Shown: piece by piece, positions 1 to 64,000 of the stretch
Layout: each line of letters opens with the position of its first letter
How positions within the stretch are numbered: the first letter of the stretch is position 1
Made by a program: the position numbers and the translations under genes
Notes under the pieces: generated by a model
Databases searched by the model: none
Told to the model about the DNA's origin: nothing
What the model saw: only the letters and a program-made list of their open reading frames with translations
Assembly (NCBI RefSeq): GCF_009834915.1
Contig: NZ_WVHS01000003.1
Coordinates: forward strand, 839,988-903,987
Direction of reading: 5' to 3'
DNA length: 64,000 nucleotides
DNA from: Hufsiella ginkgonis
GTDB lineage: Bacteria; Bacteroidota; Bacteroidia; Sphingobacteriales; Sphingobacteriaceae

Positions 1-1890
1 CGTAAAGGCGCCGGGTTTACCGAGAAGGACGGATGGAACCTGCTGGCAAGTAACGATGAGTGGGTAGGCCCGGTACAAGCCGAAGTGGGGCCCGATGGAA
101 ACGTTTGGGTGGCAGACTGGTATAACTATATCATCCAGCATAATCCTACGCCCGGCCCGAACGTAAGCCAGGGCAAGCAGTTTAAAACCGGGCAGGGCAA
201 CGCGTACGAAACGCCGATGCGCGACATCCAGTACGGCAGGATCTACCGCATCGTTTACAAAAACGGGAAGAGTTTTACACCCGTTAAACTTTCGAAGAAC
301 GATTTACAGGGGCTTATCAATGCGCTTAAAAGCGACAATATGTTCTGGCGCATGACCGCGCAGCGGCTATTGGTAGAAGCCAAAAATCCGGCCGCACCCG
401 CTGAACTGTATAAAATCATTAATAACCGGTCGGTTGATGAAATCGGCCTTAACGGAGCGGCTGTCAACGCGTTATGGACGCTCAGCGGGTTAAAAGCTTT
501 CACTGCGCCCGCAGCGGTACAAGTGGCCACCCAGGCGTTGTCTCACCCGGCGGCAGGCGTGCGCCGCGCAGCCGCGGAAGTATTGCCAAAAACACAGGCA
601 ACCGCGGCAGCCATCCTGCGTGCCGGCCTATTGACCGATAAAGACCTGAACGTGCGTATGCATGCCATGGTGGTGCTGGCCGGCCTTCCGGCATCGGCAG
701 CCACGGGCGAGGCATTGTATAAAGCAAGTGCCGATCCGCAGAACGCCGGCGATGAATGGATCGCCAAAGCCCTGCTTGCGGCGGCAGCCAACAACAGGGC
801 AGGTTTTATCGCAGCCCTGCCGATGGAACTGCAGATGACCGACCTGTCGTCGCTCCAGGCATTGACGCTGCCTCAGCGCGTGCTGAAAGCGCTTACCTCC
901 GAAACATATAGCTACATGATCCTGCCGGCCGATGCGCCCGCAAGCCGGGTGATCACGCCGTTCCCCATCGATGTCCGTTCGAAAGAACTGACCATTCGTA
1001 CAACCGTTGGTCCGCGTGGTTTTGGCGGGCGCAACGGAGGTCAGCAGCAACAGCAGCCCACGGCAAGCGGCCCGGTACGGGGCTTTATTATCGGGCAGGG
1101 AGGCGCTTTAAACGGCTTCGGGCTGTACCTGCAGGATGGAAAGGTGAACTTCGTGGTTAAACAAAACGGGAAAACCTACAGGGCTGTAACCACCGATCCA
1201 TTGCCCGACCGGTTCGCCCTGCAGGCACGCCTGGCGACGGATGGCACCATGAGCGTACTTGTTGACCAGCAGCCGGCAGCCTCGGCTAAGGCTCCCTCGG
1301 GATTTGTGAGCGCGCTGCCCGGCCTGGTACGGTTCGGTGCGGATAAGCCTGTCGCGGCGGCCGATAAAATGGGCACCTATCCCGGCAGCTTTGATTTTAC
1401 CGGTACGGCACAAGATCTTTCTATTAACCTTACCTCCAAGCTAACGCATGCAGGGCACACCATGAAGCCCTCGGCGCCTGCCAGGGTAGTGCCCGCCGCG
1501 CCGAAAGGCAAAACACTGGTACTGGAGATCAATACCGTGCCGGAGGCGATGAAGTTCGATACCAAGCTGTTCATGGTAAAAGCGGGGCAGAAGGTGATCA
1601 TCAACTTTAACAACAACGATTCGCAGCTGCATAACCTGGTGATCGGTAAGCCCGGTTCGCTGAACAAGATCGGGATGGCAGCAAACGCACTCGCCGCCGA
1701 CCCGAAAGGGCTGGAAAAAGGGTATGTACCGGATATCGCCGAAGTGATCGAATCTACGCCCCTGCTAAAGGGAGACGCAAACTTTACCCTCGAATTTACT
1801 GCTCCCGCCAGGCCCGGCGACTACCCGTTTATGTGCACTTTCCCCGGGCATTGGATGATGATGAACGGGATCATGCGGGTACAGCCTTAG
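1..1890 (+). CDS. C-terminal part of a large periplasmic sugar-dehydrogenase-type protein with HEAT repeats and a cupredoxin domain (5'-truncated by the window)
   Basis: The reading frame is open from base 1, so the gene begins left of the window; 629 residues are visible. The first part (VGPDGNVWVADWYNY) reads like the last blades of a beta-propeller of the PVC-type membrane-bound dehydrogenase group. Residues of about 90-290 are alanine- and leucine-rich HEAT-like helices. Residues of about 310-470 form a beta-rich LamG-like stretch. The last 130 residues are a cupredoxin with type 1 copper ligands at H544, C612, H617 and M621, in azurin-like C-x4-H-x3-M spacing. Members of this group are thought to oxidise sugars and pass electrons on. 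The sugar epimerase and Gfo/Idh genes that follow on the same strand support a role in sugar oxidation. The substrate cannot be read from the sequence. Confidence 0.8.
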   Translation, partial: RKGAGFTEKDGWNLLASNDEWVGPVQAEVGPDGNVWVADWYNYIIQHNPTPGPNVSQGKQFKTGQGNAYETPMRDIQYGRIYRIVYKNGKSFTPVKLSKNDLQGLINALKSDNMFWRMTAQRLLVEAKNPAAPAELYKIINNRSVDEIGLNGAAVNALWTLSGLKAFTAPAAVQVATQALSHPAAGVRRAAAEVLPKTQATAAAILRAGLLTDKDLNVRMHAMVVLAGLPASAATGEALYKASADPQNAGDEWIAKALLAAAANNRAGFIAALPMELQMTDLSSLQALTLPQRVLKALTSETYSYMILPADAPASRVITPFPIDVRSKELTIRTTVGPRGFGGRNGGQQQQQPTASGPVRGFIIGQGGALNGFGLYLQDGKVNFVVKQNGKTYRAVTTDPLPDRFALQARLATDGTMSVLVDQQPAASAKAPSGFVSALPGLVRFGADKPVAAADKMGTYPGSFDFTGTAQDLSINLTSKLTHAGHTMKPSAPARVVPAAPKGKTLVLEINTVPEAMKFDTKLFMVKAGQKVIINFNNNDSQLHNLVIGKPGSLNKIGMAANALAADPKGLEKGYVPDIAEVIESTPLLKGDANFTLEFTAPARPGDYPFMCTFPGHWMMMNGIMRVQP

Positions 1891-1904
1891 CCGACAGTGA
1901 TGAT

Positions 1905-2768
1905 ATGAGCCTCAACATTAAATTCGGCGTAAGTACCTGGTTATGGACCTCGCCATTTTCAACCGATACCATCTCCCTGTTCGGGAAGATCAGGCAAATG
2001 GGCTTCGAATGCGTGGAAATCCCTGTAGAAGACCCGGACCTCATCAACCTGGATATAGTAAAAGAAGCGTTAACCGAATTCGACCTGCGCCCGGTGATCT
2101 GCGGTGCCTTTGGCCCCACGCGCGACCTTACCCATGACGATCCTGCCTTTCACCAGGTAAGCTTCGATTACATTAACCGCTGCCTGGATATCTGCTCGGC
2201 ACTGGGCGCCGGGTTTCTTGCCGGCCCGATGTATTCGGCGGTGGGCAAGGCCCGCCTGGTTTCGCCTGAGCTGAAGAAAACAGAGTGGGACAGGGCCGTG
2301 CACAATCTCCGCAAGGTATGTCACAGCGCGCAGGAACGCGGGCTGCAGATCGCCCTCGAGCCCCTCAACCGGTTTGAATCAGACCTGGTCAACACTGCCG
2401 CCGATGCCCTTAAACTCGTTGCCGACATCGGTCACCCGGCCGCGAAAGTGATGCTCGACGGCTTCCACATGAATATAGAAGAGCCTGATATAGAGCGTGC
2501 TATTACCAGTTGTGGTGATCAGTTACTTCACGTACAGGTGTCTGAAAATTACCGTGGAACGCCGGGAACCGGGCAAACACGCTGGGAGGCGTTTTATCGC
2601 GGGCTTTCGGCCATCGGTTACCAGGGCGTAGTATCCATCGAAAGCTTTACGCCGGAAGTAAAAGAGCTGGCCGGCGCTGTGTGCATCTGGAAGCCGCTGG
2701 CCGAAAGCCAGGACCGCTTTGCCGGCGACGGGCTGACATTCCTTCGCCGATGGGCAGAAGGCATTTAA
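1905..2768 (+). CDS. Sugar phosphate isomerase/epimerase family protein (TIM barrel, AP endonuclease family 2 fold)
   Basis: The protein has 287 residues from the ATG at 1905, 14 bases after the previous stop. The frame is open further upstream (to 1833) but that part overlaps the preceding gene. The xylose-isomerase-like TIM-barrel pattern is clear: FGVSTWLWT at the start, the metal-ligand strands IALEPLNRF and VMLDGFHMNIE, HVQVSEN, and VVSIESF near the end. This matches the D-tagatose/D-psicose 3-epimerase group, in which two Glu, one Asp and one His bind a divalent metal. It has no signal peptide and should be cytoplasmic. Next to dehydrogenase and Gfo/Idh genes it probably epimerises or lyses an oxidised sugar. 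The exact substrate is unknown. Confidence 0.85.
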   Translation: MSLNIKFGVSTWLWTSPFSTDTISLFGKIRQMGFECVEIPVEDPDLINLDIVKEALTEFDLRPVICGAFGPTRDLTHDDPAFHQVSFDYINRCLDICSALGAGFLAGPMYSAVGKARLVSPELKKTEWDRAVHNLRKVCHSAQERGLQIALEPLNRFESDLVNTAADALKLVADIGHPAAKVMLDGFHMNIEEPDIERAITSCGDQLLHVQVSENYRGTPGTGQTRWEAFYRGLSAIGYQGVVSIESFTPEVKELAGAVCIWKPLAESQDRFAGDGLTFLRRWAEGI

Positions 2769-2799
2769 AAGAGACAGTAATAACCAATTAACACATATT

Positions 2800-3912
2800 A
2801 TGAGTCAACCCAAGTTTAATATCGCCATCGTTGGCCTCGGCTTCGGAGCCGAATTCATCCCGATCTACCAGCAGCATCCCAATGCCAACATGCTGGCCAT
2901 CTGCCAGCGGAACGAACAGAAACTGAATGAAGTAGGCGACGCCTTCGGGATCCCGCGCAGGTATACCTCTTTCGGGGAGCTGCTGCAGGACCCTGATATC
3001 GATGCGGTACACATCAATACCCCTATTCAAAACCATGCGGAGCAGTCGCTGGCCGCCTTGCGCGCCGGTAAACATGTAGCCTGTACCGTACCGATGGCCA
3101 CCACCGTAGAAGAATGCCGCCAGATCGTAGAAACCGTAAAAGAGACGGGTCTTACGTACATGATGATGGAAACGGTCGTTTACAGTCGCGAATTCCTTTT
3201 TGTAAAGGAGCTCTATGACAATGGCGAGCTGGGCAAAGTGCAATTCCTGCGTGCATCCCATCAGCAGGAAATGGCCGGCTGGCCGGGATATTGGGAAGGG
3301 CTGCCGCCGATGCATTACGCTACCCATTGCGTAGGACCGGTGTTGGCGCTTACAGGCGCACAGGCCGGGTATGTGTCCTGCTTCGGTTCGGGCCGCATCG
3401 ACGAGCACCTGATCCCAAAATACGGCTCGCCGTTCGCCATCGAAAGTTGTCACATCAAGTTTCTCGATTCCGACCTTGCGGCGGAAGTAACGCGCTCGCT
3501 GTTCAACACGGCCCGTCAATACCGGGAAAGCTTTGATGTGTACGGCTCAAAGAAATCGTTCGAGTGGACACAGATCGAGCATGAAGACAGCGTGGTCCAT
3601 ACGGGCGAATCCCCGGAAAGGGTAAAGATCCCCGATTACGGCCACCTGCTGCCCCAGGAGATCCGGCATTTTACCACTGGCGGAGTGTACGATTCGAACG
3701 ACAACCAGCACTTGTCATTTATCCAGGGATCGGGGCATGGCGGCTCGCATCCGCACCTGGCCAACGAGTTCCTGAACGCACTTGTTAATTCGCGTCAGCC
3801 TTACCCGAATGCGGTAGAGTCGGCCAACATTACGTGCGTGGGGATCCTCGCGCACGAATCGGCGATGAAAGGAGGGGAGCTGGTTAAGCTGCCGGATTTT
3901 ACGTTGAAATAG
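2800..3912 (+). CDS. Gfo/Idh/MocA family oxidoreductase lacking the usual EKP lysine
   Basis: The protein has 370 residues with an N-terminal Rossmann fold (AIVGLGFGAEF near residue 10) and the alpha/beta C-terminal domain typical of the family, which oxidises or reduces sugars and cyclitols with NAD(P). The motif that is normally EKP, whose Lys acts in catalysis, reads T96-V97-P98 here (KHVACTVPMAT). The enzyme may therefore use another residue or have a different chemistry. No signal peptide is seen, so it is cytoplasmic. It follows the epimerase by 31 bases on the same strand, so co-transcription is likely. A hairpin at 3937-3978 could end this transcript. Confidence 0.87.
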   Translation: MSQPKFNIAIVGLGFGAEFIPIYQQHPNANMLAICQRNEQKLNEVGDAFGIPRRYTSFGELLQDPDIDAVHINTPIQNHAEQSLAALRAGKHVACTVPMATTVEECRQIVETVKETGLTYMMMETVVYSREFLFVKELYDNGELGKVQFLRASHQQEMAGWPGYWEGLPPMHYATHCVGPVLALTGAQAGYVSCFGSGRIDEHLIPKYGSPFAIESCHIKFLDSDLAAEVTRSLFNTARQYRESFDVYGSKKSFEWTQIEHEDSVVHTGESPERVKIPDYGHLLPQEIRHFTTGGVYDSNDNQHLSFIQGSGHGGSHPHLANEFLNALVNSRQPYPNAVESANITCVGILAHESAMKGGELVKLPDFTLK

Positions 3913-3936
3913 GGGATAACTTGAAGAAAATCAACT

Positions 3937-3978
3937 AAAACCACCCGGGCGGTTCCTGTGATCGGCCGGTTGGTTTTT
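3937..3978 (+). terminator. Probable rho-independent terminator after the Gfo/Idh gene
   Basis: The arms 3937-3948 and 3966-3977 pair over 12 positions with one mismatch around a 17-base loop. The 3' arm runs straight into a short T stretch (3974-3978). It lies 25 bases after the stop of the preceding gene. The rest of the 3913-4276 gap (about 300 bases, AT-richer than its surroundings) shows no convincing gene; it must hold the promoter of the rhamnosidase gene. Confidence 0.5.
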
Positions 3979-4276
3979 GTAGTAATTGACTTTTTAAGAA
4001 AAAGGCGCAAAGACCGCAGGAACTTGCTGGATGGTATCTCTTATGAGCTAAAATGCATAGCATTGCTAAATCGTTTTACTATCTCGTACAGCGTGTTCAT
4101 GCCGGTTAATGAGTTGCTATTTATACAACTGCTAATCAGCGTATAATGTGATAGTTCTTAATAGATTATTTAAGTGTTGGTCATTGGTGATTTAGGGCAT
4201 CGCCTTTATGTCCCCCTAAAAATCGGGACGCCCTGCTTGTGGAGATCACTAGGAAAATAACCATGAAACACTTAAC

Positions 4277-6067
4277 TTGAGTGCGCAGTGCCGGCGGGAA
4301 ATAATTAAGACAGCAGATTTGAACATCGATCACTTTATTAACCGGGTAGGCCGGTCGGGTTTTATCTGCCTGTTGATAACGATGGGGTTACAAGGACGTG
4401 CGCAGCCAGGCCGGGCGGATGACCAATTGACGCGCAAACTTATCACCCCTGTTCGCATCGTATGGAAGTCTGACCAGGGGAAGATCGCCAACGCTGAACG
4501 GCTACTGCAACCCGGTAACGGCCAGGCCGACCTGGGCAACCGGAACCTCTGCGTAATGCAAAGCACACGCGAAGGGAATCCGGGCATCCTCCTGGATTTC
4601 GGGAAAGAGCTGCATGGCGGTATCCAGGTGGTAACGGGTTTATGGAAGGGCAACCAACCGGTGCGCGTTCGGATCCGTTTGGGGGAGTCGGTAAGCGAAG
4701 CCATGTCGGAGATCGATACCGTGAAGGGTGCTACTAACGACCACGCCATGCGCGACTTTGAAACAAAGTTGCCCTGGCTTGGCAGGTTCGAGACCGGGAA
4801 TTCAGGGTTCCGTTTTCTGCGCATCGATGTGCTCGACGGTGATGTTACCCTGCTCCTGAAAGAAGTGAGCGCCATTTCTATCTATCGCGATATCCCTTAC
4901 CTGGGCTCCTTCCGATGCAGCGATACCCTGCTGAATAAGATCTGGCAAACCGGCGCGTACACGGTGCACCAGAATATGCAGGAGTTTTTATGGGATGGCA
5001 TAAAGCGTGACCGCCTGGTTTGGGTGGGCGACATGCATCCCGAGGTAGCTGCTATCCACGCCGTATTCGGCCATAACGGCGTGGTGAACAAAAGCCTCGA
5101 TCTTTCCAGGGACATCACACCGATTCCGGGCTGGATGAATGGCATCAGCGCTTATTCGATGTGGTGGATCCTGATCCAGCGAGACCTCTACCTGTACCAG
5201 GGTGATAAGGTTTATCTCGCCGCACAAAAAACATACCTGGCAAAACTTGCTGCTCACCTCGCGGGAAAGATAGATGCCAATGGCGCCGAAATACTCGATG
5301 GCAACCGTTTCCTCGATTGGCCCAGCAGCGAAGACCCCAAAGCGGTACATGCCGGTTTGCAGGCACTGATGGTACTTTCGTTATCCGCCGCGGCGGAATT
5401 GCTGACGACGCTGGAGGACCAGGCGGCCGCCCGGATATGCACCGAGGCGGTGACAAGACTAAAGAAAAATGTGCCTCCTGTAAATGATTCGAAACAGGCC
5501 GCAGCTTTGCTTTCACTTTCAGGCCTCATCCCGGCTGGGGAAGGCGACCGCGTGATCTCTGCAGGCGGAGCAGCCAATTTTTCGACTTTTTACGGCTACT
5601 ATATGCTGCAGGCGATGGCGAAAAAGGGGAACTATACCGGCGCATTGCAGAATATCCGTGAATACTGGGGTGGGATGATCAAGCTTGGCGCTACTAGTTT
5701 TTGGGAAGATTTTAACCTCGCCTGGATTCCCGGTGCGGCGGGCATCGATGCGCCGGTACCCGCGGGAATGAAAGATATCCACGGCGACTTTGGCGCCTGG
5801 TGCTATAAAGGTTTTCGCCATAGCTTATGTCACGGCTGGGCATCTGGACCAACCCCCTGGCTAACCGAGCATGTGCTGGGGATCAAGGTGATTGCCGCCG
5901 GATGCTCGGTGATCCGAATCGAGCCGCACCTTGGCGATCTGGCGTTTGCGGAAGGTTTCTTTCCCACGCCCCACGGGTTGCTAAAGGTAAAGCACCGGAA
6001 ACTGGGCAACGGTAAAATAGAATCCGTCATCCGGGCGCCCAAAGGCGTAAAGATTATCCGGGGCTAA
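4277..6067 (+). CDS. Alpha-L-rhamnosidase, glycoside hydrolase family 78
   Basis: The C-terminal two thirds is an (alpha/alpha)6 barrel of GH78: the block FLWDGIKRDRLVWVGDMHPE includes D240, the expected acid, and GATSFWEDF includes E477, the expected second carboxylate. SLCHGWASGPTPWL and a beta-sandwich tail follow. These enzymes release terminal L-rhamnose from glycosides and polysaccharides. A hydrophobic stretch (FICLLITMGLQG) ending GRAQ at about residue 43 looks like a signal peptide, implying export. No ATG precedes it in frame: the frame opens with TTG at 4277, and the first in-frame ATG (4382) would cut the hydrophobic core. The start is therefore uncertain. At 596 residues it is shorter than many multidomain GH78 enzymes. 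Confidence 0.85.
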   Translation: MSAQCRREIIKTADLNIDHFINRVGRSGFICLLITMGLQGRAQPGRADDQLTRKLITPVRIVWKSDQGKIANAERLLQPGNGQADLGNRNLCVMQSTREGNPGILLDFGKELHGGIQVVTGLWKGNQPVRVRIRLGESVSEAMSEIDTVKGATNDHAMRDFETKLPWLGRFETGNSGFRFLRIDVLDGDVTLLLKEVSAISIYRDIPYLGSFRCSDTLLNKIWQTGAYTVHQNMQEFLWDGIKRDRLVWVGDMHPEVAAIHAVFGHNGVVNKSLDLSRDITPIPGWMNGISAYSMWWILIQRDLYLYQGDKVYLAAQKTYLAKLAAHLAGKIDANGAEILDGNRFLDWPSSEDPKAVHAGLQALMVLSLSAAAELLTTLEDQAAARICTEAVTRLKKNVPPVNDSKQAAALLSLSGLIPAGEGDRVISAGGAANFSTFYGYYMLQAMAKKGNYTGALQNIREYWGGMIKLGATSFWEDFNLAWIPGAAGIDAPVPAGMKDIHGDFGAWCYKGFRHSLCHGWASGPTPWLTEHVLGIKVIAAGCSVIRIEPHLGDLAFAEGFFPTPHGLLKVKHRKLGNGKIESVIRAPKGVKIIRG

Positions 6068-6122
6068 AGCTTAAAGTTCCGGATCCTAAGTTTATATTCG
6101 ATCATTACTAGCCAATTGATAC

Positions 6123-8786
6123 ATGTTTCGTTGCTGTGCCGTCTTCCTGTTCCTGGCTAACACCGCACTGGCCGCTGTGGCTGCAGATTTCGTGGTAACC
6201 ACCAACGCTGCCGCCGGGGCGGGTTCTCTGCGCGAAGCGTTGACCAATGCCGCCAATAACGGCTCGGCCACTGAAGACCGCATCTTATTCAACCTCCCGG
6301 GAAATACCGTAGACGATCGAACGATCCTGGTAAACAGCCTGTTACCGGAACTCTCTTCAAACCTGGTGATCGACGGAACGTCGCAGCCCGGCAGCCCCAT
6401 CGGCGATACAAACGCCAAAGTGATGATCAAGAGCCTGCACGATACCGGAAATACGATGGCCATTTTTAAAGGAACGGGTATCACCGGCCTCGGGATCTAC
6501 GGTTTGTTTTTTAACGATGAAAACGACCCCGGCGGTTACCTGCCCGACCATAGCGTAAAATCAGGTATAGAGCTGCACGATTGCGAACGCATCACGATCG
6601 GGAAGAAGAACGCCGGCAACATTTTTAACGGGTATAACCTTTTTAGCCTTTATATAGACAATGGCCGCGAGATCCATGTATCTGCCAACGGTTTCGGTAC
6701 CGGTGCGGTGGCGGGCAGCTACGTGTCCACAGGCTTTATTTTTATCAACAAGATCTACAACCTCTACTTCGGTGGTACCGGCGAAGGCAATGTGGTGCTC
6801 ACCAACGTGGAGATCGTACTCTTTGCCGGGGCAGAAAAATCGGTCATCCGCGTAGCGGACAATAATTTCGGCACCGGCGCCGATGAGCAAAAGATAGCTG
6901 CCGCCCGGGTTTCTACCGGCTTTTTTGCGGTGCGAAGCGCAAACGGCAATAATCCAAAGCCGGTTACCGACCTGGTGCTGCACAATAACGTGTTTGCATA
7001 CCGGTGTTTTCTTTCCTACCTGGCGGGAAATATCGCGGTGCATGGGAATTACTTCGCTACCAGTCGTTCGTTGAGCACCAACCTCGGCTTTACTTCCGTA
7101 GAGATCGCCGATCGTAGGCTGCTGGATGCGGGCGACCTGGATGCCGATCTTTTCCTGGGCACCAATGACCCCGGCGGCAGGAATTACTTCGCGAACAGCG
7201 ACTATGGCATCCACGCGGTACGGTGCAGCCGGGTCAGGCTGGTGAACAATTCATTTACGTGCGTAACAAAGGAATACCAGTATTCGCAAAACAGGCTGCC
7301 TATGCCGGCGATAGCGCTCACCGGCGCCACCGCCTCCAGCCTGAAAGGCGTGGCTACGCCCGGTACCCTGGTAGAGATCTTCCTGTGCGATCACTGCAGC
7401 TGCTCTGCGCAAACCCTGGTGGGCAGCGTAACGGCATCGCCGGACGGCAACTGGGAGTTTCCCAAATCCGTTCCCTATACTTCGCAGCTGATCGCCATCG
7501 GCAGCCTGGGAGATCAATCATCGGGTTTTACCAAACCTTTTATGAACAGTGTCAACGTAAAGATCACGGCATCAACTTGCGGGAAAGGAGGCGCCATTTG
7601 GGGCGTCGACCTTCAAAATGCCCCAATCTTTAAATGGGTGGATGTAAATGGTAACACGGTGGGCACCTCCAGCGACCTGCGTAACGTGTCGCCGGGAAAG
7701 TACAAGCTGGTTGTTGGCGAATACTGCGCTTTCGAAAGCGAATATTTCGAGGTGAAAGATGAGCCGCCTGCATTTCCAATTTACCCGGAAATGGTTACGC
7801 CACCGCAATGCGGCCGGGATAACGGCGCCATCGAGGTGCTGATCACACCGAACGGGGTACAGCCAAGCACCATCCGGTGGGAAAACGCGGCGGGCGTGAC
7901 CATCGGCAGCAGCCCGAAAATGAAAGACCTGCCGGCGGGTGAATATGCCCTGTACCTGGGCGATGCAAACGGCTGCGAAGTCTTTATAAAAAAATACACG
8001 CTGGTGCAGACCGCGCCGCTCCAGGTAGTTAACAACCAGCTGCTGGTAACCCCGGACGAGTGCGGACAGGGCAAGGGTGGTGTGAGCGGACTTTCCGTTA
8101 CCGGCGGAACAGCCCCTTTTTCTTATGCCTGGAAAGACGCGCTGGGTGGTATTGCAGGCACGTCGCCGCAGCTCACCAATGCCAAAGCAGGGACGTACAC
8201 CCTGGTGGTAACCGATAATGGCGGCAGTGCGTGCGGTACCGCGCGATTCACGGTAACGATTCCCGACCGCACCTCGCCTCCCGACCCGGTGGTCCCCGAT
8301 ATCGCGGTCTGCGCACCGGGAGCCGTACAGATACGGGTTACCAATCCCTGGCCGGGGACCTATAACCTTTATACCTCGCCGGCGGCGGTAAGCCCGGTAC
8401 AGCAGAGCGCCGACGGGCTGTTCACCGTCCCGGTAACGGAAGCCGCGGATTGGTACGTGGGCTACCAACAGGGAAGCTGCGCCAGCAACCGGGTACGGGT
8501 GAGCATTACCATCGCCGACGATGCGTTAAAGCTCGCGACACTCTTCACGCCGAATGGCGACGGCATAAATGATACCTGGACCATTCATGGCATCCAGAAC
8601 TATCCACGGGCCATGTTACGCATCTACAACCGCAATGGCGAAGAGATTTTTCGTTCAAAAGGCTATGCGGCGCCTTTTACCGGGAAGATTAAAGAACGCG
8701 AGCTCCCGATGGGCGTTTATTACTACCTGCTGGACCTGGGTACTGATTGTAAGCCACTCAGCGGAAGTTTGATGCTGGTGAGATGA
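6123..8786 (+). CDS. Secreted beta-helix/SprB-repeat protein with gliding-motility-associated C-terminal (type IX sorting) domain
   Basis: The protein has 887 residues and a signal peptide (MFRCCAVFLFLANTALA). Residues of about 20-400 show the regular beta-strand and Asn/Gly turn pattern of a right-handed parallel beta-helix, starting with the GSLREALTNA block typical of polymorphic-outer-membrane and pectate-lyase-like domains. Several Ig-like SprB-type repeats follow (GGTAPFSYAWKDALGG and related blocks). The last 85 residues are a CHU_C-type sorting domain with FTPNGDGINDTW, YNRNGEEIF and MGVYYYLLD. Known proteins with this end are secreted by the type IX system and stay on the cell surface. 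A carbohydrate-binding or adhesin role is plausible beside the rhamnosidase, but no catalytic residues are recognised. Confidence 0.85.
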   Translation: MFRCCAVFLFLANTALAAVAADFVVTTNAAAGAGSLREALTNAANNGSATEDRILFNLPGNTVDDRTILVNSLLPELSSNLVIDGTSQPGSPIGDTNAKVMIKSLHDTGNTMAIFKGTGITGLGIYGLFFNDENDPGGYLPDHSVKSGIELHDCERITIGKKNAGNIFNGYNLFSLYIDNGREIHVSANGFGTGAVAGSYVSTGFIFINKIYNLYFGGTGEGNVVLTNVEIVLFAGAEKSVIRVADNNFGTGADEQKIAAARVSTGFFAVRSANGNNPKPVTDLVLHNNVFAYRCFLSYLAGNIAVHGNYFATSRSLSTNLGFTSVEIADRRLLDAGDLDADLFLGTNDPGGRNYFANSDYGIHAVRCSRVRLVNNSFTCVTKEYQYSQNRLPMPAIALTGATASSLKGVATPGTLVEIFLCDHCSCSAQTLVGSVTASPDGNWEFPKSVPYTSQLIAIGSLGDQSSGFTKPFMNSVNVKITASTCGKGGAIWGVDLQNAPIFKWVDVNGNTVGTSSDLRNVSPGKYKLVVGEYCAFESEYFEVKDEPPAFPIYPEMVTPPQCGRDNGAIEVLITPNGVQPSTIRWENAAGVTIGSSPKMKDLPAGEYALYLGDANGCEVFIKKYTLVQTAPLQVVNNQLLVTPDECGQGKGGVSGLSVTGGTAPFSYAWKDALGGIAGTSPQLTNAKAGTYTLVVTDNGGSACGTARFTVTIPDRTSPPDPVVPDIAVCAPGAVQIRVTNPWPGTYNLYTSPAAVSPVQQSADGLFTVPVTEAADWYVGYQQGSCASNRVRVSITIADDALKLATLFTPNGDGINDTWTIHGIQNYPRAMLRIYNRNGEEIFRSKGYAAPFTGKIKERELPMGVYYYLLDLGTDCKPLSGSLMLVR

Positions 8787-8880
8787 GCTTGCTAAATCGA
8801 TAAATTTGACGGGCAAGTGCACTCATTTATTTGTAATTTGCCGGCACTAAGTAATTTTACAGCCTGAACTTTTTACTAAC

Positions 8881-10050
8881 ATGAACAGAAAATTAAGAAT
8901 GGGAATGATCGGCGGAGGCAAGGACGCCTTCATCGGTGCTATTCACCGGATCGCTGCGAACATGGATGGCCTTGCCGAGCTGGTATGCGGCGCATTGAGC
9001 ATTAACCCCGAGATCGCAAAAGAAAGCGGCAAGATGTTGTTCCTCCCCGCAGAGCGCACCTACCTGAACTTCCAGGAGATGATCGAGAAAGAAAGCCAGC
9101 TCCCCGAAGATGTCCGTATGGATTTCGTCACCATTGTTACCCCAAATTTTGCGCATTTCGCACCTGCCATGCTGGCCCTCGAACATGGTTTCCATGTGGT
9201 GATTGAAAAGCCGATCACGCTTACGCTCGGGGAAGCCAGGCAGCTGCAGCAAAAAGTGGAAGAAACCGGTTTGCTGTTGTTGTTAACGCATACGTATTCG
9301 GGTTACCCCATGGTAAAACAGGCCCGCGAAATGATCAAAGCGAACGAGCTCGGCAAGATCCGTAAGATCTACGTCGAGTATCCGCAGGGATGGCTCAGCA
9401 CCCTCACCGAACGGGAAGGGAATGCCGGGGCAGCCTGGCGCACGGATCCGAAGAAATCTGGCAAAAGCGGTTGTATGGGCGATATAGGCACCCATGCCGC
9501 CCACCTGGCAGAGCACATTTCAGGCTTAAAGATCACCGAGCTTTGCGCAAGCCTGAACATCGTTGTGCAAGGCCGCGGTCTCGACGACGATGGCAGCGTT
9601 CTTTTGAGGTTTGATAATGGCGCTACCGGCGTACTGATGGCCAGCCAGGTAGCGGCAGGCGAAGAAAACGCATTGAAGATCAGGCTGTATGGCGAGAAAG
9701 GCGGTGTGGAATGGGCGCAGCAGGAGCCTAACTCGCTGGTAGTAAAGTGGCTCGACAAACCTGCGCAAACTTACCGGGCAGGTGTAAACTATGGCGGCCT
9801 CGTATCAAGCTATGCCACGTATAACGCGCGTACGCCCGGTGGTCACCCGGAAGGGTACCTCGAAGCGTTCGGGAACTTATACCGCAACTTCCTTACCTCG
9901 CTGGCCGCACGCATAGACGGTACCGAGCCAGCCGCGGAAGCAACCGATTTCCCTTCAGTTGCCGATGGCGTTCGTGGAATGGCCTTTATCAATAACGTGG
10001 TTAAAAGTAACGAAAGCAACGAAAAGTGGACGGCATACAGCCTGGATTAA
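8881..10050 (+). CDS. Gfo/Idh/MocA family oxidoreductase
   Basis: The protein has 389 residues. The N-terminal dinucleotide-binding motif is GMIGGGKDAFIGAIHR. The family motif is intact (HVVIEKPITLT), as is the later substrate-binding His region (GCMGDIGTHAAHLAEH), where D and H are expected to hold the substrate and aid hydride transfer. Family members are NAD(P)-dependent sugar or cyclitol dehydrogenases of the cytoplasm. It is separated from the secreted protein upstream by 94 bases and is convergent with the next gene, so it is probably its own transcription unit within the carbohydrate locus. Confidence 0.88.
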   Translation: MNRKLRMGMIGGGKDAFIGAIHRIAANMDGLAELVCGALSINPEIAKESGKMLFLPAERTYLNFQEMIEKESQLPEDVRMDFVTIVTPNFAHFAPAMLALEHGFHVVIEKPITLTLGEARQLQQKVEETGLLLLLTHTYSGYPMVKQAREMIKANELGKIRKIYVEYPQGWLSTLTEREGNAGAAWRTDPKKSGKSGCMGDIGTHAAHLAEHISGLKITELCASLNIVVQGRGLDDDGSVLLRFDNGATGVLMASQVAAGEENALKIRLYGEKGGVEWAQQEPNSLVVKWLDKPAQTYRAGVNYGGLVSSYATYNARTPGGHPEGYLEAFGNLYRNFLTSLAARIDGTEPAAEATDFPSVADGVRGMAFINNVVKSNESNEKWTAYSLD

Positions 10051-10061
10051 CCGGCTGAGAA

Positions 10062-10898
10062 CTATCCGCCCAGCTTAACTTTCAGGATATTGCCGGCGCC
10101 ATTGCCGCCTTCATTCGAAATAAAAAGCTCGCCGGAAGGGGAAAAGGTAATCCCTTCCGGCTGCTTAAACTCCTTGCGGTTAAGCGGTACCAATGAGGTG
10201 ATCCTTCCCTGCCGGTTCAGGGACAGTATTTTAGGATCAGGCCCGTCTACAACGTAAAGCTGGTCGTTTACCGGGTTTATGGCAATGGCCGAAGGGTGGA
10301 CGCCTGTTTTCTTTTTTTTCTTGCCCGAGGTAAATAGTTCATCGTCCTGGTTGATGCGGTAAACCGGTTCCGGGGCCATTTTCATCGTTTGAAGACTGAA
10401 CGCATAAATGCCTTTCACGTTTTTGCCGTTCGGGTCCGAATCCTTTACCGCGATCAGCAACCGGTTATTCTTACGGTCGAAACATAATCCTTCCGTATTA
10501 TTGCCGGCTGTAAGCGGCGTTTTATATTGTGTGATCACGGGCGCCGCAGAACGATAGTTTTTAACCTGGAAGATCAGTCCGTCCGAACGCAGCACCCAGG
10601 CGGTTGTTCCGTTTACGGCCAGTCCCTCAAAATCGCCCGGGCCATAGAAACGGATCTTGCTCTCCACCTCCGCGGAAGCGGTATTGTAGATATAAATATG
10701 GCCCGACTCGTCCTGTACGCAGGCAAAATGCGTGGCGTCCAGGTAGGCGAGGGCAGAGATCTCGCGCAGGGCGGAAGGGAGTTCGTATTTCGCCGTCACT
10801 GCCACCGTTATACCCGCCGGTATTCTTGCCTTAAATTTGAAGGCGGCGGCAGCTACTCCTGCAAACGCCAACGTGGCAATGAAAATGAATTTTCGCAT
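10062..10898 (-). CDS. SdiA-regulated-family beta-propeller protein, secreted
   Basis: The protein has 278 residues from the ATG at 10898; the longer frame begins with a TTG three codons earlier. MRKFIFIATLAFAGVAAAAF is a signal peptide. The body matches the SdiA-regulated/phytase-like esterase propellers: repeats such as EISALAYLDATHFACVQDESG, FEGLAVNGTTAWVLRSDG, NNTEGLCFDRKNNRLLIAVKD, HPSAIAINPVNDQLYVVDG and QPEGITFSPSGELFISNEGG. The family is poorly characterised and likely periplasmic or lipid-bound. It is convergent with the Gfo/Idh gene, with 11 bases between stops, and divergent from the kinase-like/barrel gene. Confidence 0.78.
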   Translation of the reverse strand: MRKFIFIATLAFAGVAAAAFKFKARIPAGITVAVTAKYELPSALREISALAYLDATHFACVQDESGHIYIYNTASAEVESKIRFYGPGDFEGLAVNGTTAWVLRSDGLIFQVKNYRSAAPVITQYKTPLTAGNNTEGLCFDRKNNRLLIAVKDSDPNGKNVKGIYAFSLQTMKMAPEPVYRINQDDELFTSGKKKKKTGVHPSAIAINPVNDQLYVVDGPDPKILSLNRQGRITSLVPLNRKEFKQPEGITFSPSGELFISNEGGNGAGNILKVKLGG

Positions 10899-10974
10899 GG
10901 CAGACAAGGTAGAAAATTTACCTTAATTCTTTATCTGCCTGCATTAACGGTAACTTTACGGAAGAATACCGAGA

Positions 10975-13626
10975 ATGCCGCCGATAACCGCCCGATTACG
11001 CCTTTTATTTCCGGGAACCCTTCTTTTGCATGGTTGTTCAGCCATGTTGCTGGTATTATTTTTACCGATTAGGATGTGGGCACAGGGTGGCAGTTCAGAC
11101 TCGATCACTGTGGCTATTGAACCGGGATATAACCAGGCGAGCGGCAGTCACCGTTTTTTTCTCGGTGAGAATTATCGCGAGCTGTGGGCTACACCGGTAC
11201 CACTGCGCGTAGTAAGCCTGGCTACCGAAAAAGGCGGCATGAAAATCCTGCAGGTAAATGGAGGTCACCAGACCAAATCGCTGCGGCTGGAAGATCCTTC
11301 CGGTAAACAGTGGGTATTGAGAACTATCCAGAAATATCCCGAAAAGGGCTTGCCAGCCAACCTCCGGCCTACGGTTGCCAAAGATATTTTGCAGGACCAG
11401 GTGTCGGCCGTGCATCCGTTTTCGTCGCTCACGGTACCACCCCTGGCTGCGGCGCTGGGTATTCCGCATTCGGACCCGGAGATCGTGTACCTGCGCGGTG
11501 ATGCCTCGCTCGGCCAATACCGCAAGGAATTTGCAGACCAGGTTTTCCTGCTCGAAGTGCGTGAGCCGGTCGCATCCGGTAAAACCGAAAATACCCCGAA
11601 AGTACAGCGCGAGCTGCAGGAAGATAATGATAACCGCGCCGACCAGCGACTGGTGCTCCGTGCCAGGCTGCTGGATTTCCTGCTTGGCGACTGGGACCGC
11701 CACGAAGACCAATGGCGATGGGAGGAAACCGGCGATAAAAGCGATAAGTTATATAAGCCCGTGCCCCGCGATCGTGACCAGGTGTATTATAAAACGTCCG
11801 GAATTATCCCCTGGATCGTGTCACACCAATGGCTCAAGTCAAAATTCCAGGGATATAGCGGCGCCATCCGCGATGTAAAGGGGTGGAACCTGCAGGCACA
11901 AAGCTTCGACCGGTACTTCCTGAACCAGCTGGATGAACAGGATTGGAAAGAGGAGATCGCGGTGGTACAGCACACGGTCACTGACGAGCTGATCACCAGT
12001 TCGCTTAAACGGATGCCGGCGAAGATCTACCAGCTTTCCGGCAAAGAGATCGCCGAAAAGATGATCTCCCGGAGAAACCTGCTCTCTGCGCAAGCCATTG
12101 ACTATTACCGTTTTCTGGCGCAGACCGTAGAGGTGCCTTTAACAGATAAACGCGACGATTTTAAGATAACCGAAGCGACGGGAGGGGAGCTGGACCTCGT
12201 GGTCCGTAAAATAAAAGCCGACGGAACATCGGGTAAGATCACTTACCGGAGAAGATTTGTCCCGGAGATTACCAAGGAGATCCGTGTATACGGCATGGGT
12301 GGCGAAGACGTGTTCCTGGTTACCGGTAAAGGGAAGTCACCGATCAGGATAAGAATGATCGGCGGAGAGGGCGCCGATAGTTTTTCGGTCGATCCCGCCT
12401 GGGCAGGGAAAGGCAAACTGTATGTTTACGACCGCCGGGATGAGGCGAATAAGCTTCCCGATCGCCGCCTGGCGAGGATCCGTACCGCCACAGACACTGT
12501 AGTGAACAGTTATCATAAAACCGGTTTTAAATATGACCGAACCGGGCCGATTTTCCTGGCTAACTACAACAACGACATTGGTTTGTTACTTATCGGCGGT
12601 TTTATGCGCGAGAAGCAGGGGTTCCGCAAGGAGCCTTACGCTTCGAGGCAGCAATTTATCGCCAATTATTCGCTGGGCAGGGAGTCTTTCCTGCTCAACT
12701 ATGAAGGGCGCTGGACCGGGGCCTTCGGCAAGAACGATCTCGGGTTAAACATCCTCTCCCGCGGACCGGGAAACCTGTCGAACTTTTATGGTACGGGCAA
12801 TAATTCAGTATTTGTCGACACCGACGATGATGATATCCCCGGCCACGACGATGACGATGATGTGCATGATGGCCAGGATTTTTACCGTAACCGTTATGAT
12901 TACGTTACCGGCGACATCTCCCTGCATCGCCAGGTAGACAAATACCGTTTCAGCGCAGGTCTTGCCGGGCAGTTTTACCACAGTGATCCATCAAATAACC
13001 GGGGACGTTTCCTGGAAACCTACGCGGCGCAGCACCCGGGCGAAAAAGTGTACGGCAGCCAATATTATGCGGGAATAACCAGCCAGGTTGAGCGGGATAC
13101 ACGCGACAAGCACGTGCTGCCCAACGCGGGTACTTACTGGAGCACTACCGTGTCGGCTTTTAAAGGCATAAACGCCGGTACAGGCACGTATGCGCAAGTG
13201 CTTTCGGAATTCTCATTTTACTTTAGTCCGCTTGGCGATTCGGCCCTGGTGATCGCCAACCGCACCGGTGCGGGGACCATTGTCGGCCAGGCCGCTTATT
13301 TTCAGCAGATGAAGCTTGGCGGGGCGCAAAACTTCAGGGGTTTTCACACCAACAGGTTCACCGGTAAAAGTATCTTTTACGATAACCTCGAAATGCGGTT
13401 GAAAGTGCTTGATTTTAACTCGTATTTGCTGCCGGGTACGCTGGGGCTGATAGGCTTTACCGATATCGGGCGTGTGTGGCTGCCCGGCGAGTCTTCCGGC
13501 ACGTGGCACGAAAGTTACGGAGGCGGGATCTACCTCGCGCCGGCACAACTGATCCTATTGCAGGGAGTGGTCGGGTTTTCGAAAGAAGGCGCGCTGCCGT
13601 ATGTCTCTGTCGGTTTCAGGTTTTAG
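10975..13626 (+). CDS. Outer-membrane protein: kinase-like domain fused to a surface-antigen (BamA/TamA-type) beta-barrel
   Basis: The protein has 883 residues. A signal peptide ends at about residue 37 (LFLPIRMWAQ); an internal ATG at 11044 would also give a good signal peptide. Residues of about 95-290 contain TKSLRLEDPSGKQWVLRT, LLDFLLGDWDRHEDQWRW (D-R-H at 241-243) and VPRDRDQ (263-269). These recall the Lys strand, catalytic loop and metal-binding Asp of HipA/Fam20C-like kinases; this is inferred from motif shape alone. From about residue 540 to the end are alternating beta-strands finishing in F (YVSVGFRF), like a 16-strand Omp85-type barrel, with an acidic DDDDDVHDGQD loop near residue 625. 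It is a paralogue of the C-terminal part of the 19513-25080 frame. POTRA domains are not apparent. Confidence 0.72.
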   Translation: MPPITARLRLLFPGTLLLHGCSAMLLVLFLPIRMWAQGGSSDSITVAIEPGYNQASGSHRFFLGENYRELWATPVPLRVVSLATEKGGMKILQVNGGHQTKSLRLEDPSGKQWVLRTIQKYPEKGLPANLRPTVAKDILQDQVSAVHPFSSLTVPPLAAALGIPHSDPEIVYLRGDASLGQYRKEFADQVFLLEVREPVASGKTENTPKVQRELQEDNDNRADQRLVLRARLLDFLLGDWDRHEDQWRWEETGDKSDKLYKPVPRDRDQVYYKTSGIIPWIVSHQWLKSKFQGYSGAIRDVKGWNLQAQSFDRYFLNQLDEQDWKEEIAVVQHTVTDELITSSLKRMPAKIYQLSGKEIAEKMISRRNLLSAQAIDYYRFLAQTVEVPLTDKRDDFKITEATGGELDLVVRKIKADGTSGKITYRRRFVPEITKEIRVYGMGGEDVFLVTGKGKSPIRIRMIGGEGADSFSVDPAWAGKGKLYVYDRRDEANKLPDRRLARIRTATDTVVNSYHKTGFKYDRTGPIFLANYNNDIGLLLIGGFMREKQGFRKEPYASRQQFIANYSLGRESFLLNYEGRWTGAFGKNDLGLNILSRGPGNLSNFYGTGNNSVFVDTDDDDIPGHDDDDDVHDGQDFYRNRYDYVTGDISLHRQVDKYRFSAGLAGQFYHSDPSNNRGRFLETYAAQHPGEKVYGSQYYAGITSQVERDTRDKHVLPNAGTYWSTTVSAFKGINAGTGTYAQVLSEFSFYFSPLGDSALVIANRTGAGTIVGQAAYFQQMKLGGAQNFRGFHTNRFTGKSIFYDNLEMRLKVLDFNSYLLPGTLGLIGFTDIGRVWLPGESSGTWHESYGGGIYLAPAQLILLQGVVGFSKEGALPYVSVGFRF

Positions 13627-13627
13627 C

Positions 13628-15583
13628 TTACAACTGCGCGGGCGCGTTTGCCAGGAACGTAAAGAAAAAGGTTGCACCTTCTCCTTCCTCACTTTCGATC
13701 CATAGGCGCCCCTGGTTGGCTTTGATGAATTCCTTGCAGAGCATCAGTCCGATACCGGTCCCTTTTTCACCGCTTGTCCCGAAGGATACGTCCAGGTTCG
13801 CCTTTAAAAACAGCTCTTGCTGCACTTTGCTTATCCCCTTCCCATAATCTCTCACCGAGAAGATAATAGTACCCGGCTCGGAATCCCGGTCGGCGGCTAT
13901 TTCGATCATACCGGAAGGACGACTGAACTTAATCGCGTTGGACAACAGGTTCCTGACGATAAAATCAAAGTGATTGGCGTCGCCGTATACCATCAAACCT
14001 GGCGGCGTAAGGTCTTTAACCGCAATAGATTTTGCCTCCGCCTGCCGGGAAAGCGCTTCGATGTTTTTGCGGATGCTGGTTTCGGCCTTAAACAAGGAAG
14101 GCTTAATGTGAATTCCCTTTAGCTGGGCCTCTCCCCAGTTGAGCAGCGCATTCAGGATCTCCAGGGTCACATCTCCCTGTTTTCGCATTTCAGAGACCAT
14201 GGATTGGTGCTCTTCGGGGCTAAAGTGTTCTTCCTCCATAATTGCCAGCAGTTGGGTGATCCCGCCGATAGGATTGCGCAGGTCGTGGCCGATAATGGTA
14301 AATAACTTGTCTTTTACCTGGTTGGAGGCTGCAAGGAGTTTATTTAAACGGCGGGTCCTGGAGAAATAGAACGCCATCAGCAACAAAACCGTGAGCAGCA
14401 CCGCAAAGGAGGCGATCCATGCGTTACGCTGGTAGGCGCTTCTCTGGCTAACGAGCTCCAGGTTCTCTATACGTGCGCGGGCTTCGGCAGCTTCGTAGCT
14501 GCTTTGCAGAACGGCGATCTTATGACCTTTGGCGGCATTTTCCAGGCTGTCTAGCAACTGGTGGTGGTGCTCCAACGCATTAAGGGCCTCAAGGTACCGG
14601 GACTGTTGCCGGTAAACGCTGGCCAGGCTGCGGTAAATTTCCGAGGACAACTCCCGGTTACCGATATCGCGGGCAATCTGAAGGGCGTTTTTCAGGTGCC
14701 CGATGCTCTGATCGGCATCTTGGTCACGGAGCGAAATGCCCACATGCAGCAACGACCGGGCTTGCTGTTCCGGCGTGCCGGAGTTCCTGGCTTCCTGCAG
14801 CCCCTGCCGGTGATAGGCCAATGCCTGCTGTTTGTTGCCGAGCGAGTCCCACGCCTTGCCGGCGCTGTGCAGGAAGTCGATATAAACTTTGCTATCTTTC
14901 AGCGATTTACTGGCGGAGATCCCGGCCTGGTAATAGGTCAGCGCTTTCTGGTGCTCGCCAAGCCGTGTATGCAGATTGCCCAGCTTCCCGATCAGTTTGA
15001 AATAGTCGTCCGTTAAAGGCGCCCCTTTATTTAATTTCTCGGCAATAACGTAATTGGCAAGCGCATCGCTGGTTTTGCCCCCCAGTTCATCCAGCTCGCC
15101 CAGCAGGGTATACGTTTTTACCATGCCCGTAGTGTCCTTTCGCTGCCGGTAACGGGTGAGGGCGCTTTTTACCAGCCGTTTGCCTGTAGAAAGATTCCCG
15201 AGCCTGCCTTCCAGCAAACCAAGGTAAGAGAGCGCCGCCGTGGCCGCCGCCGTATCAGGTAACCGCTTAACGATCGCCAGCGCTTCCCGCTGATAATTTG
15301 CAGCCAGCGCCAGGTTGCCATATTGTTCATTGATCCGGGCGAGCCGGCCCAGCATCACCGCTTCTCCCGGAAGAAAGGAGCGGCTGCGGGCGAGCTTAAG
15401 GCCTCTGCCGGCGAAATAGACCGCCGAATCGGGCCTTGTGATTTGGTAAGAGATGCTTTTTTGTTCATACAGCCTGATTTTCGCGCTGTCTATCCGCGAT
15501 ATCCCGGCTCCCGGATGATTCGCCTGTCCGCAAGTTGATAAAATAATAAAACACAGCAGGGCGGACGAACTGACTGATCTCAT
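13628..15583 (-). CDS. Tetratricopeptide-repeat sensor histidine kinase
   Basis: The protein has 651 residues. The N-terminus has a lipoprotein-like signal (LLCFIILSTCGQ). About ten TPR units fill residues 40-370 (ALAYHRQGLQEARNSG and similar). A coiled-coil stretch and one membrane helix (WIASFAVLLTVLLLMAFYF) follow. The HisKA box has the phospho-acceptor H433 in IIGHDLRNPIGG, and the HATPase domain carries N (NLLSNAIKFS), G1 (VRDYGKGI) and G2 (GEKGTGIGLMLC) boxes. The sensor part should be outside the cytoplasm. No response regulator is adjacent; the NarL-type regulator at 33344-33982 is a possible but unproven partner. It converges with the kinase-like/barrel gene, with one base between stops. 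Confidence 0.9.
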   Translation of the reverse strand: MRSVSSSALLCFIILSTCGQANHPGAGISRIDSAKIRLYEQKSISYQITRPDSAVYFAGRGLKLARSRSFLPGEAVMLGRLARINEQYGNLALAANYQREALAIVKRLPDTAAATAALSYLGLLEGRLGNLSTGKRLVKSALTRYRQRKDTTGMVKTYTLLGELDELGGKTSDALANYVIAEKLNKGAPLTDDYFKLIGKLGNLHTRLGEHQKALTYYQAGISASKSLKDSKVYIDFLHSAGKAWDSLGNKQQALAYHRQGLQEARNSGTPEQQARSLLHVGISLRDQDADQSIGHLKNALQIARDIGNRELSSEIYRSLASVYRQQSRYLEALNALEHHHQLLDSLENAAKGHKIAVLQSSYEAAEARARIENLELVSQRSAYQRNAWIASFAVLLTVLLLMAFYFSRTRRLNKLLAASNQVKDKLFTIIGHDLRNPIGGITQLLAIMEEEHFSPEEHQSMVSEMRKQGDVTLEILNALLNWGEAQLKGIHIKPSLFKAETSIRKNIEALSRQAEAKSIAVKDLTPPGLMVYGDANHFDFIVRNLLSNAIKFSRPSGMIEIAADRDSEPGTIIFSVRDYGKGISKVQQELFLKANLDVSFGTSGEKGTGIGLMLCKEFIKANQGRLWIESEEGEGATFFFTFLANAPAQL

Positions 15584-15712
15584 AGTTAACGTTTAATTGA
15601 ATTATACGAAACTAATGGAATTAAATACAATTCTTTCAAATAATTGATAAGGAAGAAAAAACGGCGGTTGCCGGCTGTCTTATTTCTCCCTTACAGCACA
15701 TGTTCCCGCCTG

Positions 15713-18115
15713 TTAGTTATGCTCCAGTACCATCCCTTTGCTGAACTTTTTCAGCATTTGTTTTTGCTCTTCCGTGCCGGTGTGGTAGTTTACGCTTACG
15801 CGGATGGCTTTTAACCCGCTCACGCCCTGCAGCTCTTCCAGCTCCAGGTGTTCTACCGCTCCCTCCAGCAGCTGTTGTTCGTGCAGGTAGTTGATATACT
15901 CCTCGTATTCTGCCGCTTCGGCCTGGTTAAAGTACACCAGCGCGATCTTGCCCGGCTGTGTAAGCCTTTCCGAGGTGTTCTTGACCAATACCTTATCGAT
16001 TCGCTTTTTAATCACCTCGTACCGGATGTTATAGGCGCCTTCTACGTCAAAACGACGTTCGTCGTTACGGAAACTGATATCGATATGGCTGGAATGCACG
16101 AAGATCAGCTGCGTGGTTTCCAGCAGCCTGGGCATTTTTCCGGCCAGGTTGCGTGTTAGCCGCGCGATATCCACCATCGAGGTAAGTTGCCAGAGCCGGA
16201 TATTTTTAAGATATAACACGTCAAACGGACGCTCTGGCGCGATAGCCTGCCCGATGTAGATGTCGTACTCGATCCCGTCCGTTCTGAATTTGCCGAAATA
16301 GCACGGGTAGGAGCGCTGTAGTTGCTGCTGTGCGTTTTCCAGGTAATGGCTCACCGAAGAGTTGATGAGCTGCATGGACGTCTCGAGGTTACGGCGGTGT
16401 TTAAAAGCAATACCGGTTTCCTCATCTATTTCGGCAAAGTAGGCGTTTACAATATCTTTTGTTTCCGGGTGGATCTCTTTAAAATGCCGCAGGAATGAAT
16501 GCGCCTCTTCGTTGAGGAAGTTGGTGAGCATGATCTCGTCATTGGTGGTAATGAGGTTACCGATGCGCATCAGCCATTCTTCGCTGTTAAATATCAGCTT
16601 ATCCGTTAGATTAAGCGGGATGGTTTTTTTAAGGGCGCGCAGCGTTTTAACGAGTTGTTCCAGCAGCGCTTTAAGATCGTCCTGCAGGGCGATGTTGCGT
16701 TCGGCCGTGGAATTGCGGATATCGATGGCGCCGAAGAGGGGGTACATATCTTTAAACGTTACGGTATCGATCTCTACCATTTTCTCGCCGTCGCGGGTTT
16801 TCTTCAGGTAGTTCCACGCGGTTTCGTTAAACTTCCACTGCACCGACGGCTGAAGGGACGTAAACTTATCCTTCAATACCGAGTCAAGCCGTGCATTGAA
16901 CTCGTCGATGGTGTGCTTAAACAGCTGTCCCAGCAGCGGAAGGGCTGCCTGGATCCTGGAGATCAGTCGCTCATCAAATACCAGCGCTTCTTTGGAGTAA
17001 ACCTCCATCAGGCCCGCCAGCTGTTTATTATGAAAAACAGGGAACAGGGCGTAAGCATACACGCCCATCTGTGCAAATACCTTCAGCAACCGCGGGTCCA
17101 TTATGGTATCTGCGTTCAGTTTATTAAAGAAGATCGGTTTGGGGTTTGCCAGGTATTTTTCGAACAGGCTGCAGAAATTCTCCTCGGATAGTTCAGCTTT
17201 CATGGCCGAATCCATCAGGAAACTTTGCGAGCGGGCCTCCATTTCAAATACCAGCTCGCCGTTGATGGTGAGAAAGGGCAGCAGGCCGAACTCGATGTTC
17301 CCATTACCGGCGATCGTTTTAAACGACTGTATAACAGAAGCGAACTGCGTTTCTTCAGGCTGATGGCTCACCAGCGCGTTACGCATGGTATCGATGGCGT
17401 GCTGTACGCTTACATCGGTCAGCGTGATCACCGAAAATCCTTCGAAGGAGAAGCGCGATAGCGGCAGCAGCGTATTCAGCAGTTCCAGCTCGCTGCCCTC
17501 GCTGATCTGTGCGCCGATCACTTCAAAGTTAAGTTCCGGAAGATCGCCGTCAAAATGGATGTCTACAAACCGCGAATCGTTTTCGATGCGGTAAAATTGG
17601 GTGATGTTGGATACGGGATCGGTATACGACTTGATCATCGCGTCGTTGGTAACCGAGGTATAATTGTAAAACCGTTTCAGGATCAGGCGGTAAATAAAAC
17701 GCAGCTGGTGGTTTTTAAAGGTCTCCCCGGCGCCCGGTGCTTCCTGGCCTTTCAGCCCCTCGTGGTGCTGGAAAAGCGAATGAAACGCGCTGGTGCTAAA
17801 AAAGATCTGGTCGGGTATAGGGGTGCTGAGCGCCCAGAATACTTCTTTCTCATCGGCGACGATCGGGGTAAGGATCATATAAACCAGCTCGAGCAGGTCG
17901 CGGTAGGCCTGGCTGTCTTCCTTGCGGAGACAAATATCCTGTGGCGCTTCCTTTTCAAACCGGTCGAGAACGAACCGGTAAAATTCCGCCTTAATGGCGT
18001 CTTCAGTAGCAATCCGGCTTTTCAGGTAATCGAGAAAGGGACGAAACGACAATGTGGAAGCCACCTGGCAATGGTCAGATCCATCTTTATTTATTTGGAG
18101 TAATTGTGTATGCAT
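15713..18115 (-). CDS. Large GAF-domain-type protein of unknown function
   Basis: The protein has 800 residues and no signal peptide or clear membrane helix, so it is probably cytoplasmic. A GAF-like region lies at about residues 320-400 (MGVYAYALFPVFHNKQLAGLMEVYSKEALVFD), ending in helices. The rest is mixed alpha/beta with no catalytic motif I can name. The segment YPLFGAIDIRNSTAERN looks like the first metal-binding motif of class III nucleotide cyclases, but no partner motif follows. It is divergent from the HD-PycTM gene across a 187-base gap, so the two may be co-regulated. I know proteins of this kind only as uncharacterised Bacteroidota GAF proteins. Confidence 0.7.
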   Translation of the reverse strand: MHTQLLQINKDGSDHCQVASTLSFRPFLDYLKSRIATEDAIKAEFYRFVLDRFEKEAPQDICLRKEDSQAYRDLLELVYMILTPIVADEKEVFWALSTPIPDQIFFSTSAFHSLFQHHEGLKGQEAPGAGETFKNHQLRFIYRLILKRFYNYTSVTNDAMIKSYTDPVSNITQFYRIENDSRFVDIHFDGDLPELNFEVIGAQISEGSELELLNTLLPLSRFSFEGFSVITLTDVSVQHAIDTMRNALVSHQPEETQFASVIQSFKTIAGNGNIEFGLLPFLTINGELVFEMEARSQSFLMDSAMKAELSEENFCSLFEKYLANPKPIFFNKLNADTIMDPRLLKVFAQMGVYAYALFPVFHNKQLAGLMEVYSKEALVFDERLISRIQAALPLLGQLFKHTIDEFNARLDSVLKDKFTSLQPSVQWKFNETAWNYLKKTRDGEKMVEIDTVTFKDMYPLFGAIDIRNSTAERNIALQDDLKALLEQLVKTLRALKKTIPLNLTDKLIFNSEEWLMRIGNLITTNDEIMLTNFLNEEAHSFLRHFKEIHPETKDIVNAYFAEIDEETGIAFKHRRNLETSMQLINSSVSHYLENAQQQLQRSYPCYFGKFRTDGIEYDIYIGQAIAPERPFDVLYLKNIRLWQLTSMVDIARLTRNLAGKMPRLLETTQLIFVHSSHIDISFRNDERRFDVEGAYNIRYEVIKKRIDKVLVKNTSERLTQPGKIALVYFNQAEAAEYEEYINYLHEQQLLEGAVEHLELEELQGVSGLKAIRVSVNYHTGTEEQKQMLKKFSKGMVLEHN

Positions 18116-18302
18116 ATCAGGGAGTTAGCGCATTAGGTGATATGTTTCTGTGAATCAGTGAACTAACGGTACAAAGTTACGGCTTATAATGATTGGTTCG
18201 TCAAATCCGTGTAATTTAGAAAAAGGGGAAGACAGCAGTCCGCAAACAAAAACGGAATCAGGTATATTTACGGGACACAACATTCCGAAATCCAGGCACC
18301 CA

Positions 18303-19526
18303 ATGGACTACACAGCAGCGCTTGCAAAAGTTAAAGAGCACGTATCAGCCTTCTTTGATTCACATAAGAACGGTGAGCTCGATTATCATAACCAGGTACA
18401 TACCGAAGCTGTAGTTGAGGCGGCGGCGCAGATCGCAAACCATTACCAGCTCGACGGGCGCGACTTCTTCGTAGTGAACGCGGCCGCGTGGTTTCACGAT
18501 ATCGGTTATTACATTGATTTCGTGAACCACGAAACGGTAGGAGCACAGGAAGCCGTTAAATTCCTCGCATCAATTAACATCGACGAAGAAACGGCGCAGG
18601 CGGTGGCCGATTGTGTGGTCGCTACCTCTATGCCCCAACGTCCTGGCGGCCTGCTGCAGCAGATCGTTTGCGATGCCGACTTCTATCACCTCGGCACCGA
18701 CCACTTTAAAGAAAATAACCGAAATGTACGTAAAGAATTTGGCGTGTTGTGGAAGGAGAAACCCGGCAAATCCGCCTGGCGCGAAAAGACCATCCTGCTC
18801 CTGGAAAAGCACCGGTATTTTACGGAATACTGCCAGTTGCTGCTGAATGATAAGAAGCAGGAAAACCTGGATTGGCTGCTTTCGCGAAGAAAAACAGAAC
18901 CTGAGGCGACCGCCGCGCCGAAGGAACTGATAACCGCTGCGCCGCCGCCGGTAACCGAAGATCCGTCATCGGGTAAAAAGGGCAGGAAAGACCGGCCCGA
19001 GCGCGGCGTAGAGACCATGTTCAGGATCAGTTCGGCCAACCACCAACGGCTCAGCGACATGGCCGATAACAAAGCTAACCTGCTGATCACGGTCAATGCG
19101 ATCATTTTATCGGCTATTCTAAGCTTGCTGCTCAGGAGGTTAGAGGATTACTACTACCTCTCGATCCCTACCGTGATCATCCTCACCGTGTCGGTACTCA
19201 CCGTGGTTTACGCGATCCTGGCTACCAGGCCGTCGATCCCCGGTGGGACGTTTACGCCCGAAGACCTCACTGCACGCCGGGTGAACCTGCTGTTCTTCGG
19301 TAACTTCTACAAAATGGGATACGAGGATTTCGCCGGTGGAATGGAAGCCATGATGGAAGATAAAGAGTTCCTCTATGGAAGCCTTATCCGCGACCTGTAT
19401 TCGCAGGGTATCGTGCTGGGCAAAAAATACCGGCTTCTGCGTATCGCCTACAGCATTTTTATGTTCGGCATCGTCGTTGCCGTGATTGCCTTTATTATTG
19501 CCACGTTAATTCATGGAAAAGATTGA
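18303..19526 (+). CDS. HD-domain phosphohydrolase fused to a PycTM (Pycsar effector-type) membrane domain
   Basis: The protein has 407 residues from the ATG at 18303; the frame is open to 18189 but that part is low-quality leader. Residues 1-190 are an HD domain with H-HD-D ligands (YHNQVHTE, WFHDIGY with H65/D66, VCDADFYH), a fold that hydrolyses nucleotides or cyclic dinucleotides using metal. A charged linker rich in Ala, Pro and Lys spans about 200-235. Residues 239-407 match the PycTM family: SDMADNKANLLITVNAIILS followed by membrane helices at about 255-273, 280-305 and 380-402. In Pycsar defence the stand-alone PycTM is opened by cCMP or cUMP and damages the membrane. No pyrimidine cyclase gene is recognisable nearby. 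Its end overlaps the polyphosphate kinase start by 14 bases, so translation is probably coupled. Confidence 0.85.
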   Translation: MDYTAALAKVKEHVSAFFDSHKNGELDYHNQVHTEAVVEAAAQIANHYQLDGRDFFVVNAAAWFHDIGYYIDFVNHETVGAQEAVKFLASINIDEETAQAVADCVVATSMPQRPGGLLQQIVCDADFYHLGTDHFKENNRNVRKEFGVLWKEKPGKSAWREKTILLLEKHRYFTEYCQLLLNDKKQENLDWLLSRRKTEPEATAAPKELITAAPPPVTEDPSSGKKGRKDRPERGVETMFRISSANHQRLSDMADNKANLLITVNAIILSAILSLLLRRLEDYYYLSIPTVIILTVSVLTVVYAILATRPSIPGGTFTPEDLTARRVNLLFFGNFYKMGYEDFAGGMEAMMEDKEFLYGSLIRDLYSQGIVLGKKYRLLRIAYSIFMFGIVVAVIAFIIATLIHGKD

Positions 19527-22500
19527 TCCTAAGGCGGTTGAGGCAGTGAATTACGCCTTCTTTAACCGCGATCTCAGCTGGCTTTCGTTTAATGAGCGGG
19601 TGCTGCTGGAAGCTGCCCGTCCACAGGTGCCGGTACTGGAACGCATCAAGTTCCTTTCGATCTACTCGTCTAACCTCGATGAGTTTTATCGTGTGCGCGT
19701 ACCCTCGCTCACCGCGCTCAAAAAAGTAAAGCTCGGCGAAAGCGCGTTGCCCGAAACAGATGTCGACCCTAAAGGCGTACTGGCAAGGGTAAAAGAAGTG
19801 ACCGGCAGGCAGCAATCGCTGTTTGGAACTATCATCAGGGAACAGATATTGCCTTTGTTAAAGGCCGCCGACATTCATTTGTTATATAACGAAGCGTTTG
19901 ATGCTGACACGGAGGCGGCGGCGACCCGCTATTTTTTTTCTACGGCCCTGGCTTTTATGCGCCCGGTAGCGCTCACCGCGGACACCTCGTTCTTCCCGGA
20001 AAATAACCAGCTCTATTTACTCAACGTGCTTGGTACCGGGGCCGACGAAGAGGAACTTGTGCTGCTTAATATTCCCGCCAACCTGCCCAGGTTTCATTCC
20101 TTTGGCGGAACGGGACAGCGCGTGGTGGTTTTCCTCGATGATGTTATCAAGGCGAACCTCGCTTTCCTGTTCCCGGGGAAAGAGCTGCTCGGCAGCTACA
20201 GCATTAAAGTGACCCGTGACGCGGAATTGGAGCTGAAAGACGAATATGAAGGCGACATCGCCGATAAAATAGAGAAGCAACTGGCCAAACGTGATTATGG
20301 CCTGGCTACCCGCGTGTTATATGATGCGAAAATTCCGGTGCTAATTCTCGAACGGTTTTCACGCTTCCTTAACCTCGGCAGTGCCGGGATGGTAGAGGGG
20401 GGCCGTTACCATAATTTAAAGGACCTGACAAGCTTCCCGGTAAACCGGGCGGACCTGTCGGAACCGTCCTGGCCTGCGTCGCCACCCGCAACGGAACCGG
20501 GCGTTCCGCTTCTTGAACAGGTAGCGAAGAATGACCTGGTGGTCCATACCCCTTACCAATCTTACGAAACGGTACTCAGGTTCTTCAATGAAGCCGCCAC
20601 AGACCCTGCCGCGGAAGAGATCTATGTAACCCTTTACCGCGTGGCGAGCGATTCGCAGATCGTGCACTCCCTGATCACCGCGGCGATGAACGGGAAAAAA
20701 GTGACCGTTTTTATCGAGCTGAAGGCACGTTTCGACGAAGCAAACAACCTGAAATGGGCCAGGCGGCTGAAAAGTGCCGGCGTAAAGATCATTTACAGCA
20801 TCTCATCGCTGAAAGTACACGCTAAGATCGCGCTGGTAAAACGCAGACGGGGGGAACGGATGCAGTACCTCGGGCTATTCTCCACCGGAAACCTGAACGA
20901 AAGTACGGCCCGGTTTTATACCGATCACATCCTCCTTACCGCACATAAAGAGATGCTCCGCGAAGTAGAGCTTCTTTTTATTTTCCTCGGGAAGCGCAGG
21001 AAGCCGCCAAATCCCGGTAAGATCGCCTTTAAGGAGCTGCTGGTAGCCGGCTTTAACCTTCCTCAGCGTTTTACCGCCCTCATCGACCGCGAGATCGCGG
21101 CGGCCCGGTCGGGCAACCCCTCCGGCATTACCCTGAAGATGAACAACCTGGAAGAGCAGGCACTGATCGGGAAGCTATATGAAGCCTCTAACGCAGGCGT
21201 ACGGGTGAACCTGGTGATGCGCGGCATTTGTTGTCTCATTCCGGGTGTGAAGGGCATGAGCGCCAACATTACCGTAAAACGGATAGTAGACCGCTACCTG
21301 GAACATGGCCGGATCTTTATCTTTGAGAACGGCGGCGCGCCCCTGGTTTTTATGGGCTCTGCCGACTGGATGATCCGGAACATTCACCGCCGCATTGAGG
21401 TATGTTTCCCCGTATACGATCCCTCCATCAGGCAACAGGTACTCGACATGGTAGCGCTGCAATGGGCGGATAATACCCAGGCGGTGCTGCTGGATGAAGA
21501 TCTCCAAAATGTGCTGCCCGAAGTGTCGGCACCCGCTGTCCGCTCACAGGAGGCGATCTATAAAATGCTGCTGATGGTGCTGGTGTTCCTCTGTTGCGGT
21601 CCCGGGCTGCGTGCGCAGGATAGCCCGGTTTATCGCATGGTCCTGATCGGCAATGCCGGAAGCGTGAACGCAGTGCAGCAGCAGGTGATAAAGCATGCCG
21701 CGGCGAACGTGCTTCCAAATAGCACATCGGTACTATATCTTGGCGATAACGTTTATCCGCGCGGCGTCGCCCTTCCGGGGCAACCCGGTGAAAAGGAGAC
21801 GCACGAGGTATTGATATCGCAGTTTGCACCGATGCGTAAAGCAAATGCGCCTGTTTTTTTTATCGCCGGTGAGCATGATTGGGACAACGCCGGGCCGCTG
21901 GGCCTGCAAAAGGTGCAGCAGCAATGGCAGTTCCTGGCCGACCGGCAGGATAACGGGCTGCGCATGATACCGGCTAACGGCTGCCCGGATCCCGTAGAGA
22001 TCGCAGTAACCGACCAGCTAACTATCATCGCGTTCGATAGTGAATGGTGGCTCCATACTTTTCCCGCAGGCAATGCCGAGAATGAATGCAGTTGCAGGAC
22101 CAGGAACGACGTGACCGCGCAATTGGAGGAACTGCTTTATAAAAACAGGTTCAAGGTGGTGATGCTGGCCTCGCACCACCCGTTTAAAACATATGGACGG
22201 CATGGGAGCAGCTTCTCGCTGGCTTCTCTTTTTGCCTCGCCGCAGGATGCCGGGCACCCCCTGTACAAAGCGATGACCACAAAATTGGGTAAGCTGCTGG
22301 AAGGCTACCCGAATGTTGTGCAGGTATCCGCTCATGACCACGGGCAGCAACTGATCGGGACTAAGACATTACAGGTGGTAACCGGCGGCGGCGCCGCGGA
22401 AGGCCGGGTAAAGAAAGGCAAAAATACCCTGTTTGCCGATAATAGCGCCGGCTACGTGACCATAGACCTGTTAAAAGACCAAGCCCTGAGATTTAACTTT

Positions 22501-25080
22501 TACGCGCTGGGCAGCAATGGCATAGTAAGCGTATTCTCCTATAAAAAGCCGTTCGGGCAGGTGGATTACCGGCAGGAAGCCGGGTATACGGCAATCACCG
22601 CTGATAGCCTGGTGCGTGCGGTTCATCCTGCTTATAACGACGTTAGCGGTCTGCACCGTGCCATATTTGGCGAGAACTACCGGGAAGAGTGGGCTGCCCC
22701 GACCCGGTTCCCCGTGATCCATATTTCGAAAATACACGGCGGGTTAAAGCCGCTGAGCCGCGGAGGGGGATTTCAGTCCAAATCGCTGCGGCTGGCTGAC
22801 CCTACCGGGAAAGAATGGGTGATCAGGACCGTAGAGAAGAGCGCTGAAATGCTGCTGCCGGAGCCGTTGCGCGAGACATTTGCGCGCGACGTGTTCGACG
22901 ATGCGATGAGCGCCCAGCATCCGTTCTCGGCGCTGGTGGTTCCGCCGATCGCGGATGCGGCGCACGTGAAACATGCTAACCCGGTGATCGGCGTGATCGC
23001 CCCCGATCCTAACCTGGGCGTATACGAGAAGGCGTTTGCGAATACCGTCTGCCTGCTGGAGGAGCGTGAGCCCGCCGGCGACTCAGACAACTCTTTGAAA
23101 ATGCTCGCCAACCTCCGGAAAGACAATGACAACAGTTACCTGGCCGGGGAGTTCCTGCGGGCGCGGCTGCTCGACCTGTTGATAGGCGACTGGGACCGCC
23201 ACGAGGACCAGTGGCGCTGGCGCGACGTAAAGGACGGCAGCGGTAAGCTATATGCGCCAGTGCCCCGCGACCGCGACCAGGCGTTGTACCTGAACGAGGG
23301 GCTGGTGCCCTGGATCACCGCCCGCAGCTGGATCTACCCGACTTTGCAGGGTTTTGGCGAAGAGATCCCGAGCCCGAGGTTTTCGCTGGTTAAAACAAGG
23401 TTCCTGAACGCACACCCGGCCGCCCAGCTGAGTCACGAGACCTGGGTACGCATCACCCGGGAGTTTATTGCCGCCGTAAGCGACGAGGTGCTTGCCGCAG
23501 GCATCGCACGCTTACCGGCGTCGACCACGCCAGAAAGGCGTAAGGACCTGTTAAATAAGCTGATCGCCCGCCGTGCCCGGATTCCCGGAGCCATGGAAGA
23601 TTATTACCGGCTGGTAAATAAAGTGGTCGATATCCGCGCAAGCGATAAGAACGAGCGGCTAACGATAACCGATGCCGGGGATGGCGGAGTAACGGTCGCC
23701 ATTCATAAACTGAGCAAGGAGGGCGCATTGAAGGAGGCGCTTTCTGAGAAAACTTTTGATCCCGTTATTACCCGCGAGATCCGGCTTTATACCGGCAAAG
23801 GTAACGACCAGGTAATGATTGATGACGCCGGTTCGCAGATCAGGCTGCGGGTGATAGGCGACGACGGACAAAAAACGGTAAACGTGGTAAATGCCGCTAA
23901 CAGGACCGACTTGTATACACCTGCGCAGCACCTTACCCTGCAAGGTAACAGCGGGAAGGTAAAAAAACACTTCTCGGCGGATAGTTCAAATACCGCCTTT
24001 GTGCCGGTAAACCTTTATAACATCACCATGCCGCTGTTCTCGCTGGCCATGAATGCCGACGATGGGTTGCTGCTTTCGCTGGGCTTTAAGCATACGCACC
24101 AGGAGGGATTCCGCAAATCGCCGTATGCCGCTACGCACCAGCTGATGGGGACGCATTCTTTTTCTACGCGCGCCTATAAGCTGCAATATGACGGCGAATG
24201 GATCCGCGCTGCCGGAAAAGCCGACTTTACGTTGAACGCCCGCATTAATGCTCCCGATAATACCATCAATTTCTTCGGCCGCGGCAATGAAACCCCGCTG
24301 GTAAAAGAGGGCGATTACAAACGTTTCTACCGGGCAAGGTTTGGCTATTACCGCCTCGATCCGGCGTTCCGGTGGCGGAACGGACGGGGATCCATTATCA
24401 GTGCCGGTCCGTCACTCCAGTATTACCTATTGGATAAAGACGACAACATAGGCAGATCTATCGCAGATGCGGCGACCAGGACCGGCGCCGACAGCCTGAC
24501 GATCGGGGAGAGCAAACTGCATGGCGGAGCGTCTTTTAGCTACACGTTAGATAAACGGGGCCGTTTGCCATTTACTGCCTGGGGATCCTTTTTCGACGTA
24601 AAAGTGCTCGCTTATAAAGGGCTGAGCAAGGCTGCGGATTCTTACCTTCAGCTGGTTCCGCGGCTGGCGCTCTTTAAAAGCCTCAACAACCGGGCGACGA
24701 TCGTACTCGCAGAAAGGATTGGCGGAACTGTGACTCTGGGTAAAACGGCCTTTTATCAATCGGCATTCCTGGGCGAGAACGGCAACCTGCTGGGTTACCA
24801 CCAGTATCGCTTTGCGGGACAGCACAGCCTGTATAACAACCTCGAGCTGCGTGTAAAGGCGGGTACGTTCAGCGGGTATATTTTCCCCGGGCAGTTCGGT
24901 TTTACAGGGTTTTATGATACCGGGCGTGTCTGGGAAAAAGGCGAAAAGTCCGGCGCCTGGCACCATTCCGCCGGGGGAGGGGTATTTGTGTCGCCCGCCG
25001 GGTTCGCCGTGGTGCAGCTACTGGCCGGTTATTCTAAAGAAGGATGGTATCCGTATTTTACCATGCGGTTCAGGTATTGA
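19513..25080 (+). CDS. ppk1: Polyphosphate kinase 1 fused in frame to a signal peptide, metallophosphatase, kinase-like domain and outer-membrane barrel
   Basis: One uninterrupted frame of 1855 codons. Residues 1-684 are a full-length PPK1 with the N-terminal helical domain (FFNRDLSWLSFNERVLLEA) and both catalytic histidines, H436 (SLKVHAKIA) and H598 (LEHGRIFIFEN); PPK1 makes polyphosphate from ATP in the cytoplasm. Residues 685-702 (MLLMVLVFLCCGPGLRAQ) are a typical signal peptide. Residues of about 705-1020 are a calcineurin-like phosphatase: GDN 744-746, GEHD 786-789, SHHPF, AHDH 940-943. Residues of about 1030-1300 repeat the kinase-like motifs of the 10975 gene, including GDWDRHEDQW at 1225-1234. 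The rest is a beta-barrel ending MRFRY. Cytoplasmic and envelope parts in one chain are not expected; a lost stop codon or a second start at 21565 is likely. Confidence 0.82.
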   Translation: MEKIDPKAVEAVNYAFFNRDLSWLSFNERVLLEAARPQVPVLERIKFLSIYSSNLDEFYRVRVPSLTALKKVKLGESALPETDVDPKGVLARVKEVTGRQQSLFGTIIREQILPLLKAADIHLLYNEAFDADTEAAATRYFFSTALAFMRPVALTADTSFFPENNQLYLLNVLGTGADEEELVLLNIPANLPRFHSFGGTGQRVVVFLDDVIKANLAFLFPGKELLGSYSIKVTRDAELELKDEYEGDIADKIEKQLAKRDYGLATRVLYDAKIPVLILERFSRFLNLGSAGMVEGGRYHNLKDLTSFPVNRADLSEPSWPASPPATEPGVPLLEQVAKNDLVVHTPYQSYETVLRFFNEAATDPAAEEIYVTLYRVASDSQIVHSLITAAMNGKKVTVFIELKARFDEANNLKWARRLKSAGVKIIYSISSLKVHAKIALVKRRRGERMQYLGLFSTGNLNESTARFYTDHILLTAHKEMLREVELLFIFLGKRRKPPNPGKIAFKELLVAGFNLPQRFTALIDREIAAARSGNPSGITLKMNNLEEQALIGKLYEASNAGVRVNLVMRGICCLIPGVKGMSANITVKRIVDRYLEHGRIFIFENGGAPLVFMGSADWMIRNIHRRIEVCFPVYDPSIRQQVLDMVALQWADNTQAVLLDEDLQNVLPEVSAPAVRSQEAIYKMLLMVLVFLCCGPGLRAQDSPVYRMVLIGNAGSVNAVQQQVIKHAAANVLPNSTSVLYLGDNVYPRGVALPGQPGEKETHEVLISQFAPMRKANAPVFFIAGEHDWDNAGPLGLQKVQQQWQFLADRQDNGLRMIPANGCPDPVEIAVTDQLTIIAFDSEWWLHTFPAGNAENECSCRTRNDVTAQLEELLYKNRFKVVMLASHHPFKTYGRHGSSFSLASLFASPQDAGHPLYKAMTTKLGKLLEGYPNVVQVSAHDHGQQLIGTKTLQVVTGGGAAEGRVKKGKNTLFADNSAGYVTIDLLKDQALRFNFYALGSNGIVSVFSYKKPFGQVDYRQEAGYTAITADSLVRAVHPAYNDVSGLHRAIFGENYREEWAAPTRFPVIHISKIHGGLKPLSRGGGFQSKSLRLADPTGKEWVIRTVEKSAEMLLPEPLRETFARDVFDDAMSAQHPFSALVVPPIADAAHVKHANPVIGVIAPDPNLGVYEKAFANTVCLLEEREPAGDSDNSLKMLANLRKDNDNSYLAGEFLRARLLDLLIGDWDRHEDQWRWRDVKDGSGKLYAPVPRDRDQALYLNEGLVPWITARSWIYPTLQGFGEEIPSPRFSLVKTRFLNAHPAAQLSHETWVRITREFIAAVSDEVLAAGIARLPASTTPERRKDLLNKLIARRARIPGAMEDYYRLVNKVVDIRASDKNERLTITDAGDGGVTVAIHKLSKEGALKEALSEKTFDPVITREIRLYTGKGNDQVMIDDAGSQIRLRVIGDDGQKTVNVVNAANRTDLYTPAQHLTLQGNSGKVKKHFSADSSNTAFVPVNLYNITMPLFSLAMNADDGLLLSLGFKHTHQEGFRKSPYAATHQLMGTHSFSTRAYKLQYDGEWIRAAGKADFTLNARINAPDNTINFFGRGNETPLVKEGDYKRFYRARFGYYRLDPAFRWRNGRGSIISAGPSLQYYLLDKDDNIGRSIADAATRTGADSLTIGESKLHGGASFSYTLDKRGRLPFTAWGSFFDVKVLAYKGLSKAADSYLQLVPRLALFKSLNNRATIVLAERIGGTVTLGKTAFYQSAFLGENGNLLGYHQYRFAGQHSLYNNLELRVKAGTFSGYIFPGQFGFTGFYDTGRVWEKGEKSGAWHHSAGGGVFVSPAGFAVVQLLAGYSKEGWYPYFTMRFRY
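21565..25080 (+). other. Probable independent cistron inside the fused frame: exported metallophosphatase / kinase-like / beta-barrel protein
   Basis: An ATG at 21565 (codon 685 of the fused frame) begins a standard signal peptide and would give an 1171-residue protein. It is preceded by ACAGGAGG at 21546-21553 and an A-rich TATAAA just before the ATG, either of which could serve initiation. The architecture of phosphatase, kinase-like domain and barrel is complete without the PPK part. In this reading the upstream ppk1 has lost its stop codon or reads through, and signal peptidase would separate the products of any fused chain. Which form exists in the cell cannot be told from sequence. Confidence 0.55.
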
Positions 25081-25244
25081 AGATCACCCGGTTATTCGGA
25101 CGATCCATTTATTATATTCGGTATAAAATCAATATCGCTTTTAATTAAAATGCCTATCTCGGTTTAACCGGAAGAATGAATGCCACCGGGCAATCTCATA
25201 GACACTCCTGGTAACAGCCGTTTTAGCGTTAAATTTTTATTTCT

Positions 25245-25658
25245 ATGTTACCTGGTAATATCGACCCTGGGCTGCAGATCACACTTTATGTGCTGGCATA
25301 TATCATTGGCGCGTGGATTACTTCAGTGATCGTTATCAGGGCTACCCGCAAGCGAAACAAGTATGTGGCGATCACCATCCGTTCATTTTGTTATGCGTTC
25401 ATTTTTGGCCCTGGACTGATCGTAACGGGTAACGCCGACCTCGACCTGCCGGTACCCGCGCCAATTCCCCTGGCCGTCGCGTTGATGTACCGGCTTAACC
25501 CGGATGACGCGTTCGGTAATATTGGGTACGGTATTGTCTGGTGGATCATTATATTTTCTTATATGCTGATAAGGTACTGGATAGCGGGCCGGAAACCCGG
25601 GAAAGCAGCGCCGGCAGGTGCCGCACACGTGGCAGAAAGCAGGGAACCAACAGCATGA
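25245..25658 (+). CDS. Small integral membrane protein of unknown function
   Basis: The protein has 137 residues with three to four predicted membrane helices: LQITLYVLAYIIGAWITSVI, a second around SFCYAFIFGPGLIV, and GIVWWIIIFSYMLIRYW near the C-terminus. A short basic, Ala/Pro-rich tail follows (residues 115-137). It is not a family I recognise. The ATG follows an AT-rich leader (GTTAAATTTTTATTTCT). It is flanked by the large ppk1 frame (165 bases before) and cydA (149 bases after), on the same strand. Confidence 0.65.
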   Translation: MLPGNIDPGLQITLYVLAYIIGAWITSVIVIRATRKRNKYVAITIRSFCYAFIFGPGLIVTGNADLDLPVPAPIPLAVALMYRLNPDDAFGNIGYGIVWWIIIFSYMLIRYWIAGRKPGKAAPAGAAHVAESREPTA

Positions 25659-25703
25659 ATATCGGTGCGGGCAGTCAGTAAGATCGCGGAAAAAAAACTT
25701 TAT

Positions 25704-25720
25704 TTTAGAAATGATCTAAA
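25704..25720 (+). promoter_or_regulatory. 17-bp operator-like palindrome TTTAGA-N5-TCTAAA upstream of cydA
   Basis: The arms are perfect six-base inverted repeats around the spacer AATGA. The same arms and the same five-base spacer occur at 34722-34738, with near matches at 34778-34794 and 34838-34854. It ends 86 bases before the cydA ATG and lies upstream of a TAACTTTA promoter-like box at about 25767. The TTAG...CTAA shape resembles sites of metal-dependent DtxR/MntR-type repressors, but the regulator is unknown. Confidence 0.6.
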
Positions 25721-25806
25721 CTGTAAGTGGTCTTGCCTTTTTCCGCAATTTACCTCACCAGTACGTAACTTTACCGCTACAATCACCGTGCTTAATCCCA
25801 GCCGTC

Positions 25807-27186
25807 ATGGAAGTAGAGATCCTCGCCCGCGTCCAGTTCGCTTTTACCATCGCCTTTCATTATATCTATCCGCCGCTTAGTATCGGGCTAGGGCTGGTTA
25901 TGGTGGCTATGGAAGGTTTGTACCTAAAAACAGGGAATGTGCTGTACGAAAAGATGACGCGTTTTTATACCAGGATCTTTGCGCTCATTTTCGGTATCGG
26001 GGTGGCCACCGGCATCGTAATGGAATTCGAGTTCGGCACCAACTGGGCGACCTATTCGCGGTACGTAGGCGATGTATTCGGCTCCGCGCTGGCAGCGGAA
26101 GGGATCTTCGCCTTTGCGCTCGAGTCGGGCTTCCTGGGCGTGCTGCTGTTTGGCTGGAACAAGGTGAGCCCGCGCGTACATTTCTTTTCTACCGTGATGG
26201 TGACGCTGGGCTCCATGTTTTCGGCGATCTGGATAGTGGTGGCCAACTCATGGCAGCAAACACCTGCGGGCTACCACATTGTGGGAACCGGGCTGAATGC
26301 ACGTGCCGAGATCACCGATTTCTGGGCGATGGTATTTAACCCTTCGTCTGTGGACCGGGTGATCCATGTATGGATAGGCTCTTTTCTTGCCGGCGCTTTC
26401 CTGGTGCTAAGCATCAGTGCGTATTATATCCTTAAAGGGAAGTTCCAGGATTTCGCGCGTGCGTCTTTTAAGATCGCGCTGGTGCTGGCTACGGTTTCGG
26501 GACTGGCACAGTTATTTGCCGGTCATCGCTCCGCGGATATCGTGGCAAAATACCAGCCCGCCAAGCTTGCCGCGCTGGAAGGCCATTTCGACAGCCTCGG
26601 GACGGGCGATATGTACCTGGTGGGCTACATCGATAAGAAGGCACAGAAAACACATGGGATCCGTATTCCCGGCGGACTCAGCTTTTTAACTCACGGTGAT
26701 TTTAAGGCGCCTATACGCGGGTTAAGAAGCTTTAAGCCTGACGACAGGCCGAAAGCGCTGAACGTCACCTTCCAGAGTTATCATATCATGATCGCCTGCG
26801 GTATGGCCATGATTGCGCTCACCCTCTATGCTTGCTGGCTCTGGTACAAGAGGAAATTGTTCGACAAGCGCTGGCTGCTGTTGTTGTTCGCATGGGCGGT
26901 GATCCTGCCGCAAGTTGCCAACCAGGCAGGTTGGTACGCTGCAGAAACCGGGAGGCAGCCCTGGGTGGTATATGGCTTGCTGCGAACATCAGATGCACTT
27001 TCTAAGTCGGTTACCGCTAACCAGGTAATATTTTCGCTGGTACTGTTCAGCCTGGTGTATACTTTGCTGTTCATCCTGTTTATTTACCTGCTTAACAAAA
27101 AGATTAAACATGGCCCGTATAGTACGGGCGACATTGACCATAGCCCGCGTCATAAAACCATGGCCGGCGAATTTGAGGGGATATAA
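25807..27186 (+). CDS. cydA: Cytochrome bd ubiquinol oxidase subunit I
   Basis: The protein has 459 residues, starting [20 protein letters not shown], where the conserved His of FHYIYPPLS is a haem ligand. Nine or so membrane helices follow, with the GREL-region equivalents and [16 protein letters not shown] near residue 380. The Q-loop is short, as in non-enterobacterial bd oxidases. With CydB it oxidises quinol and reduces oxygen to water with high oxygen affinity in the inner membrane. The stop is one base before the cydB ATG, so the two form an operon. No CydX-like small subunit is visible downstream. The upstream palindrome at 25704-25720 suggests it shares a regulator with the iron-uptake genes. 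Confidence 0.96.
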
Positions 27187-27187
27187 T

Positions 27188-28222
27188 ATGGAGCAGTTTT
27201 TAGGTATCGATTACGCCAGTTGGTGGTTTATGATCATCGGTGCAGTTTTTACAGGCTATGCCATCCTCGACGGGTTCGACCTGGGAGCCGGCGCGTTACA
27301 TTTGTTCTTTAATAAAGAGGAAAGCCGCCGGATCGCGCTCAATGCCATCGGCCCGGTGTGGGATGGCAACGAAGTATGGCTGGTGATAGGCGGCGGCGCT
27401 TTGTTTGCCGGCTTCCCGAAGGTATATGCGGCGGTATTTTCGGCCTTTTATGTGCCGTTTATGCTGTTTCTTACCGTGCTCATCTTCCGTGCCATCTCTA
27501 TCGAGTTTCGGAGCAAAGAGCCTATGCTGTGGTGGCGCAAAATGTGGGATGTGGCGTATTGCCTGTCGAGCTCTGCAATTGCATTCCTGCTGGGGGTGGT
27601 ATTGGGCAATATCCTGCTGGGGATCCCCGTGGACCGTGACGGCAACTTTACGGGCGATCTCCTGTATTTCCTGAACCCGTATGCGCTGATGGTAGGCATA
27701 ACTACTTTGGCGCTGTTTATGATGCACGGGGCCATTTACCTGGTAATGAAAACGGAAGACCGCCTTTATGCCAAGCTCACCATTATGGTGCGTGATACCA
27801 CGATTTTTTTCTCCATCTCTGTGCTGCTGCTCAGTTTCTATACGTTGCTGTATGTGCCGCATTTAACCAACAACATCCGGCAGAACCCGTGGATGTTCCT
27901 CATCCCCGTAATTATGGTGTTTAACATCGCCCATATTACGCGGCAGGTGGCTAAACGGAAATATTTGCTGGCGTTTATTTCGTCGTGCATTACAGTGAGC
28001 CTGCTGCTGATCATTGTAGCCATCGAGCTTTATCCCAACATGCTGATCTCCACGCTCGATCCGGCGTACAGTATTACCGTGCACAACGGGTCATCATCTT
28101 CCAAATCACTCGGAATCATGCTCACGGTGGCTGCCATCGGGGTACCGCTGGTGGTTGCCTATACCACGTTTGTGTTCTGGACTTTTAAGGGAAAGGTAAA
28201 ACTGGACGAAACGAGTTATTAG
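27188..28222 (+). CDS. cydB: Cytochrome bd ubiquinol oxidase subunit II
   Basis: The protein has 344 residues from the ATG at 27188, directly after the cydA stop; the frame is open further upstream but only inside cydA. It has the family start (WWFMIIGAVFTGYAILDGFDLGAG) and WDGNEVWLVIGGGALFAGFP, then eight to nine membrane helices. CydB pairs with CydA to build the bd oxidase. It converges with the SRPBCC gene (19 bases between stops), which probably ends the operon. Confidence 0.96.
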   Translation: MEQFLGIDYASWWFMIIGAVFTGYAILDGFDLGAGALHLFFNKEESRRIALNAIGPVWDGNEVWLVIGGGALFAGFPKVYAAVFSAFYVPFMLFLTVLIFRAISIEFRSKEPMLWWRKMWDVAYCLSSSAIAFLLGVVLGNILLGIPVDRDGNFTGDLLYFLNPYALMVGITTLALFMMHGAIYLVMKTEDRLYAKLTIMVRDTTIFFSISVLLLSFYTLLYVPHLTNNIRQNPWMFLIPVIMVFNIAHITRQVAKRKYLLAFISSCITVSLLLIIVAIELYPNMLISTLDPAYSITVHNGSSSSKSLGIMLTVAAIGVPLVVAYTTFVFWTFKGKVKLDETSY

Positions 28223-28241
28223 AACCTGCAGGGAGGGTTAG

Positions 28242-28637
28242 TTAGACGACGGCTGCCAGGCGTTTTGTCTGGTGGTCTGCCAGCTTTTGCAGCGGTCCTG
28301 ATGCAAGCATCTTCATCATCATGTTCAGGTCGGCGGAAATGGTGTGGGTAACGGCGGTGGTGCCGCCACCATTATCGGCCAGCGTCCATTTTAGCTCTAC
28401 CGCGAACGGCGCTTCTTCCGAAGGCACGATCACGATCTGTTGATTTTCTGTGCGCGAAGCCACCTTAACGGCCAGTTTCGCCATGTTTTGGATGGTAAAA
28501 CGGGCTTCATCGCGGGTTGCCGACCAGTTATAAATATTTTCCGGCATCAGCTGCTGGTGATTGGTCAGGTCTGAAAGGAACGCGAATACCTCGTTGACGG
28601 GTTTATTTACGGTAGCTTTGCTTTCGATAATGGTCAT
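28242..28637 (-). CDS. SRPBCC (START-like) family protein
   Basis: The protein has 131 residues. The opening TIIESKATVNKPVNEVFAFLSDLTNHQQLMP is the usual first strand and helix of polyketide cyclase/START-like barrels. WSATRDEARFTIQNMAKLAVKV and a C-terminal long helix (ADLNMMMKMLASGPLQKLADHQTKRL) complete the helix-grip fold, which binds small hydrophobic ligands. The ligand is unknown. It lies 19 bases downstream of pyrE on the same strand and is likely co-transcribed with it. Confidence 0.82.
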   Translation of the reverse strand: MTIIESKATVNKPVNEVFAFLSDLTNHQQLMPENIYNWSATRDEARFTIQNMAKLAVKVASRTENQQIVIVPSEEAPFAVELKWTLADNGGGTTAVTHTISADLNMMMKMLASGPLQKLADHQTKRLAAVV

Positions 28638-28656
28638 AGGGAGATAAGTTGGGTGC

Positions 28657-29304
28657 TCAGGCAGCGGTGTTCCAGCCTGAAGGATTGTTACGCCATTCGC
28701 GCAGCAGGTTTAGGTCGTCATTATTGATCAGCGCGTTTGCGGCTGCGTATTCGATCAGCGTATTATAATTTGAAAGTGTTGAGAAACGGCACTTAGCTGC
28801 TTTAAAGTTCTCGGTAGCTACATCAAATCCGTAGCTGAAAATGGCTACCAGGCCGGCTACATCGCAACCGGCTTCGCGGAGCGCTTCTACGGCCTGGATG
28901 CTGCTTTTGCCGGTAGAAATGAGGTCTTCTACCACTACGACGCGTTGTCCGTTAGAGATATTCCCTTCGATAAGGCTGCCCGTGCCGTGTTCTTTGGCTT
29001 TACTGCGCACATAAGCGAATGGCAGCCCAAGTTCCTGCGCCACAAGCGCTCCCTGCGGAATGCCCGCAGTGGCTACGCCGGCGATCAGGCTTACGGAACC
29101 GAACTCTTCCTGTATGAGCGCGGTTAAATTCTGGCGGATATACGTCCGGATGGCGGGGTACGAAAGCGTAACGCGGTTGTCACAATAGATTGGCGATCTC
29201 CACCCCGATGCCCATGTGAACGGTTTGTTTGGTTGTAATTTAATTGCTTTAATTTGCAGCAGGAATTCGGCAACTTTTTGTTCGACCTCACTTTTATTCG
29301 TCAT
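28657..29304 (-). CDS. pyrE: Orotate phosphoribosyltransferase
   Basis: The protein has 215 residues. The PRPP-binding motif is clear (VVVVEDLISTGKSS), as are the orotate-loop region (YVRSKAKEHGTG) and the N-terminal hood (FTWASGWRSPIYCDNR). The enzyme joins orotate to PRPP to make OMP in pyrimidine synthesis. Its ATG (29304-29302) overlaps the ATG of the divergent NUDIX gene (29303-29305) by two bases, so each promoter must lie inside the other coding region. The downstream SRPBCC gene is on the same strand. Confidence 0.95.
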   Translation of the reverse strand: MTNKSEVEQKVAEFLLQIKAIKLQPNKPFTWASGWRSPIYCDNRVTLSYPAIRTYIRQNLTALIQEEFGSVSLIAGVATAGIPQGALVAQELGLPFAYVRSKAKEHGTGSLIEGNISNGQRVVVVEDLISTGKSSIQAVEALREAGCDVAGLVAIFSYGFDVATENFKAAKCRFSTLSNYNTLIEYAAANALINNDDLNLLREWRNNPSGWNTAA

Positions 29305-29911
29305 GGCGCAAATATATAGGATTTATATTAACGAAACACTTGTGTTGATAACGCAGTCCATACCTGTTGATAATTCAAATTACCAGGAACTTGATACTGA
29401 GAATTTTAATTTTTTGACGTTCTACCGGAAAGTAAAGAATGCCCCTGTCCCCAAATCTTATTTCCTGCTGACAGCCGATGCGCGGAAGTTGTTTAAAAGC
29501 ATAAAAAAAACGCTCCAGCTGGTCGGCGCAGCCGGCGGCCTGGTAAGAAATGAAGAGAATAAATACCTGTTTATATTCCGCAAAGGGAAGTGGGACCTCC
29601 CAAAGGGGAAAATTGATAGCGGGGAACGCACGCGGGATGCTGCTGTACGCGAGGTGGAAGAGGAGTGCGGCATAAAAGTAAACAAGCTGGGCGAAAAGAT
29701 CTGCAAGACCTGGCATGTGTACGAAATGGGCGGGTCAGTAGTGCTCAAGAAAACGTCCTGGTACCACATGGTCGCTAAGAACCAGCCTCACCTGATCCCG
29801 CAGCTGGAAGAGGGGATCACCGATGCAAGATGGATCTCTCCAGGCGACTTCGGCATAGTAAGGGCGAATACATATGGGTTGGTACTGGATATTTTGGGGA
29901 CGGTAGAGTAG
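29303..29911 (+). CDS. NUDIX hydrolase
   Basis: The protein has 202 residues from the ATG at 29303; the frame is open to 29216 but that part lies within pyrE antisense. The full Nudix box G-x5-E-x7-REVEEE-x-GI is at residues 102-124 (begins GKIDSGERTR), preceded by KGKWDLPKGK. About 70 residues precede the Nudix fold and contain no known motif. Such enzymes hydrolyse nucleoside diphosphates linked to another group; the substrate is not evident. It is divergent from pyrE with overlapping start codons. Confidence 0.9.
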   Translation: MAQIYRIYINETLVLITQSIPVDNSNYQELDTENFNFLTFYRKVKNAPVPKSYFLLTADARKLFKSIKKTLQLVGAAGGLVRNEENKYLFIFRKGKWDLPKGKIDSGERTRDAAVREVEEECGIKVNKLGEKICKTWHVYEMGGSVVLKKTSWYHMVAKNQPHLIPQLEEGITDARWISPGDFGIVRANTYGLVLDILGTVE

Positions 29912-29974
29912 GGCGGACGTTATGCATCTCCTGACCGGGGATTACCAGCTCCGGGTATGCGCCCGGACGTAACG

Positions 29975-30445
29975 TCAAACGTACGAAATAAACTCCAGCG
30001 CCGCCGGCGGCACAAACTGGCTTACATCGCCTTTAAAGCGAAGTATTTCGCGTACAATGGTTGAGCTGATCGACGAATACCCCGGTTTGCTGACGATAAA
30101 GATGCTTTCGATCTCGGGAGCGAGGGAATGGTTCATCTGCGCGATGGCCTTTTCGTACTCGAAATCCGACACGGTACGGATTCCCCGGATCATATAACCG
30201 GCGCCCGCTTTGCGGCAATAATCCACCGTTAGCCCCTCGTAGGTTTGCACCTCGATGCGCGGCTCCGAGGCAAAAACCGCGAGCAGCATTTTCTTGCGGG
30301 TCTCGGCATCCAGAAAGGGTTGTTTGGTACTGTTCATGCCGATCCCGATGATCACCTTGTCAAACAGCGGTACGGAACGGTGAAGAATGTCGACATGTGC
30401 TTTGGTGATGGGATCAAAAGAACCTGGAAAGAGGGCGATTTTCAT
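29975..30445 (-). CDS. coaD: Pantetheine-phosphate adenylyltransferase
   Basis: The protein has 156 residues, the normal size. The nucleotidyltransferase start is ALFPGSFDPITKAHVDI; the TxGH motif reads T-K-A-H, with Ala in place of the usual Gly. Other family blocks are intact: RGIRTVSDFEYE, MNHSLAPEIESIFI and SSTIVREI. The enzyme makes dephospho-CoA from 4'-phosphopantetheine and ATP, the fourth step of CoA synthesis. Its start is eight bases after the rsmD stop, a common pairing, and DUF3822 precedes them, so the three likely form one operon. Confidence 0.95.
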   Translation of the reverse strand: MKIALFPGSFDPITKAHVDILHRSVPLFDKVIIGIGMNSTKQPFLDAETRKKMLLAVFASEPRIEVQTYEGLTVDYCRKAGAGYMIRGIRTVSDFEYEKAIAQMNHSLAPEIESIFIVSKPGYSSISSTIVREILRFKGDVSQFVPPAALEFISYV

Positions 30446-30453
30446 GGCGATTA

Positions 30454-31020
30454 TCAGTGATCAGTGGTCAGTGGTTGCTCCAAGGTACCAAAAAAACTAA
30501 AAGAGGAATACCCATATTTACGTTGTTCGAGAAACTCTTGATAATGGTCCAGCCGGATGGTGGAAGGATGCTCCATAATGAGTAAACCACCAGGCCGAAC
30601 CAGCTTCTTCTCAAACACCATACCCGGGATCAGGGGAAGCCTGGAGTTGCCGAATGGCGCATCGGCGAATACCAGGTCGTAATTTAGCTGGCCGGTTTGC
30701 TGCTGCAGGTATTTAAATACATCGGCTTTAAATACGGACACCGCCTCAAGACCGTGTTTTTGGGCCATACTCCTGAGATACTGCACACATCCATAGCTCA
30801 CATCTACGGCGGTAACCGCTTCCGCACCGCGTGATGCGAACTCCAGCGAAATATTGCCGGTACCACTAAAGAGATCGAGCACATGCAGCCCATCAAAATC
30901 GAGCCGGTTGTTCAGGATGTTGAACAGGGCTTCTTTAGATTGGTCGGTGGTAGGGCGTACCGGCAAGTTAGCGGGAGGGCCCAGGCGCAACCCTTTTAAC
31001 CGGCCGCCGATTATTCGCAT
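30454..31020 (-). CDS. rsmD: 16S rRNA (guanine966-N2)-methyltransferase RsmD
   Basis: The protein has 188 residues with MRIIGGRLKGLRL and RPTTDQSKEALFNIL at the N-terminus, the SAM-binding motif VLDLFSGTGNISLEFASRGA, and the catalytic motif DLVFADAPFG (a variant of DPPF with DAPF). It methylates N2 of G966 in 16S rRNA. Its first 10 bases overlap the end of the upstream DUF3822 gene, and coaD follows after eight bases. Confidence 0.93.
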   Translation of the reverse strand: MRIIGGRLKGLRLGPPANLPVRPTTDQSKEALFNILNNRLDFDGLHVLDLFSGTGNISLEFASRGAEAVTAVDVSYGCVQYLRSMAQKHGLEAVSVFKADVFKYLQQQTGQLNYDLVFADAPFGNSRLPLIPGMVFEKKLVRPGGLLIMEHPSTIRLDHYQEFLEQRKYGYSSFSFFGTLEQPLTTDH

Positions 31021-31853
31021 ATGTTTTGACTAAGAACGGAATAATACCGGTGTCCGCGCAGTTCCCCGAACTCGTCAGAGATCTTCATCAGTTTAGCGGT
31101 ATCAGTAAACCCGATCGTTTTAAAGTACTTGGCCAGGCGGCGGTAGCGTTCGTCATCGCGGGTAATTTCCCCGGTAAGCAATACAGGCGTTTCGGCAGCG
31201 TTGATAGCCGCCTGGCCCATCAGCGTAAGCAGGAAATAGTTAAACTCATCAGCGCTCTGGTTGTCGAAGATGTTATAGAAAAGCACCTTTTTGCCGTCCA
31301 TGTAAAGGGCTTCGAAAGTGTTGCCGTTTAACTGGATCGCCAGTCGGAGACCTGTTTCCTGGTAGTAAAACTTCAGCAGCGATTCGATCAGCACGTCGGC
31401 CTGGCCAAAAAACAGCGGGTTAATAAACGTGTGGATCGCCGCGTCCCGTACCTGCTTACTAAGGCCGATCAGGTTTTTGAGCCGGGCCTTCCGCAGATGC
31501 GTGAGCCGTACTTCTTCACCTTCGCGGATGTTGAGGAATGCGCTGTAAGAAGTCAGCATGTCGTCGCTGTAAACATCCGAAGGGATAAACGTAAACTTAC
31601 GTGTTTCCGGGACTACTTTTACGCGGCGGTAGTGGAACTTAAATAAAGGGTCCGTTTCCGAAAGCATCTGCAGGTGTTCTGCCGGTCCCTGGTCTAGCGG
31701 CGCGTCATAAAAAGCCTTCAGCTGATCCTGGAGCTGGTCTACGATCGCATACGATACCCTGTTGCTGCTCAGCCTGATCAGGAGGTCACATTTTGCCGCG
31801 TGCTGCGATTGAAAATGAGAATCGTACAGGTGTACCGGGGCGCTTTCATTCAT
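31011..31853 (-). CDS. DUF3822 family protein
   Basis: The protein has 280 residues. It has an actin/RNase-H-like look: CDLLIRLSSNRVSYAIVD at the start, FTFIPSDVYSD in the middle and EALYMDGKKVLFYNIFDNQSADEFNYFLL in the second half. This matches the Bacteroidota DUF3822 family, whose function is not known and which often sits before rsmD and coaD, as here. It overlaps rsmD by 10 bases, indicating coupled translation. It is divergent from the helicase gene across 65 bases. Confidence 0.82.
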   Translation of the reverse strand: MNESAPVHLYDSHFQSQHAAKCDLLIRLSSNRVSYAIVDQLQDQLKAFYDAPLDQGPAEHLQMLSETDPLFKFHYRRVKVVPETRKFTFIPSDVYSDDMLTSYSAFLNIREGEEVRLTHLRKARLKNLIGLSKQVRDAAIHTFINPLFFGQADVLIESLLKFYYQETGLRLAIQLNGNTFEALYMDGKKVLFYNIFDNQSADEFNYFLLTLMGQAAINAAETPVLLTGEITRDDERYRRLAKYFKTIGFTDTAKLMKISDEFGELRGHRYYSVLSQNICE

Positions 31854-31918
31854 AACAACAAAACTAAAATTTTTTCACGAATAGACATCACCGCCGGGGA
31901 ATGTGCATTTTTGTGGCA

Positions 31919-33343
31919 ATGAACGTCGCCGCGCTTCTTAAACAGCATTTTGGACTTATACCGTCGCCGCAGCAAGAGGAGGCGTTCTTAAAGCTGCACC
32001 GTTTCCTGGAGACAACCGGTGGCGACGAATGTTTCCTCCTTCGCGGCTATGCAGGTACCGGCAAGACCACCATCGTAAGCGCGCTGGTAAAAGTGCTCCC
32101 GAAGGTCCGTCTGAAAACCGTATTGCTGGCGCCTACCGGCAGGGCGGCAAAAGTGATCTCCTCGTATTCGGGAAGGCAGGCATTCACCATCCACAAGCGT
32201 ATTTACCGGAAGAAGAACGCCATGAGCCCGGATGGCGGTTTTATTGCGGCGCAGAACATTGCCGAAAATACCATATTTATTGTTGACGAGGCTTCCATGA
32301 TCAGCGATGACCGAAGCGATTTCAGCACCCACAGCCTGCTGTTCGACCTCGTTAGCTATGTGTATAACGGCAAGAACTGCCGGTTGATGCTGGTAGGAGA
32401 TACGGCCCAGCTTCCGCCGGTAAATTCTGCCGACAGCCCGGCACTAAACCGTAAGCTGCTGGAAGATAAATTCGGACTGAACGTGTTCGAGTACGAGCTT
32501 ACTGACGTGGTGCGGCAGCAAAAAACTTCCGGCATCCTGTTCAATGCCACCCGGATCCGGATGAAAATGAACGACGAGAAAGGATTCCCGGAACTAAAGG
32601 TAAAAGGCTTCCGCGATGTGTTCCGCATGACGGGAGAAAAGCTCCCCGACGGTTTGCACTATGCCTACGATAAGTACGGCATCGAGAATACGCTCGTGGT
32701 ATGCCGTTCCAACAAAAGCGCCAACAACTATAACCAGCAGATCCGCAACCGCATCCTGTACCGCGAAGAAGAGCTTACGGGCGGCGACTACATCATGGTG
32801 GTGCGCAATAACTATTTCTGGCTGCAGGACCCTGAAAAGAGCAATGTGTTTATCGCCAACGGCGACATCGCCAAAGTACGCAAGGTGCGCACCGAAACCA
32901 CCATGTATGGCTTCCGCTTTGCGGACGTGGTGCTCGAGTTCCCCGATTACCCCGACGAAGAGCCGCTGAGCTGTAAATTGATGCTCGACACGCTCTATAT
33001 GGATAGCCCCAATCTTCCGCAAAGCGATAATAAACGTTTTTTTGATGCCGTAATGGAGGATTATGCGCACCTGCCTGCCAAACGTGAGCGCTACCTGGCT
33101 ATGAAAACCGATCCTTTTTATAATGCGCTCCAGGTGAAGTTCGCATTTGCGGTTACCTGTCATAAGGCGCAGGGCGGGCAATGGGAGGCGGTTTTTGTAG
33201 ACCAGGGCTTCCTGACGGAGGACATGGTAGACACCGACTTCCTGAGATGGCTGTATACCGCCATCACCCGTTCGGTAAAAGAATTATTCCTGGTAAATTT
33301 CAGCAGCCAGTTCTTCGAAGAAGGAAGCCAGGAGGCAATGTAG
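31919..33343 (+). CDS. ATP-dependent RecD-like DNA helicase (UvrD/PIF1-type, superfamily 1)
   Basis: The protein has 474 residues from the ATG at 31919; an in-frame ATG six codons earlier is also possible. Walker A is G43-YAGTGKT (32045-32068), Walker B is FIVDEASMI, motif III is MLVGDTAQLPPV, and the UvrD_C_2 end is FAVTCHKAQGGQWEAVFVD followed by WLYTAITRSVKELFLV. Such short RecD-like helicases unwind DNA in repair or recombination; no nuclease domain is present. Its stop is directly adjacent to the stop of the convergent response regulator. Confidence 0.92.
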   Translation: MNVAALLKQHFGLIPSPQQEEAFLKLHRFLETTGGDECFLLRGYAGTGKTTIVSALVKVLPKVRLKTVLLAPTGRAAKVISSYSGRQAFTIHKRIYRKKNAMSPDGGFIAAQNIAENTIFIVDEASMISDDRSDFSTHSLLFDLVSYVYNGKNCRLMLVGDTAQLPPVNSADSPALNRKLLEDKFGLNVFEYELTDVVRQQKTSGILFNATRIRMKMNDEKGFPELKVKGFRDVFRMTGEKLPDGLHYAYDKYGIENTLVVCRSNKSANNYNQQIRNRILYREEELTGGDYIMVVRNNYFWLQDPEKSNVFIANGDIAKVRKVRTETTMYGFRFADVVLEFPDYPDEEPLSCKLMLDTLYMDSPNLPQSDNKRFFDAVMEDYAHLPAKRERYLAMKTDPFYNALQVKFAFAVTCHKAQGGQWEAVFVDQGFLTEDMVDTDFLRWLYTAITRSVKELFLVNFSSQFFEEGSQEAM

Positions 33344-33982
33344 CTACACGATCCGGTACTGGATAGCATACCTCATCAGCGCTGCGGTATTTTTGGTGCC
33401 TGTTTTATGAAGTAACTTAAAACGGTGCCCTTCAATGGTGCGCCGGCTGGTAAAAAGCCGGTCGGCGATCTCGTTATTGGTAAGCCCTTCGGCTACCAGC
33501 TTAAGCACTTCAAGCTCGCGCGCTGAAAGTCCCGCCGGCTCTTTAAACGACATTTCGCGGTTCTTCTCCAGTTTGTTTAACAGTTTTATCGCCATTTCCG
33601 AGCATAGATACTGTTTGCCGGAGGAAACATGCCTGATAGCGAACAACATTTCTTCGTTGCTGATGTTTTTAAGCAGGTAGCCGCTTGCGCCCGCATCAAA
33701 AGCCTTTTGTGCATATTGCTCCTGGTCGAGCATGGTGAGAATGATCACCTTAACCGGCGAATGGCCACGCAAAGCGGCGGTTAGCTGGATGCCGTCGAGC
33801 TCTGGCATGTTAATGTCGGTAATGAGTACATCTGCGGCAGCTGACTGGCTGATGATCAGTTCTTTAGCTATTTGACCGTTGGTGGCCTCACCGGTAACTT
33901 TTAAATCTGGTTCTTTTTCAAGGAGAGACCGAATACCATTTCTAACAATACTGTGGTCCTCTGCTAAAACGATGTTTATCAA
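33344..33982 (-). CDS. NarL/FixJ-type response regulator
   Basis: The protein has 212 residues. The receiver domain has the acidic pair in VLAEDHS, the phospho-acceptor D56 in VLITDINMPELDG, the switch Thr (VIILTML) and Lys (GYLLKNI). A LuxR-type helix-turn-helix follows (LSARELEVLKLVAEGLTNNEIADRL). Phosphorylation would allow DNA binding. No kinase gene is adjacent; the TPR kinase at 13628-15583 is of the matching class (this is inference). The 384-base stretch upstream (33983-34366) holds no clear gene but has two inverted repeats, 34046-34065 and 34087-34110. Confidence 0.93.
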   Translation of the reverse strand: MINIVLAEDHSIVRNGIRSLLEKEPDLKVTGEATNGQIAKELIISQSAAADVLITDINMPELDGIQLTAALRGHSPVKVIILTMLDQEQYAQKAFDAGASGYLLKNISNEEMLFAIRHVSSGKQYLCSEMAIKLLNKLEKNREMSFKEPAGLSARELEVLKLVAEGLTNNEIADRLFTSRRTIEGHRFKLLHKTGTKNTAALMRYAIQYRIV

Positions 33983-34045
33983 GTTCGTGTTGGTTAACTT
34001 TCAAGCAAATTTCTCTTTTATTATTTTACCCTCGCATGCGTATTA

Positions 34046-34065
34046 TTACGTAAATTTAAACGTAA
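34046..34065. repeat. Inverted repeat TTACGT-N8-ACGTAA upstream of the response regulator
   Basis: Perfect six-base arms flank an eight-base AT spacer, 64-83 bases upstream of the regulator start. It could be an operator for autoregulation. A second inverted repeat (GTTAGC, 12-base loop, GCTAAC) lies at 34087-34110. Otherwise the gap 33983-34366 shows only AT-rich sequence, including an A9 tract near 34256. Confidence 0.35.
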
Positions 34066-34366
34066 AAATACCTGTATTGAAGAAGCGTTAGCCGGTTACC
34101 TTTCGCTAACCAGGCAATATCATGTACTGAACAGGTTAATACAGAAATCCCCGATCGCTGGCGTATGTTCTGCACCGGCTGGTATTGGCACCCGGCGGAG
34201 GTAGTGCGCACAAAATTTTTACATCTGCCCACGCTGGCTGATCCGTCTAATTGTAAAAAAAAATGTAAAAAACTTTAAATCCAGTGATTGACATCGCCGA
34301 TGACGTGGATTGCCTGATCCTTACGAATTGGCGGATAACAGGATGGTGGGGTATAAGTTTGAAGAG

Positions 34367-34687
34367 TTATTGCATCAGCTCAATCACTTCCAGCACATGG
34401 AGAGCCTCGCCGAGAGAATGGCTAAAGTTCTCGAATTCGTCGCCGGCAAAGCTGAAACGGACGTCTTCGCTGGGTGTCCTCAGTACGATGCGCAGCTCGC
34501 CATCGGGAAAAGGCAGCGCAAGATCGTCGAAATCCATCGCCTGTACGGATCTTTTAAATGCGGTAAAATCCTCCCTGCGACTAAATGAGAGGAGGATATT
34601 GTTATGCCAGATCGAAAATTCCCGGCAGTCGATGCACTGGCTGATCATCGTTTGAGCGTTCCAGCTTAAGACTCTCGTTTTACACAT
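34367..34687 (-). CDS. DUF6686-like small protein with a CxxC pair
   Basis: The protein has 106 residues. MCKTRVLSWNAQTMISQCIDCREFSIWHNNILLSF has the order known from DUF6686-type Bacteroidota proteins: an early Cys, then C-x2-C, then a hydrophobic NNILLSFSRREDFTAF block. The Cys residues could bind metal (inference). Overlapping plus-strand frames have poor composition and are rejected. It is divergent from the siderophore receptor, and the palindrome at 34722-34738 lies 35 bases upstream of its ATG, so it is probably regulated together with iron uptake. Confidence 0.7.
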   Translation of the reverse strand: MCKTRVLSWNAQTMISQCIDCREFSIWHNNILLSFSRREDFTAFKRSVQAMDFDDLALPFPDGELRIVLRTPSEDVRFSFAGDEFENFSHSLGEALHVLEVIELMQ

Positions 34688-34721
34688 AGCGGCTGTTCAT
34701 CAATGCCTCAAAATTATATTA

Positions 34722-34738
34722 TTTAGAATAGTTCTAAA
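34722..34738. promoter_or_regulatory. 17-bp operator-like palindrome TTTAGA-N5-TCTAAA (site 1 of the receptor/DUF6686 intergenic region)
   Basis: Perfect arms with spacer ATAGT; the outer spacer bases also pair, giving TTTAGAA-TAG-TTCTAAA. It has the same arms and spacing as the site before cydA. It lies just upstream of the DUF6686 start on the minus strand and about 100 bases before the receptor promoter. Confidence 0.65.
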
Positions 34739-34777
34739 CAATCAAATCCTAAATGACAAATCAATGACAATACAGGC

Positions 34778-34794
34778 TTTAGAACGATTCTAGA
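34778..34794. promoter_or_regulatory. Operator-like palindrome, site 2 (TTTAGA-N5-TCTAGA)
   Basis: It matches the cydA and site 1 palindromes except for one base in the right arm. The spacer is ACGAT, whose end bases also pair. It sits just upstream of the likely -33 TTG (34798-34803) of the receptor promoter, whose -7 box is TATCTTTT at 34819-34826. Binding here could control access of RNA polymerase. Confidence 0.55.
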
Positions 34795-34837
34795 TAGTTG
34801 TTGCATGTAAGTGTAAATTATCTTTTCTTTGTCGCTG

Positions 34838-34854
34838 TTTATAATTAATCTAAA
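34838..34854. promoter_or_regulatory. Degenerate operator-like site 3 (TTTATA-N5-TCTAAA) near the receptor transcription start
   Basis: It has one mismatch to the TTTAGA arm and keeps the same five-base spacer. It lies between the -7 box (34819-34826) and the receptor ATG (34865), where a repressor would block transcription. Sites 1, 2 and 3 start 56 and 60 bases apart. Confidence 0.4.
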
Positions 34855-34864
34855 TAAAGATAAT

Positions 34865-37039
34865 ATGATAATGAAAGGTTTACCACTCATAGCTCTGCTG
34901 GCAGTGGCAGGCATGGTACAGGCGCAGGACACCACCAGGGTAACGGGAAAGACAACGGCGGATACCACTGCGCATTTAAGGGAGATCGAGTTAAAATCGC
35001 AATCGAAAAAATACAAAATCGACGAACCGTCGCCTTCCCTGCGTCTCACTTCGCCGTTGATCGGGATCCCGCAGAATATCCAGGTGATTTCGTCCGGCGT
35101 ATTGTCTGATCAGCAGGTGATCAGCATGAGCGATAACCTGATCAGGAACGTAAGCGGCGCCACCCGTCTCGAGCATTGGGGAGATATGTACACCAATATT
35201 ACCATGCGCGGTTCGCAGATCCAGGCATTCAGGAACGGCTTTAACGTGGTAAACTCTTATTGGGGCCCGTTAACCGAGGACATGAGTTTTGTAGACCACA
35301 TTGAATTTGTAAAAGGCCCGGCAGGTTTCATGCTTTCTAACGGCGATCCAAGCGGGTTGTATAACGTGGTAACCAAAAAGCCGACCGGGCAGGCCAAAGG
35401 TGAAGCGAGCCTGACGGTAGGTAGTTTCGACCTGTACCGCGCTACCCTCGACCTTGACGGTAAGCTGAGCAAGGATGGCAGGCTGCTGTACCGCTTAAAC
35501 CTGGCAGGTCAGAACAAGAACTCTTTTCGTGCCTACGAGTACAATAACCGCTACAGCTTTGCACCGGTAATTTCATACCAGCTGGACGGGAAGACCAGGT
35601 TAACGGCAGAATATACGTACCAGGCGGCCCGCATGTCGGACGTAGGCTCGTTCTACGTGTTCGGTACCAACGGCTACGGCACGCTGCCGGTCGGTTTTAC
35701 GCAGATAGCGCCGGGCCTGGAGCCGACAAAGATCAACGATCACAGCAGCTTTCTTACCCTCGATCACCAGCTAAACGCCGACTGGAAACTAACCGCACAG
35801 GCTTCTTACTTCAATTACCAGCAGCAAGGAAGCTCGTTATGGCCAAACGAGGTAAATGCAGACGGCACCCAGATCCGTTCGGTGGGTATCTGGGATGCGA
35901 AAAGCGAAATGACGCTGGCACAGGCTTTTGTAAACGGTAATTTTAACACGGGCGGCGTTGGCCATCGCATATTGGGCGGGCTGGATGTAGGTAACAAAAA
36001 CTACATGGCGGATTGGGGACAAAGTCACGCACTTGATAAAGCCGGAGCCCTGTTCGACGACCAAAACCCGAACTACGGCGCGCCATCTAACGGGTACCCC
36101 ACCTGGGACCGTACTACCCCGCTTGAAGCACGTGCAGTGGCCGCGGGCGGTTTGATGGACCAGCGTTATACAGGTGTTTACCTGCAGGACGACCTGGGCT
36201 TTATCAACAACAAGGTAAGGCTTACGCTGGCCGGGCGTTATACCTATGTTTCGCAATCTGCCTGGGGAGGCGCCCCGGTATCGGCTAAACATGTAACCCC
36301 GCGTATCGGGCTCAGCGTTTCCGTAACCCCGCATACTTCGCTGTATGCGTTGCATGACCAGGCGTTTGTTCCGCAAAGCGGGAAGCTGGCTAGTGGCAAC
36401 GATGTTAAGCCGATCACCGGAAGCAATACCGAGCTTGGTTTAAAGAGGGACTGGTTCGGCGGCAATTGGAATACTACGTTTTCTGTATACCGCATCATGA
36501 AAAACAACGAGCTTACCGCCGACCCGAACAGCCCGCCGACTTCAGGCTTGAGCGTCGTTATGGGTAAGAAAAGGGCGCAAGGTATCGAGTTCGACTTGCG
36601 CGGGCAGTTGTTCCGTGGCCTTAATCTTACCGCGAACTATGCTTATACCGATGGAAGGGTGACCGAGGTTGCACCCGGCGTTACAGGGGTAGAAGCAGGC
36701 GACGTAGTGCCTGGCTTTTCAAAGCACATTATGAACACCTGGCTTAATTATAAATTGCAATCGGGCGTGTTAAAAGGGACCGGCCTATCCGCAGGCTTTT
36801 CTTACCAGGCGGGCCGTACCACGGATAGCTGGAGCGAATCGGATGTGCGTATGCCCGACTATTTCCGGCTCGACGGCGGCGTATTCTGGTCTAAAGACCG
36901 CATGAACATCACCGCAAACGCGTTTAACCTCCTCGACAAATACCTGTACAGCGGTTCTTACTACGCGTACCTGAACGCTTTTTACTGGCAAACAGAAGCG
37001 CCGCGGAGTTTCAGGTTAAGCGTTGGCTATAAATTCTAA
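34865..37039 (+). CDS. TonB-dependent siderophore receptor
   Basis: The protein has 724 residues from the ATG at 34865; 34871 also fits. Signal peptide MKGLPLIALLAVAGMVQAQ. The plug domain (residues of about 60-190) has IGIPQNIQVISSGVLSDQQ, NITMRGSQ and FVKGPAGFMLSNGDPSGLYN VVTKKP, as in FhuA/FpvA-type receptors. A 22-strand barrel follows and ends in F (RLSVGYKF). No carboxypeptidase-like N-terminal domain is present, unlike SusC proteins. It imports ferric siderophore across the outer membrane, driven by TonB. The PepSY gene starts two bases after the stop. Three palindromes in the promoter region suggest control by a metal-dependent repressor. Confidence 0.93.
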   Translation: MIMKGLPLIALLAVAGMVQAQDTTRVTGKTTADTTAHLREIELKSQSKKYKIDEPSPSLRLTSPLIGIPQNIQVISSGVLSDQQVISMSDNLIRNVSGATRLEHWGDMYTNITMRGSQIQAFRNGFNVVNSYWGPLTEDMSFVDHIEFVKGPAGFMLSNGDPSGLYNVVTKKPTGQAKGEASLTVGSFDLYRATLDLDGKLSKDGRLLYRLNLAGQNKNSFRAYEYNNRYSFAPVISYQLDGKTRLTAEYTYQAARMSDVGSFYVFGTNGYGTLPVGFTQIAPGLEPTKINDHSSFLTLDHQLNADWKLTAQASYFNYQQQGSSLWPNEVNADGTQIRSVGIWDAKSEMTLAQAFVNGNFNTGGVGHRILGGLDVGNKNYMADWGQSHALDKAGALFDDQNPNYGAPSNGYPTWDRTTPLEARAVAAGGLMDQRYTGVYLQDDLGFINNKVRLTLAGRYTYVSQSAWGGAPVSAKHVTPRIGLSVSVTPHTSLYALHDQAFVPQSGKLASGNDVKPITGSNTELGLKRDWFGGNWNTTFSVYRIMKNNELTADPNSPPTSGLSVVMGKKRAQGIEFDLRGQLFRGLNLTANYAYTDGRVTEVAPGVTGVEAGDVVPGFSKHIMNTWLNYKLQSGVLKGTGLSAGFSYQAGRTTDSWSESDVRMPDYFRLDGGVFWSKDRMNITANAFNLLDKYLYSGSYYAYLNAFYWQTEAPRSFRLSVGYKF

Positions 37040-37041
37040 GC

Positions 37042-38166
37042 ATGACCTTTAAGAAGATCATCGGAAAGATACACCTTTGGCTCGGACTTTCGTCCGGGCT
37101 AATCGTTTTATTCCTGGCTGTCACGGGTTGTATCCTGGCTTTCGAGCGCGAAATAGAAGATGCCACGCAATCCTATCGCTTCGCGGAAGCGCAGGATAAA
37201 TTACCCCTGGCCCCATCGGTGATCAAACAGATCGCCGACCGACAATTGCCAGGAAAAGCGGTCCATAGCATTGGTTACGAAACCGGCCGCTCCACCATTG
37301 CGGTATATTTCGGCAGCGAGCCGGAAGCGTACTACTATCTTGTTTTCCTGGACCCGTACGCTGGTAAAGTCCTGAAAGTAAAGGATATGTCGGTCGATTT
37401 TTTCCGTGTGGTTATCATGGGGCATTATTACCTGTGGCTGCCTCCGGCCATCGGTCAGCCCATCGTCGCTTCGGCCACGCTGATCTTCTTTTTGCTGATG
37501 ATAACGGGGCTGATCCTTTGGTGGCCGAGGCATAAAGCAGCCTTAAAACAACGCTTTTCGGTTAAATGGAACGCCAGGTGGCGAAGGGTGAACTATGATA
37601 TGCACAACGTATTTGGCTTTTACATGACCTGGGTTGCCGTGTTTATCGCGGTTACCGGGCTTATCATGGGTTTCCAATGGTTCTCCAAATCGGTGTACTG
37701 GGTGGCATCGGGCGGCAAGCAGGTAGTGGAGTACCACGAAGTGTTTTCTGACACTGCGAAAATAGCGGCATGGAAGGGAGCGCCGGCCATCGATCAGCTC
37801 TGGCTGAAGACCCGCCAGGATAATCCCCGCTTCGGCGGAAGCGTGGAGATGCACCCGCCAGCCAATGACAAAGGTGTGATAGAGGTGGCTATTAACCCCG
37901 ATACCGAAACTTACTGGCGTGCGGATTACCGTTACTATGATCAGCATACGCTGGAGGAGATCACCGTAAACCACCTGTACGGACGGTACCGCAACACCTC
38001 GGTGGCCGATAAGATCATCCGCATGAACTATGATGTGCACGTGGGCGCGATCGGGGGAATTCCTGGTAAGTCGCTCGCTTTTTGTGCAAGCCTGGTGGCC
38101 GCGAGCCTCCCGGTTACGGGTTTTTTAATCTGGCGGGGAAGAAACAAGAAAAAGGGAAGAGCTTAA
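37042..38166 (+). CDS. PepSY-associated transmembrane protein
   Basis: The protein has 374 residues. The first helix is IHLWLGLSSGLIVLFLAVTGCILAFE, the family signature. A periplasmic PepSY-like part follows, then helices at about residues 135-158 (IVASATLIFFLLMITGLILWWP) and 185-212 (MHNVFGFYMTWVAVFIAVTGLIMG), and a last one near the C-terminus (FCASLVAASLPVTGFLIW). In Bacteroidota such proteins follow siderophore receptors and are thought to reduce or help release iron at the inner membrane. The two-base spacing shows an operon with the receptor. Confidence 0.9.
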   Translation: MTFKKIIGKIHLWLGLSSGLIVLFLAVTGCILAFEREIEDATQSYRFAEAQDKLPLAPSVIKQIADRQLPGKAVHSIGYETGRSTIAVYFGSEPEAYYYLVFLDPYAGKVLKVKDMSVDFFRVVIMGHYYLWLPPAIGQPIVASATLIFFLLMITGLILWWPRHKAALKQRFSVKWNARWRRVNYDMHNVFGFYMTWVAVFIAVTGLIMGFQWFSKSVYWVASGGKQVVEYHEVFSDTAKIAAWKGAPAIDQLWLKTRQDNPRFGGSVEMHPPANDKGVIEVAINPDTETYWRADYRYYDQHTLEEITVNHLYGRYRNTSVADKIIRMNYDVHVGAIGGIPGKSLAFCASLVAASLPVTGFLIWRGRNKKKGRA

Positions 38167-38168
38167 CG

Positions 38169-39365
38169 CTACTTCCCTTGTACGATCTTGTATAAGGCGC
38201 CCTTGTTGGTTTCAAGCATCATGGTAAGCAAATAGATCTCGCCCGACCGGTCTTCGCCGAAACTATAGATATGCCAGTATCCTGCTGCATGTGATATCGA
38301 TAACTTTTCCCGGTTCCACCGTTCTTTTTTTGTATCGGTTAACGTCCATACCGGCCCGGTCCAGTCGGCGAACACGTATTTTCCAACCAATGCCGGGATC
38401 TGCTTTCCGCGATAGACAAAGCCGCCTGTTACACTGATGCCCTCCGGGTGCGGGTATTCCGTAATGGGATTCAGCCAGTTGCCCGGATCCGGGTCAGCCG
38501 GGTATTTTTCATGCAAGCCTTCCCGTTTGCGCCAGCCATAGTTGCCACCCCTGGTAACGAGGTTCACTTCTTCATAATTGTCCTGGCCAACATCGCCGGA
38601 AAACAGTTTGCCCGTCTGTTTATCGAAACTTATCCGCCATGGATTGCGAAAGCCGTAGGCAAAGATTTCCGGGCTTATGCCTTGCTTGCCCGCAAACGGG
38701 TTGTCTTTGGGGATGCCATAAGGCGATTGGTTGATGTCGATCCGCAGGATCTTGCCAAGGAAATTACCCAGGTCCTGCGCATTGCCGAACTGGCCGTGTT
38801 TGTCGTTTTGTCCGCCGCCGTCGCCCGCCGCGATATATAAAAACCCATCGGGACCGAATTTAATATCGCCGCCATTGTGGTTCGACTGCGGTTCGTTAAA
38901 CGTGAGCACCGTTTTCATGGTGGTTTTGTCTGCCGCATCGGCGTCTTTCGACACCGCGTACTCCCTGATCACGCTTTTATGGTCCACGCCCGGCACTTTA
39001 GGTACTACCGGGATGCTGCAATACACGTAGAACTTGCCATTTTTGGCGAAGTCGGGATGAAAGGCCAGCCCGAGCAAGCCGCGTTCTTCGTAGCCTTCTT
39101 TTTTTATTACCTCACCGGTGATGTCGAGGAATGGCACGGGCAGCAGCGTTCCGTTTTTTATGATCCGGATGCGGCCTTCCTGCTCGCAAACAAAAAGCCT
39201 GCCCGATTTATCGTCCGGCTCCGCAAATGCGGTAGGATGGGTAAGCTGATCCGTCAACAGTTTCACCTCCAGCTTAAGCGGGGAGTCGGGTACCTGGGCA
39301 TTACCGATAGCGCTTTCTAATACTAGCGCAACGAATAAGACTCCTAAAAAATATTTGGGTTTCAT
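38169..39365 (-). CDS. PQQ-dependent sugar dehydrogenase (glucose/sorbosone dehydrogenase family), secreted
   Basis: The protein has 398 residues from the ATG at 39365 (signal peptide KYFLGVLFVALVLESAIGNAQ); the frame is open 22 codons further but with poor composition. The six-blade GSDH propeller is clear: TDQLTHPTAFAEPDDKSGRL, RGLLGLAFHPDFAKNGKFYV, NHNGGDIKFGPDGFLYIAAGDGG, FAYGFRNPWRISFD and DVGQDNYEEVNLV. The HNGG block and Arg of FRNPWR are the expected catalytic and PQQ-contact regions. Members oxidise aldose sugars in the periplasm with PQQ. It is convergent with the PepSY gene, with two bases between them. Confidence 0.88.
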   Translation of the reverse strand: MKPKYFLGVLFVALVLESAIGNAQVPDSPLKLEVKLLTDQLTHPTAFAEPDDKSGRLFVCEQEGRIRIIKNGTLLPVPFLDITGEVIKKEGYEERGLLGLAFHPDFAKNGKFYVYCSIPVVPKVPGVDHKSVIREYAVSKDADAADKTTMKTVLTFNEPQSNHNGGDIKFGPDGFLYIAAGDGGGQNDKHGQFGNAQDLGNFLGKILRIDINQSPYGIPKDNPFAGKQGISPEIFAYGFRNPWRISFDKQTGKLFSGDVGQDNYEEVNLVTRGGNYGWRKREGLHEKYPADPDPGNWLNPITEYPHPEGISVTGGFVYRGKQIPALVGKYVFADWTGPVWTLTDTKKERWNREKLSISHAAGYWHIYSFGEDRSGEIYLLTMMLETNKGALYKIVQGK

Positions 39366-39403
39366 GGGTGTAAGATAGGAAATAAAGGCGGACCCGGCCG
39401 AGC

Positions 39404-40957
39404 TTAGTACCCGGCAACCGGCTGAAGCCATTTATCCTGTATGAATTTGGTGCGGGCGCTGATTTCGGGATTTACCGTAAGCTGTGCTTTCTTCGTCGCA
39501 TCTTCGGTGAACTTAATGCCTCCCAGGCCGAAGTAATAATCATATGGGATCGGCTCGTTGCCCGATACGTATCGCTGCAGGAATGTTTTTACTTGCGGGT
39601 AGGTTAGCTCCCCGATCACGTCAAACAACTCGTTATCGTTAAAGAACTTCCTGCGGCCATAGCGCACACCGAGATCGTGCTTAAGGTCTTTAAATCCGTA
39701 GTTCCCGTCAGACAGATCGAGCAGCAGCAAATCAAGGCATGCGCCGATCAATGCGCCTTTTTCGTAAACGTTGCCATATTGTTTTTCGTAAGTGGTGGCT
39801 GCCAGCTTGCTTAATTTAGTGAAAGCCAGGGTATCGTTATACGACTTTCTTGAGCGTGTGATCTTCGAAGCCATCACATCCAGGAATTCCTTTGGTGTTT
39901 TTAAGCCGTATTTCACTTGCACATGGTGTGCGGTGTACTCCGTGCTGCCTTCATATAACCAGAGGTGTTCTGAAAGCACTTCCTCGTTAAAGTTAAATTC
40001 CTTGATCTCGCGCGAAGCGATGGTTAAGGGCGTGATAATATGGAAAAACTCGTGTGAGGCGATATCCACAATCTGTGCAGGCGGGATGGTGTTAGGCAGG
40101 TAGTAGAACGATGAAGTGGTGTGTTCGAGGGCGCCGCCAAGCCCGGCGGGGAAGGAGTGCTTCATCTCGCGGGTGCGGAAATAGAACAGGAACGCATATT
40201 TATCGGCCGGGAGCTTGCCGCCAAGGTAGTTTTTGGCCGCGTTTAACAGCGATGATAATCCGGCGGCGATCTGTTTGGCCTGCGGGGTTTTGGTGGGCGA
40301 GTACACGGAAACCAGTACCTGGCAGTTGCCGACTTTCATTGAAACGGTATCGGGCTCGCTGTACATGACGGGAGAATCGTACAGGTCGTCGAGGTTATCT
40401 GCTTTAAATACGTCGGTGGTGGAAGAGCTGATCACCGGGATCATGGCGGTAGAGCCATAAAAACCGGCGGGTTTTTCGACGCTGATCTCGAACGGGAGTT
40501 TTGACATGCCATCTATGTAACCGAAGATTCCCGGCGTGTGGATCACGTAATTCTTTTTTTCTTCGAAGTTGGTGGCCGCCATCGGGTACTGGTTATGCTT
40601 GATCTCCGTATCGAACGCATCCTCCACCATATAGGTGATCTTGCGGATCTTTTGAGGGCTTTTAAGCTTCCACTGGTTGTCGTTGATCTTCTGGACCCTG
40701 ATTTCTTTTCCCCGGGCATCGAAGGCTTTTACTTCGGAAATGAATTTCCCGTAATCGCTGATGTTATACGTTCCCGGGATGATGCGCGGAAAGGCGAAAA
40801 TGCCGTTGTTTTTAGAAAGCTTTGGGTTAACCAGCGTAACGGGCAGTTTATCGCCCGTAAGGGCATTCAGGTTAACGGAATATCGATAGGCGCTTTGCGC
40901 GAAACCGGTAGCAGCGGCAACGAACAATAGGAACGAAGAGAGTAAAAGTTTTATCAT
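39404..40957 (-). CDS. M61 family metallopeptidase (glycyl aminopeptidase-like), secreted
   Basis: The protein has 517 residues from the ATG at 40957 (signal peptide IKLLLSSFLLFVAAATGFAQ). The zinc motif HEFFH is at residues 302-306, with the third ligand in the LSEHLWLYEGSTEYTAH block, the thermolysin-like arrangement. The N-terminal half is the beta-rich domain found in M61 peptidases. Unlike many members it shows no clear C-terminal PDZ domain; the end is short. It acts outside the cytoplasm. It lies 38 bases upstream of the sugar dehydrogenase on the same strand. Confidence 0.9.
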   Translation of the reverse strand: MIKLLLSSFLLFVAAATGFAQSAYRYSVNLNALTGDKLPVTLVNPKLSKNNGIFAFPRIIPGTYNISDYGKFISEVKAFDARGKEIRVQKINDNQWKLKSPQKIRKITYMVEDAFDTEIKHNQYPMAATNFEEKKNYVIHTPGIFGYIDGMSKLPFEISVEKPAGFYGSTAMIPVISSSTTDVFKADNLDDLYDSPVMYSEPDTVSMKVGNCQVLVSVYSPTKTPQAKQIAAGLSSLLNAAKNYLGGKLPADKYAFLFYFRTREMKHSFPAGLGGALEHTTSSFYYLPNTIPPAQIVDIASHEFFHIITPLTIASREIKEFNFNEEVLSEHLWLYEGSTEYTAHHVQVKYGLKTPKEFLDVMASKITRSRKSYNDTLAFTKLSKLAATTYEKQYGNVYEKGALIGACLDLLLLDLSDGNYGFKDLKHDLGVRYGRRKFFNDNELFDVIGELTYPQVKTFLQRYVSGNEPIPYDYYFGLGGIKFTEDATKKAQLTVNPEISARTKFIQDKWLQPVAGY

Positions 40958-41026
40958 TTTCTGGTGGATATGGAAGTGCAAATTAATTAAAAATGCACCA
41001 TACCGAAAAATGGGAATAGGTGCCGG

Positions 41027-42070
41027 TCACCTTTTACTTTGTGGTAATTCCTGCTTTATCGTCGACCCGCGGATAATGAGCTCGGTGTCTAACGTTTTGG
41101 TAACCGCCCGCCATTGCGCGGTATCTTTGTCGATCAGGCCGAGGAGGAGCGTCATCGCCGTTTTCCCGATCTCTTTTACGGGTTGGTTCACCGTGGTTAA
41201 TCCCGGCTCGATAAAGTCGGAGCCATAATTGTTGCCGAATCCCACGATGGCAATATCCTCGGGAATTCGCAGTCCAAGTTCTTTGATCACGCGCATGGAT
41301 TCGATCGCAGTAGGGTCATTTACCGCAAACAGGGCGTCCGGCGGATTTTCGAGGCCCATAAGGTGCTTAATATAAATCTTTACCTTCGAGAGGTTCAGGT
41401 CATAAGGAATCACCAGGTCGTCGGATACCGGGATCTGGTGCTTCTTTAACGCATCTATGTACCCGTTCAGCCTTTTGCGGCTGATGGCCAGCACCTCCGG
41501 CCCCGCCAGGTGCGCGATCCGCTTTCTTCCCGACAGGACCAGGTGCTCAACGGCATGGTAGGCAGCGTCATAATCGTCGATCACTACCTTGGGTACCGCC
41601 ATCTCGTCGCACACCCGGTTAAAGAATACAATCGGGATACCCTTTCGCTGGAAGATCTTCAGGTGATCGAAGTTGCGGGTTTCTTTGCTGATCGATACCA
41701 TAATCCCATCCACGCGGTTGGCCAGCATCACCTTGGTATTGGCTACCTCGGTGGCGTAGTCGTCGTTCGATTGGCTCACCAGCACGTTGTAACCGGCTTT
41801 GGCGGCTTCTTCCTGTGCGCCTACCACCACCTGCGGGAAAAAGGAGGTGATAAACTCGGGTACCACGATCCCGATCGTATAGCTTTTGTTGGTGATCAGG
41901 CTGATCGACATCATGTTACGTTGGTAGTCGAGCTGCTCCGCCAGCTCCAGGATCGCTTTCCGCGTTTCTGATTTTACGCTGGGGTGCCCGGTGAGTGCTC
42001 TTGAAACCGTCGATTTCGAGATATTCAGCTCCCTGGCAATGTCTTTGATGGTGATCTGGTGGTTTTTCAC
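41027..42070 (-). CDS. LacI family transcriptional regulator
   Basis: The protein has 347 residues when started at the GTG at 42070 (VKNHQITIKDIARELNISKS). Longer in-frame starts add an improbable N-terminus that covers the operators. The LacI helix-turn-helix with hinge (TVSRALTGHPSVKSETRKAI) is followed by a periplasmic-binding-like ligand domain (GIVVPEFITSFFPQVVVGAQ through GLTTVNQPVKEIGKTA). It senses a sugar or sugar derivative. Two palindromes upstream (42111-42126, 42132-42145) are likely its own operators. It is divergent from the Tat-exported Gfo/Idh gene, a probable target. Confidence 0.92.
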   Translation of the reverse strand: MKNHQITIKDIARELNISKSTVSRALTGHPSVKSETRKAILELAEQLDYQRNMMSISLITNKSYTIGIVVPEFITSFFPQVVVGAQEEAAKAGYNVLVSQSNDDYATEVANTKVMLANRVDGIMVSISKETRNFDHLKIFQRKGIPIVFFNRVCDEMAVPKVVIDDYDAAYHAVEHLVLSGRKRIAHLAGPEVLAISRKRLNGYIDALKKHQIPVSDDLVIPYDLNLSKVKIYIKHLMGLENPPDALFAVNDPTAIESMRVIKELGLRIPEDIAIVGFGNNYGSDFIEPGLTTVNQPVKEIGKTAMTLLLGLIDKDTAQWRAVTKTLDTELIIRGSTIKQELPQSKR

Positions 42071-42110
42071 GTCGTATGCAATAGGATTTTTACCCCCCGT
42101 TCGGGCATAA

Positions 42111-42126
42111 ATGGGAGCGTTCCCAT
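42111..42126. promoter_or_regulatory. LacI-type operator palindrome 1 (ATGGGAGCGTTCCCAT)
   Basis: Six-base perfect arms (ATGGGA/TCCCAT) surround GCGT with a central CG, the hallmark of LacI-family sites. It is 41 bases upstream of the GTG of the LacI gene. Its centre is 20 bases (about two helical turns) from the second palindrome, so two dimers could bind on one face. Confidence 0.65.
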
Positions 42127-42131
42127 AATAT

Positions 42132-42145
42132 TGGGAATATTCCCA
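42132..42145. promoter_or_regulatory. LacI-type operator palindrome 2 (TGGGAATATTCCCA)
   Basis: A perfect 14-base palindrome sharing the TGGGA/TCCCA arms with the neighbour at 42111-42126. It overlaps the probable promoter spacer of the LacI gene on the minus strand (TTTG at the upstream edge), consistent with autorepression. Confidence 0.65.
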
Positions 42146-42191
42146 GTGTTGCAAATATGGTAATTTATTTTATTCCTGCGGTCATGCAAGC

Positions 42192-42224
42192 TTTTGCTCA
42201 ACACAAACGTTTCCGTAACTTTTG
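42192..42224 (+). promoter_or_regulatory. Bacteroidota-type promoter of the Tat-exported Gfo/Idh gene
   Basis: TTTTG at 42192-42196 and TAACTTTTG at 42216-42224 are separated by 19 bases, the usual spacing of Bacteroidota sigma factor boxes. Transcription would begin near 42231, leaving a leader of about 55 bases. The LacI operators lie about 50-80 bases upstream of this promoter. Confidence 0.5.
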
Positions 42225-42285
42225 TAAAGATTAGCACGATTTAGCTGAATTGCTTTTTTACCTTTAAAATCAAAATTTGCAAGCA

Positions 42286-43695
42286 ATGGAACATACAGAT
42301 CGCCGTCATTTTCTTAAAACTTCACTCGTGGCAGGCGCTGCCACCCTGATCCTTCCGCGCTCGCTTTTTGCCGGGAAAGCCGGCAGCCTGGTACAGATAG
42401 CCCAGATCGGCTGCGGACGGATGGGTACCGGCGATTACCAGGGTACGATGGAGCAATACGATCTCTGCCGCATCGTTGCCGTATGCGACCTCGACTCCAA
42501 ACGTGCAGGTATCGCAAAGAATTCTATTACACAGTTTTATCAAAAGAAAGGGGAGAGCCAGGTCGACATCAAGGTGTACCACGACTATAAGGAAGTACTT
42601 GCCCGCCCGGATATCGATGCCGTGATCGTGAGCGTTCCGGATCATCAGCACGCCGTGGTCGCCATTTCGGCCATTCTTGCCGGCAAAGATGTGTACGTGC
42701 AAAAACCGATGACCTACACCATCGAAGAGGCGAAAGCGCTTCGCACGGTAGTGCGCGCCAAGAACCGCATCCTGCAAACGGGCAGCCAGCAGCGTTCAGA
42801 AAACCCGTTTCCTAATTTTCGCATTGCGAGCGAGGCGGTCAGGAACGGGCGCATAGGTGAACTTAAAACCGTGAAGATCGGGATAGGCCTCGATAAACTG
42901 AAGGGCGTGAAGCCTGTCGCCCAGACGCCGCCCTCCACGTTTGATTACGATCGCTGGCTTGGCCCGGCGCCCGAACAGCCTTATATTGAGGACCGTGTGC
43001 ACCCGCAGGACAGTATTTCCGGTCGCCCGGGATGGATCACCACCGAGGATTTCGGTCTCGGCATGATCACCAACTGGGGAGCGCATCACATCGACATCGC
43101 CCAATGGGCCATGGGCATGGAGCTGAGCGGCCCGGTGAGCATCGATGCGAAGGCAGGTTTTATGAAAGACGATGTATGGACCGTGCACGATACCTACCAC
43201 GTAGAGCTGATCTATCCCAATAAGGTGCAGGTGATCCTGGATGAGAAATTCCCTAACGGGATCAGTTTCGAAGGCACCGAAGGACAGGTTTTCTGCTCAC
43301 GCGGAGCGGCAAAAGTAACCGCCAGCGATGGAAACGGGAAAGCCGGTGACGAAATTAAGGCACTTTCGGCAAGTAAGGAAAGCATCCTGAGCAGCCGCAT
43401 CGGGCCTGAAGGAAAAATATGGATGCCTAGCCCTAACCACTACCGCAACTGGCTCGAAAGTATCATCAGCCGCAAAGACCCGATCGCCCCCGTTGACCAG
43501 GGCGCACGCAGCATGACCACTTGCGGCCTCTCGTGGATCGGTATGAAACTGAACCGTAAGCTGCGGTGGGATCCTGTAAAAGAGCAGTTTATCAACGATT
43601 CGGAGGCAAACGCCATGCGCTGGCGTAAAGCCCGCAAACCGGAATACGATGTTCACCAGATCATGAAAAATGCCGGCTTTAAATACAAAGCATAA
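42286..43695 (+). CDS. Tat-exported Gfo/Idh/MocA family oxidoreductase
   Basis: The protein has 469 residues from the ATG at 42286. The start carries a twin-arginine signal (TDRRHFLKTSLVAGAATLIL), so it is exported folded, presumably with its cofactor bound. The Rossmann motif is IAQIGCGRMGTGDY; the EKP equivalent is VQKPMTYT, keeping the Lys. The C-terminal region has the extended GWITTEDFGLGMITNWGAHHIDIAQWAMG block seen in Bacteroidota exported members that act on glycosides. The divergent LacI gene and the operator pair suggest induction by a sugar. Confidence 0.88.
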   Translation: MEHTDRRHFLKTSLVAGAATLILPRSLFAGKAGSLVQIAQIGCGRMGTGDYQGTMEQYDLCRIVAVCDLDSKRAGIAKNSITQFYQKKGESQVDIKVYHDYKEVLARPDIDAVIVSVPDHQHAVVAISAILAGKDVYVQKPMTYTIEEAKALRTVVRAKNRILQTGSQQRSENPFPNFRIASEAVRNGRIGELKTVKIGIGLDKLKGVKPVAQTPPSTFDYDRWLGPAPEQPYIEDRVHPQDSISGRPGWITTEDFGLGMITNWGAHHIDIAQWAMGMELSGPVSIDAKAGFMKDDVWTVHDTYHVELIYPNKVQVILDEKFPNGISFEGTEGQVFCSRGAAKVTASDGNGKAGDEIKALSASKESILSSRIGPEGKIWMPSPNHYRNWLESIISRKDPIAPVDQGARSMTTCGLSWIGMKLNRKLRWDPVKEQFINDSEANAMRWRKARKPEYDVHQIMKNAGFKYKA

Positions 43696-43722
43696 ACATT
43701 ACCTTAACTGGCCCGCTTTTTG

Positions 43723-43730
43723 TACCTTTG
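43723..43730 (+). promoter_or_regulatory. Likely -7 box (TACCTTTG) of the tmRNA promoter
   Basis: TACCTTTG fits the Bacteroidota TANNTTTG consensus exactly and lies 73 bases before the mature tmRNA 5' end, leaving room for a processed leader. It starts 28 bases after the Gfo/Idh stop. Confidence 0.45.
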
Positions 43731-43803
43731 TATTCCCGCAATAACTATTTGATATTTGCGGGGACGTAACATACTACGTAAACGCATAACATCAATCATT
43801 ACC

Positions 43804-44168
43804 GGGCCCGACCGGAATTGACAGGATGGCGATACAGTTGTAAGCATGCAGCGCGTTGTGAGACTAGCGCTTTAATCTGAACTCTCAACTTTCAAACGGC
43901 GAAAATAACTACGCCTTAGCTGCTTAATTTAGAATTAAGTAAGCTTTTGTCCCGCTGGTCTTCTGTTCGGTCAGGCCAGCAACCGGGGCATCGAACGACG
44001 GAACTGGCCAGGGCGCAGGGTGTGTCCGCCCGGTAAGACAATCACCTAAGGAAAACGGTACAGGCGCTCGGCTGGCCTTCCCTTTCCCGACAACTAAATA
44101 GCCGATAAGCATGTAGAAAGCTTCATGTGTACCATGTTTGGACGAGAGTTCGAATCTCTCCGGGTCCA
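43804..44168 (+). ncRNA. ssrA: Transfer-messenger RNA (tmRNA)
   Basis: About 365 bases. The 5' end GGGCCCG (43804-43810) pairs with CGGGTCC (44161-44167), with one G-U. The tRNA-like T arm is GAGAG-TTCGAAT-CTCTC (44144-44160). The discriminator A is 44168 and CCA is not encoded. The tag frame ends ...NGENNYALAA then TAA at 43925-43927, the Bacteroidota tag. tmRNA with SmpB frees stalled ribosomes and marks the nascent chain for degradation. Its 3' end is the integration site of the prophage that follows; the sequence keeps the gene intact. Confidence 0.95.
44140..44168. other. Probable attL core at the ssrA 3' end
   Basis: The integrase gene begins directly after the T arm and acceptor strand of tmRNA, a classic target of tyrosine recombinases. 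The conserved 3' part (T arm to discriminator) is the likely identity block shared with the phage. The right end and a repeat copy are outside the window, so the exact core cannot be fixed. Confidence 0.5.
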
Positions 44169-44179
44169 CTTTTAAACAG

Positions 44180-45466
44180 TTGATCGTCAGTAAGTTATCA
44201 AAACTTACTGACGTCACAACTGACGAAAACTTAAAGAAATTACTACCTGTGAAACCAAAATGGGAAGGCCCCTTCCTGTATGAACCCCCTAACGGAGATC
44301 TTAAAAAGGACTGGTTTGTCTGGCTAAACTATCAGCATCCGATCACCGGCAAAATGGAGCGCGCCGGCAGGTATAATGTCGGATTTAACCAGTACAAAAC
44401 AAAAGCGGAGCGCCGGCAGCATGGTAAAGCATTGATCATAGTCCTCGATGAGCTGCTTAAGGACGGCTGGACACCTTACGAAGAGTACAGCGTTTTTACC
44501 GCGCAGCGTAACACAAGCCTTGTCGGTCTTATTGATGACTATCTTGAACACTGCAAAAGTTCTGTTCCAGATAGCCTAAGCGACAATACTTACCAGAAAT
44601 ACCAACAGCAACTTAATCTCTTCAAAGATTGGGTACTCAGTTCAGGCTATGGCAATGTTGATATCGGTGACGTAAAGAAAGCCTTAGTCACGAGTTTTAT
44701 GGAACACCATAGGGCAAAACGGGGTTGGTCTGGAAAGACTTACAATGACTACCTCAACAACATAACGACCTTTTTCAATTACTACCACAATAACTACGAC
44801 GATCTTGTCGATAAGGTGCCAACCAGGAGCCTTTCCAGGAAGAAGGTTCACCACCCCGGGAACAAAGCCTGGAACGATTGGCAGTTTAAGCGCTTGAAGG
44901 AGATGATGCTCGACAATGGAGACCGGTTGCTATACACGTTCTGCAGCTTTATCTACTACGCTGCGCTAAGGAACGAGGCGGAAGCCATCTATCTTCGTGC
45001 CGGGGATTTTAATTTCCGCACAAAAACTTTGGTCATCGATTCTGGGACTGCCAAAAACAGAACGACGGAGTATATCCCGCTTTATCCCGATTTCCTGGAC
45101 CTGCTGTATGAGCTTGGTATCGATAAGATGCCACCCGAGTATTACATATTCGGCAAGCCCCGGGATATTCGTAACCTTTCGGCAACGGAATTTAGGATCG
45201 GCGCACCGTACCCACTCGGTCAGGACTATTTCGCCGGTAAGTTCCGGCCTTACAAGGTAGCAATGGGCATACCGCCGACAGAGCATGGTATCTATCGTTA
45301 CAAACATACCAGGGCGCAGCACCTCGGGGAAGATGGCGAGGACCTTTATAAGATCATGAAGTTACTTCGGCACAGGGATCTTGCTACTACCATGATTTAC
45401 ATGCGAGGGCTGGGAGTAGATACTCAAAACACTGATTACAAGAAAGGTCGTAATTTTAACGATTAG
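44180..45466 (+). CDS. int: Tyrosine recombinase / phage integrase
   Basis: The protein has 428 residues if started at the TTG at 44180; a GTG at 44249 is an alternative, and the frame is also open into ssrA. An N-terminal arm-binding part is followed by the SAM-like core-binding domain (YQKYQQQLNLFKDWVLSSGY). The catalytic domain has R in ALRNEAEAIYLRAGD, HTRAQ with H and R, the H of LLRHRDLATT and the nucleophile Y407 (TTMIYMRG). It integrates and, with a helper, excises the element at the ssrA 3' end. A strong inverted repeat lies in its first codons (44186-44212). Confidence 0.9.
   Translation: MIVSKLSKLTDVTTDENLKKLLPVKPKWEGPFLYEPPNGDLKKDWFVWLNYQHPITGKMERAGRYNVGFNQYKTKAERRQHGKALIIVLDELLKDGWTPYEEYSVFTAQRNTSLVGLIDDYLEHCKSSVPDSLSDNTYQKYQQQLNLFKDWVLSSGYGNVDIGDVKKALVTSFMEHHRAKRGWSGKTYNDYLNNITTFFNYYHNNYDDLVDKVPTRSLSRKKVHHPGNKAWNDWQFKRLKEMMLDNGDRLLYTFCSFIYYAALRNEAEAIYLRAGDFNFRTKTLVIDSGTAKNRTTEYIPLYPDFLDLLYELGIDKMPPEYYIFGKPRDIRNLSATEFRIGAPYPLGQDYFAGKFRPYKVAMGIPPTEHGIYRYKHTRAQHLGEDGEDLYKIMKLLRHRDLATTMIYMRGLGVDTQNTDYKKGRNFND
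44186..44212. repeat. Inverted repeat (11-base perfect arms) at the integrase 5' end, with ACTGACG direct repeats
   Basis: The arms GTCAGTAAGTT (44186-44196) and AACTTACTGAC (44202-44212) flank a five-base loop. ACTGACG occurs at 44207-44213 and again at 44219-44225, 12 bases apart. The place, just inside the attachment site, suits integrase arm-type binding sites or an operator controlling int. There is no T tract, so it is not a normal terminator for ssrA. Confidence 0.5.
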
Positions 45467-45525
45467 CCTGCCTGAAAAGTCCGGAATAAAGAATTGCCGA
45501 AATCAAACCATATGAGGATGCTACA

Positions 45526-45552
45526 TAATTTGCTAACTTTGTTAGTAAATTA
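45526..45552. repeat. AT-rich hairpin after the integrase gene
   Basis: TAATTTGCTAAC (45526-45537) and GTTAGTAAATTA (45541-45552) pair fully apart from one G-T, around a three-base TTT loop. It lies 60 bases after the integrase stop and just before the ATG at 45560. It could be an operator of the small gene that follows or end int transcription. Confidence 0.4.
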
Positions 45553-45559
45553 TGATTAT

Positions 45560-45817
45560 ATGATCCCATTCGTGGTTTGGCAACGAAAGATCGCTTTTAA
45601 ATGGAGAGGTCGCTGGTATGTTCGTTACGTTTATAAGAGCAATAGCAGTGGAATTTTCAGCTGGACCCTTGTAACAGTAAAAGGAAGATACATTTTTCAT
45701 CGTGCCCCTTCCGGCGATTGGGGTCAAACTGGCGGACAGCTACTACCTGATGATTTCGTAGTAGCTGTTACTTTGGAAATCGAACGGATCGAGGTGAGAC
45801 TACATCTGTTGAAATAA
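45560..45817 (+). CDS. Hypothetical small phage-end protein
   Basis: The protein has 85 residues from the ATG at 45560; the frame is open upstream to a TTG at 45494, but the palindrome at 45526-45552 argues for the shorter form. It is rich in Trp, Arg and aromatic residues (WQRKIAFKWRGRWYVRYVY, FSWTLVTVKGRYIFHRAPSGDWG) and looks beta-stranded, without signal peptide or membrane helix. No family is recognised. Its end overlaps the end of the convergent 45768-46001 gene by 50 bases. Confidence 0.4.
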   Translation: MIPFVVWQRKIAFKWRGRWYVRYVYKSNSSGIFSWTLVTVKGRYIFHRAPSGDWGQTGGQLLPDDFVVAVTLEIERIEVRLHLLK

Positions 45818-46001
45818 GCGACATATCGAACCCAGTCTGAATTACCGGTCGAGACTCATTTGACTGAACAAACTCATGTGCGGGCGCAAAGTAAATTCGC
45901 CCATCATCTAACCCTATCTGAATCGTTGACAATCTACCAGAGGGAGTATATTCCTTTAAAAAGGTCCCCGTTTGTCCTGTTAACACGTGACGCAATCTCA
46001 T
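45768..46001 (-). CDS. Hypothetical small phage protein
   Basis: The protein has 77 residues. The middle (TGTFLKEYTPSGRLSTIQIGLDDGRIYFAPAHEFVQ) reads as a small SH3-like beta barrel with a typical LDDGRxYFAP turn, and its composition is that of a real protein. The last 30 residues look disordered. It is the last leftward gene before the integrase and follows the membrane protein gene by 11 bases on the same strand, so it may end the late operon. Function unknown. Confidence 0.5.
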   Translation of the reverse strand: MRLRHVLTGQTGTFLKEYTPSGRLSTIQIGLDDGRIYFAPAHEFVQSNESRPVIQTGFDMSLISTDVVSPRSVRFPK

Positions 46002-46012
46002 TCACAAATATA

Positions 46013-46816
46013 TTAAAAACGAACGAGATCAACTCGTGTTTGCAGGCCCGGCCGCCATTCCTGTTCCTGGAAATTGTACTGGTAACTTCCCTGAAAGCTG
46101 AATCTTTTAAAATCGAATTGGATGCCCGGGCCAGCGGAGGTGGCGCCAGTCGTTAAATTGTAACCGGTAACCCCTTGGACCCGAAGACCGAAGCGGGGCT
46201 CATTCTGAACGACTGATAGCCGCTTGACACCGTTCACAGTCGTCCTTGGGTCGTTACTGTAGATATCGATGAAGCTCTTTTTTGCTCCAAGAAACCACCG
46301 GCGCTTCCAGTATTGGGTAATGTTAAGATCGGCGTTGTATTTGAAATCAAAGGATCCCCGGTCCGCGCTGTCAGTGGGATTTCCAGGCCGGTAGGCAAGA
46401 TCAAGGTATTTATCGGAGTACGAATAAACTGGTCTTTTTTTTTCATCCAGTTCCATTTTCGCGCGCAGGTTATCTGCCTTCAGGGTGGTATTGATCAGCG
46501 TGAGATTTTCGATTTGCTTTTTAAGTATGCCAATGGCCATTGCTGTCGTGTCCAATATTCCGACGCTAACTGCGGTAGTGCTTGCATGGCTGGCAGAGAT
46601 AATATTTTCGGCCGCAGCTATCGTCACATGCTCGAGGCCCTCTTTATCGACTTTGCGGGCGATGATGGTGGCTTCGGCTTGCACAGTTTTCTTTTGTGCC
46701 AGCAACGCTTCCTCCTGTTGGTCACGAAGTGACTTCTCATGAAAAGCATAAATTATGGCTCCGACCGCCAGCAGTAAGCAGGCGATCACGGTTGCGAGTG
46801 TCCAGTGTTTCATCAT
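46013..46816 (-). CDS. Membrane-anchored coiled-coil protein with beta-rich C-terminus; spanin-like lysis candidate
   Basis: The protein has 267 residues. One N-terminal membrane helix (LATVIACLLLAVGAIIYAF) is followed by a long helical stretch (SLRDQQEEALLAQKKTVQAE, residues of about 28-125) and a beta-rich end with alternating aromatic strands closing in F (SFQGSYQYNFQEQEWRP, VDLVRF), like an outer-membrane strand signature. A protein spanning inner to outer membrane would suit the final, spanin-type step of lysis (inference). Its ATG overlaps the stop of the preceding small membrane protein by four bases, and the muramidase gene lies just before that. Confidence 0.6.
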   Translation of the reverse strand: MMKHWTLATVIACLLLAVGAIIYAFHEKSLRDQQEEALLAQKKTVQAEATIIARKVDKEGLEHVTIAAAENIISASHASTTAVSVGILDTTAMAIGILKKQIENLTLINTTLKADNLRAKMELDEKKRPVYSYSDKYLDLAYRPGNPTDSADRGSFDFKYNADLNITQYWKRRWFLGAKKSFIDIYSNDPRTTVNGVKRLSVVQNEPRFGLRVQGVTGYNLTTGATSAGPGIQFDFKRFSFQGSYQYNFQEQEWRPGLQTRVDLVRF

Positions 46817-47127
46817 CGTTTTATTATTTGTTTGGCCTCATTGCCTACCCGGTTCCTTACTAGGCTGTCAGTGTTTCTTTTGATCTCATTTATTATTCCG
46901 TTCTTCACGAGTAGCGCCTGCACCAGATCGTCCTTCTCCTGCCGAACAGTTGCAAGGTCAGACCTCAGCTGCGCTTTTTCAGCCTCGCAGTTTATATTAA
47001 CCTGGTCAGAGGCCCCGCCGAACTTGTAGACGAAGAACCACATCAGGGACACGGCGATGATCAGCATGTAGGTACCCGGATATTTCGCGACCTGCAAAAA
47101 GGTTATTTTCGGTATATGATTTTGCAT
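46813..47127 (-). CDS. Small membrane-anchored coiled-coil protein; holin- or i-spanin-like candidate
   Basis: The protein has 104 residues. One membrane helix (YPGTYMLIIAVSLMWFFVYKF, residues of about 16-36) is followed by a charged coiled coil (EAEKAQLRSDLATVRQEKDD) and a basic tail ending KQIIKR. The N-in/C-out topology and coiled coil resemble inner-membrane spanins; with one helix it could also be a pinholin-like protein. It starts six bases after the muramidase stop and overlaps the next gene at ATGA, so the three form a lysis cassette. Confidence 0.6.
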   Translation of the reverse strand: MQNHIPKITFLQVAKYPGTYMLIIAVSLMWFFVYKFGGASDQVNINCEAEKAQLRSDLATVRQEKDDLVQALLVKNGIINEIKRNTDSLVRNRVGNEAKQIIKR

Positions 47128-47133
47128 GGCCCA

Positions 47134-47715
47134 TTACTTTTTTGTTAAATCAACCCGGCTGAACCAACTCACTGCAAACGCTTCCTGACTGGGCGCCTTC
47201 TCCATGATTTCGATGTATCGGGATCCCTGCATTACGTTTAGGATTTTGTAAAGCAAAGCTTTATCCGGGTGACTGTTCAGGGCGTTGATCGTATAAGCTC
47301 CGATCTTACCGTCAATCACAAGATCGGGATATAGCCTTTGGTTCTTATTTGTGACATTCAGCGCGCGCTGGAGGTACCTAGCTGCTTGACCGGTACCCTG
47401 ATTTACCCCGGTATCGAAAAGCTCATTCGCGATAGCTTGATCATTGATATCATTGAGCCGGTTAATCTGCCAATAGGAACTGTAATAAATAGCTTTTGCA
47501 CCCTCGAGAATGAAATTATCAGCATTGATCTTTGCCACTGCGGCCGGCATCCCATGGTTTTTCTTGTGCTGATCAACCGCGTGCCATATTGAAGAATTGG
47601 GATGGTCGCGCCTGGTGATACCAAAGACGGTCTCTCCACCGGTGTCCAGCGGATTATTCGCATAGCCGCCTTCATGACCAATTGTTACCTGGAATGCTTT
47701 GTTGAAATCTGCCAT
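47134..47715 (-). CDS. Phage endolysin, glycoside hydrolase family 108 N-acetylmuramidase
   Basis: The protein has 193 residues from the ATG at 47715; six more codons to a TTG are possible. The GH108 signature HEGGYANNPLDTGGETVFGIT contains the catalytic Glu (E15), and the C-terminal peptidoglycan-binding part has NQGTGQAARYLQRALN, LVIDGKIGAYTINAL and EKAPSQEAFAVSWFSR. It cuts the glycan between MurNAc and GlcNAc. There is no signal peptide, so it needs a holin for release; the two small membrane proteins that follow are candidates to assist lysis. Confidence 0.92.
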   Translation of the reverse strand: MADFNKAFQVTIGHEGGYANNPLDTGGETVFGITRRDHPNSSIWHAVDQHKKNHGMPAAVAKINADNFILEGAKAIYYSSYWQINRLNDINDQAIANELFDTGVNQGTGQAARYLQRALNVTNKNQRLYPDLVIDGKIGAYTINALNSHPDKALLYKILNVMQGSRYIEIMEKAPSQEAFAVSWFSRVDLTKK

Positions 47716-47853
47716 TGCTTTTGTTTTGTTCAAAGTTCATGCTGGAAAGGCCCTTCCGATAATTTAAGGGTGAACCATCGGTCAATGATCACAACATATC
47801 CTCCGGCGAAATATTTTTGATAACAATTGTCCTATGTTGGAAATAAAAAATAA

Positions 47854-47882
47854 TTAGATATATATTTAAAGAAATTATCTAA
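47854..47882. promoter_or_regulatory. Inverted repeat and promoter region of the two-TM moron gene
   Basis: TTAGATA (47854-47860) and TATCTAA (47876-47882) are separated by 15 bases, 22 bases centre to centre, and end at the ATG at 47883. TATATTTA inside the spacer could be a -7 box. The repeat would let a repressor block this promoter, as expected for a gene controlled apart from the late operon. Confidence 0.45.
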
Positions 47883-48818
47883 ATGAACGTTATTACTCGA
47901 ATATTCAACAACAAAACATTTCTCGGTGCCGTTCCATGGATATCCTTTATAACTGGTTTGCTGCTTTTTCTCTTTGGAACCTTCGCAAACTTCGACGATG
48001 ACCATTTCGCAGAATTATGGTCAGGGTTAGGAAAAACGATGCTTGCCGGGGCGTTATTCGCCTTAATGCTGAAGAGTATTCAGTTTATGGGAGTATTCAA
48101 GGAAGAGTTAATAGAAATAATTTATGACGTAAAATACTTAAGAAACCGGGTTGATCTGCCAGAATACTGGGAGAAAATCACTAAGGAGCTCTTGAAAAAT
48201 AAATTTCCTGCAATTAGCCAAAAGGTCACAAAAGACGTCAAGGAAATTTATCTTCCAACCACATCCGTGCAATACTATGACAATTATAAGCAACATGTTA
48301 GTATAAAAGTCGTTGATGATGCAGAGGACATTGTTGAAGTTATACAAAAGACGAGGTTTACGATTATACCTGTTGAGCCGAATGAAACTTTTGTGCACCA
48401 ATTTGAAAATACGATTCATTGCGGGGATTGCCCCGAGCTAGTGAACTTCGAAATATTGAAGTTTAAAGTAAATGAAAAAGAACAGCATGTATCCCACCAG
48501 TCCAGTTTTGAAAACAAGCGACTAAAAACGCGGTATGAAGTAACCTTATCCGGCAAATCGGGGTATAACATTGAAATGGTTGTAAAAAAACGTTACCCTT
48601 TACGTTGTGATAATATAATTGGTGCGATAAGTTCTTATATTAGGCATAACTTTATGGTGCAGTTCCTACATGCCGGATTAACACTCGATTTTATCGACAT
48701 TGGTACCCTGCAGAAATTTAAAACAAACAACGAATCGCAGGGGTTCTTAGAGAAAGAATATCAGGGCATATTGTACCCAAAACAAGGATATATCGCGATA
48801 ATAAAAAAGATAAAATAA
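47883..48818 (+). CDS. Two-TM membrane protein with a large beta-rich cytoplasmic domain; moron candidate
   Basis: The protein has 311 residues. Two N-terminal membrane helices (residues of about 17-37, WISFITGLLLFLFGTFANF, and 48-68, TMLAGALFALMLKSIQFMG) are joined by a short acidic loop. A helical stretch and about 190 residues of beta-rich sequence with CGDCPE near residue 180 follow. No family is recognised. It is AT-rich, on the strand opposite to the late genes, and has its own promoter repeat and downstream terminator: the structure of a moron, often a lysogenic gene for superinfection exclusion or defence. The two-TM plus beta-domain layout recalls membrane effectors such as Cap15, but without sequence identity I can show. 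Confidence 0.7.
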   Translation: MNVITRIFNNKTFLGAVPWISFITGLLLFLFGTFANFDDDHFAELWSGLGKTMLAGALFALMLKSIQFMGVFKEELIEIIYDVKYLRNRVDLPEYWEKITKELLKNKFPAISQKVTKDVKEIYLPTTSVQYYDNYKQHVSIKVVDDAEDIVEVIQKTRFTIIPVEPNETFVHQFENTIHCGDCPELVNFEILKFKVNEKEQHVSHQSSFENKRLKTRYEVTLSGKSGYNIEMVVKKRYPLRCDNIIGAISSYIRHNFMVQFLHAGLTLDFIDIGTLQKFKTNNESQGFLEKEYQGILYPKQGYIAIIKKIK

Positions 48819-48849
48819 TTACTACTTTTGAAATATTAAACCAAACACT

Positions 48850-48906
48850 ATGGCCATCAGTGAAAAATTCCAGAATTTGTTATCAGATATTGATACCGGA
48901 GGATAA
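48850..48906 (+). CDS. Eighteen-codon ORF between the moron gene and its terminator
   Basis: ATG at 48850, encoding MAISEKFQNLLSDIDTGG, then TAA; it starts 32 bases after the moron stop and ends 21 bases before the terminator stem. The leader before it (GAAATATTAAACCAAACACT) is A-rich like Bacteroidota initiation regions. It could be a tiny accessory peptide or chance. No signal or membrane segment is present. Confidence 0.3.
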   Translation: MAISEKFQNLLSDIDTGG

Positions 48907-48926
48907 GATATCCCCCCAATAATTTT

Positions 48927-48955
48927 AAGGTCACCAATTGGTGACCTTTTTTTTT
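48927..48955 (+). terminator. Strong rho-independent terminator of the moron cassette
   Basis: AAGGTCACC and GGTGACCTT pair perfectly across a four-base AATT loop (48927-48948), directly followed by nine or more T residues to 48955. It ends plus-strand transcription before it meets the leftward tail genes. The stem could work weakly in the other direction, where only TTAAAATT follows. Confidence 0.88.
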
Positions 48956-49000
48956 GCAGCTTATCATAATACCCTGCGTGGCTTTAGCTAAAGCCATCGG

Positions 49001-49282
49001 TCAATGATCACTTTTTAGCTGCGAAAGATATCTTAGAATTGCATCCTTTACGCAGACTATAAACGGGCAGGTGTCAGCGGACACCAACACCTCCAGCTGC
49101 TTGATTTGGATTTCACTAAGCTCGGCAGGATCATTTGCGTGAATGGACTGGGCAATTGGTAGCCAATCGAGCGTACGCGCGTGCTGGTAGATAAAATTTC
49201 CTATGGATTTGTTAAGGTCCGATACGTTAAGTGTTCTACCGGCTAAATCCATGATTACGATTTCTTTTGGGTCAAATTTCAT
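49001..49282 (-). CDS. Hypothetical small phage protein after the tail-tip gene
   Basis: The protein has 93 residues (MKFDPKEIVIMDLAGRTLNV at the start, ADTCPFIVCVKDAILRYL near the end), mostly helical, no signal peptide. It starts one base after the stop of the 1333-residue tail protein, so it is translated from the same late transcript. The place suggests a tail-fibre chaperone or a small late protein; no family is recognised. Confidence 0.7.
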   Translation of the reverse strand: MKFDPKEIVIMDLAGRTLNVSDLNKSIGNFIYQHARTLDWLPIAQSIHANDPAELSEIQIKQLEVLVSADTCPFIVCVKDAILRYLSQLKSDH

Positions 49283-49283
49283 A

Positions 49284-52200
49284 TTATGATACTCCTACTA
49301 ATATTCCTTTGGTAAAATTGAGTGTCGGGTTTGAAGAGGTGAAAACGATCCCACTATATCCAGTATCAACTCCTATATGGAGGGTGCCTGGGTTTAAATA
49401 AATATCAGGACTCGAAAGCTGGATATAATCACCAATTTCCGTGGCTGAAATCTGAATACGGCCGCCGTTTGTTTCTAAGGCAAAATTATTATCGGCACCT
49501 TTTGCACTTAAATAAAGGGCGTGGTTTTGGCTGGGGCTTCCGCTACTGGTGATATATGGCCTGTGGTTGATCAGCCTGGCGAGCTCGCTGTTAAGATCTC
49601 CAGAAATGTGATCTTCCAGTTCATTGCCGAAAGCCGCTTCCTGATAGCCGATCACGGTTCCACCGCTGTTTTGGTACTCGATGTACCCGCGAATGAGAAC
49701 ATGCGGATTTCCGCTTATAACAACGCCATCCTTTATGACACTTTCCGCCGTCAACGCGCTTGCTTCAATGGTCCAACCCCCGATAGTGCCGGTAACAAAA
49801 TCCAAATCCAAGCCGGAAATGTAATCTGTGGTGATCACCGTTGACTTGATCCATTCCGCATCTATCAGGGTAGTTTTAATGTAACCACCGTCGATTATCG
49901 TTGAATCCAATTGAGCTGCGCCAATCAGATCTTCAAAAGCCAGGCCCCCTAAAGATCCCGAAAGGTCGGAAAGGTCTGATGCTACGCCTCCGGCGGCGTT
50001 GTATGCAGCAAGTGCGTCTGCTATGGCATTGGCGGCACTTGCTTGTGCTGTGTTAATTCTACCGTCTGCCAGGTCCGATATTTTCTTCAGTAAAAGGACC
50101 TTTTTGTCGTAGTAGTTTTTAAAAGCCGCCCTAAAATCGGCGGAAACGATCGTTTCGGTGGTAGTTAAACTGGTGAGTTTCGGACTTATGTAGGCATCTA
50201 GTGCATCGTAGGCCGTATCATATGCCGTTTTTTCGGTGGTAATGGAATATACTGTCGCTTGGCCGTCGATCGTTGGTTTTTCGGCCTGAATGATTTCCCA
50301 CTCTTTTTTAACCGCTTTTTTCTCTACGGGTGTAAGTTTGGCATCATTGGCGATATCGGCCAACAATGCGTTTGCTGTGGCAGCTGATGATGCAGCTGCA
50401 GCGGCGGCAGTACCGGCATTATCAGCTATCAGTTTAGCTTTATCGGCTAACGCCTTCAGCAGCAATTGCCGTTTTTCGTAATAGTCGGCGAACTTGGCTC
50501 GGAAGTCGGCGGCCGTAATGGTTTCGGTACCGCTTGTGCTCAAATTGAGCGTACCCAAATATGTGTATAGGGTATTATAGGCAGTGGTATAAGCCGTTTT
50601 TTCAGTGGTGATAAGGTAATTATCTGCCTGGGCTTCAATCGCAGCCTTTTCCGCGGTAATGGAATCAAATTCACCCTTTGTAGCGTGCTTTTCACCGGGT
50701 GTAAGTTTTCCATCGTTGGCAATATCAGCCAGCTGGGCATTTGCAATTCCGGCGGCCGCGGCTGCGTTACCGGCGGCAAGAACAGCAGCTTCCGCGACCG
50801 TATCGTCGGTATACTTTGATGCTTTTATCCAGTCCCCAGCCATGTAGATGCCGCTGGTTCTGGCTGTCTGGCAACGCATAATGTCGCCGCTGAACCCCTG
50901 TACCCAAAGGTCGCCTACATCGTAAGGCGTTGTGGGTGTGGCAACGAAAACACGCCGTTTGCCGTCCGCTGTATCTAGGGCTTCACCGGCAAGGGCCAAA
51001 GCCTGTTCTGTAGCGGTATCCGCGATGGGAACCCAACCCCAAACACCAGATACCAGCACCCAACGCCATGAGGCCCCGGTATCGGTATTAGTAAACGTGT
51101 CATTAGCATGTTGGGCCTTCAATTCGGGCGTTGTCCAGTCAATCGCCGGCGCGTTAGATGTGGTAGGATCGTGCTGCTCGAAAAAGCTGATAAGTTGCCC
51201 ATCAATTTGATCCTGTAAATCAGCTATAAGCAAGTCGACATACTCCGCGTCTATGTAGCTGGAAAGATCCGGCTTATCTGCAATGTTGTCGTACCCGGTG
51301 GTGCCGGATGCGAACGCGATTTTACCGCCAATAACGCCCGCGTCAAGATCGAAGTATGTGAGGCCGTCCGTGCTAAAAATCGCTCCGGTTGTGATAAACT
51401 TTCCGTTAATTGCGGTCTGCCCGTATGTTAGGGATATTCCTCGTACCGACCCCACAGGAGAATGCACCACGCCGATCAGAAAATAATAATCTGTGGGATC
51501 CTGGTCAACGGTCATTTGACTGATGGAAAGTACTATTGTGCCTGCTATCCCCACTTTGGAGCACTTCGCATAAATGTAGTATGCAGTGGCCGGAGCCAAC
51601 GTGTCACTGCTGAAAGCAGATATATTCCATGTCTTGATTTCCTCCGAAATACTAAAATGATCCAATTTACCGGCCGAAGAACGGAACTTCGCCGAATCCC
51701 CTAAATAGTTAGGTTGGAAGATGATTTCAGAAAGAACGAACTGCTGTGACTTAGCTGCTACGGAAATCATCGTCGTTTCAATGCTAAGCGGCTTAATGCT
51801 TTCGCTGAAGTAATAGCCATCAGGATCGAAAACCAAATTCTTCAGCTCTTGAGAGGTTCTCCAATTTAGCCTGGCTCGGTTAACGTCGAATAGGCGACTT
51901 TGCCTGATTGCTTTTTCAATATTTTCCTGTGCATTGGCCTGTTTGGTGTAGCGGTTGATCTCAACCTGTTCGGACAGGTTGAGATTCGTAATTTTTGACG
52001 GGTCCTGTAAGTCTTGGCTGAACCCCAGTACCCGAATTGCATCACTAAATCCGAAATCATCATCTGTAAGCGTTATATAGCTTCCCAATGTGAGGCTGTA
52101 ATTGTATTGCTTGAAAAGGATGTTGTCGCAGGTGACCTGGTAGATTTTGCGCGCATCTGAATTAAGATTCAGATAATTTTGAGCAGCTGTCTGCAATTCG

Positions 52201-53285
52201 AGTTCGGCGGCTAGAATATATGCATTTGGCATGATAATGTCGCTGATGATATATTTGTCGCCCACCGCAGGCTTAAAAGCAGACGAAGGCATGACCAGAT
52301 CTCTTTCTTGGTTGACAAGCAGTCGCATTGTTTTACTCGAATAGTCAAAACTCCCCGCTTCAATTTCGAATTTATTCCCGGCCAAGTATCCAGTTTGAAA
52401 CTCTACCTTCGCGCTCACCTTGTCAATCAGCTGCAAATTTAGGTCGAAGTCGATCCCCGTGTCAGTGAAGGTGAATTCATCACCAACTGCTGTCACAATT
52501 CCGATCCGTTTAGGGTAGATTTCAGGAAATACGATCGTATCTTCCCGGGCGCCGTATTGGGAAACGTTCCTCTCAAGAAAAAGCAGAGGGGATGGCAGTC
52601 GCAATCGCGAAGAAAAACCGCGGTAGTCAGCAGGAATGTTTTTTTCGCCGCCCTCAGCATACAATACTGTTACGAGCTGCTTATCCTGCTGCTGAATCCT
52701 CTCAATATTATAAAGGCCGTTACCCCGGCCATACTGAAGTTCCAAAGGTACCAGGTTCCCCCGTTTGGTCAGATGGATCGTTTGACCCTCGATCCAAAAC
52801 TCGGTTTTAAATTCCTCGGCCAAGCGTGAAAGTACAGTAAGACAGTTTTCATTATTGAATGTCAGCATCCGAGTGTCAGTCACATCCACAGTGCCCTTTA
52901 TCCAACCGGTCTGCCGGCGGGCCACATTCAAAAGCAACAGGTCGATAAACGTTTCAGCGTTTCCCATGAGAGAGAATTCGGACTTGGTAAGGACATTCTC
53001 ACTGTTGTAAAAAAAGTACTTCGATCGTATAAGGTCATATAAAACAACCTCCAGCTTCAAAGAATAAATGAACTTGATAGAGCTTTCCTTTTTTACATCC
53101 GGCTCGGTGTTTATGTAATAATTCTGTCCCTGTATTACGACATGATCGCCCACACGGAAATGAATCAAGCTGCTAAGCTCAAAAGTCATGTTTGCGATAT
53201 TAGGACCCATTATCGCCCTTTCAATACTGCCAGAAGGGGAGACAGTAGCAATTAAGCTACTGCCCCTTAAAATGTCGTAATTCAT
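49284..53285 (-). CDS. Phage tail-tip / central fibre protein with tandem repeats
   Basis: The protein has 1333 residues. The first 450 residues read as a tail-hub protein (Gp44/D-like and prophage tail endopeptidase type: GPNIANMTFELSSLIHFRVGD, YSLKLEVVLYDLI, HLTKRGNLVPLELQYGRGNG). A beta-rich middle follows (residues of about 500-800). From about 830 to 1040 two related units of about 105 residues each contain ADIANDGKLTPGEK / ADIANDAKLTPVEK, ITTEKTAY and ADFRAxFxxYYxKRxLLLK; they are helical and should form a fibre shaft. The end (TGTIGGWTIEASALTAESVI) is of receptor-binding type. It probably sits at the tail tip and recognises the host. Confidence 0.82.
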   Translation of the reverse strand: MNYDILRGSSLIATVSPSGSIERAIMGPNIANMTFELSSLIHFRVGDHVVIQGQNYYINTEPDVKKESSIKFIYSLKLEVVLYDLIRSKYFFYNSENVLTKSEFSLMGNAETFIDLLLLNVARRQTGWIKGTVDVTDTRMLTFNNENCLTVLSRLAEEFKTEFWIEGQTIHLTKRGNLVPLELQYGRGNGLYNIERIQQQDKQLVTVLYAEGGEKNIPADYRGFSSRLRLPSPLLFLERNVSQYGAREDTIVFPEIYPKRIGIVTAVGDEFTFTDTGIDFDLNLQLIDKVSAKVEFQTGYLAGNKFEIEAGSFDYSSKTMRLLVNQERDLVMPSSAFKPAVGDKYIISDIIMPNAYILAAELELQTAAQNYLNLNSDARKIYQVTCDNILFKQYNYSLTLGSYITLTDDDFGFSDAIRVLGFSQDLQDPSKITNLNLSEQVEINRYTKQANAQENIEKAIRQSRLFDVNRARLNWRTSQELKNLVFDPDGYYFSESIKPLSIETTMISVAAKSQQFVLSEIIFQPNYLGDSAKFRSSAGKLDHFSISEEIKTWNISAFSSDTLAPATAYYIYAKCSKVGIAGTIVLSISQMTVDQDPTDYYFLIGVVHSPVGSVRGISLTYGQTAINGKFITTGAIFSTDGLTYFDLDAGVIGGKIAFASGTTGYDNIADKPDLSSYIDAEYVDLLIADLQDQIDGQLISFFEQHDPTTSNAPAIDWTTPELKAQHANDTFTNTDTGASWRWVLVSGVWGWVPIADTATEQALALAGEALDTADGKRRVFVATPTTPYDVGDLWVQGFSGDIMRCQTARTSGIYMAGDWIKASKYTDDTVAEAAVLAAGNAAAAAGIANAQLADIANDGKLTPGEKHATKGEFDSITAEKAAIEAQADNYLITTEKTAYTTAYNTLYTYLGTLNLSTSGTETITAADFRAKFADYYEKRQLLLKALADKAKLIADNAGTAAAAAASSAATANALLADIANDAKLTPVEKKAVKKEWEIIQAEKPTIDGQATVYSITTEKTAYDTAYDALDAYISPKLTSLTTTETIVSADFRAAFKNYYDKKVLLLKKISDLADGRINTAQASAANAIADALAAYNAAGGVASDLSDLSGSLGGLAFEDLIGAAQLDSTIIDGGYIKTTLIDAEWIKSTVITTDYISGLDLDFVTGTIGGWTIEASALTAESVIKDGVVISGNPHVLIRGYIEYQNSGGTVIGYQEAAFGNELEDHISGDLNSELARLINHRPYITSSGSPSQNHALYLSAKGADNNFALETNGGRIQISATEIGDYIQLSSPDIYLNPGTLHIGVDTGYSGIVFTSSNPTLNFTKGILVGVS

Positions 53286-53294
53286 CGATTTATT

Positions 53295-54188
53295 TTAGTT
53301 GGGTACCAGGCCCTTGCCTTTTGGTTTGTTGATGTAGGCATGCGCTGAACCAGAAAATGCAAAGAAGCGCAGATAAAGGTTACCTGACGGCCGCGGACAG
53401 GTATTAGTTACCCCATCATTTGCGGCGGTTAGATCAATCCAGGTAGCAGTATCCGGATCCGAGCCGACATTTAAAGTATACTGGAATTTTACGGTGGATG
53501 AAAGTAGTAAGATCCGCATTCGAAATGTTGCAGACCCTGTCTGATCCGCTGTATTGTAAAAGTTGTAAGGATAAGTGGTGCCTCCTGCGTGTGTATTGCT
53601 GTAATTCTTTCCTGATACTCTTCCGTTGGTCAGGTTTCCGTTGATCTCTAGTGGCGTTCCTTCATTTGCTGGTTGAGCTGTACCGTCTGGAACAGTATCA
53701 AGAATCATCGATGCTGTACCTGTTTGTTCCATACCCATCATTACATAGCCCTGTACCCCTGAAGGAATATGTAAAGTGGTGCGAGCACGACCAAACACGC
53801 CACCGGTTGTAACGAAATCTACGCCATCATCAGAGACCGTAGCATGTTCGAGGGGTAACCCGGTTACATAATCACCAGTCAAAACGGTATAAATAGGGGC
53901 TACAAGCGGCGGACCAACAAGTTCACTCGCATCCAAGGCAAATTCCGGATCATCTACCATAATGAAAATGTAAGTTTCGCCGGCAACAGCTGACGTAATT
54001 GCATTGTTCGGGCGACCGGGCTCCCAACTGCCATAGGTTCGATCAATTTCCTCATCTGTTTCTTCGTCGAAATTGATAACTACGCCGTAGATCCTTAAAC
54101 AATCGGGTGTATCGAAAATGCTTCCTTCAAATTCGAAATCGACCAAGGCCTGCCGGCCATTTGGTCCTTTAAAAATATTATCTGCCAT
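53295..54188 (-). CDS. Phage tail protein with shared N-terminal module, beta-rich C-terminus
   Basis: The protein has 297 residues. Residues 1-95 hold the module shared with the next two upstream genes: KGPNGR, an IFDTPDC strand, YGSWEPGRPNNAI and GETYIFIMVDD. Residues 100-297 are beta-rich and glycine/threonine-rich (GVQGYVMMGMEQTGTASMIL, GTTYPYNFYNTADQTGSATF), like a sugar-binding jelly roll. The start is 11 bases after the stop of the 595-residue gene. Likely a tail-tip decoration or receptor-binding protein (inference from position). Confidence 0.72.
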   Translation of the reverse strand: MADNIFKGPNGRQALVDFEFEGSIFDTPDCLRIYGVVINFDEETDEEIDRTYGSWEPGRPNNAITSAVAGETYIFIMVDDPEFALDASELVGPPLVAPIYTVLTGDYVTGLPLEHATVSDDGVDFVTTGGVFGRARTTLHIPSGVQGYVMMGMEQTGTASMILDTVPDGTAQPANEGTPLEINGNLTNGRVSGKNYSNTHAGGTTYPYNFYNTADQTGSATFRMRILLLSSTVKFQYTLNVGSDPDTATWIDLTAANDGVTNTCPRPSGNLYLRFFAFSGSAHAYINKPKGKGLVPN

Positions 54189-54199
54189 CTTTTAAAAAA

Positions 54200-55987
54200 T
54201 TAAATTGTGTTGTTAACTGCTGCACCCCAATAAGCGGGTAGTTTTCTTGATGAATCTGCAACGGAGCGCACGTCCCCGGTTTGCATTGAATAGTATAGCT
54301 TGACCGATTCGCCAGCGACCACGTTAGAACCGAGTACAAGCCGCCAGGACGTGCCGGACCCCTCCAAGCCTGTAACGGTATGGGTGGATGGTAAAGCCTG
54401 ATTTTCTACCGTATCGGCGATCCTAAAGGCTGAAAACACCGACATTAAGACGGGTTCGCTTAGCGTTAAATTGATCTTGTTTGCCGATCCTGTAACAATA
54501 TTTGCAGCTAGTATTTCGGGCGGATCAACTTCCAGCGACGGGTCAGCAAAGGATGTGATTTCCCGGATTATATTTACGATGCCCGTATCTACGTCCTTTT
54601 CGATCCTAGCCCCTCCGGTTTGCGTAATGCCAGCTATAGTCTTATTTGCGGTCAGCTTCAGCGTAATGTCTTGCCAGCGGTAATGAGCCGGTACGCCGGT
54701 ATAGTCCAGCTGCACGGTCAGGGTCCCGTCTTCGTTGATAGTTTCGGTTTTAATTACCTTCCTGGTTACCTGCATATATTCGCAAGTCTCTTGGGTGGAG
54801 GCAAAGCAAATCTTATCCCCCAGTAACGTAAATACCTTGTTCATATAAGCCTTCCAGGTATTCCATTCGGTAGGATCACCGGAAACGTATGTAGGTCCGT
54901 GACTTCCGCACCTGATAATAAACCGCTGGTCCGGGTGCGCCGCCATTTCGCCGGCCAGGCCGTCCACTGCATCACTGGCAAGCGTTAGCGAGTTTTCCCA
55001 AAACACACGGGCCAGTAAAATAGGATCTCCGTTGTCTATGGCATCGTAAACCTTTTGAAGGTTTCCGAACCCCGGCGGCTTGCCGCTGTCTGCCATGTAC
55101 TGAATCGGGTAGCCATCATTTGCATAAGTCCCGAAGCCTTGGGAAGACATCCCTGCGAAATCCTTGATATGTGCCCAAACGCTTACATAACCAGGGTCAT
55201 TGTTGGGAACGACACCGGCGTTAACGCGAACGTCAACACCGCGACTTTTCATTTCGTCATAGATCAGTTCCAGGTTTTTTTCCACCTGCTGATAGCGATT
55301 TTCGTAACCGCCGAAAACAGCGGTTCCGCCCCATTGATGATCACTGATAGACCAACCCTTCTCGTACATCTCTACCAATTGCGGCCAGGTAATATAAACG
55401 GGATTGCTTCCACCTACCAACGGATTTCCGTTCGTAGCTACCGTAAAGATCGCATGTGTGCAACGGGGAAGCACAAAGTTACCGCAACCGTCCGTTAGTA
55501 TTTCGCGCTTGCCTGGGTACTGCTGACCGTCTCCTGCTGGTACTCCATCGTGCATAGTTCCCAGCAGAAATTTAAAAGCCAGTTCGTACATAGTCCTTTG
55601 GCTGTCGTCAGCCTCCCAATTATAAAAGGCGTGCATGCCATACTTAACGCGCTCAAATTCCGCAGTCGCCTCCAGTTCACCCTCCTCTTCTTCGAATGTG
55701 AAAAGTAGGTTAACTATCGATTGTAGTTCCTCGAACGGTGGCTCGAAATAGCTGCTGACGTCCATTTCAGACAGTGACACAATCATATAAACCTCGCCCG
55801 GAACAGTGGTATCAAAAAAATTTACAGACCGATTCGGCTTCCAGCTGGAGTAATTTCGCTCACCGGTCATAGGATGTACAGAGATAGCGTACACGACGCC
55901 GCAGTTCGACGCGTTGAAAATCGTCGATAAGGACACTGCCTGGGTAGCGCGTCTGCCGTTAGGCCCAGTTTTTAGGTTGTTCGGCAT
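54200..55987 (-). CDS. Phage tail protein with shared N-terminal module and polysaccharide-deacetylase-like domain
   Basis: The protein has 595 residues. The module (TGPNGRRA, IFNASNC, YSSWKPNRS, GEVYMIVSLSEMD) fills residues 1-90. Residues of about 120-400 look like a NodB/deacetylase-type barrel: THAIFTVATNG, WPQLVEMYEKGWSISDHQWGG, VRVNAGVVPNND, FIIRCGSHGP and ICFASTQETCEYMQ. The Asp of the usual first motif (FDDG) is not evident, so activity on capsule or surface glycan is only inferred. Residues of about 470-595 form two Ig-like or SwmB-type domains (NIVTGSANKINLTLSEPV). Likely a tail spike that modifies the host surface. Confidence 0.7.
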   Translation of the reverse strand: MPNNLKTGPNGRRATQAVSLSTIFNASNCGVVYAISVHPMTGERNYSSWKPNRSVNFFDTTVPGEVYMIVSLSEMDVSSYFEPPFEELQSIVNLLFTFEEEEGELEATAEFERVKYGMHAFYNWEADDSQRTMYELAFKFLLGTMHDGVPAGDGQQYPGKREILTDGCGNFVLPRCTHAIFTVATNGNPLVGGSNPVYITWPQLVEMYEKGWSISDHQWGGTAVFGGYENRYQQVEKNLELIYDEMKSRGVDVRVNAGVVPNNDPGYVSVWAHIKDFAGMSSQGFGTYANDGYPIQYMADSGKPPGFGNLQKVYDAIDNGDPILLARVFWENSLTLASDAVDGLAGEMAAHPDQRFIIRCGSHGPTYVSGDPTEWNTWKAYMNKVFTLLGDKICFASTQETCEYMQVTRKVIKTETINEDGTLTVQLDYTGVPAHYRWQDITLKLTANKTIAGITQTGGARIEKDVDTGIVNIIREITSFADPSLEVDPPEILAANIVTGSANKINLTLSEPVLMSVFSAFRIADTVENQALPSTHTVTGLEGSGTSWRLVLGSNVVAGESVKLYYSMQTGDVRSVADSSRKLPAYWGAAVNNTI

Positions 55988-55989
55988 GC

Positions 55990-56217
55990 TTAATAAAATA
56001 GTGCTGAAAGATCCATTTCAGCCGTAGCAATCACCAGATAGCTGACATCAATTTCGAGTTCCTCGATAGCGTTGTTGGGACGCCCGGGCTTCCATGAATC
56101 ATAACTACCTTCAAGGCGATAGATAAAAGCAAGGTTGTCGTCATCGAAAACCTCCGCGAGTTCTGCTGTGGCCTTCGCTATCAATAGGTTAGGACCGGGT
56201 TTAATGTTAATAGCCAT
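55990..56217 (-). CDS. Stand-alone copy of the tail-protein N-terminal module
   Basis: The protein has 75 residues and consists only of the module: KPGPNLLIA, EVFDDDN, YDSWKPGRPNNAI and a closing ATAEMDLSALF. It starts two bases after the stop of the preceding distal tail gene, and its stop is two bases before the next start. It may be an adaptor that binds the same site on the tail as the two larger module-bearing proteins. Confidence 0.72.
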   Translation of the reverse strand: MAINIKPGPNLLIAKATAELAEVFDDDNLAFIYRLEGSYDSWKPGRPNNAIEELEIDVSYLVIATAEMDLSALFY

Positions 56218-56219
56218 TT

Positions 56220-56636
56220 TTATACATTTATTATTGTAAAAGTTAAATTCAGTTCGACGACTACTTTGTTAGCGTTGATCTTTGTGTATTTTTTGCCGGA
56301 GGATTTGCTGTAAAACACTTGATAGGTGGTGCCCAAATCGGCGACCATCAGATCAAGTTGTCCAGGAGCCTTTAATGCATTCCATAGTGCGGCGCGCTTG
56401 ATATTGTAATCGGTCCTGCTGGAAGCATGAAGGGTTCCGCCAATCGTCACCTGCCGGTTCATAAAAACAGGTGTTGTAAGATCATACTCTATTCCGTCTT
56501 CGTCGCCCCAGTCATGAGAAGGTGGATCCTTTCGTTCCGGAAACGGAACGAAATCGTCGCTGCCGGATAGGGGAGCCCATCCGTAGGTAAGCCACATATC
56601 CAAGCCCTCCAAAAAGTATAAACCCTTAGCGTTCAT
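56220..56636 (-). CDS. Probable distal tail or tail-hub protein
   Basis: The protein has 138 residues. HDWGDEDGIEYDLTTPVFMNRQVTIGGTLHA and YNIKRAALWNALKAPGQLDLMVADLGTTYQVFY resemble short distal-tail (Dit) domains: a beta-sandwich ring subunit whose strands cross-pack. It lies between the tape measure and the module-bearing tail proteins, where Dit genes normally sit. The assignment is from position and strand pattern. Confidence 0.62.
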   Translation of the reverse strand: MNAKGLYFLEGLDMWLTYGWAPLSGSDDFVPFPERKDPPSHDWGDEDGIEYDLTTPVFMNRQVTIGGTLHASSRTDYNIKRAALWNALKAPGQLDLMVADLGTTYQVFYSKSSGKKYTKINANKVVVELNLTFTIINV

Positions 56637-56639
56637 CGG

Positions 56640-56882
56640 TTACCATTTAATGCGATGAACAGTTCCGTCTACGCGATCGTCCTTGTAAGTAATGATCAGG
56701 AACTTACCTTCAGACAGCTTTTCCAGCGTATTTTTTGACAATTCATGTTTAACATCCAAATAGAATCCGCCGCACTCAACTATCGCTTTGATCCGGTCGA
56801 AAATTGCTACGCTTCCATTTTCGTTTACTGCCAGGGCCGCCTTGCGTGCCTGATCAGCCGTTGTTATATTATTTTTTGCCAT
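56640..56882 (-). CDS. Hypothetical small phage tail-region protein
   Basis: The protein has 80 residues, with ADQARKAALAVNENGSVAIFDRIKAIVECGG as a helical start and LSEGKFLIITYKDDRVDGTVHRIKW as a beta end. It is soluble, no signal peptide. It starts nine bases after the tape measure stop and ends three bases before the next gene start. Function unknown; likely part of tail assembly. Confidence 0.68.
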   Translation of the reverse strand: MAKNNITTADQARKAALAVNENGSVAIFDRIKAIVECGGFYLDVKHELSKNTLEKLSEGKFLIITYKDDRVDGTVHRIKW

Positions 56883-56891
56883 GATATTCGT

Positions 56892-59800
56892 TTAAGGAAT
56901 TCGCCCACCAGACCTTAATGCGTCGACGGGTATATCCATTTTTTTATTTATTGAAACCAGCGCTGTTTCAATGTTTGCCAGCCTGTCAGTATTGGTAGCT
57001 GTCCTGCCTGTATAAATTTCAATTTGAAGGATCGAGGCTAATTTTTGTCTGCCGATCGCCAGCATATCAATTTGAATCAGGCGGTTGGAAGCCATGTATC
57101 CGGATAGCACGTCTATGCTTTCCTGGGATGCAGATGCGAGCGCGCCTTTCAAGCTGTTCTTGTTCGCCGAGTTATCTGTAACTTTCCCCAGGGAGATCCC
57201 GGTCGCCTTCTGCAGCTGATCAGCAAAGAGCGCGGCATCGGTGATCGTTTTGTTGATGCCTGCAGTAAATGCCGCGATCTCGGAAGCGTCCAACGCACCG
57301 CCACTTTCGGCGTCTTTCGCGAACTGCTCGTATAGTTTTTTGATAGGCCCCTCGAGCGCCTGGTATTTCAGAGCGTTTAAAAGGGCCTTGCGAATAATGT
57401 CCTCGGTGCTGGCGGCAAAGTCCTCGACTTTCGTAAATCCGTTTGCAAATCCGTCCGCGATCGTGTCGGTAATCGCCTCTGCCGTCGTGCCGGTAAAAAT
57501 TTCCGCTGCTTTGGCAGCCACGGATGCCAAAGCTTCAGTGACGTCGCCACCCTCTTCTTTCAGTTTTTGTAGTTGCTCGAAAAGCACCTTCGCTCCATTC
57601 GTCAATTTGCCTTCAGTGAAAAGCTTCTCTATTTCTTCATAGGTCAGGCCTGACAGCCCCGCCATATTTTGGGTAACTTTCGCTTTTCGGAACCAGGTGC
57701 CGTGTTGGTAGTCGACACTGGCCACGTACTGCTGCTTCTGTAGTTTATTGAAAAGCTCCTGGTACTTTCTATCGATGTCCGATGTTTGCGTAGCAAGAAG
57801 GACGCGCTGCTTTTGAATGTTGGAAAGCGTACCTTTTTCCTGGGCGGCAAGCTCCCGGGCTCGCTCGCGAAGCAATGCCAAATATTGAACTTCGCCTTTG
57901 TAAGCCGTATCGTAATAGGCTTGGACCTCTGCACGGGCTGCAGCGTTCATTTCCTTTACCCTCTTATTGATACTCATAATTCCGGCGATGCCGGAAGTAA
58001 TTGCACCAAACAGATCGCCAGCTGCCAGCTTTCCGGCCACATTCGACACCACACCGGTGATCCGCGAAATAGTTGAAAGTGTGAACGCGAGCTCGTCGTT
58101 GACACCCTCGAAGGCGCCGGATAATTCAGCGAAATCCTGCGACGCCATCCCGAAGGATTTGGAAATCTTATCCAATGCTTCCTTGATCGCGACGGCTTCA
58201 GGGAAAAGTGCCTCCAAACCCGTACCGCCTGACGATTTCAACAGGTTTTGAGCTTGGTTTAAAGCATTCTTGCCGGCCTCTTTTTGGGCAGGGGTAAGGG
58301 ATTTATCTTTAAGGTCGTTCTTTAAATTCCTGATCTGCTCTTTGAGTTGCTCCCGCGTCATAAAGAACAGGTTTTTTGCCATATCCTGGGCGATCTTCGT
58401 CTCCTCAAACGCCATTATTCGCACGCCGTCTAGCTCTATGGCACGATTCCGCTCAAGCTGCTTTTTCCTTGCTTCGAATTCCTCACCTTTGAATTTCGTA
58501 CGAAGAATTGACAGATCCTTTTCGAATTTTGCTTCGATCCGCGCCTCCTCAACTTTCGCCGTCCGGGTTTCGTCCAGTACCCTTTTTAGGTTCGCCATGT
58601 TATAGTCGAACTCCTTATTTGCCTGCTCTTTCTTGGCTTTTGGTAGTTCCTTATCCAGGTACTCCTTTAACTTTTTAGCGCGTACCGATAAATCACCCTC
58701 AACAGGCGTCAGCGATTCGAGATACTTGACATACGTTTCATAGCCTCGCAACTCTTCAGCAAAACGCTGGTCGGCATTTTTTGCGCCGTATTCCAGTTTG
58801 TAAGCCTCATAGTCATTGAAAAGCTGCTTCTGTTCCTCAATAATCGTTTTGGTCCGCTCGACCTCTTGGAGACCTGTTTCATCATTGATGGCCTTTTGAA
58901 GAGCGGGGGCAAGATTGAGATTTAGCGCGCCCGCTTTGTTTTTTTTGCTCTTATTTAGTTTATCAATTTCTGCCTGTAAAGCAGCAAAGTCACCCTTAAT
59001 CTCAGCGAGCTTTTGCTTTTCCTGGGATTCGGTGGCAACGCTATATTTTTCATTCAGCGCAGCCAATTTTGCAATCAATTCAGCCTTCTTTTCCAGCGAT
59101 TTATTGTATTCCTTTGACGCTTTTGTAGCGATACCAGTAATACGAGCCTTCTCACGTTCGAGAGCGTTTATTTCAGCTTCGACTCGTTTATACTCAGCAT
59201 TATTTGTGGTTTTTGCCAGTTCAGCCTTTTTACTCGCTATGTCAGCATCAATTGAAGCGATATCCCGCCTAACCTTTTCAGTTACTTTACTTGTTTCTTC
59301 GTCAACCTCCTCGGTGAGCTTCTTGATCTGATCCTTTACCTTCTGCTGCTCAAGCGCGTTATTGATAGTCGAATTCAGTGCAAACGCGTTCACGCCCCCG
59401 GTTGTGCCATTGAAGACAAGATCCAGCATCTTCGTGCCGAACCCGGGTCCCTCGTTTTCCTGGTTGATCAGGTCTTCGAGCTTTTTGTTCAGAATTTTTA
59501 ACCGGATCGATTTTTCAAGCGACTTGACATAATTGTCAAGTGCTTTTTTCGCGTCATCGGTTTTTAGGGTTTCAAGGTTAAGGTTTCCCAGGTACTCCGG
59601 GCTCAGCTTATTGAGATCCTTGATTGCCCTCTCCCTGGCCTTTTTCGAAAGATTTTCATTATTGGCGACATCCAGCAGCTGCTGCAGTTTATTGCGTTCA
59701 ATATCAAGCTGTGAATTCGCCTCCTTCGTAGCTTCACCTACGGCATCGAGGCTGTCCGAGTACACGTAGAAGGCTGTCGCAAGCGCAACAATGGCGGTAG

Positions 59801-60830
59801 CGGCCAAGACATAGGGGTTTGCAGATATCGTGGCGTTCAATGCCTTCATAACCTTGTCAAGTCGTGCGCTCATCACCTCGAGCAAACTGGTCGCAGTCAT
59901 TTGCGCTTCCATCAAGGCAATATGGATGTACTGGGCCGCCCGGTAAGCGCCGTAGGTCACGATAAGTACCTTGATGATGTCAATAACATCCTGGTAATGT
60001 TCTACCAGGTAGATCGCCGACTGGATCCCTGCATTGAAAACCCCCTCATTGCTTTCACCCATGTCATTGAGCATCCGATCCCAAGCATCTGAAAGATTGG
60101 AGAGCTGCCCTGTGAGCGTTTTCGATTGCTCGCGCATCAGGTTGTAGAATATCCCGGCAGATCCGGTCATATTCTTGAATGCCTCCTCGATCTGTGGGAA
60201 ACCGACTTTACCAGCTTCCACCAAGCCACGCACTTCGCCTTCGGTTACTTTAAATACCTTGGCGAGCTCTGCGATGATAGGAATACCCCGCCCTGTGAAT
60301 TGGTTAATATCCTGTTGGTAGGCGCGTCCCTGTGTGCGGAGGGTGCCGTACAGATAAGCAATATCGCCGATCGGCGCCGAGACACCGGCCGCGACGTTAC
60401 CGAGTCGCTCGAGCGTGCTGGTCACTTCGCCAGCCCCTACACCATACGCAAGGAGCTGCTTGGTGCTGGATGCGACTTCCGTGAGAGTAAAGGGCGTAAC
60501 CGCTGCAAGCTTTACGGTTTCGGCCATCAGCGCATCGGCCTTTGACTTGCTTTTTAGTATGGTCCGATAGGCAACCTCCAGCTGCTGAAATTCGCCGCGG
60601 ACCGCCACCATCGATGTGACGAAACTCGTAATAGAACTTATCGAGAAATAGCCGGTAACAGCTTGCGCAGCCTTTTTTGCGAAATTATCAAACTGCGTAC
60701 CTTGTTGCTGGATGGTTTGGGACAAATGCAGGAACCGCTGCTCAATTCTTTCGGCAGTCTGCTGCAGCGGATCGTCGTCGAGCGACGCCGTCCAGTTCAT
60801 ACTTCCATTCTGCCGAAATCTTACAGCCAT
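56892..60830 (-). CDS. Tail tape measure protein
   Basis: The protein has 1312 residues. The N-terminal tape-measure domain is clear: YRTILKSKSKADALMAETVK, TPFTLTEVASSTKQLLAYGVG, FTGRGIPIIAELAKVF and GKVGFPQIEEAFKNMT. Two hydrophobic stretches at about residues 285-300 and 340-360 (YVLAATAIVALATAFYVY) follow, then about 450 residues of charged coiled coil and a C-terminal glycine/alanine-rich region. It sets the length of the tail; at roughly 1.5 angstrom per residue it would suit a tail of about 190 nm. The upstream gene is the tail chaperone extension, two bases away. Confidence 0.92.
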   Translation of the reverse strand: MAVRFRQNGSMNWTASLDDDPLQQTAERIEQRFLHLSQTIQQQGTQFDNFAKKAAQAVTGYFSISSITSFVTSMVAVRGEFQQLEVAYRTILKSKSKADALMAETVKLAAVTPFTLTEVASSTKQLLAYGVGAGEVTSTLERLGNVAAGVSAPIGDIAYLYGTLRTQGRAYQQDINQFTGRGIPIIAELAKVFKVTEGEVRGLVEAGKVGFPQIEEAFKNMTGSAGIFYNLMREQSKTLTGQLSNLSDAWDRMLNDMGESNEGVFNAGIQSAIYLVEHYQDVIDIIKVLIVTYGAYRAAQYIHIALMEAQMTATSLLEVMSARLDKVMKALNATISANPYVLAATAIVALATAFYVYSDSLDAVGEATKEANSQLDIERNKLQQLLDVANNENLSKKARERAIKDLNKLSPEYLGNLNLETLKTDDAKKALDNYVKSLEKSIRLKILNKKLEDLINQENEGPGFGTKMLDLVFNGTTGGVNAFALNSTINNALEQQKVKDQIKKLTEEVDEETSKVTEKVRRDIASIDADIASKKAELAKTTNNAEYKRVEAEINALEREKARITGIATKASKEYNKSLEKKAELIAKLAALNEKYSVATESQEKQKLAEIKGDFAALQAEIDKLNKSKKNKAGALNLNLAPALQKAINDETGLQEVERTKTIIEEQKQLFNDYEAYKLEYGAKNADQRFAEELRGYETYVKYLESLTPVEGDLSVRAKKLKEYLDKELPKAKKEQANKEFDYNMANLKRVLDETRTAKVEEARIEAKFEKDLSILRTKFKGEEFEARKKQLERNRAIELDGVRIMAFEETKIAQDMAKNLFFMTREQLKEQIRNLKNDLKDKSLTPAQKEAGKNALNQAQNLLKSSGGTGLEALFPEAVAIKEALDKISKSFGMASQDFAELSGAFEGVNDELAFTLSTISRITGVVSNVAGKLAAGDLFGAITSGIAGIMSINKRVKEMNAAARAEVQAYYDTAYKGEVQYLALLRERARELAAQEKGTLSNIQKQRVLLATQTSDIDRKYQELFNKLQKQQYVASVDYQHGTWFRKAKVTQNMAGLSGLTYEEIEKLFTEGKLTNGAKVLFEQLQKLKEEGGDVTEALASVAAKAAEIFTGTTAEAITDTIADGFANGFTKVEDFAASTEDIIRKALLNALKYQALEGPIKKLYEQFAKDAESGGALDASEIAAFTAGINKTITDAALFADQLQKATGISLGKVTDNSANKNSLKGALASASQESIDVLSGYMASNRLIQIDMLAIGRQKLASILQIEIYTGRTATNTDRLANIETALVSINKKMDIPVDALRSGGRIP

Positions 60831-60831
60831 T

Positions 60832-61032
60832 TCAAATTCCCTTTAGCAGCTTTTCAAAATCCTCAGCGATCACTGTATTTTTACTTGTGGCTTTGGCTCT
60901 CTTTTTAGTTTTCTTGCTGATCTGTTCGTTTAATTCTGATGACTTATCCTGTTCGTCGGTTTCGGTATCGAAATCCTGATCAGGAATAGTGGCCGACAGC
61001 ATCTGAAAATTCTGATAACTCATCTTCCACAA
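60832..61032 (-). CDS. Tail assembly chaperone, second (frameshift) part
   Basis: The protein is 66 residues from a TTG at 61032, but the frame stays open upstream across the 61101 stop of the preceding gene, in the -1 frame. The upstream part (SLWGTIGSNIKYFRYTYDQILWKMSYQNFQML) carries the conserved-looking aromatic pattern of such chaperone tails, so a separate start at 61032 would cut it. Acidic and basic low-complexity sequence follows. It is most likely made as a -1 frameshift extension of the 61101-61592 product, as in lambda G/GT. Confidence 0.62.
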   Translation of the reverse strand: MWKMSYQNFQMLSATIPDQDFDTETDEQDKSSELNEQISKKTKKRAKATSKNTVIAEDFEKLLKGI

Positions 61033-61103
61033 TATTTGGTCATAGGTGTATCGGAAATATTTAATATTGGATCCGATAGTCCCCCATAGGCTATTTTCCC
61101 CTA
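61033..61103 (-). promoter_or_regulatory. Putative -1 programmed frameshift zone between the two tail chaperone frames
   Basis: The -1 frame is open from before the chaperone stop (TAG, 61103-61101) into the 60832-61032 frame. No perfect X-XXY-YYZ heptamer in the chaperone frame is visible just before the stop; the nearest candidate is the GGAAAC / ATAAAG stretch about 30 bases before it. GGGGAAAA directly follows the TAG. The slip site is therefore not fixed. Confidence 0.4.
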
Positions 61104-61592
61104 TGTACTCGCCGGGCTCGCTTCGTCTTCCAGAATCTTTATGTTTCCTTTGATCAAAGCGATAGAGGCTGTAAAAGCCGACACGTCCATCTTGTCGACT
61201 ATCACACGAAAAGCGGACAGGATCTCCTTCGCCTCGTAATTTTGAAGAACGAAATCGATGTCTGCCCGGGAAACCTTTTTTTTGTTGTTCTTGATGGCGA
61301 GGACTATCACGCGCGCCACATCTTCGCCGTGTTTGTCAAGCAACTGGTACCCGGTGGAGAGCAAGTTCTTTACATCTACCTCTTTTAAGTCAACTGCGAG
61401 TAGTATCCGCGCAATCCTGATCATTGGTCCCAGGCATAGTGGCTTGAGGTAAAATTTCTTTACCGGTTTTTTAAGCTTCAGCTTAATTAGCACGCTTTCA
61501 AAAAACTCAGGCGATGTCAAACCAACCTCAATTTCAGTTTTCTCCTGCGTGATCGCAGCACCCAGGTTATTAAGAACGTCTAGTCTTTCCAT
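61101..61592 (-). CDS. Tail assembly chaperone, first part (gpG-like)
   Basis: The protein has 163 residues, helical and charged (LTSPEFFESVLIKLKLKKPV, VDVKNLLSTGYQLLDKHGED, KVSRADIDFVLQNYEAKEI), and ends KILEDEASPAST. Size, order (tube, chaperone, extension, tape measure) and helical character match the tail chaperones that coat the tape measure before tail tube assembly. The -1 extension lies right after it. Confidence 0.75.
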   Translation of the reverse strand: MERLDVLNNLGAAITQEKTEIEVGLTSPEFFESVLIKLKLKKPVKKFYLKPLCLGPMIRIARILLAVDLKEVDVKNLLSTGYQLLDKHGEDVARVIVLAIKNNKKKVSRADIDFVLQNYEAKEILSAFRVIVDKMDVSAFTASIALIKGNIKILEDEASPAST

Positions 61593-61655
61593 AAGAAAAA
61601 AAATAGGCAGGCAGGAGTGTTCCGTGCCTGCCTATGTTAATGGTATTCGGGTTGA

Positions 61656-62498
61656 TTATTCAGATTCAGGCATAACGGTAAGGACAACGTCGCCTTCGGC
61701 AAAAATGCCGTAGTATTCGATCCCGTCCGCTGCAGTGAATGAGAAATATTCACCAGCGTATTCTGCCGTAAACGAAATTGTTCCAACGTTTGAAGATGCA
61801 ATGAAGATCTCCATGTCTTTCGGAAGTCCGACGTGAGGATTGATTACGTTGAATTTGAACGCCTTATCGGGATCCGCGCCGCCACTGGTTGCCGCTGAAA
61901 TACCTCCGCCTGATGCGTTGCCGCTCGAAGCGAATGTAAGGGTAGTATCCCAGGAAGTCGGTATGGACCCGCCAGCATTAAGGTATTTAAGTTTCCAGGG
62001 TGGAAGCGCTACGCCATTTGCATCAGTAGGTGTCAATATTTTAGCAATAACACCCATTGAAACCACGCCGCTCCGGGTGAAGTTTCCGCTAAAGTTATAG
62101 GCTAAACTGGTAAGGAAGAACGTGAATTGGGCTTTTTTGCCCTTCAGCGGCTTTGTTGTTAGGCGAACTGCCTTTTCCACGATAACTGTATCCGCCGGTG
62201 GGGTGAATTCATCATCAACTTCGACATAACTACCACCGGAAACAGTAGCAATTTTGGAACCTTCGGCGTTAATGGTGCCGAGATTCAATGTAGCAGCTTC
62301 TGTATCAGATGGAAGCGACAACCGGATACCTGGTTTGTCTTCTACCCGGATGTCATTGGTGGTTTGCTCCGGTATCGTCAGTGAAACCGAATCATCTGTG
62401 ATATCCTCAAATCTGACCCAACCGGTAGGTGCAGCACCGTTTACGCCGGGGGTGCCTAACTCAACAGTTTCGACTCCCCATAAAAATTTCTCCGCCAT
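61656..62498 (-). CDS. Major tail tube protein
   Basis: The protein has 280 residues. It starts EKFLWGVETVELGTPGVNG and contains ITDDSVSLTIPEQTTNDIRVE, ATLNLGTINAEGSKIATVSGG and TFFLTSLAYNFSGNFTRSGVV, the strand-rich pattern of tail tube subunits. From about residue 165 an added Ig-like region (PPWKLKYLNAGGSIPTSW, GTISFTAEYAGEYFSF) decorates the tube. It lies between the tail terminator and the tail chaperone, the usual place for this gene. Confidence 0.75.
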   Translation of the reverse strand: MAEKFLWGVETVELGTPGVNGAAPTGWVRFEDITDDSVSLTIPEQTTNDIRVEDKPGIRLSLPSDTEAATLNLGTINAEGSKIATVSGGSYVEVDDEFTPPADTVIVEKAVRLTTKPLKGKKAQFTFFLTSLAYNFSGNFTRSGVVSMGVIAKILTPTDANGVALPPWKLKYLNAGGSIPTSWDTTLTFASSGNASGGGISAATSGGADPDKAFKFNVINPHVGLPKDMEIFIASSNVGTISFTAEYAGEYFSFTAADGIEYYGIFAEGDVVLTVMPESE

Positions 62499-62502
62499 TT
62501 TT

Positions 62503-62916
62503 TTACTTATTAAGTGTTCTAAAATTTAATCTGATGTTTTGATAGTGCTCGAAAATGTCTCTCTCTTCGAATGTTGTTACCTGATCAATCTCAATGTTAT
62601 AATCATCGCCCCAGTAGTCCTTCAGCGGCTCGATCACCATTTTTGTCAACTGATTAAGACGAACGAAATCTACCTGAGATCGATCGACATTAGCTCCGTC
62701 AACTGACAGGACTAGGTTAGGCACGTGTATGTTTATGTTCACTAAGCAGTATTGAACTGCTTCATTTGATGCACCTAAACAATTGATGACCACATCTTCA
62801 AGATGTGATCCATCGATGCGCTTAAGCTTATAAACGGATCCAGAAATGATCGACGCAACTTGGCTCTCACGAGTGATATCGTAAACGATTTGAACGATTT
62901 CTAAATTCGTCTTCAT
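62503..62916 (-). CDS. Probable tail terminator / tail completion protein
   Basis: The protein has 137 residues (NLEIVQIVYDITRESQVASIISGSVYKLKR start, then EDVVINCLGASNEAVQYCLVNINIHVP). This matches DUF806/gpU-like tail completion proteins in size and strand order. Its start overlaps the stop of the upstream HK97-gp10-type gene by four bases, and the tail tube gene follows four bases after its stop. Confidence 0.68.
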   Translation of the reverse strand: MKTNLEIVQIVYDITRESQVASIISGSVYKLKRIDGSHLEDVVINCLGASNEAVQYCLVNINIHVPNLVLSVDGANVDRSQVDFVRLNQLTKMVIEPLKDYWGDDYNIEIDQVTTFEERDIFEHYQNIRLNFRTLNK

Positions 62917-63362
62917 GCTTGGAAGTTCCTCAACAATGATTCAAGCTGTTGCTTTAGCATCGACTCCGCTCTATCCGAGCTATTTGTGAGCACATCGTAA
63001 CCTTTGCTTTCAACAGCCGCTGCGTAGTTCATACCAGCTACGACAATTAAGATGTAACCCTTCCTGTCAGCAGAGGGGATTTCGTTGAATGCGTCCCTTG
63101 CAGCCTTAAGTCCGTCAGGTACAGCTCCGGGAAAGCTTATTGCTCTTTTACTCCCGTCTTTGTAAATAATGTACCCTATAGACTGGCGCAGATTGCCGGT
63201 TCGGTCGATGTAGGTGCCATTCGTTCGCGCGTTAGCAACAAACGACTCGCCTACATAATGGAAAAGCCTAAAAATTGCATCATCCAGGAGGCCAAGCTTT
63301 CGCTTTATTTCCTTTTTGATATCGGCTGCTGTGAAATTTGGCTTTATACCCATGCTCTGCAA
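62913..63362 (-). CDS. HK97-gp10-like head-tail connector protein
   Basis: The protein has 149 residues, or 146 from the ATG at 63353. The motifs FVANARTNGTYIDRTGNLRQSIGY and VAGMNYAAAVESKGYDVL are those of HK97 gp10-type proteins, which have a helix, an R-TG-LR-SI block and a final Y-A-VE-KG strand. They form a ring between connector and tail. The gene overlaps its upstream neighbour by 19 bases and the downstream one by four. Confidence 0.8.
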   Translation of the reverse strand: MQSMGIKPNFTAADIKKEIKRKLGLLDDAIFRLFHYVGESFVANARTNGTYIDRTGNLRQSIGYIIYKDGSKRAISFPGAVPDGLKAARDAFNEIPSADRKGYILIVVAGMNYAAAVESKGYDVLTNSSDRAESMLKQQLESLLRNFQA

Positions 63363-63676
63363 TTCAATTGGCCAGATGAAAATCTCGTTATCGTTCCCTT
63401 GCCAAACTCACCGTCTCGGCCAAGCAATGTAACCTCCACACCAACTCGGATCTCCCCTGTGCCTTTAGGGAAAAATATCGCCCAATCGAAAACTATTTGC
63501 TTCCCGTCGGCTCCATTGATCACCGCGCCCTTGCCGTTTGGTTCTGCGCGGCAAGGAACATTAACAGATTCGCCTGGCAAGGGTGTGATCCAATCACCCT
63601 TACCATCCCGAGAACTGTTTCCAGTTCCTGGTTGAAATGAGATGATATGAGGATACTGAGTTATCATAACCTGCAT
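63344..63676 (-). CDS. Phage head-tail joining (stopper-like) protein
   Basis: The protein has 110 residues, or 107 from the ATG at 63667. The series SVNVPCRAEPNGKGAVINGADGKQIVFDW and VGVEVTLLGRDGEFGKGTITRF shows a small beta-barrel typical of head closure (gp16/stopper-type) proteins. It lies between the connector-like gene (15 bases before) and the gp10-like gene. Assignment rests on gene order and fold pattern. Confidence 0.65.
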   Translation of the reverse strand: MQVMITQYPHIISFQPGTGNSSRDGKGDWITPLPGESVNVPCRAEPNGKGAVINGADGKQIVFDWAIFFPKGTGEIRVGVEVTLLGRDGEFGKGTITRFSSGQLNCRAWV

Positions 63677-63691
63677 AACCGAAAGGTTATA

Positions 63692-64000
63692 TCACCAGGG
63701 ACTCGCGGTCCCAATTTTGTCGTTATTCCCCAGGTCAGCCGTATCAGGCGCGCCCCATTTCTTCAAAAGCAGTTTCCGGAAATTGAGAAAGTCGTCTCGC
63801 TGGCCGATGCTTAAACTATACCCGCCTTCTGTCACGGAGGATGGATGCAGGATGACGCTTAATAAAAGCCTTGCAAGGCTCAGGTCTACCGACTTTTCAT
63901 CATCTTTCGTGTAAATGGCGTTACCATCGACCGACTGGTCAATGAGCGCTTTATCCACCGCTAAATCCGACACCGGTATCTCAATTTGTCCTCGCAAGGC
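63692..64000 (-). CDS. Head-tail connector-like phage protein (5' end outside the window)
   Basis: The frame is open to base 64000, so the start probably lies beyond the edge; a TTG at 63997 is possible. The 102 visible residues (IPVSDLAVDKALIDQSVDGNAIY, SLARLLLSVILHPSSVTEGGYSLSIG, FLNFRKLLLKKWGAP) are helical and match small DUF6706- or gp6-type adaptor proteins of Bacteroidota phages. The order before the stopper and gp10-like genes supports this. Confidence 0.6.
   Translation of the reverse strand, partial: ALRGQIEIPVSDLAVDKALIDQSVDGNAIYTKDDEKSVDLSLARLLLSVILHPSSVTEGGYSLSIGQRDDFLNFRKLLLKKWGAPDTADLGNNDKIGTASPW

Follow-up and report, generated by a model that had tools for sequence, protein, structure and literature searches.

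The 883-amino-acid (aa) protein encoded at positions 10975 to 13626 (forward strand) of the window, that is, the whole 64,000-nucleotide stretch of Hufsiella ginkgonis DNA analyzed here, combines a domain predicted to adopt a protein-kinase-like fold with an Omp85-type barrel, and most of its relatives bear a metallophosphatase on the same chain as the kinase-like domain. We lean toward the view that it is an extracytoplasmic phosphotransferase of putative activity, tethered to the outer membrane and paired with a phosphatase. In Bacteroidota, the combination of a kinase-like domain and a barrel, frequently accompanied by a phosphatase and by genes of polyphosphate metabolism nearby, suggests that phosphate is added and removed outside the cell interior.

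Domain layout and paralogues

The open reading frame at 10975 to 13626 is uninterrupted, and its product consists of a signal-like start, the kinase-like domain, a beta-rich linker and the barrel. The sole Pfam match in the protein was to Omp85 (PF01103) at residues 634 to 845 (E = 5.9e-11; 42.9 bits against a cutoff of 24), and the NCBIfam search returned one Omp85 model, below its cutoff. A full-length structural model (pLDDT 89.6, pTM 0.84) contained 16 long strands, which place the barrel at 12538 to 13617 (+), and BamA and TamA were among the best Foldseek matches to it (best 7.3e-12). Omp85 proteins are marked by an RGF motif in loop 6 and by DxG motifs, and are known mostly as insertases or translocators; here, RGF is encoded at 13336 to 13344 and FxDxG at 13456 to 13470. 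The linker, composed of short strands (12124 to 12489, +; model residues 345 to 466, limits approximate), leads directly into the barrel in the model, and no POTRA domain was found there or by Pfam scan. The fusion of a kinase-like domain to an Omp85-type barrel proposed in the first-pass annotation is therefore upheld by the PF01103 match, the 16-strand model and the likeness to BamA and TamA.

The same annotation had described two paralogues in the window, which was borne out by an alignment with 37% identity between the 883-aa protein and residues 1029 to 1855 of the 1,855-aa frame at 19513 to 25080, the two having in common the motifs TKSLRL/SKSLRL, LxGDWDRHEDQWRW and VPRDRDQ. The larger frame encodes, in order, a polyphosphate kinase (PPK1), a signal-like stretch, a metallophosphatase, a kinase-like domain and a barrel. 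Its PPK1 part (19513 to 21564, +; 684 aa) matched TIGR03705 with 658.6 bits. Read from an internal ATG, the second paralogue (21565 to 25080, +) has its own signal-like start, metallophosphatase, kinase-like domain (22705 to 23622, +, by alignment to the 883-aa protein) and Omp85 barrel. The phosphatase, lying between the PPK and kinase-like domains, had been missed previously; it spans 21649 to 22344 (+; motifs at residues 713 to 944), its metal-site motifs are altered, and its Pfam match is weak (E = 0.0022, below the cutoff). The metallophosphatase family PF00149 was not found in the 883-aa protein by Pfam scan. A third paralogue (L003; 1,251 aa) is encoded on another contig of the same genome, and its Metallophos (E = 4.2e-8) and Omp85 matches are both above the Pfam cutoffs.

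To judge by sequence, the likeness between these copies and their relatives is one of whole-domain homology rather than chance, because matches to a 506-residue region were obtained in 22 of 60 genomes, its own included, and a profile of this region found members in 114 of the 296 genomes sampled across the phylum (E ≤ 0.001; own genome included, a few matches weak). Further relatives came from named genomes, which were scanned by motif patterns; 80 of the 581 confirmed loci were taken.

Fold and conserved residues of the kinase-like domain

An AlphaFold model of residues 40 to 545 was built without templates from a 71-row alignment (model number + 39 = residue) and had a pLDDT of 90.5 and a pTM of 0.90. 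Using Foldseek against the PDB, five matches were obtained at an E value of ≤0.001, comprising three CtkA chains (best, 2.9e-5), PI4KIIalpha (9.1e-5) and Rio2 (3.9e-4), with CotH and HipT next at about 3e-3. The TM-scores were modest (0.27 to 0.31 by query length), in part because the model takes in the beta-rich linker. A search of a viral structure library at the same threshold gave four matches, two to named kinases and two to uncharacterized proteins. Re-examination of Foldseek's own match list with VIA-align ranked PI4KIIbeta (Z 14.7, root mean square deviation [rmsd] 4.0 over 246 residues, 11% identity) and CotH (Z 14.4, rmsd 3.8, 245 residues) highest, followed by CtkA (Z 12.7), HipA (10.9), HipT of Legionella (10.5), Fam20A (10.1) and the Golgi casein kinase 4kqa (10.0); a resemblance in fold to VPS34 was also seen. 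The alignments on PI4KII, CotH and CtkA cover model residues 37 to 342, delimiting a domain at about residues 76 to 382 (11200 to 12120, +). From the model, there is little doubt that residues 76 to 381 adopt a bilobal protein-kinase-like fold, as the first-pass annotation had anticipated in proposing a structure prediction and fold search; matches to CtkA, PI4KII, CotH, HipA and Fam20 were all obtained.

No Pfam or NCBIfam family was found for this domain. On the 883-aa protein, the Pfam models for CotH (at E ≤ 1), HipA_C, PF00454 and Fam20C were all absent, and a Pfam scan of 71 members identified no common family: among the best 25 of 43 families, which did not include CotH (PF08757), each was found in at most 3 of the 71 members, with a best E value of 0.01. 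When the profile was searched against 177,635 PDB sequences, CtkA was the sole match up to an E value of 10; this match is weak (E = 0.091), with the CtkA sequence FDRHNGNW aligned to the DRH catalytic loop. A single-sequence phmmer search of the PDB returned chance matches only (best E = 0.21). Using hhalign, 30 CotH proteins of the phylum scored 25.8, against a mean of 14.6 and a maximum of 20.7 for 100 column-shuffled controls. The probability given for this CotH match is 3.9% (E = 0.011), and both catalytic motifs are in register, GDWDRH with GMWDNY and VPRDRDQ with IPYDYDN. The score for 29 HipA proteins (19.6) was below the control maximum of 24.7. With the first alignment, the lead of CotH had been small (22.6, E = 0.057), HipA scoring 18.0 and four unrelated neighbor families 13.6 to 19.6. 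Nearest kinship to CotH is plausible, resting on a modest score. HipA was rejected as the nearest family, as its profile score falls within the controls even though the folds match. The earlier description of the domain as HipA/Fam20C-like therefore holds for the fold, and not for the nearest relatives, since CotH, PI4KII and CtkA were closer by the tests run.

Residue conservation was assessed across 151 rows, of which 86 came from the motif-pattern scan, 63 from profile or protein searches and two from the window; matches reaching from model position ≤20 to ≥340 were used, with L124, L126 and L122:3936-5123 left out. Conservation of the motifs in the 86 scan rows is no evidence, because the motifs had served as search patterns. 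A glycine-rich loop, GGxQTxSLRL, and the strand WVLRTIQK are encoded at 11257 to 11334 (+); in the model the loop lies between strands 51 to 56 and 63 to 67, and R116 is in strand 73 to 78, with a conserved Lys (K120) four residues further, as placed by model position rather than by residue-level structural alignment. R116 and K120 are each kept in 62 of the 63 profile-found rows (and in 85 to 86 of the 86 scan rows). D141, in helix 95 to 105, is kept in 62 and E194, in strand 150 to 156, in 61. The catalytic-loop motif LGDWDRHEDQWRW (11683 to 11721, +), which aligns with CtkA and CotH, lies between helix 185 to 198 and strand 208 to 215 and contributes D239 (63 of 63), D241 (61), R242 (62), H243 (61), Q246 (61) and W247 (62). 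The putative metal-site motif VPRDRDQ (11761 to 11781, +), aligned to CotH IPYDYDN, follows strand 218 to 225 and provides D266 (63 of 63) and D268 (62). As modeled, the order of these elements along the chain is that of a kinase domain.

The DRH loop and metal DxD proposed in the first-pass annotation occupy the expected chain positions and are kept in 61 to 63 of the 63 rows. The Lys of TKSLRL, which had been taken for the kinase Lys, does not hold up in this role: it is Lys in just 15 of the 63 profile-found rows (and 40 of the 86 scan rows), the conserved basic residues being R116 and K120. A standard kinase has a Lys in strand 3 and an Asn in the catalytic loop. Read against these standard motifs, the strand-3 Lys seems to be replaced by Arg and the loop Asn by Gln.

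Phosphatase partner and gene neighborhood

The 151 rows comprise 91 proteins with a long N-terminal region and a barrel, 42 with a short one and a barrel, 11 lacking a barrel and seven cut by the end of the locus; these counts are not frequencies, the barrel-less members having been fetched on purpose, and one of the 11 is a broken frame (L051). Conservation of the phosphatase metal-site motif residues ranges from 79 to 91 of the 91 aligned long forms. At L123 and L243, two genomes of one genus, three adjacent genes on the same strand encode the kinase, the metallophosphatase and an Omp85 barrel devoid of other domains, each confirmed by Pfam or the kinase profile. Stand-alone kinases were also identified at L116 to L119 (423 to 425 aa, lacking the beta-rich linker and having an N-terminal membrane helix) and at L120 to L123 (498 to 560 aa, several with a lipoprotein-like start), the membrane helix and lipoprotein-like starts being recognized by eye. 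On a quick tree with 143 labeled rows, at least 10 changes among the three architectures are needed.

In the window, the 883-aa gene is accompanied by genes for a protein with an HD domain and PycTM (18189 to 19526, +; found by Pfam, PADLOC-model and neighborhood searches), an 800-aa protein whose GAF match is weak and falls short of the cutoff (15713 to 18115, −) and an SdiA-regulated/phytase-like beta-propeller protein (10062 to 10907, −), the last two identified by Pfam and neighborhood searches. Regions of 11 to 19 kb were examined around 54 loci (53 genera, with one genome represented twice) from the 114 matching genomes. Neighbors of the HD-PycTM type were the most frequent (40 loci; eight of these proteins are just 191 to 271 aa and may be without PycTM), followed by the SdiA-regulated propeller (26), the GAF-like protein (18), PPK1 (11) and a tetratricopeptide repeat (TPR) histidine kinase (9). 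By single-sequence phmmer the corresponding counts at the same loci were 40, 19, 18, 11 and 4, and by this method 24 other window proteins, used as controls, each matched zero to two loci. Among the 80 loci from named genomes (flanks of ≤5 kb), the counts were 40, 33, 19, 13 and 8. Together with PPK1, HD-PycTM, the SdiA propeller and the GAF-like protein, the 883-aa protein and its relatives form a conserved gene set, and the link to PPK made in the first-pass annotation extends beyond the window, PPK1 being a neighbor at 11 of the 54 loci and at 13 of the 80.

At L140 and L141, the GAF, kinase, SdiA, PPK1 and HD genes form a single row on the same strand, and L142 is arranged likewise without GAF. 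Grouped with the fused window copy are L140, L142 and one copy from Mucilaginibacter, L141 being one step out. The third paralogue (locus L244) has HD-PycTM and SdiA neighbors of its own; a search around the genome's other PPK1 (L245), covering about 9 kb upstream and 7 kb downstream, detected none of the cluster genes. Fusion of PPK and kinase was rejected as a general trait: the best PPKs of eight Mucilaginibacter genomes are stand-alone frames of 675 to 702 aa. No frame with both PPK and kinase was found among 134 loci, some of which end inside genes.

Proposed activity and comparison with known systems

In the reading we favor, that of an outer-membrane-tethered phosphotransferase, the POTRA-less 16-strand barrel would anchor the protein in the outer membrane, and the linker would place the kinase-like domain most likely in the periplasm, a side assigned from Omp85 biology only. 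This domain probably carries out catalysis, to judge from its conserved residues. D241 of the loop would activate the acceptor, D266 and D268 together with Q246 would bind metal, and R116 and K120 may hold the phosphates of the donor. The calcineurin-type metallophosphatase, on the same chain in most relatives, would oppose the kinase, such that phosphate is put on and taken off a presumed envelope substrate.

The periplasm is not expected to contain ATP. Polyphosphate as the donor is a guess that the gene neighborhood encourages, its appeal lying in the repeated presence of PPK1 in the cluster, and in the window organism PPK1 and the second paralogue even share one open frame. A full periplasmic phosphorylation cycle on polyphosphate, in which the PPK1 of the cluster makes the donor, the donor is delivered to the envelope and the phosphate is taken off again by the linked phosphatase, appears improbable. 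PPK1 is a neighbor at no more than 11 of the 54 loci and 13 of the 80, and HD-PycTM has defense-like features, so the link may be one of signaling rather than supply.

A somewhat unlikely alternative, albeit the one to which we give the most weight, is that of a pseudokinase scaffold, a periplasmic docking domain that replaces POTRA in an Omp85 barrel inserting or exporting clients, with no transfer of phosphate. An extracytoplasmic site without ATP, the atypical residues of strand 3 (Arg) and of the loop (Gln), and the fact that Omp85 barrels are known mostly as insertases or translocators (partly from the text of PMC4104836) are all in keeping with such a scaffold. So are relatives that have lost the motifs, namely, L124 and L126, with the barrel kept and the kinase motifs reduced or lost, and L120:7469-9148, one of three neighboring copies, which reads DWSRRED and is without a barrel; the fold can therefore serve without catalysis. 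However, 61 to 63 of the 63 profile-found rows retain the residues assigned to putative catalysis and metal binding, the pairing with a phosphatase is repeated, and the barrel-less kinases at L116 to L119 retain DRH and DRD/DxD, so the domain is not merely an accessory of the barrel.

Two further explanations concern the cell surface. Export of the type Vd kind, by which the barrel would deliver the kinase-like domain (and the phosphatase) to the surface, there to target outside molecules, has an Omp85 precedent in PlpD, whose patatin domain is exported (PMC4104836, text), but we consider it improbable: PlpD has a POTRA domain and none was found here, and the N-terminal membrane helix of L116 to L119 suits the periplasm better. 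Slightly less probable still is a defense or stress system, in which the HD-PycTM cluster would detect a signal, either a nucleotide or polyphosphate, to which the outer membrane kinase and phosphatase would respond by modifying surface molecules. The HD-PycTM type, a Pycsar-type 2TM effector, is the most frequent neighbor (40 of 54 loci), and the window protein matches PycTM and 2TM effector models; however, eight of the 40 may be without PycTM at 191 to 271 aa, three other window proteins tested matched no PADLOC model, and so wide a distribution (114 of 296 genomes, from many families) is more suggestive of a standing function. Should the phosphotransferase reading be true, the kinase-like domain, which was found in 114 of the 296 genomes sampled, would represent a reversible phosphorylation system in an unexpected compartment, and the phosphate donor and substrates of extracytoplasmic bacterial kinases would become testable.

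Of the known systems, CotH (PF08757) of the Bacillus spore coat is alike in its kinase-like fold (Z 14.4) and in having both motifs in register, and differs in that the 883-aa protein has no Pfam CotH match and that the family described here comes with an Omp85 barrel and, as a partner, a phosphatase. The type II PI4Ks gave the best VIA match (Z 14.7), but they are eukaryotic lipid kinases with 11% identity and no barrel. CtkA of Helicobacter is the best Foldseek match and sole PDB profile match, its solved chain having 325 residues in sequence and neither barrel nor phosphatase. HipA and HipT are alike in fold (Z 10.9 and 10.5), although the HipA profile did not rise above the controls and neither has a barrel; HipA is a cytosolic toxin. 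Fam20A and the Golgi casein kinase 4kqa, which we take to be of the Fam20C type, are also alike in fold and work outside the cytosol; they are animal proteins with which no sequence link was found. For CotH, phosphorylation of spore-coat proteins has been described, the D228Q form being inactive (PMC7821199, text).

With respect to the barrel, BamA, TamA and PlpD carry POTRA domains, unlike the 883-aa protein. Heinz and Lithgow (2014; PMC4104836) defined an Omp85 subfamily "Metallo," with PF00149 in front, and another, "noNterm," in which no domain precedes the barrel; in the text of that article PF00149 is termed a metalloprotease, "Metallo" is conserved at the genus level only, and neither the word kinase nor a kinase-like domain is mentioned. 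The 883-aa protein differs from "Metallo" in having no PF00149, which the third paralogue (L003) possesses, and the long relatives very probably belong to this subfamily. Neither kinase nor phosphatase occurs in the main text of PMC12611786 (BAM of Bacteroidota) or PMC12045153 (TamL), and no title or abstract on a kinase-Omp85 protein was found in the open-license PMC literature. The kinase-like domain supplies a likely identity for the central portion of the "Metallo" proteins already published and defines a large family with no name found in Pfam or NCBIfam. Both the fold and the barrel are of known kinds; what is new in this family is their union, together with a phosphatase.

The PPK1-envelope protein junction and the metallophosphatase

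Within the 1,855-residue frame at window 19513-25080 (+ strand), the envelope protein continues the PPK1 reading frame, with no stop codon at the junction (21544-21573). The last residue of PPK homology falls at 684-686, and the Met at residue 685 is the first residue of a signal-like stretch; the ATG at 21565 is preceded by AGGAGG, 11 bases upstream. The best PPK was unfused in all eight Mucilaginibacter genomes (8/8).

The metallophosphatase domain of this fused copy (window 21649-22344) carries altered motif residues. Asp is replaced by Asn at residue 714, Asn by Glu at 787, and Gly by Ala at 940, positions at which the original residue is kept in 83, 79, and 84, respectively, of the 91 long forms, the kinase-Omp85 relatives with a long N-terminal region. 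As these changes affect motif residues common to most long forms, the domain may be inactive.

Variation among relatives

Two Omp85-barrel relatives, L124 2811-4541 and L126 2877-4940, have lost or reduced kinase motifs and are apparent pseudokinases. A trio of neighboring kinase relatives lacking the barrel was observed in a single genome (L120 4129-9148); two share one strand, and the third, on the opposite strand, has DWSRRED in place of the catalytic-loop DWDRHED, as does L122 3936-5123. A Ferruginibacter MAG (L044) harbors tandem kinase-Omp85 type genes (4653-7490 and 8957-11506), one a long form and one a short form.

Genomic neighbors

At locus L248, the interval 12424-15101 covers PPK1 and, next to it, a gene of the histidine phosphatase superfamily (PF00300, E 7.5e-13). 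A kinase-Omp85 gene, itself neighbored by a gene of the HD-PycTM type, lies approximately 1.4 kb or more away. This type, whose representative in the window (18189-19526) combines an HD domain with PycTM, a domain of Pycsar-type 2TM effectors, is the most frequent neighbor of kinase-Omp85 genes, and points to a possible link with defense or nucleotide signaling.
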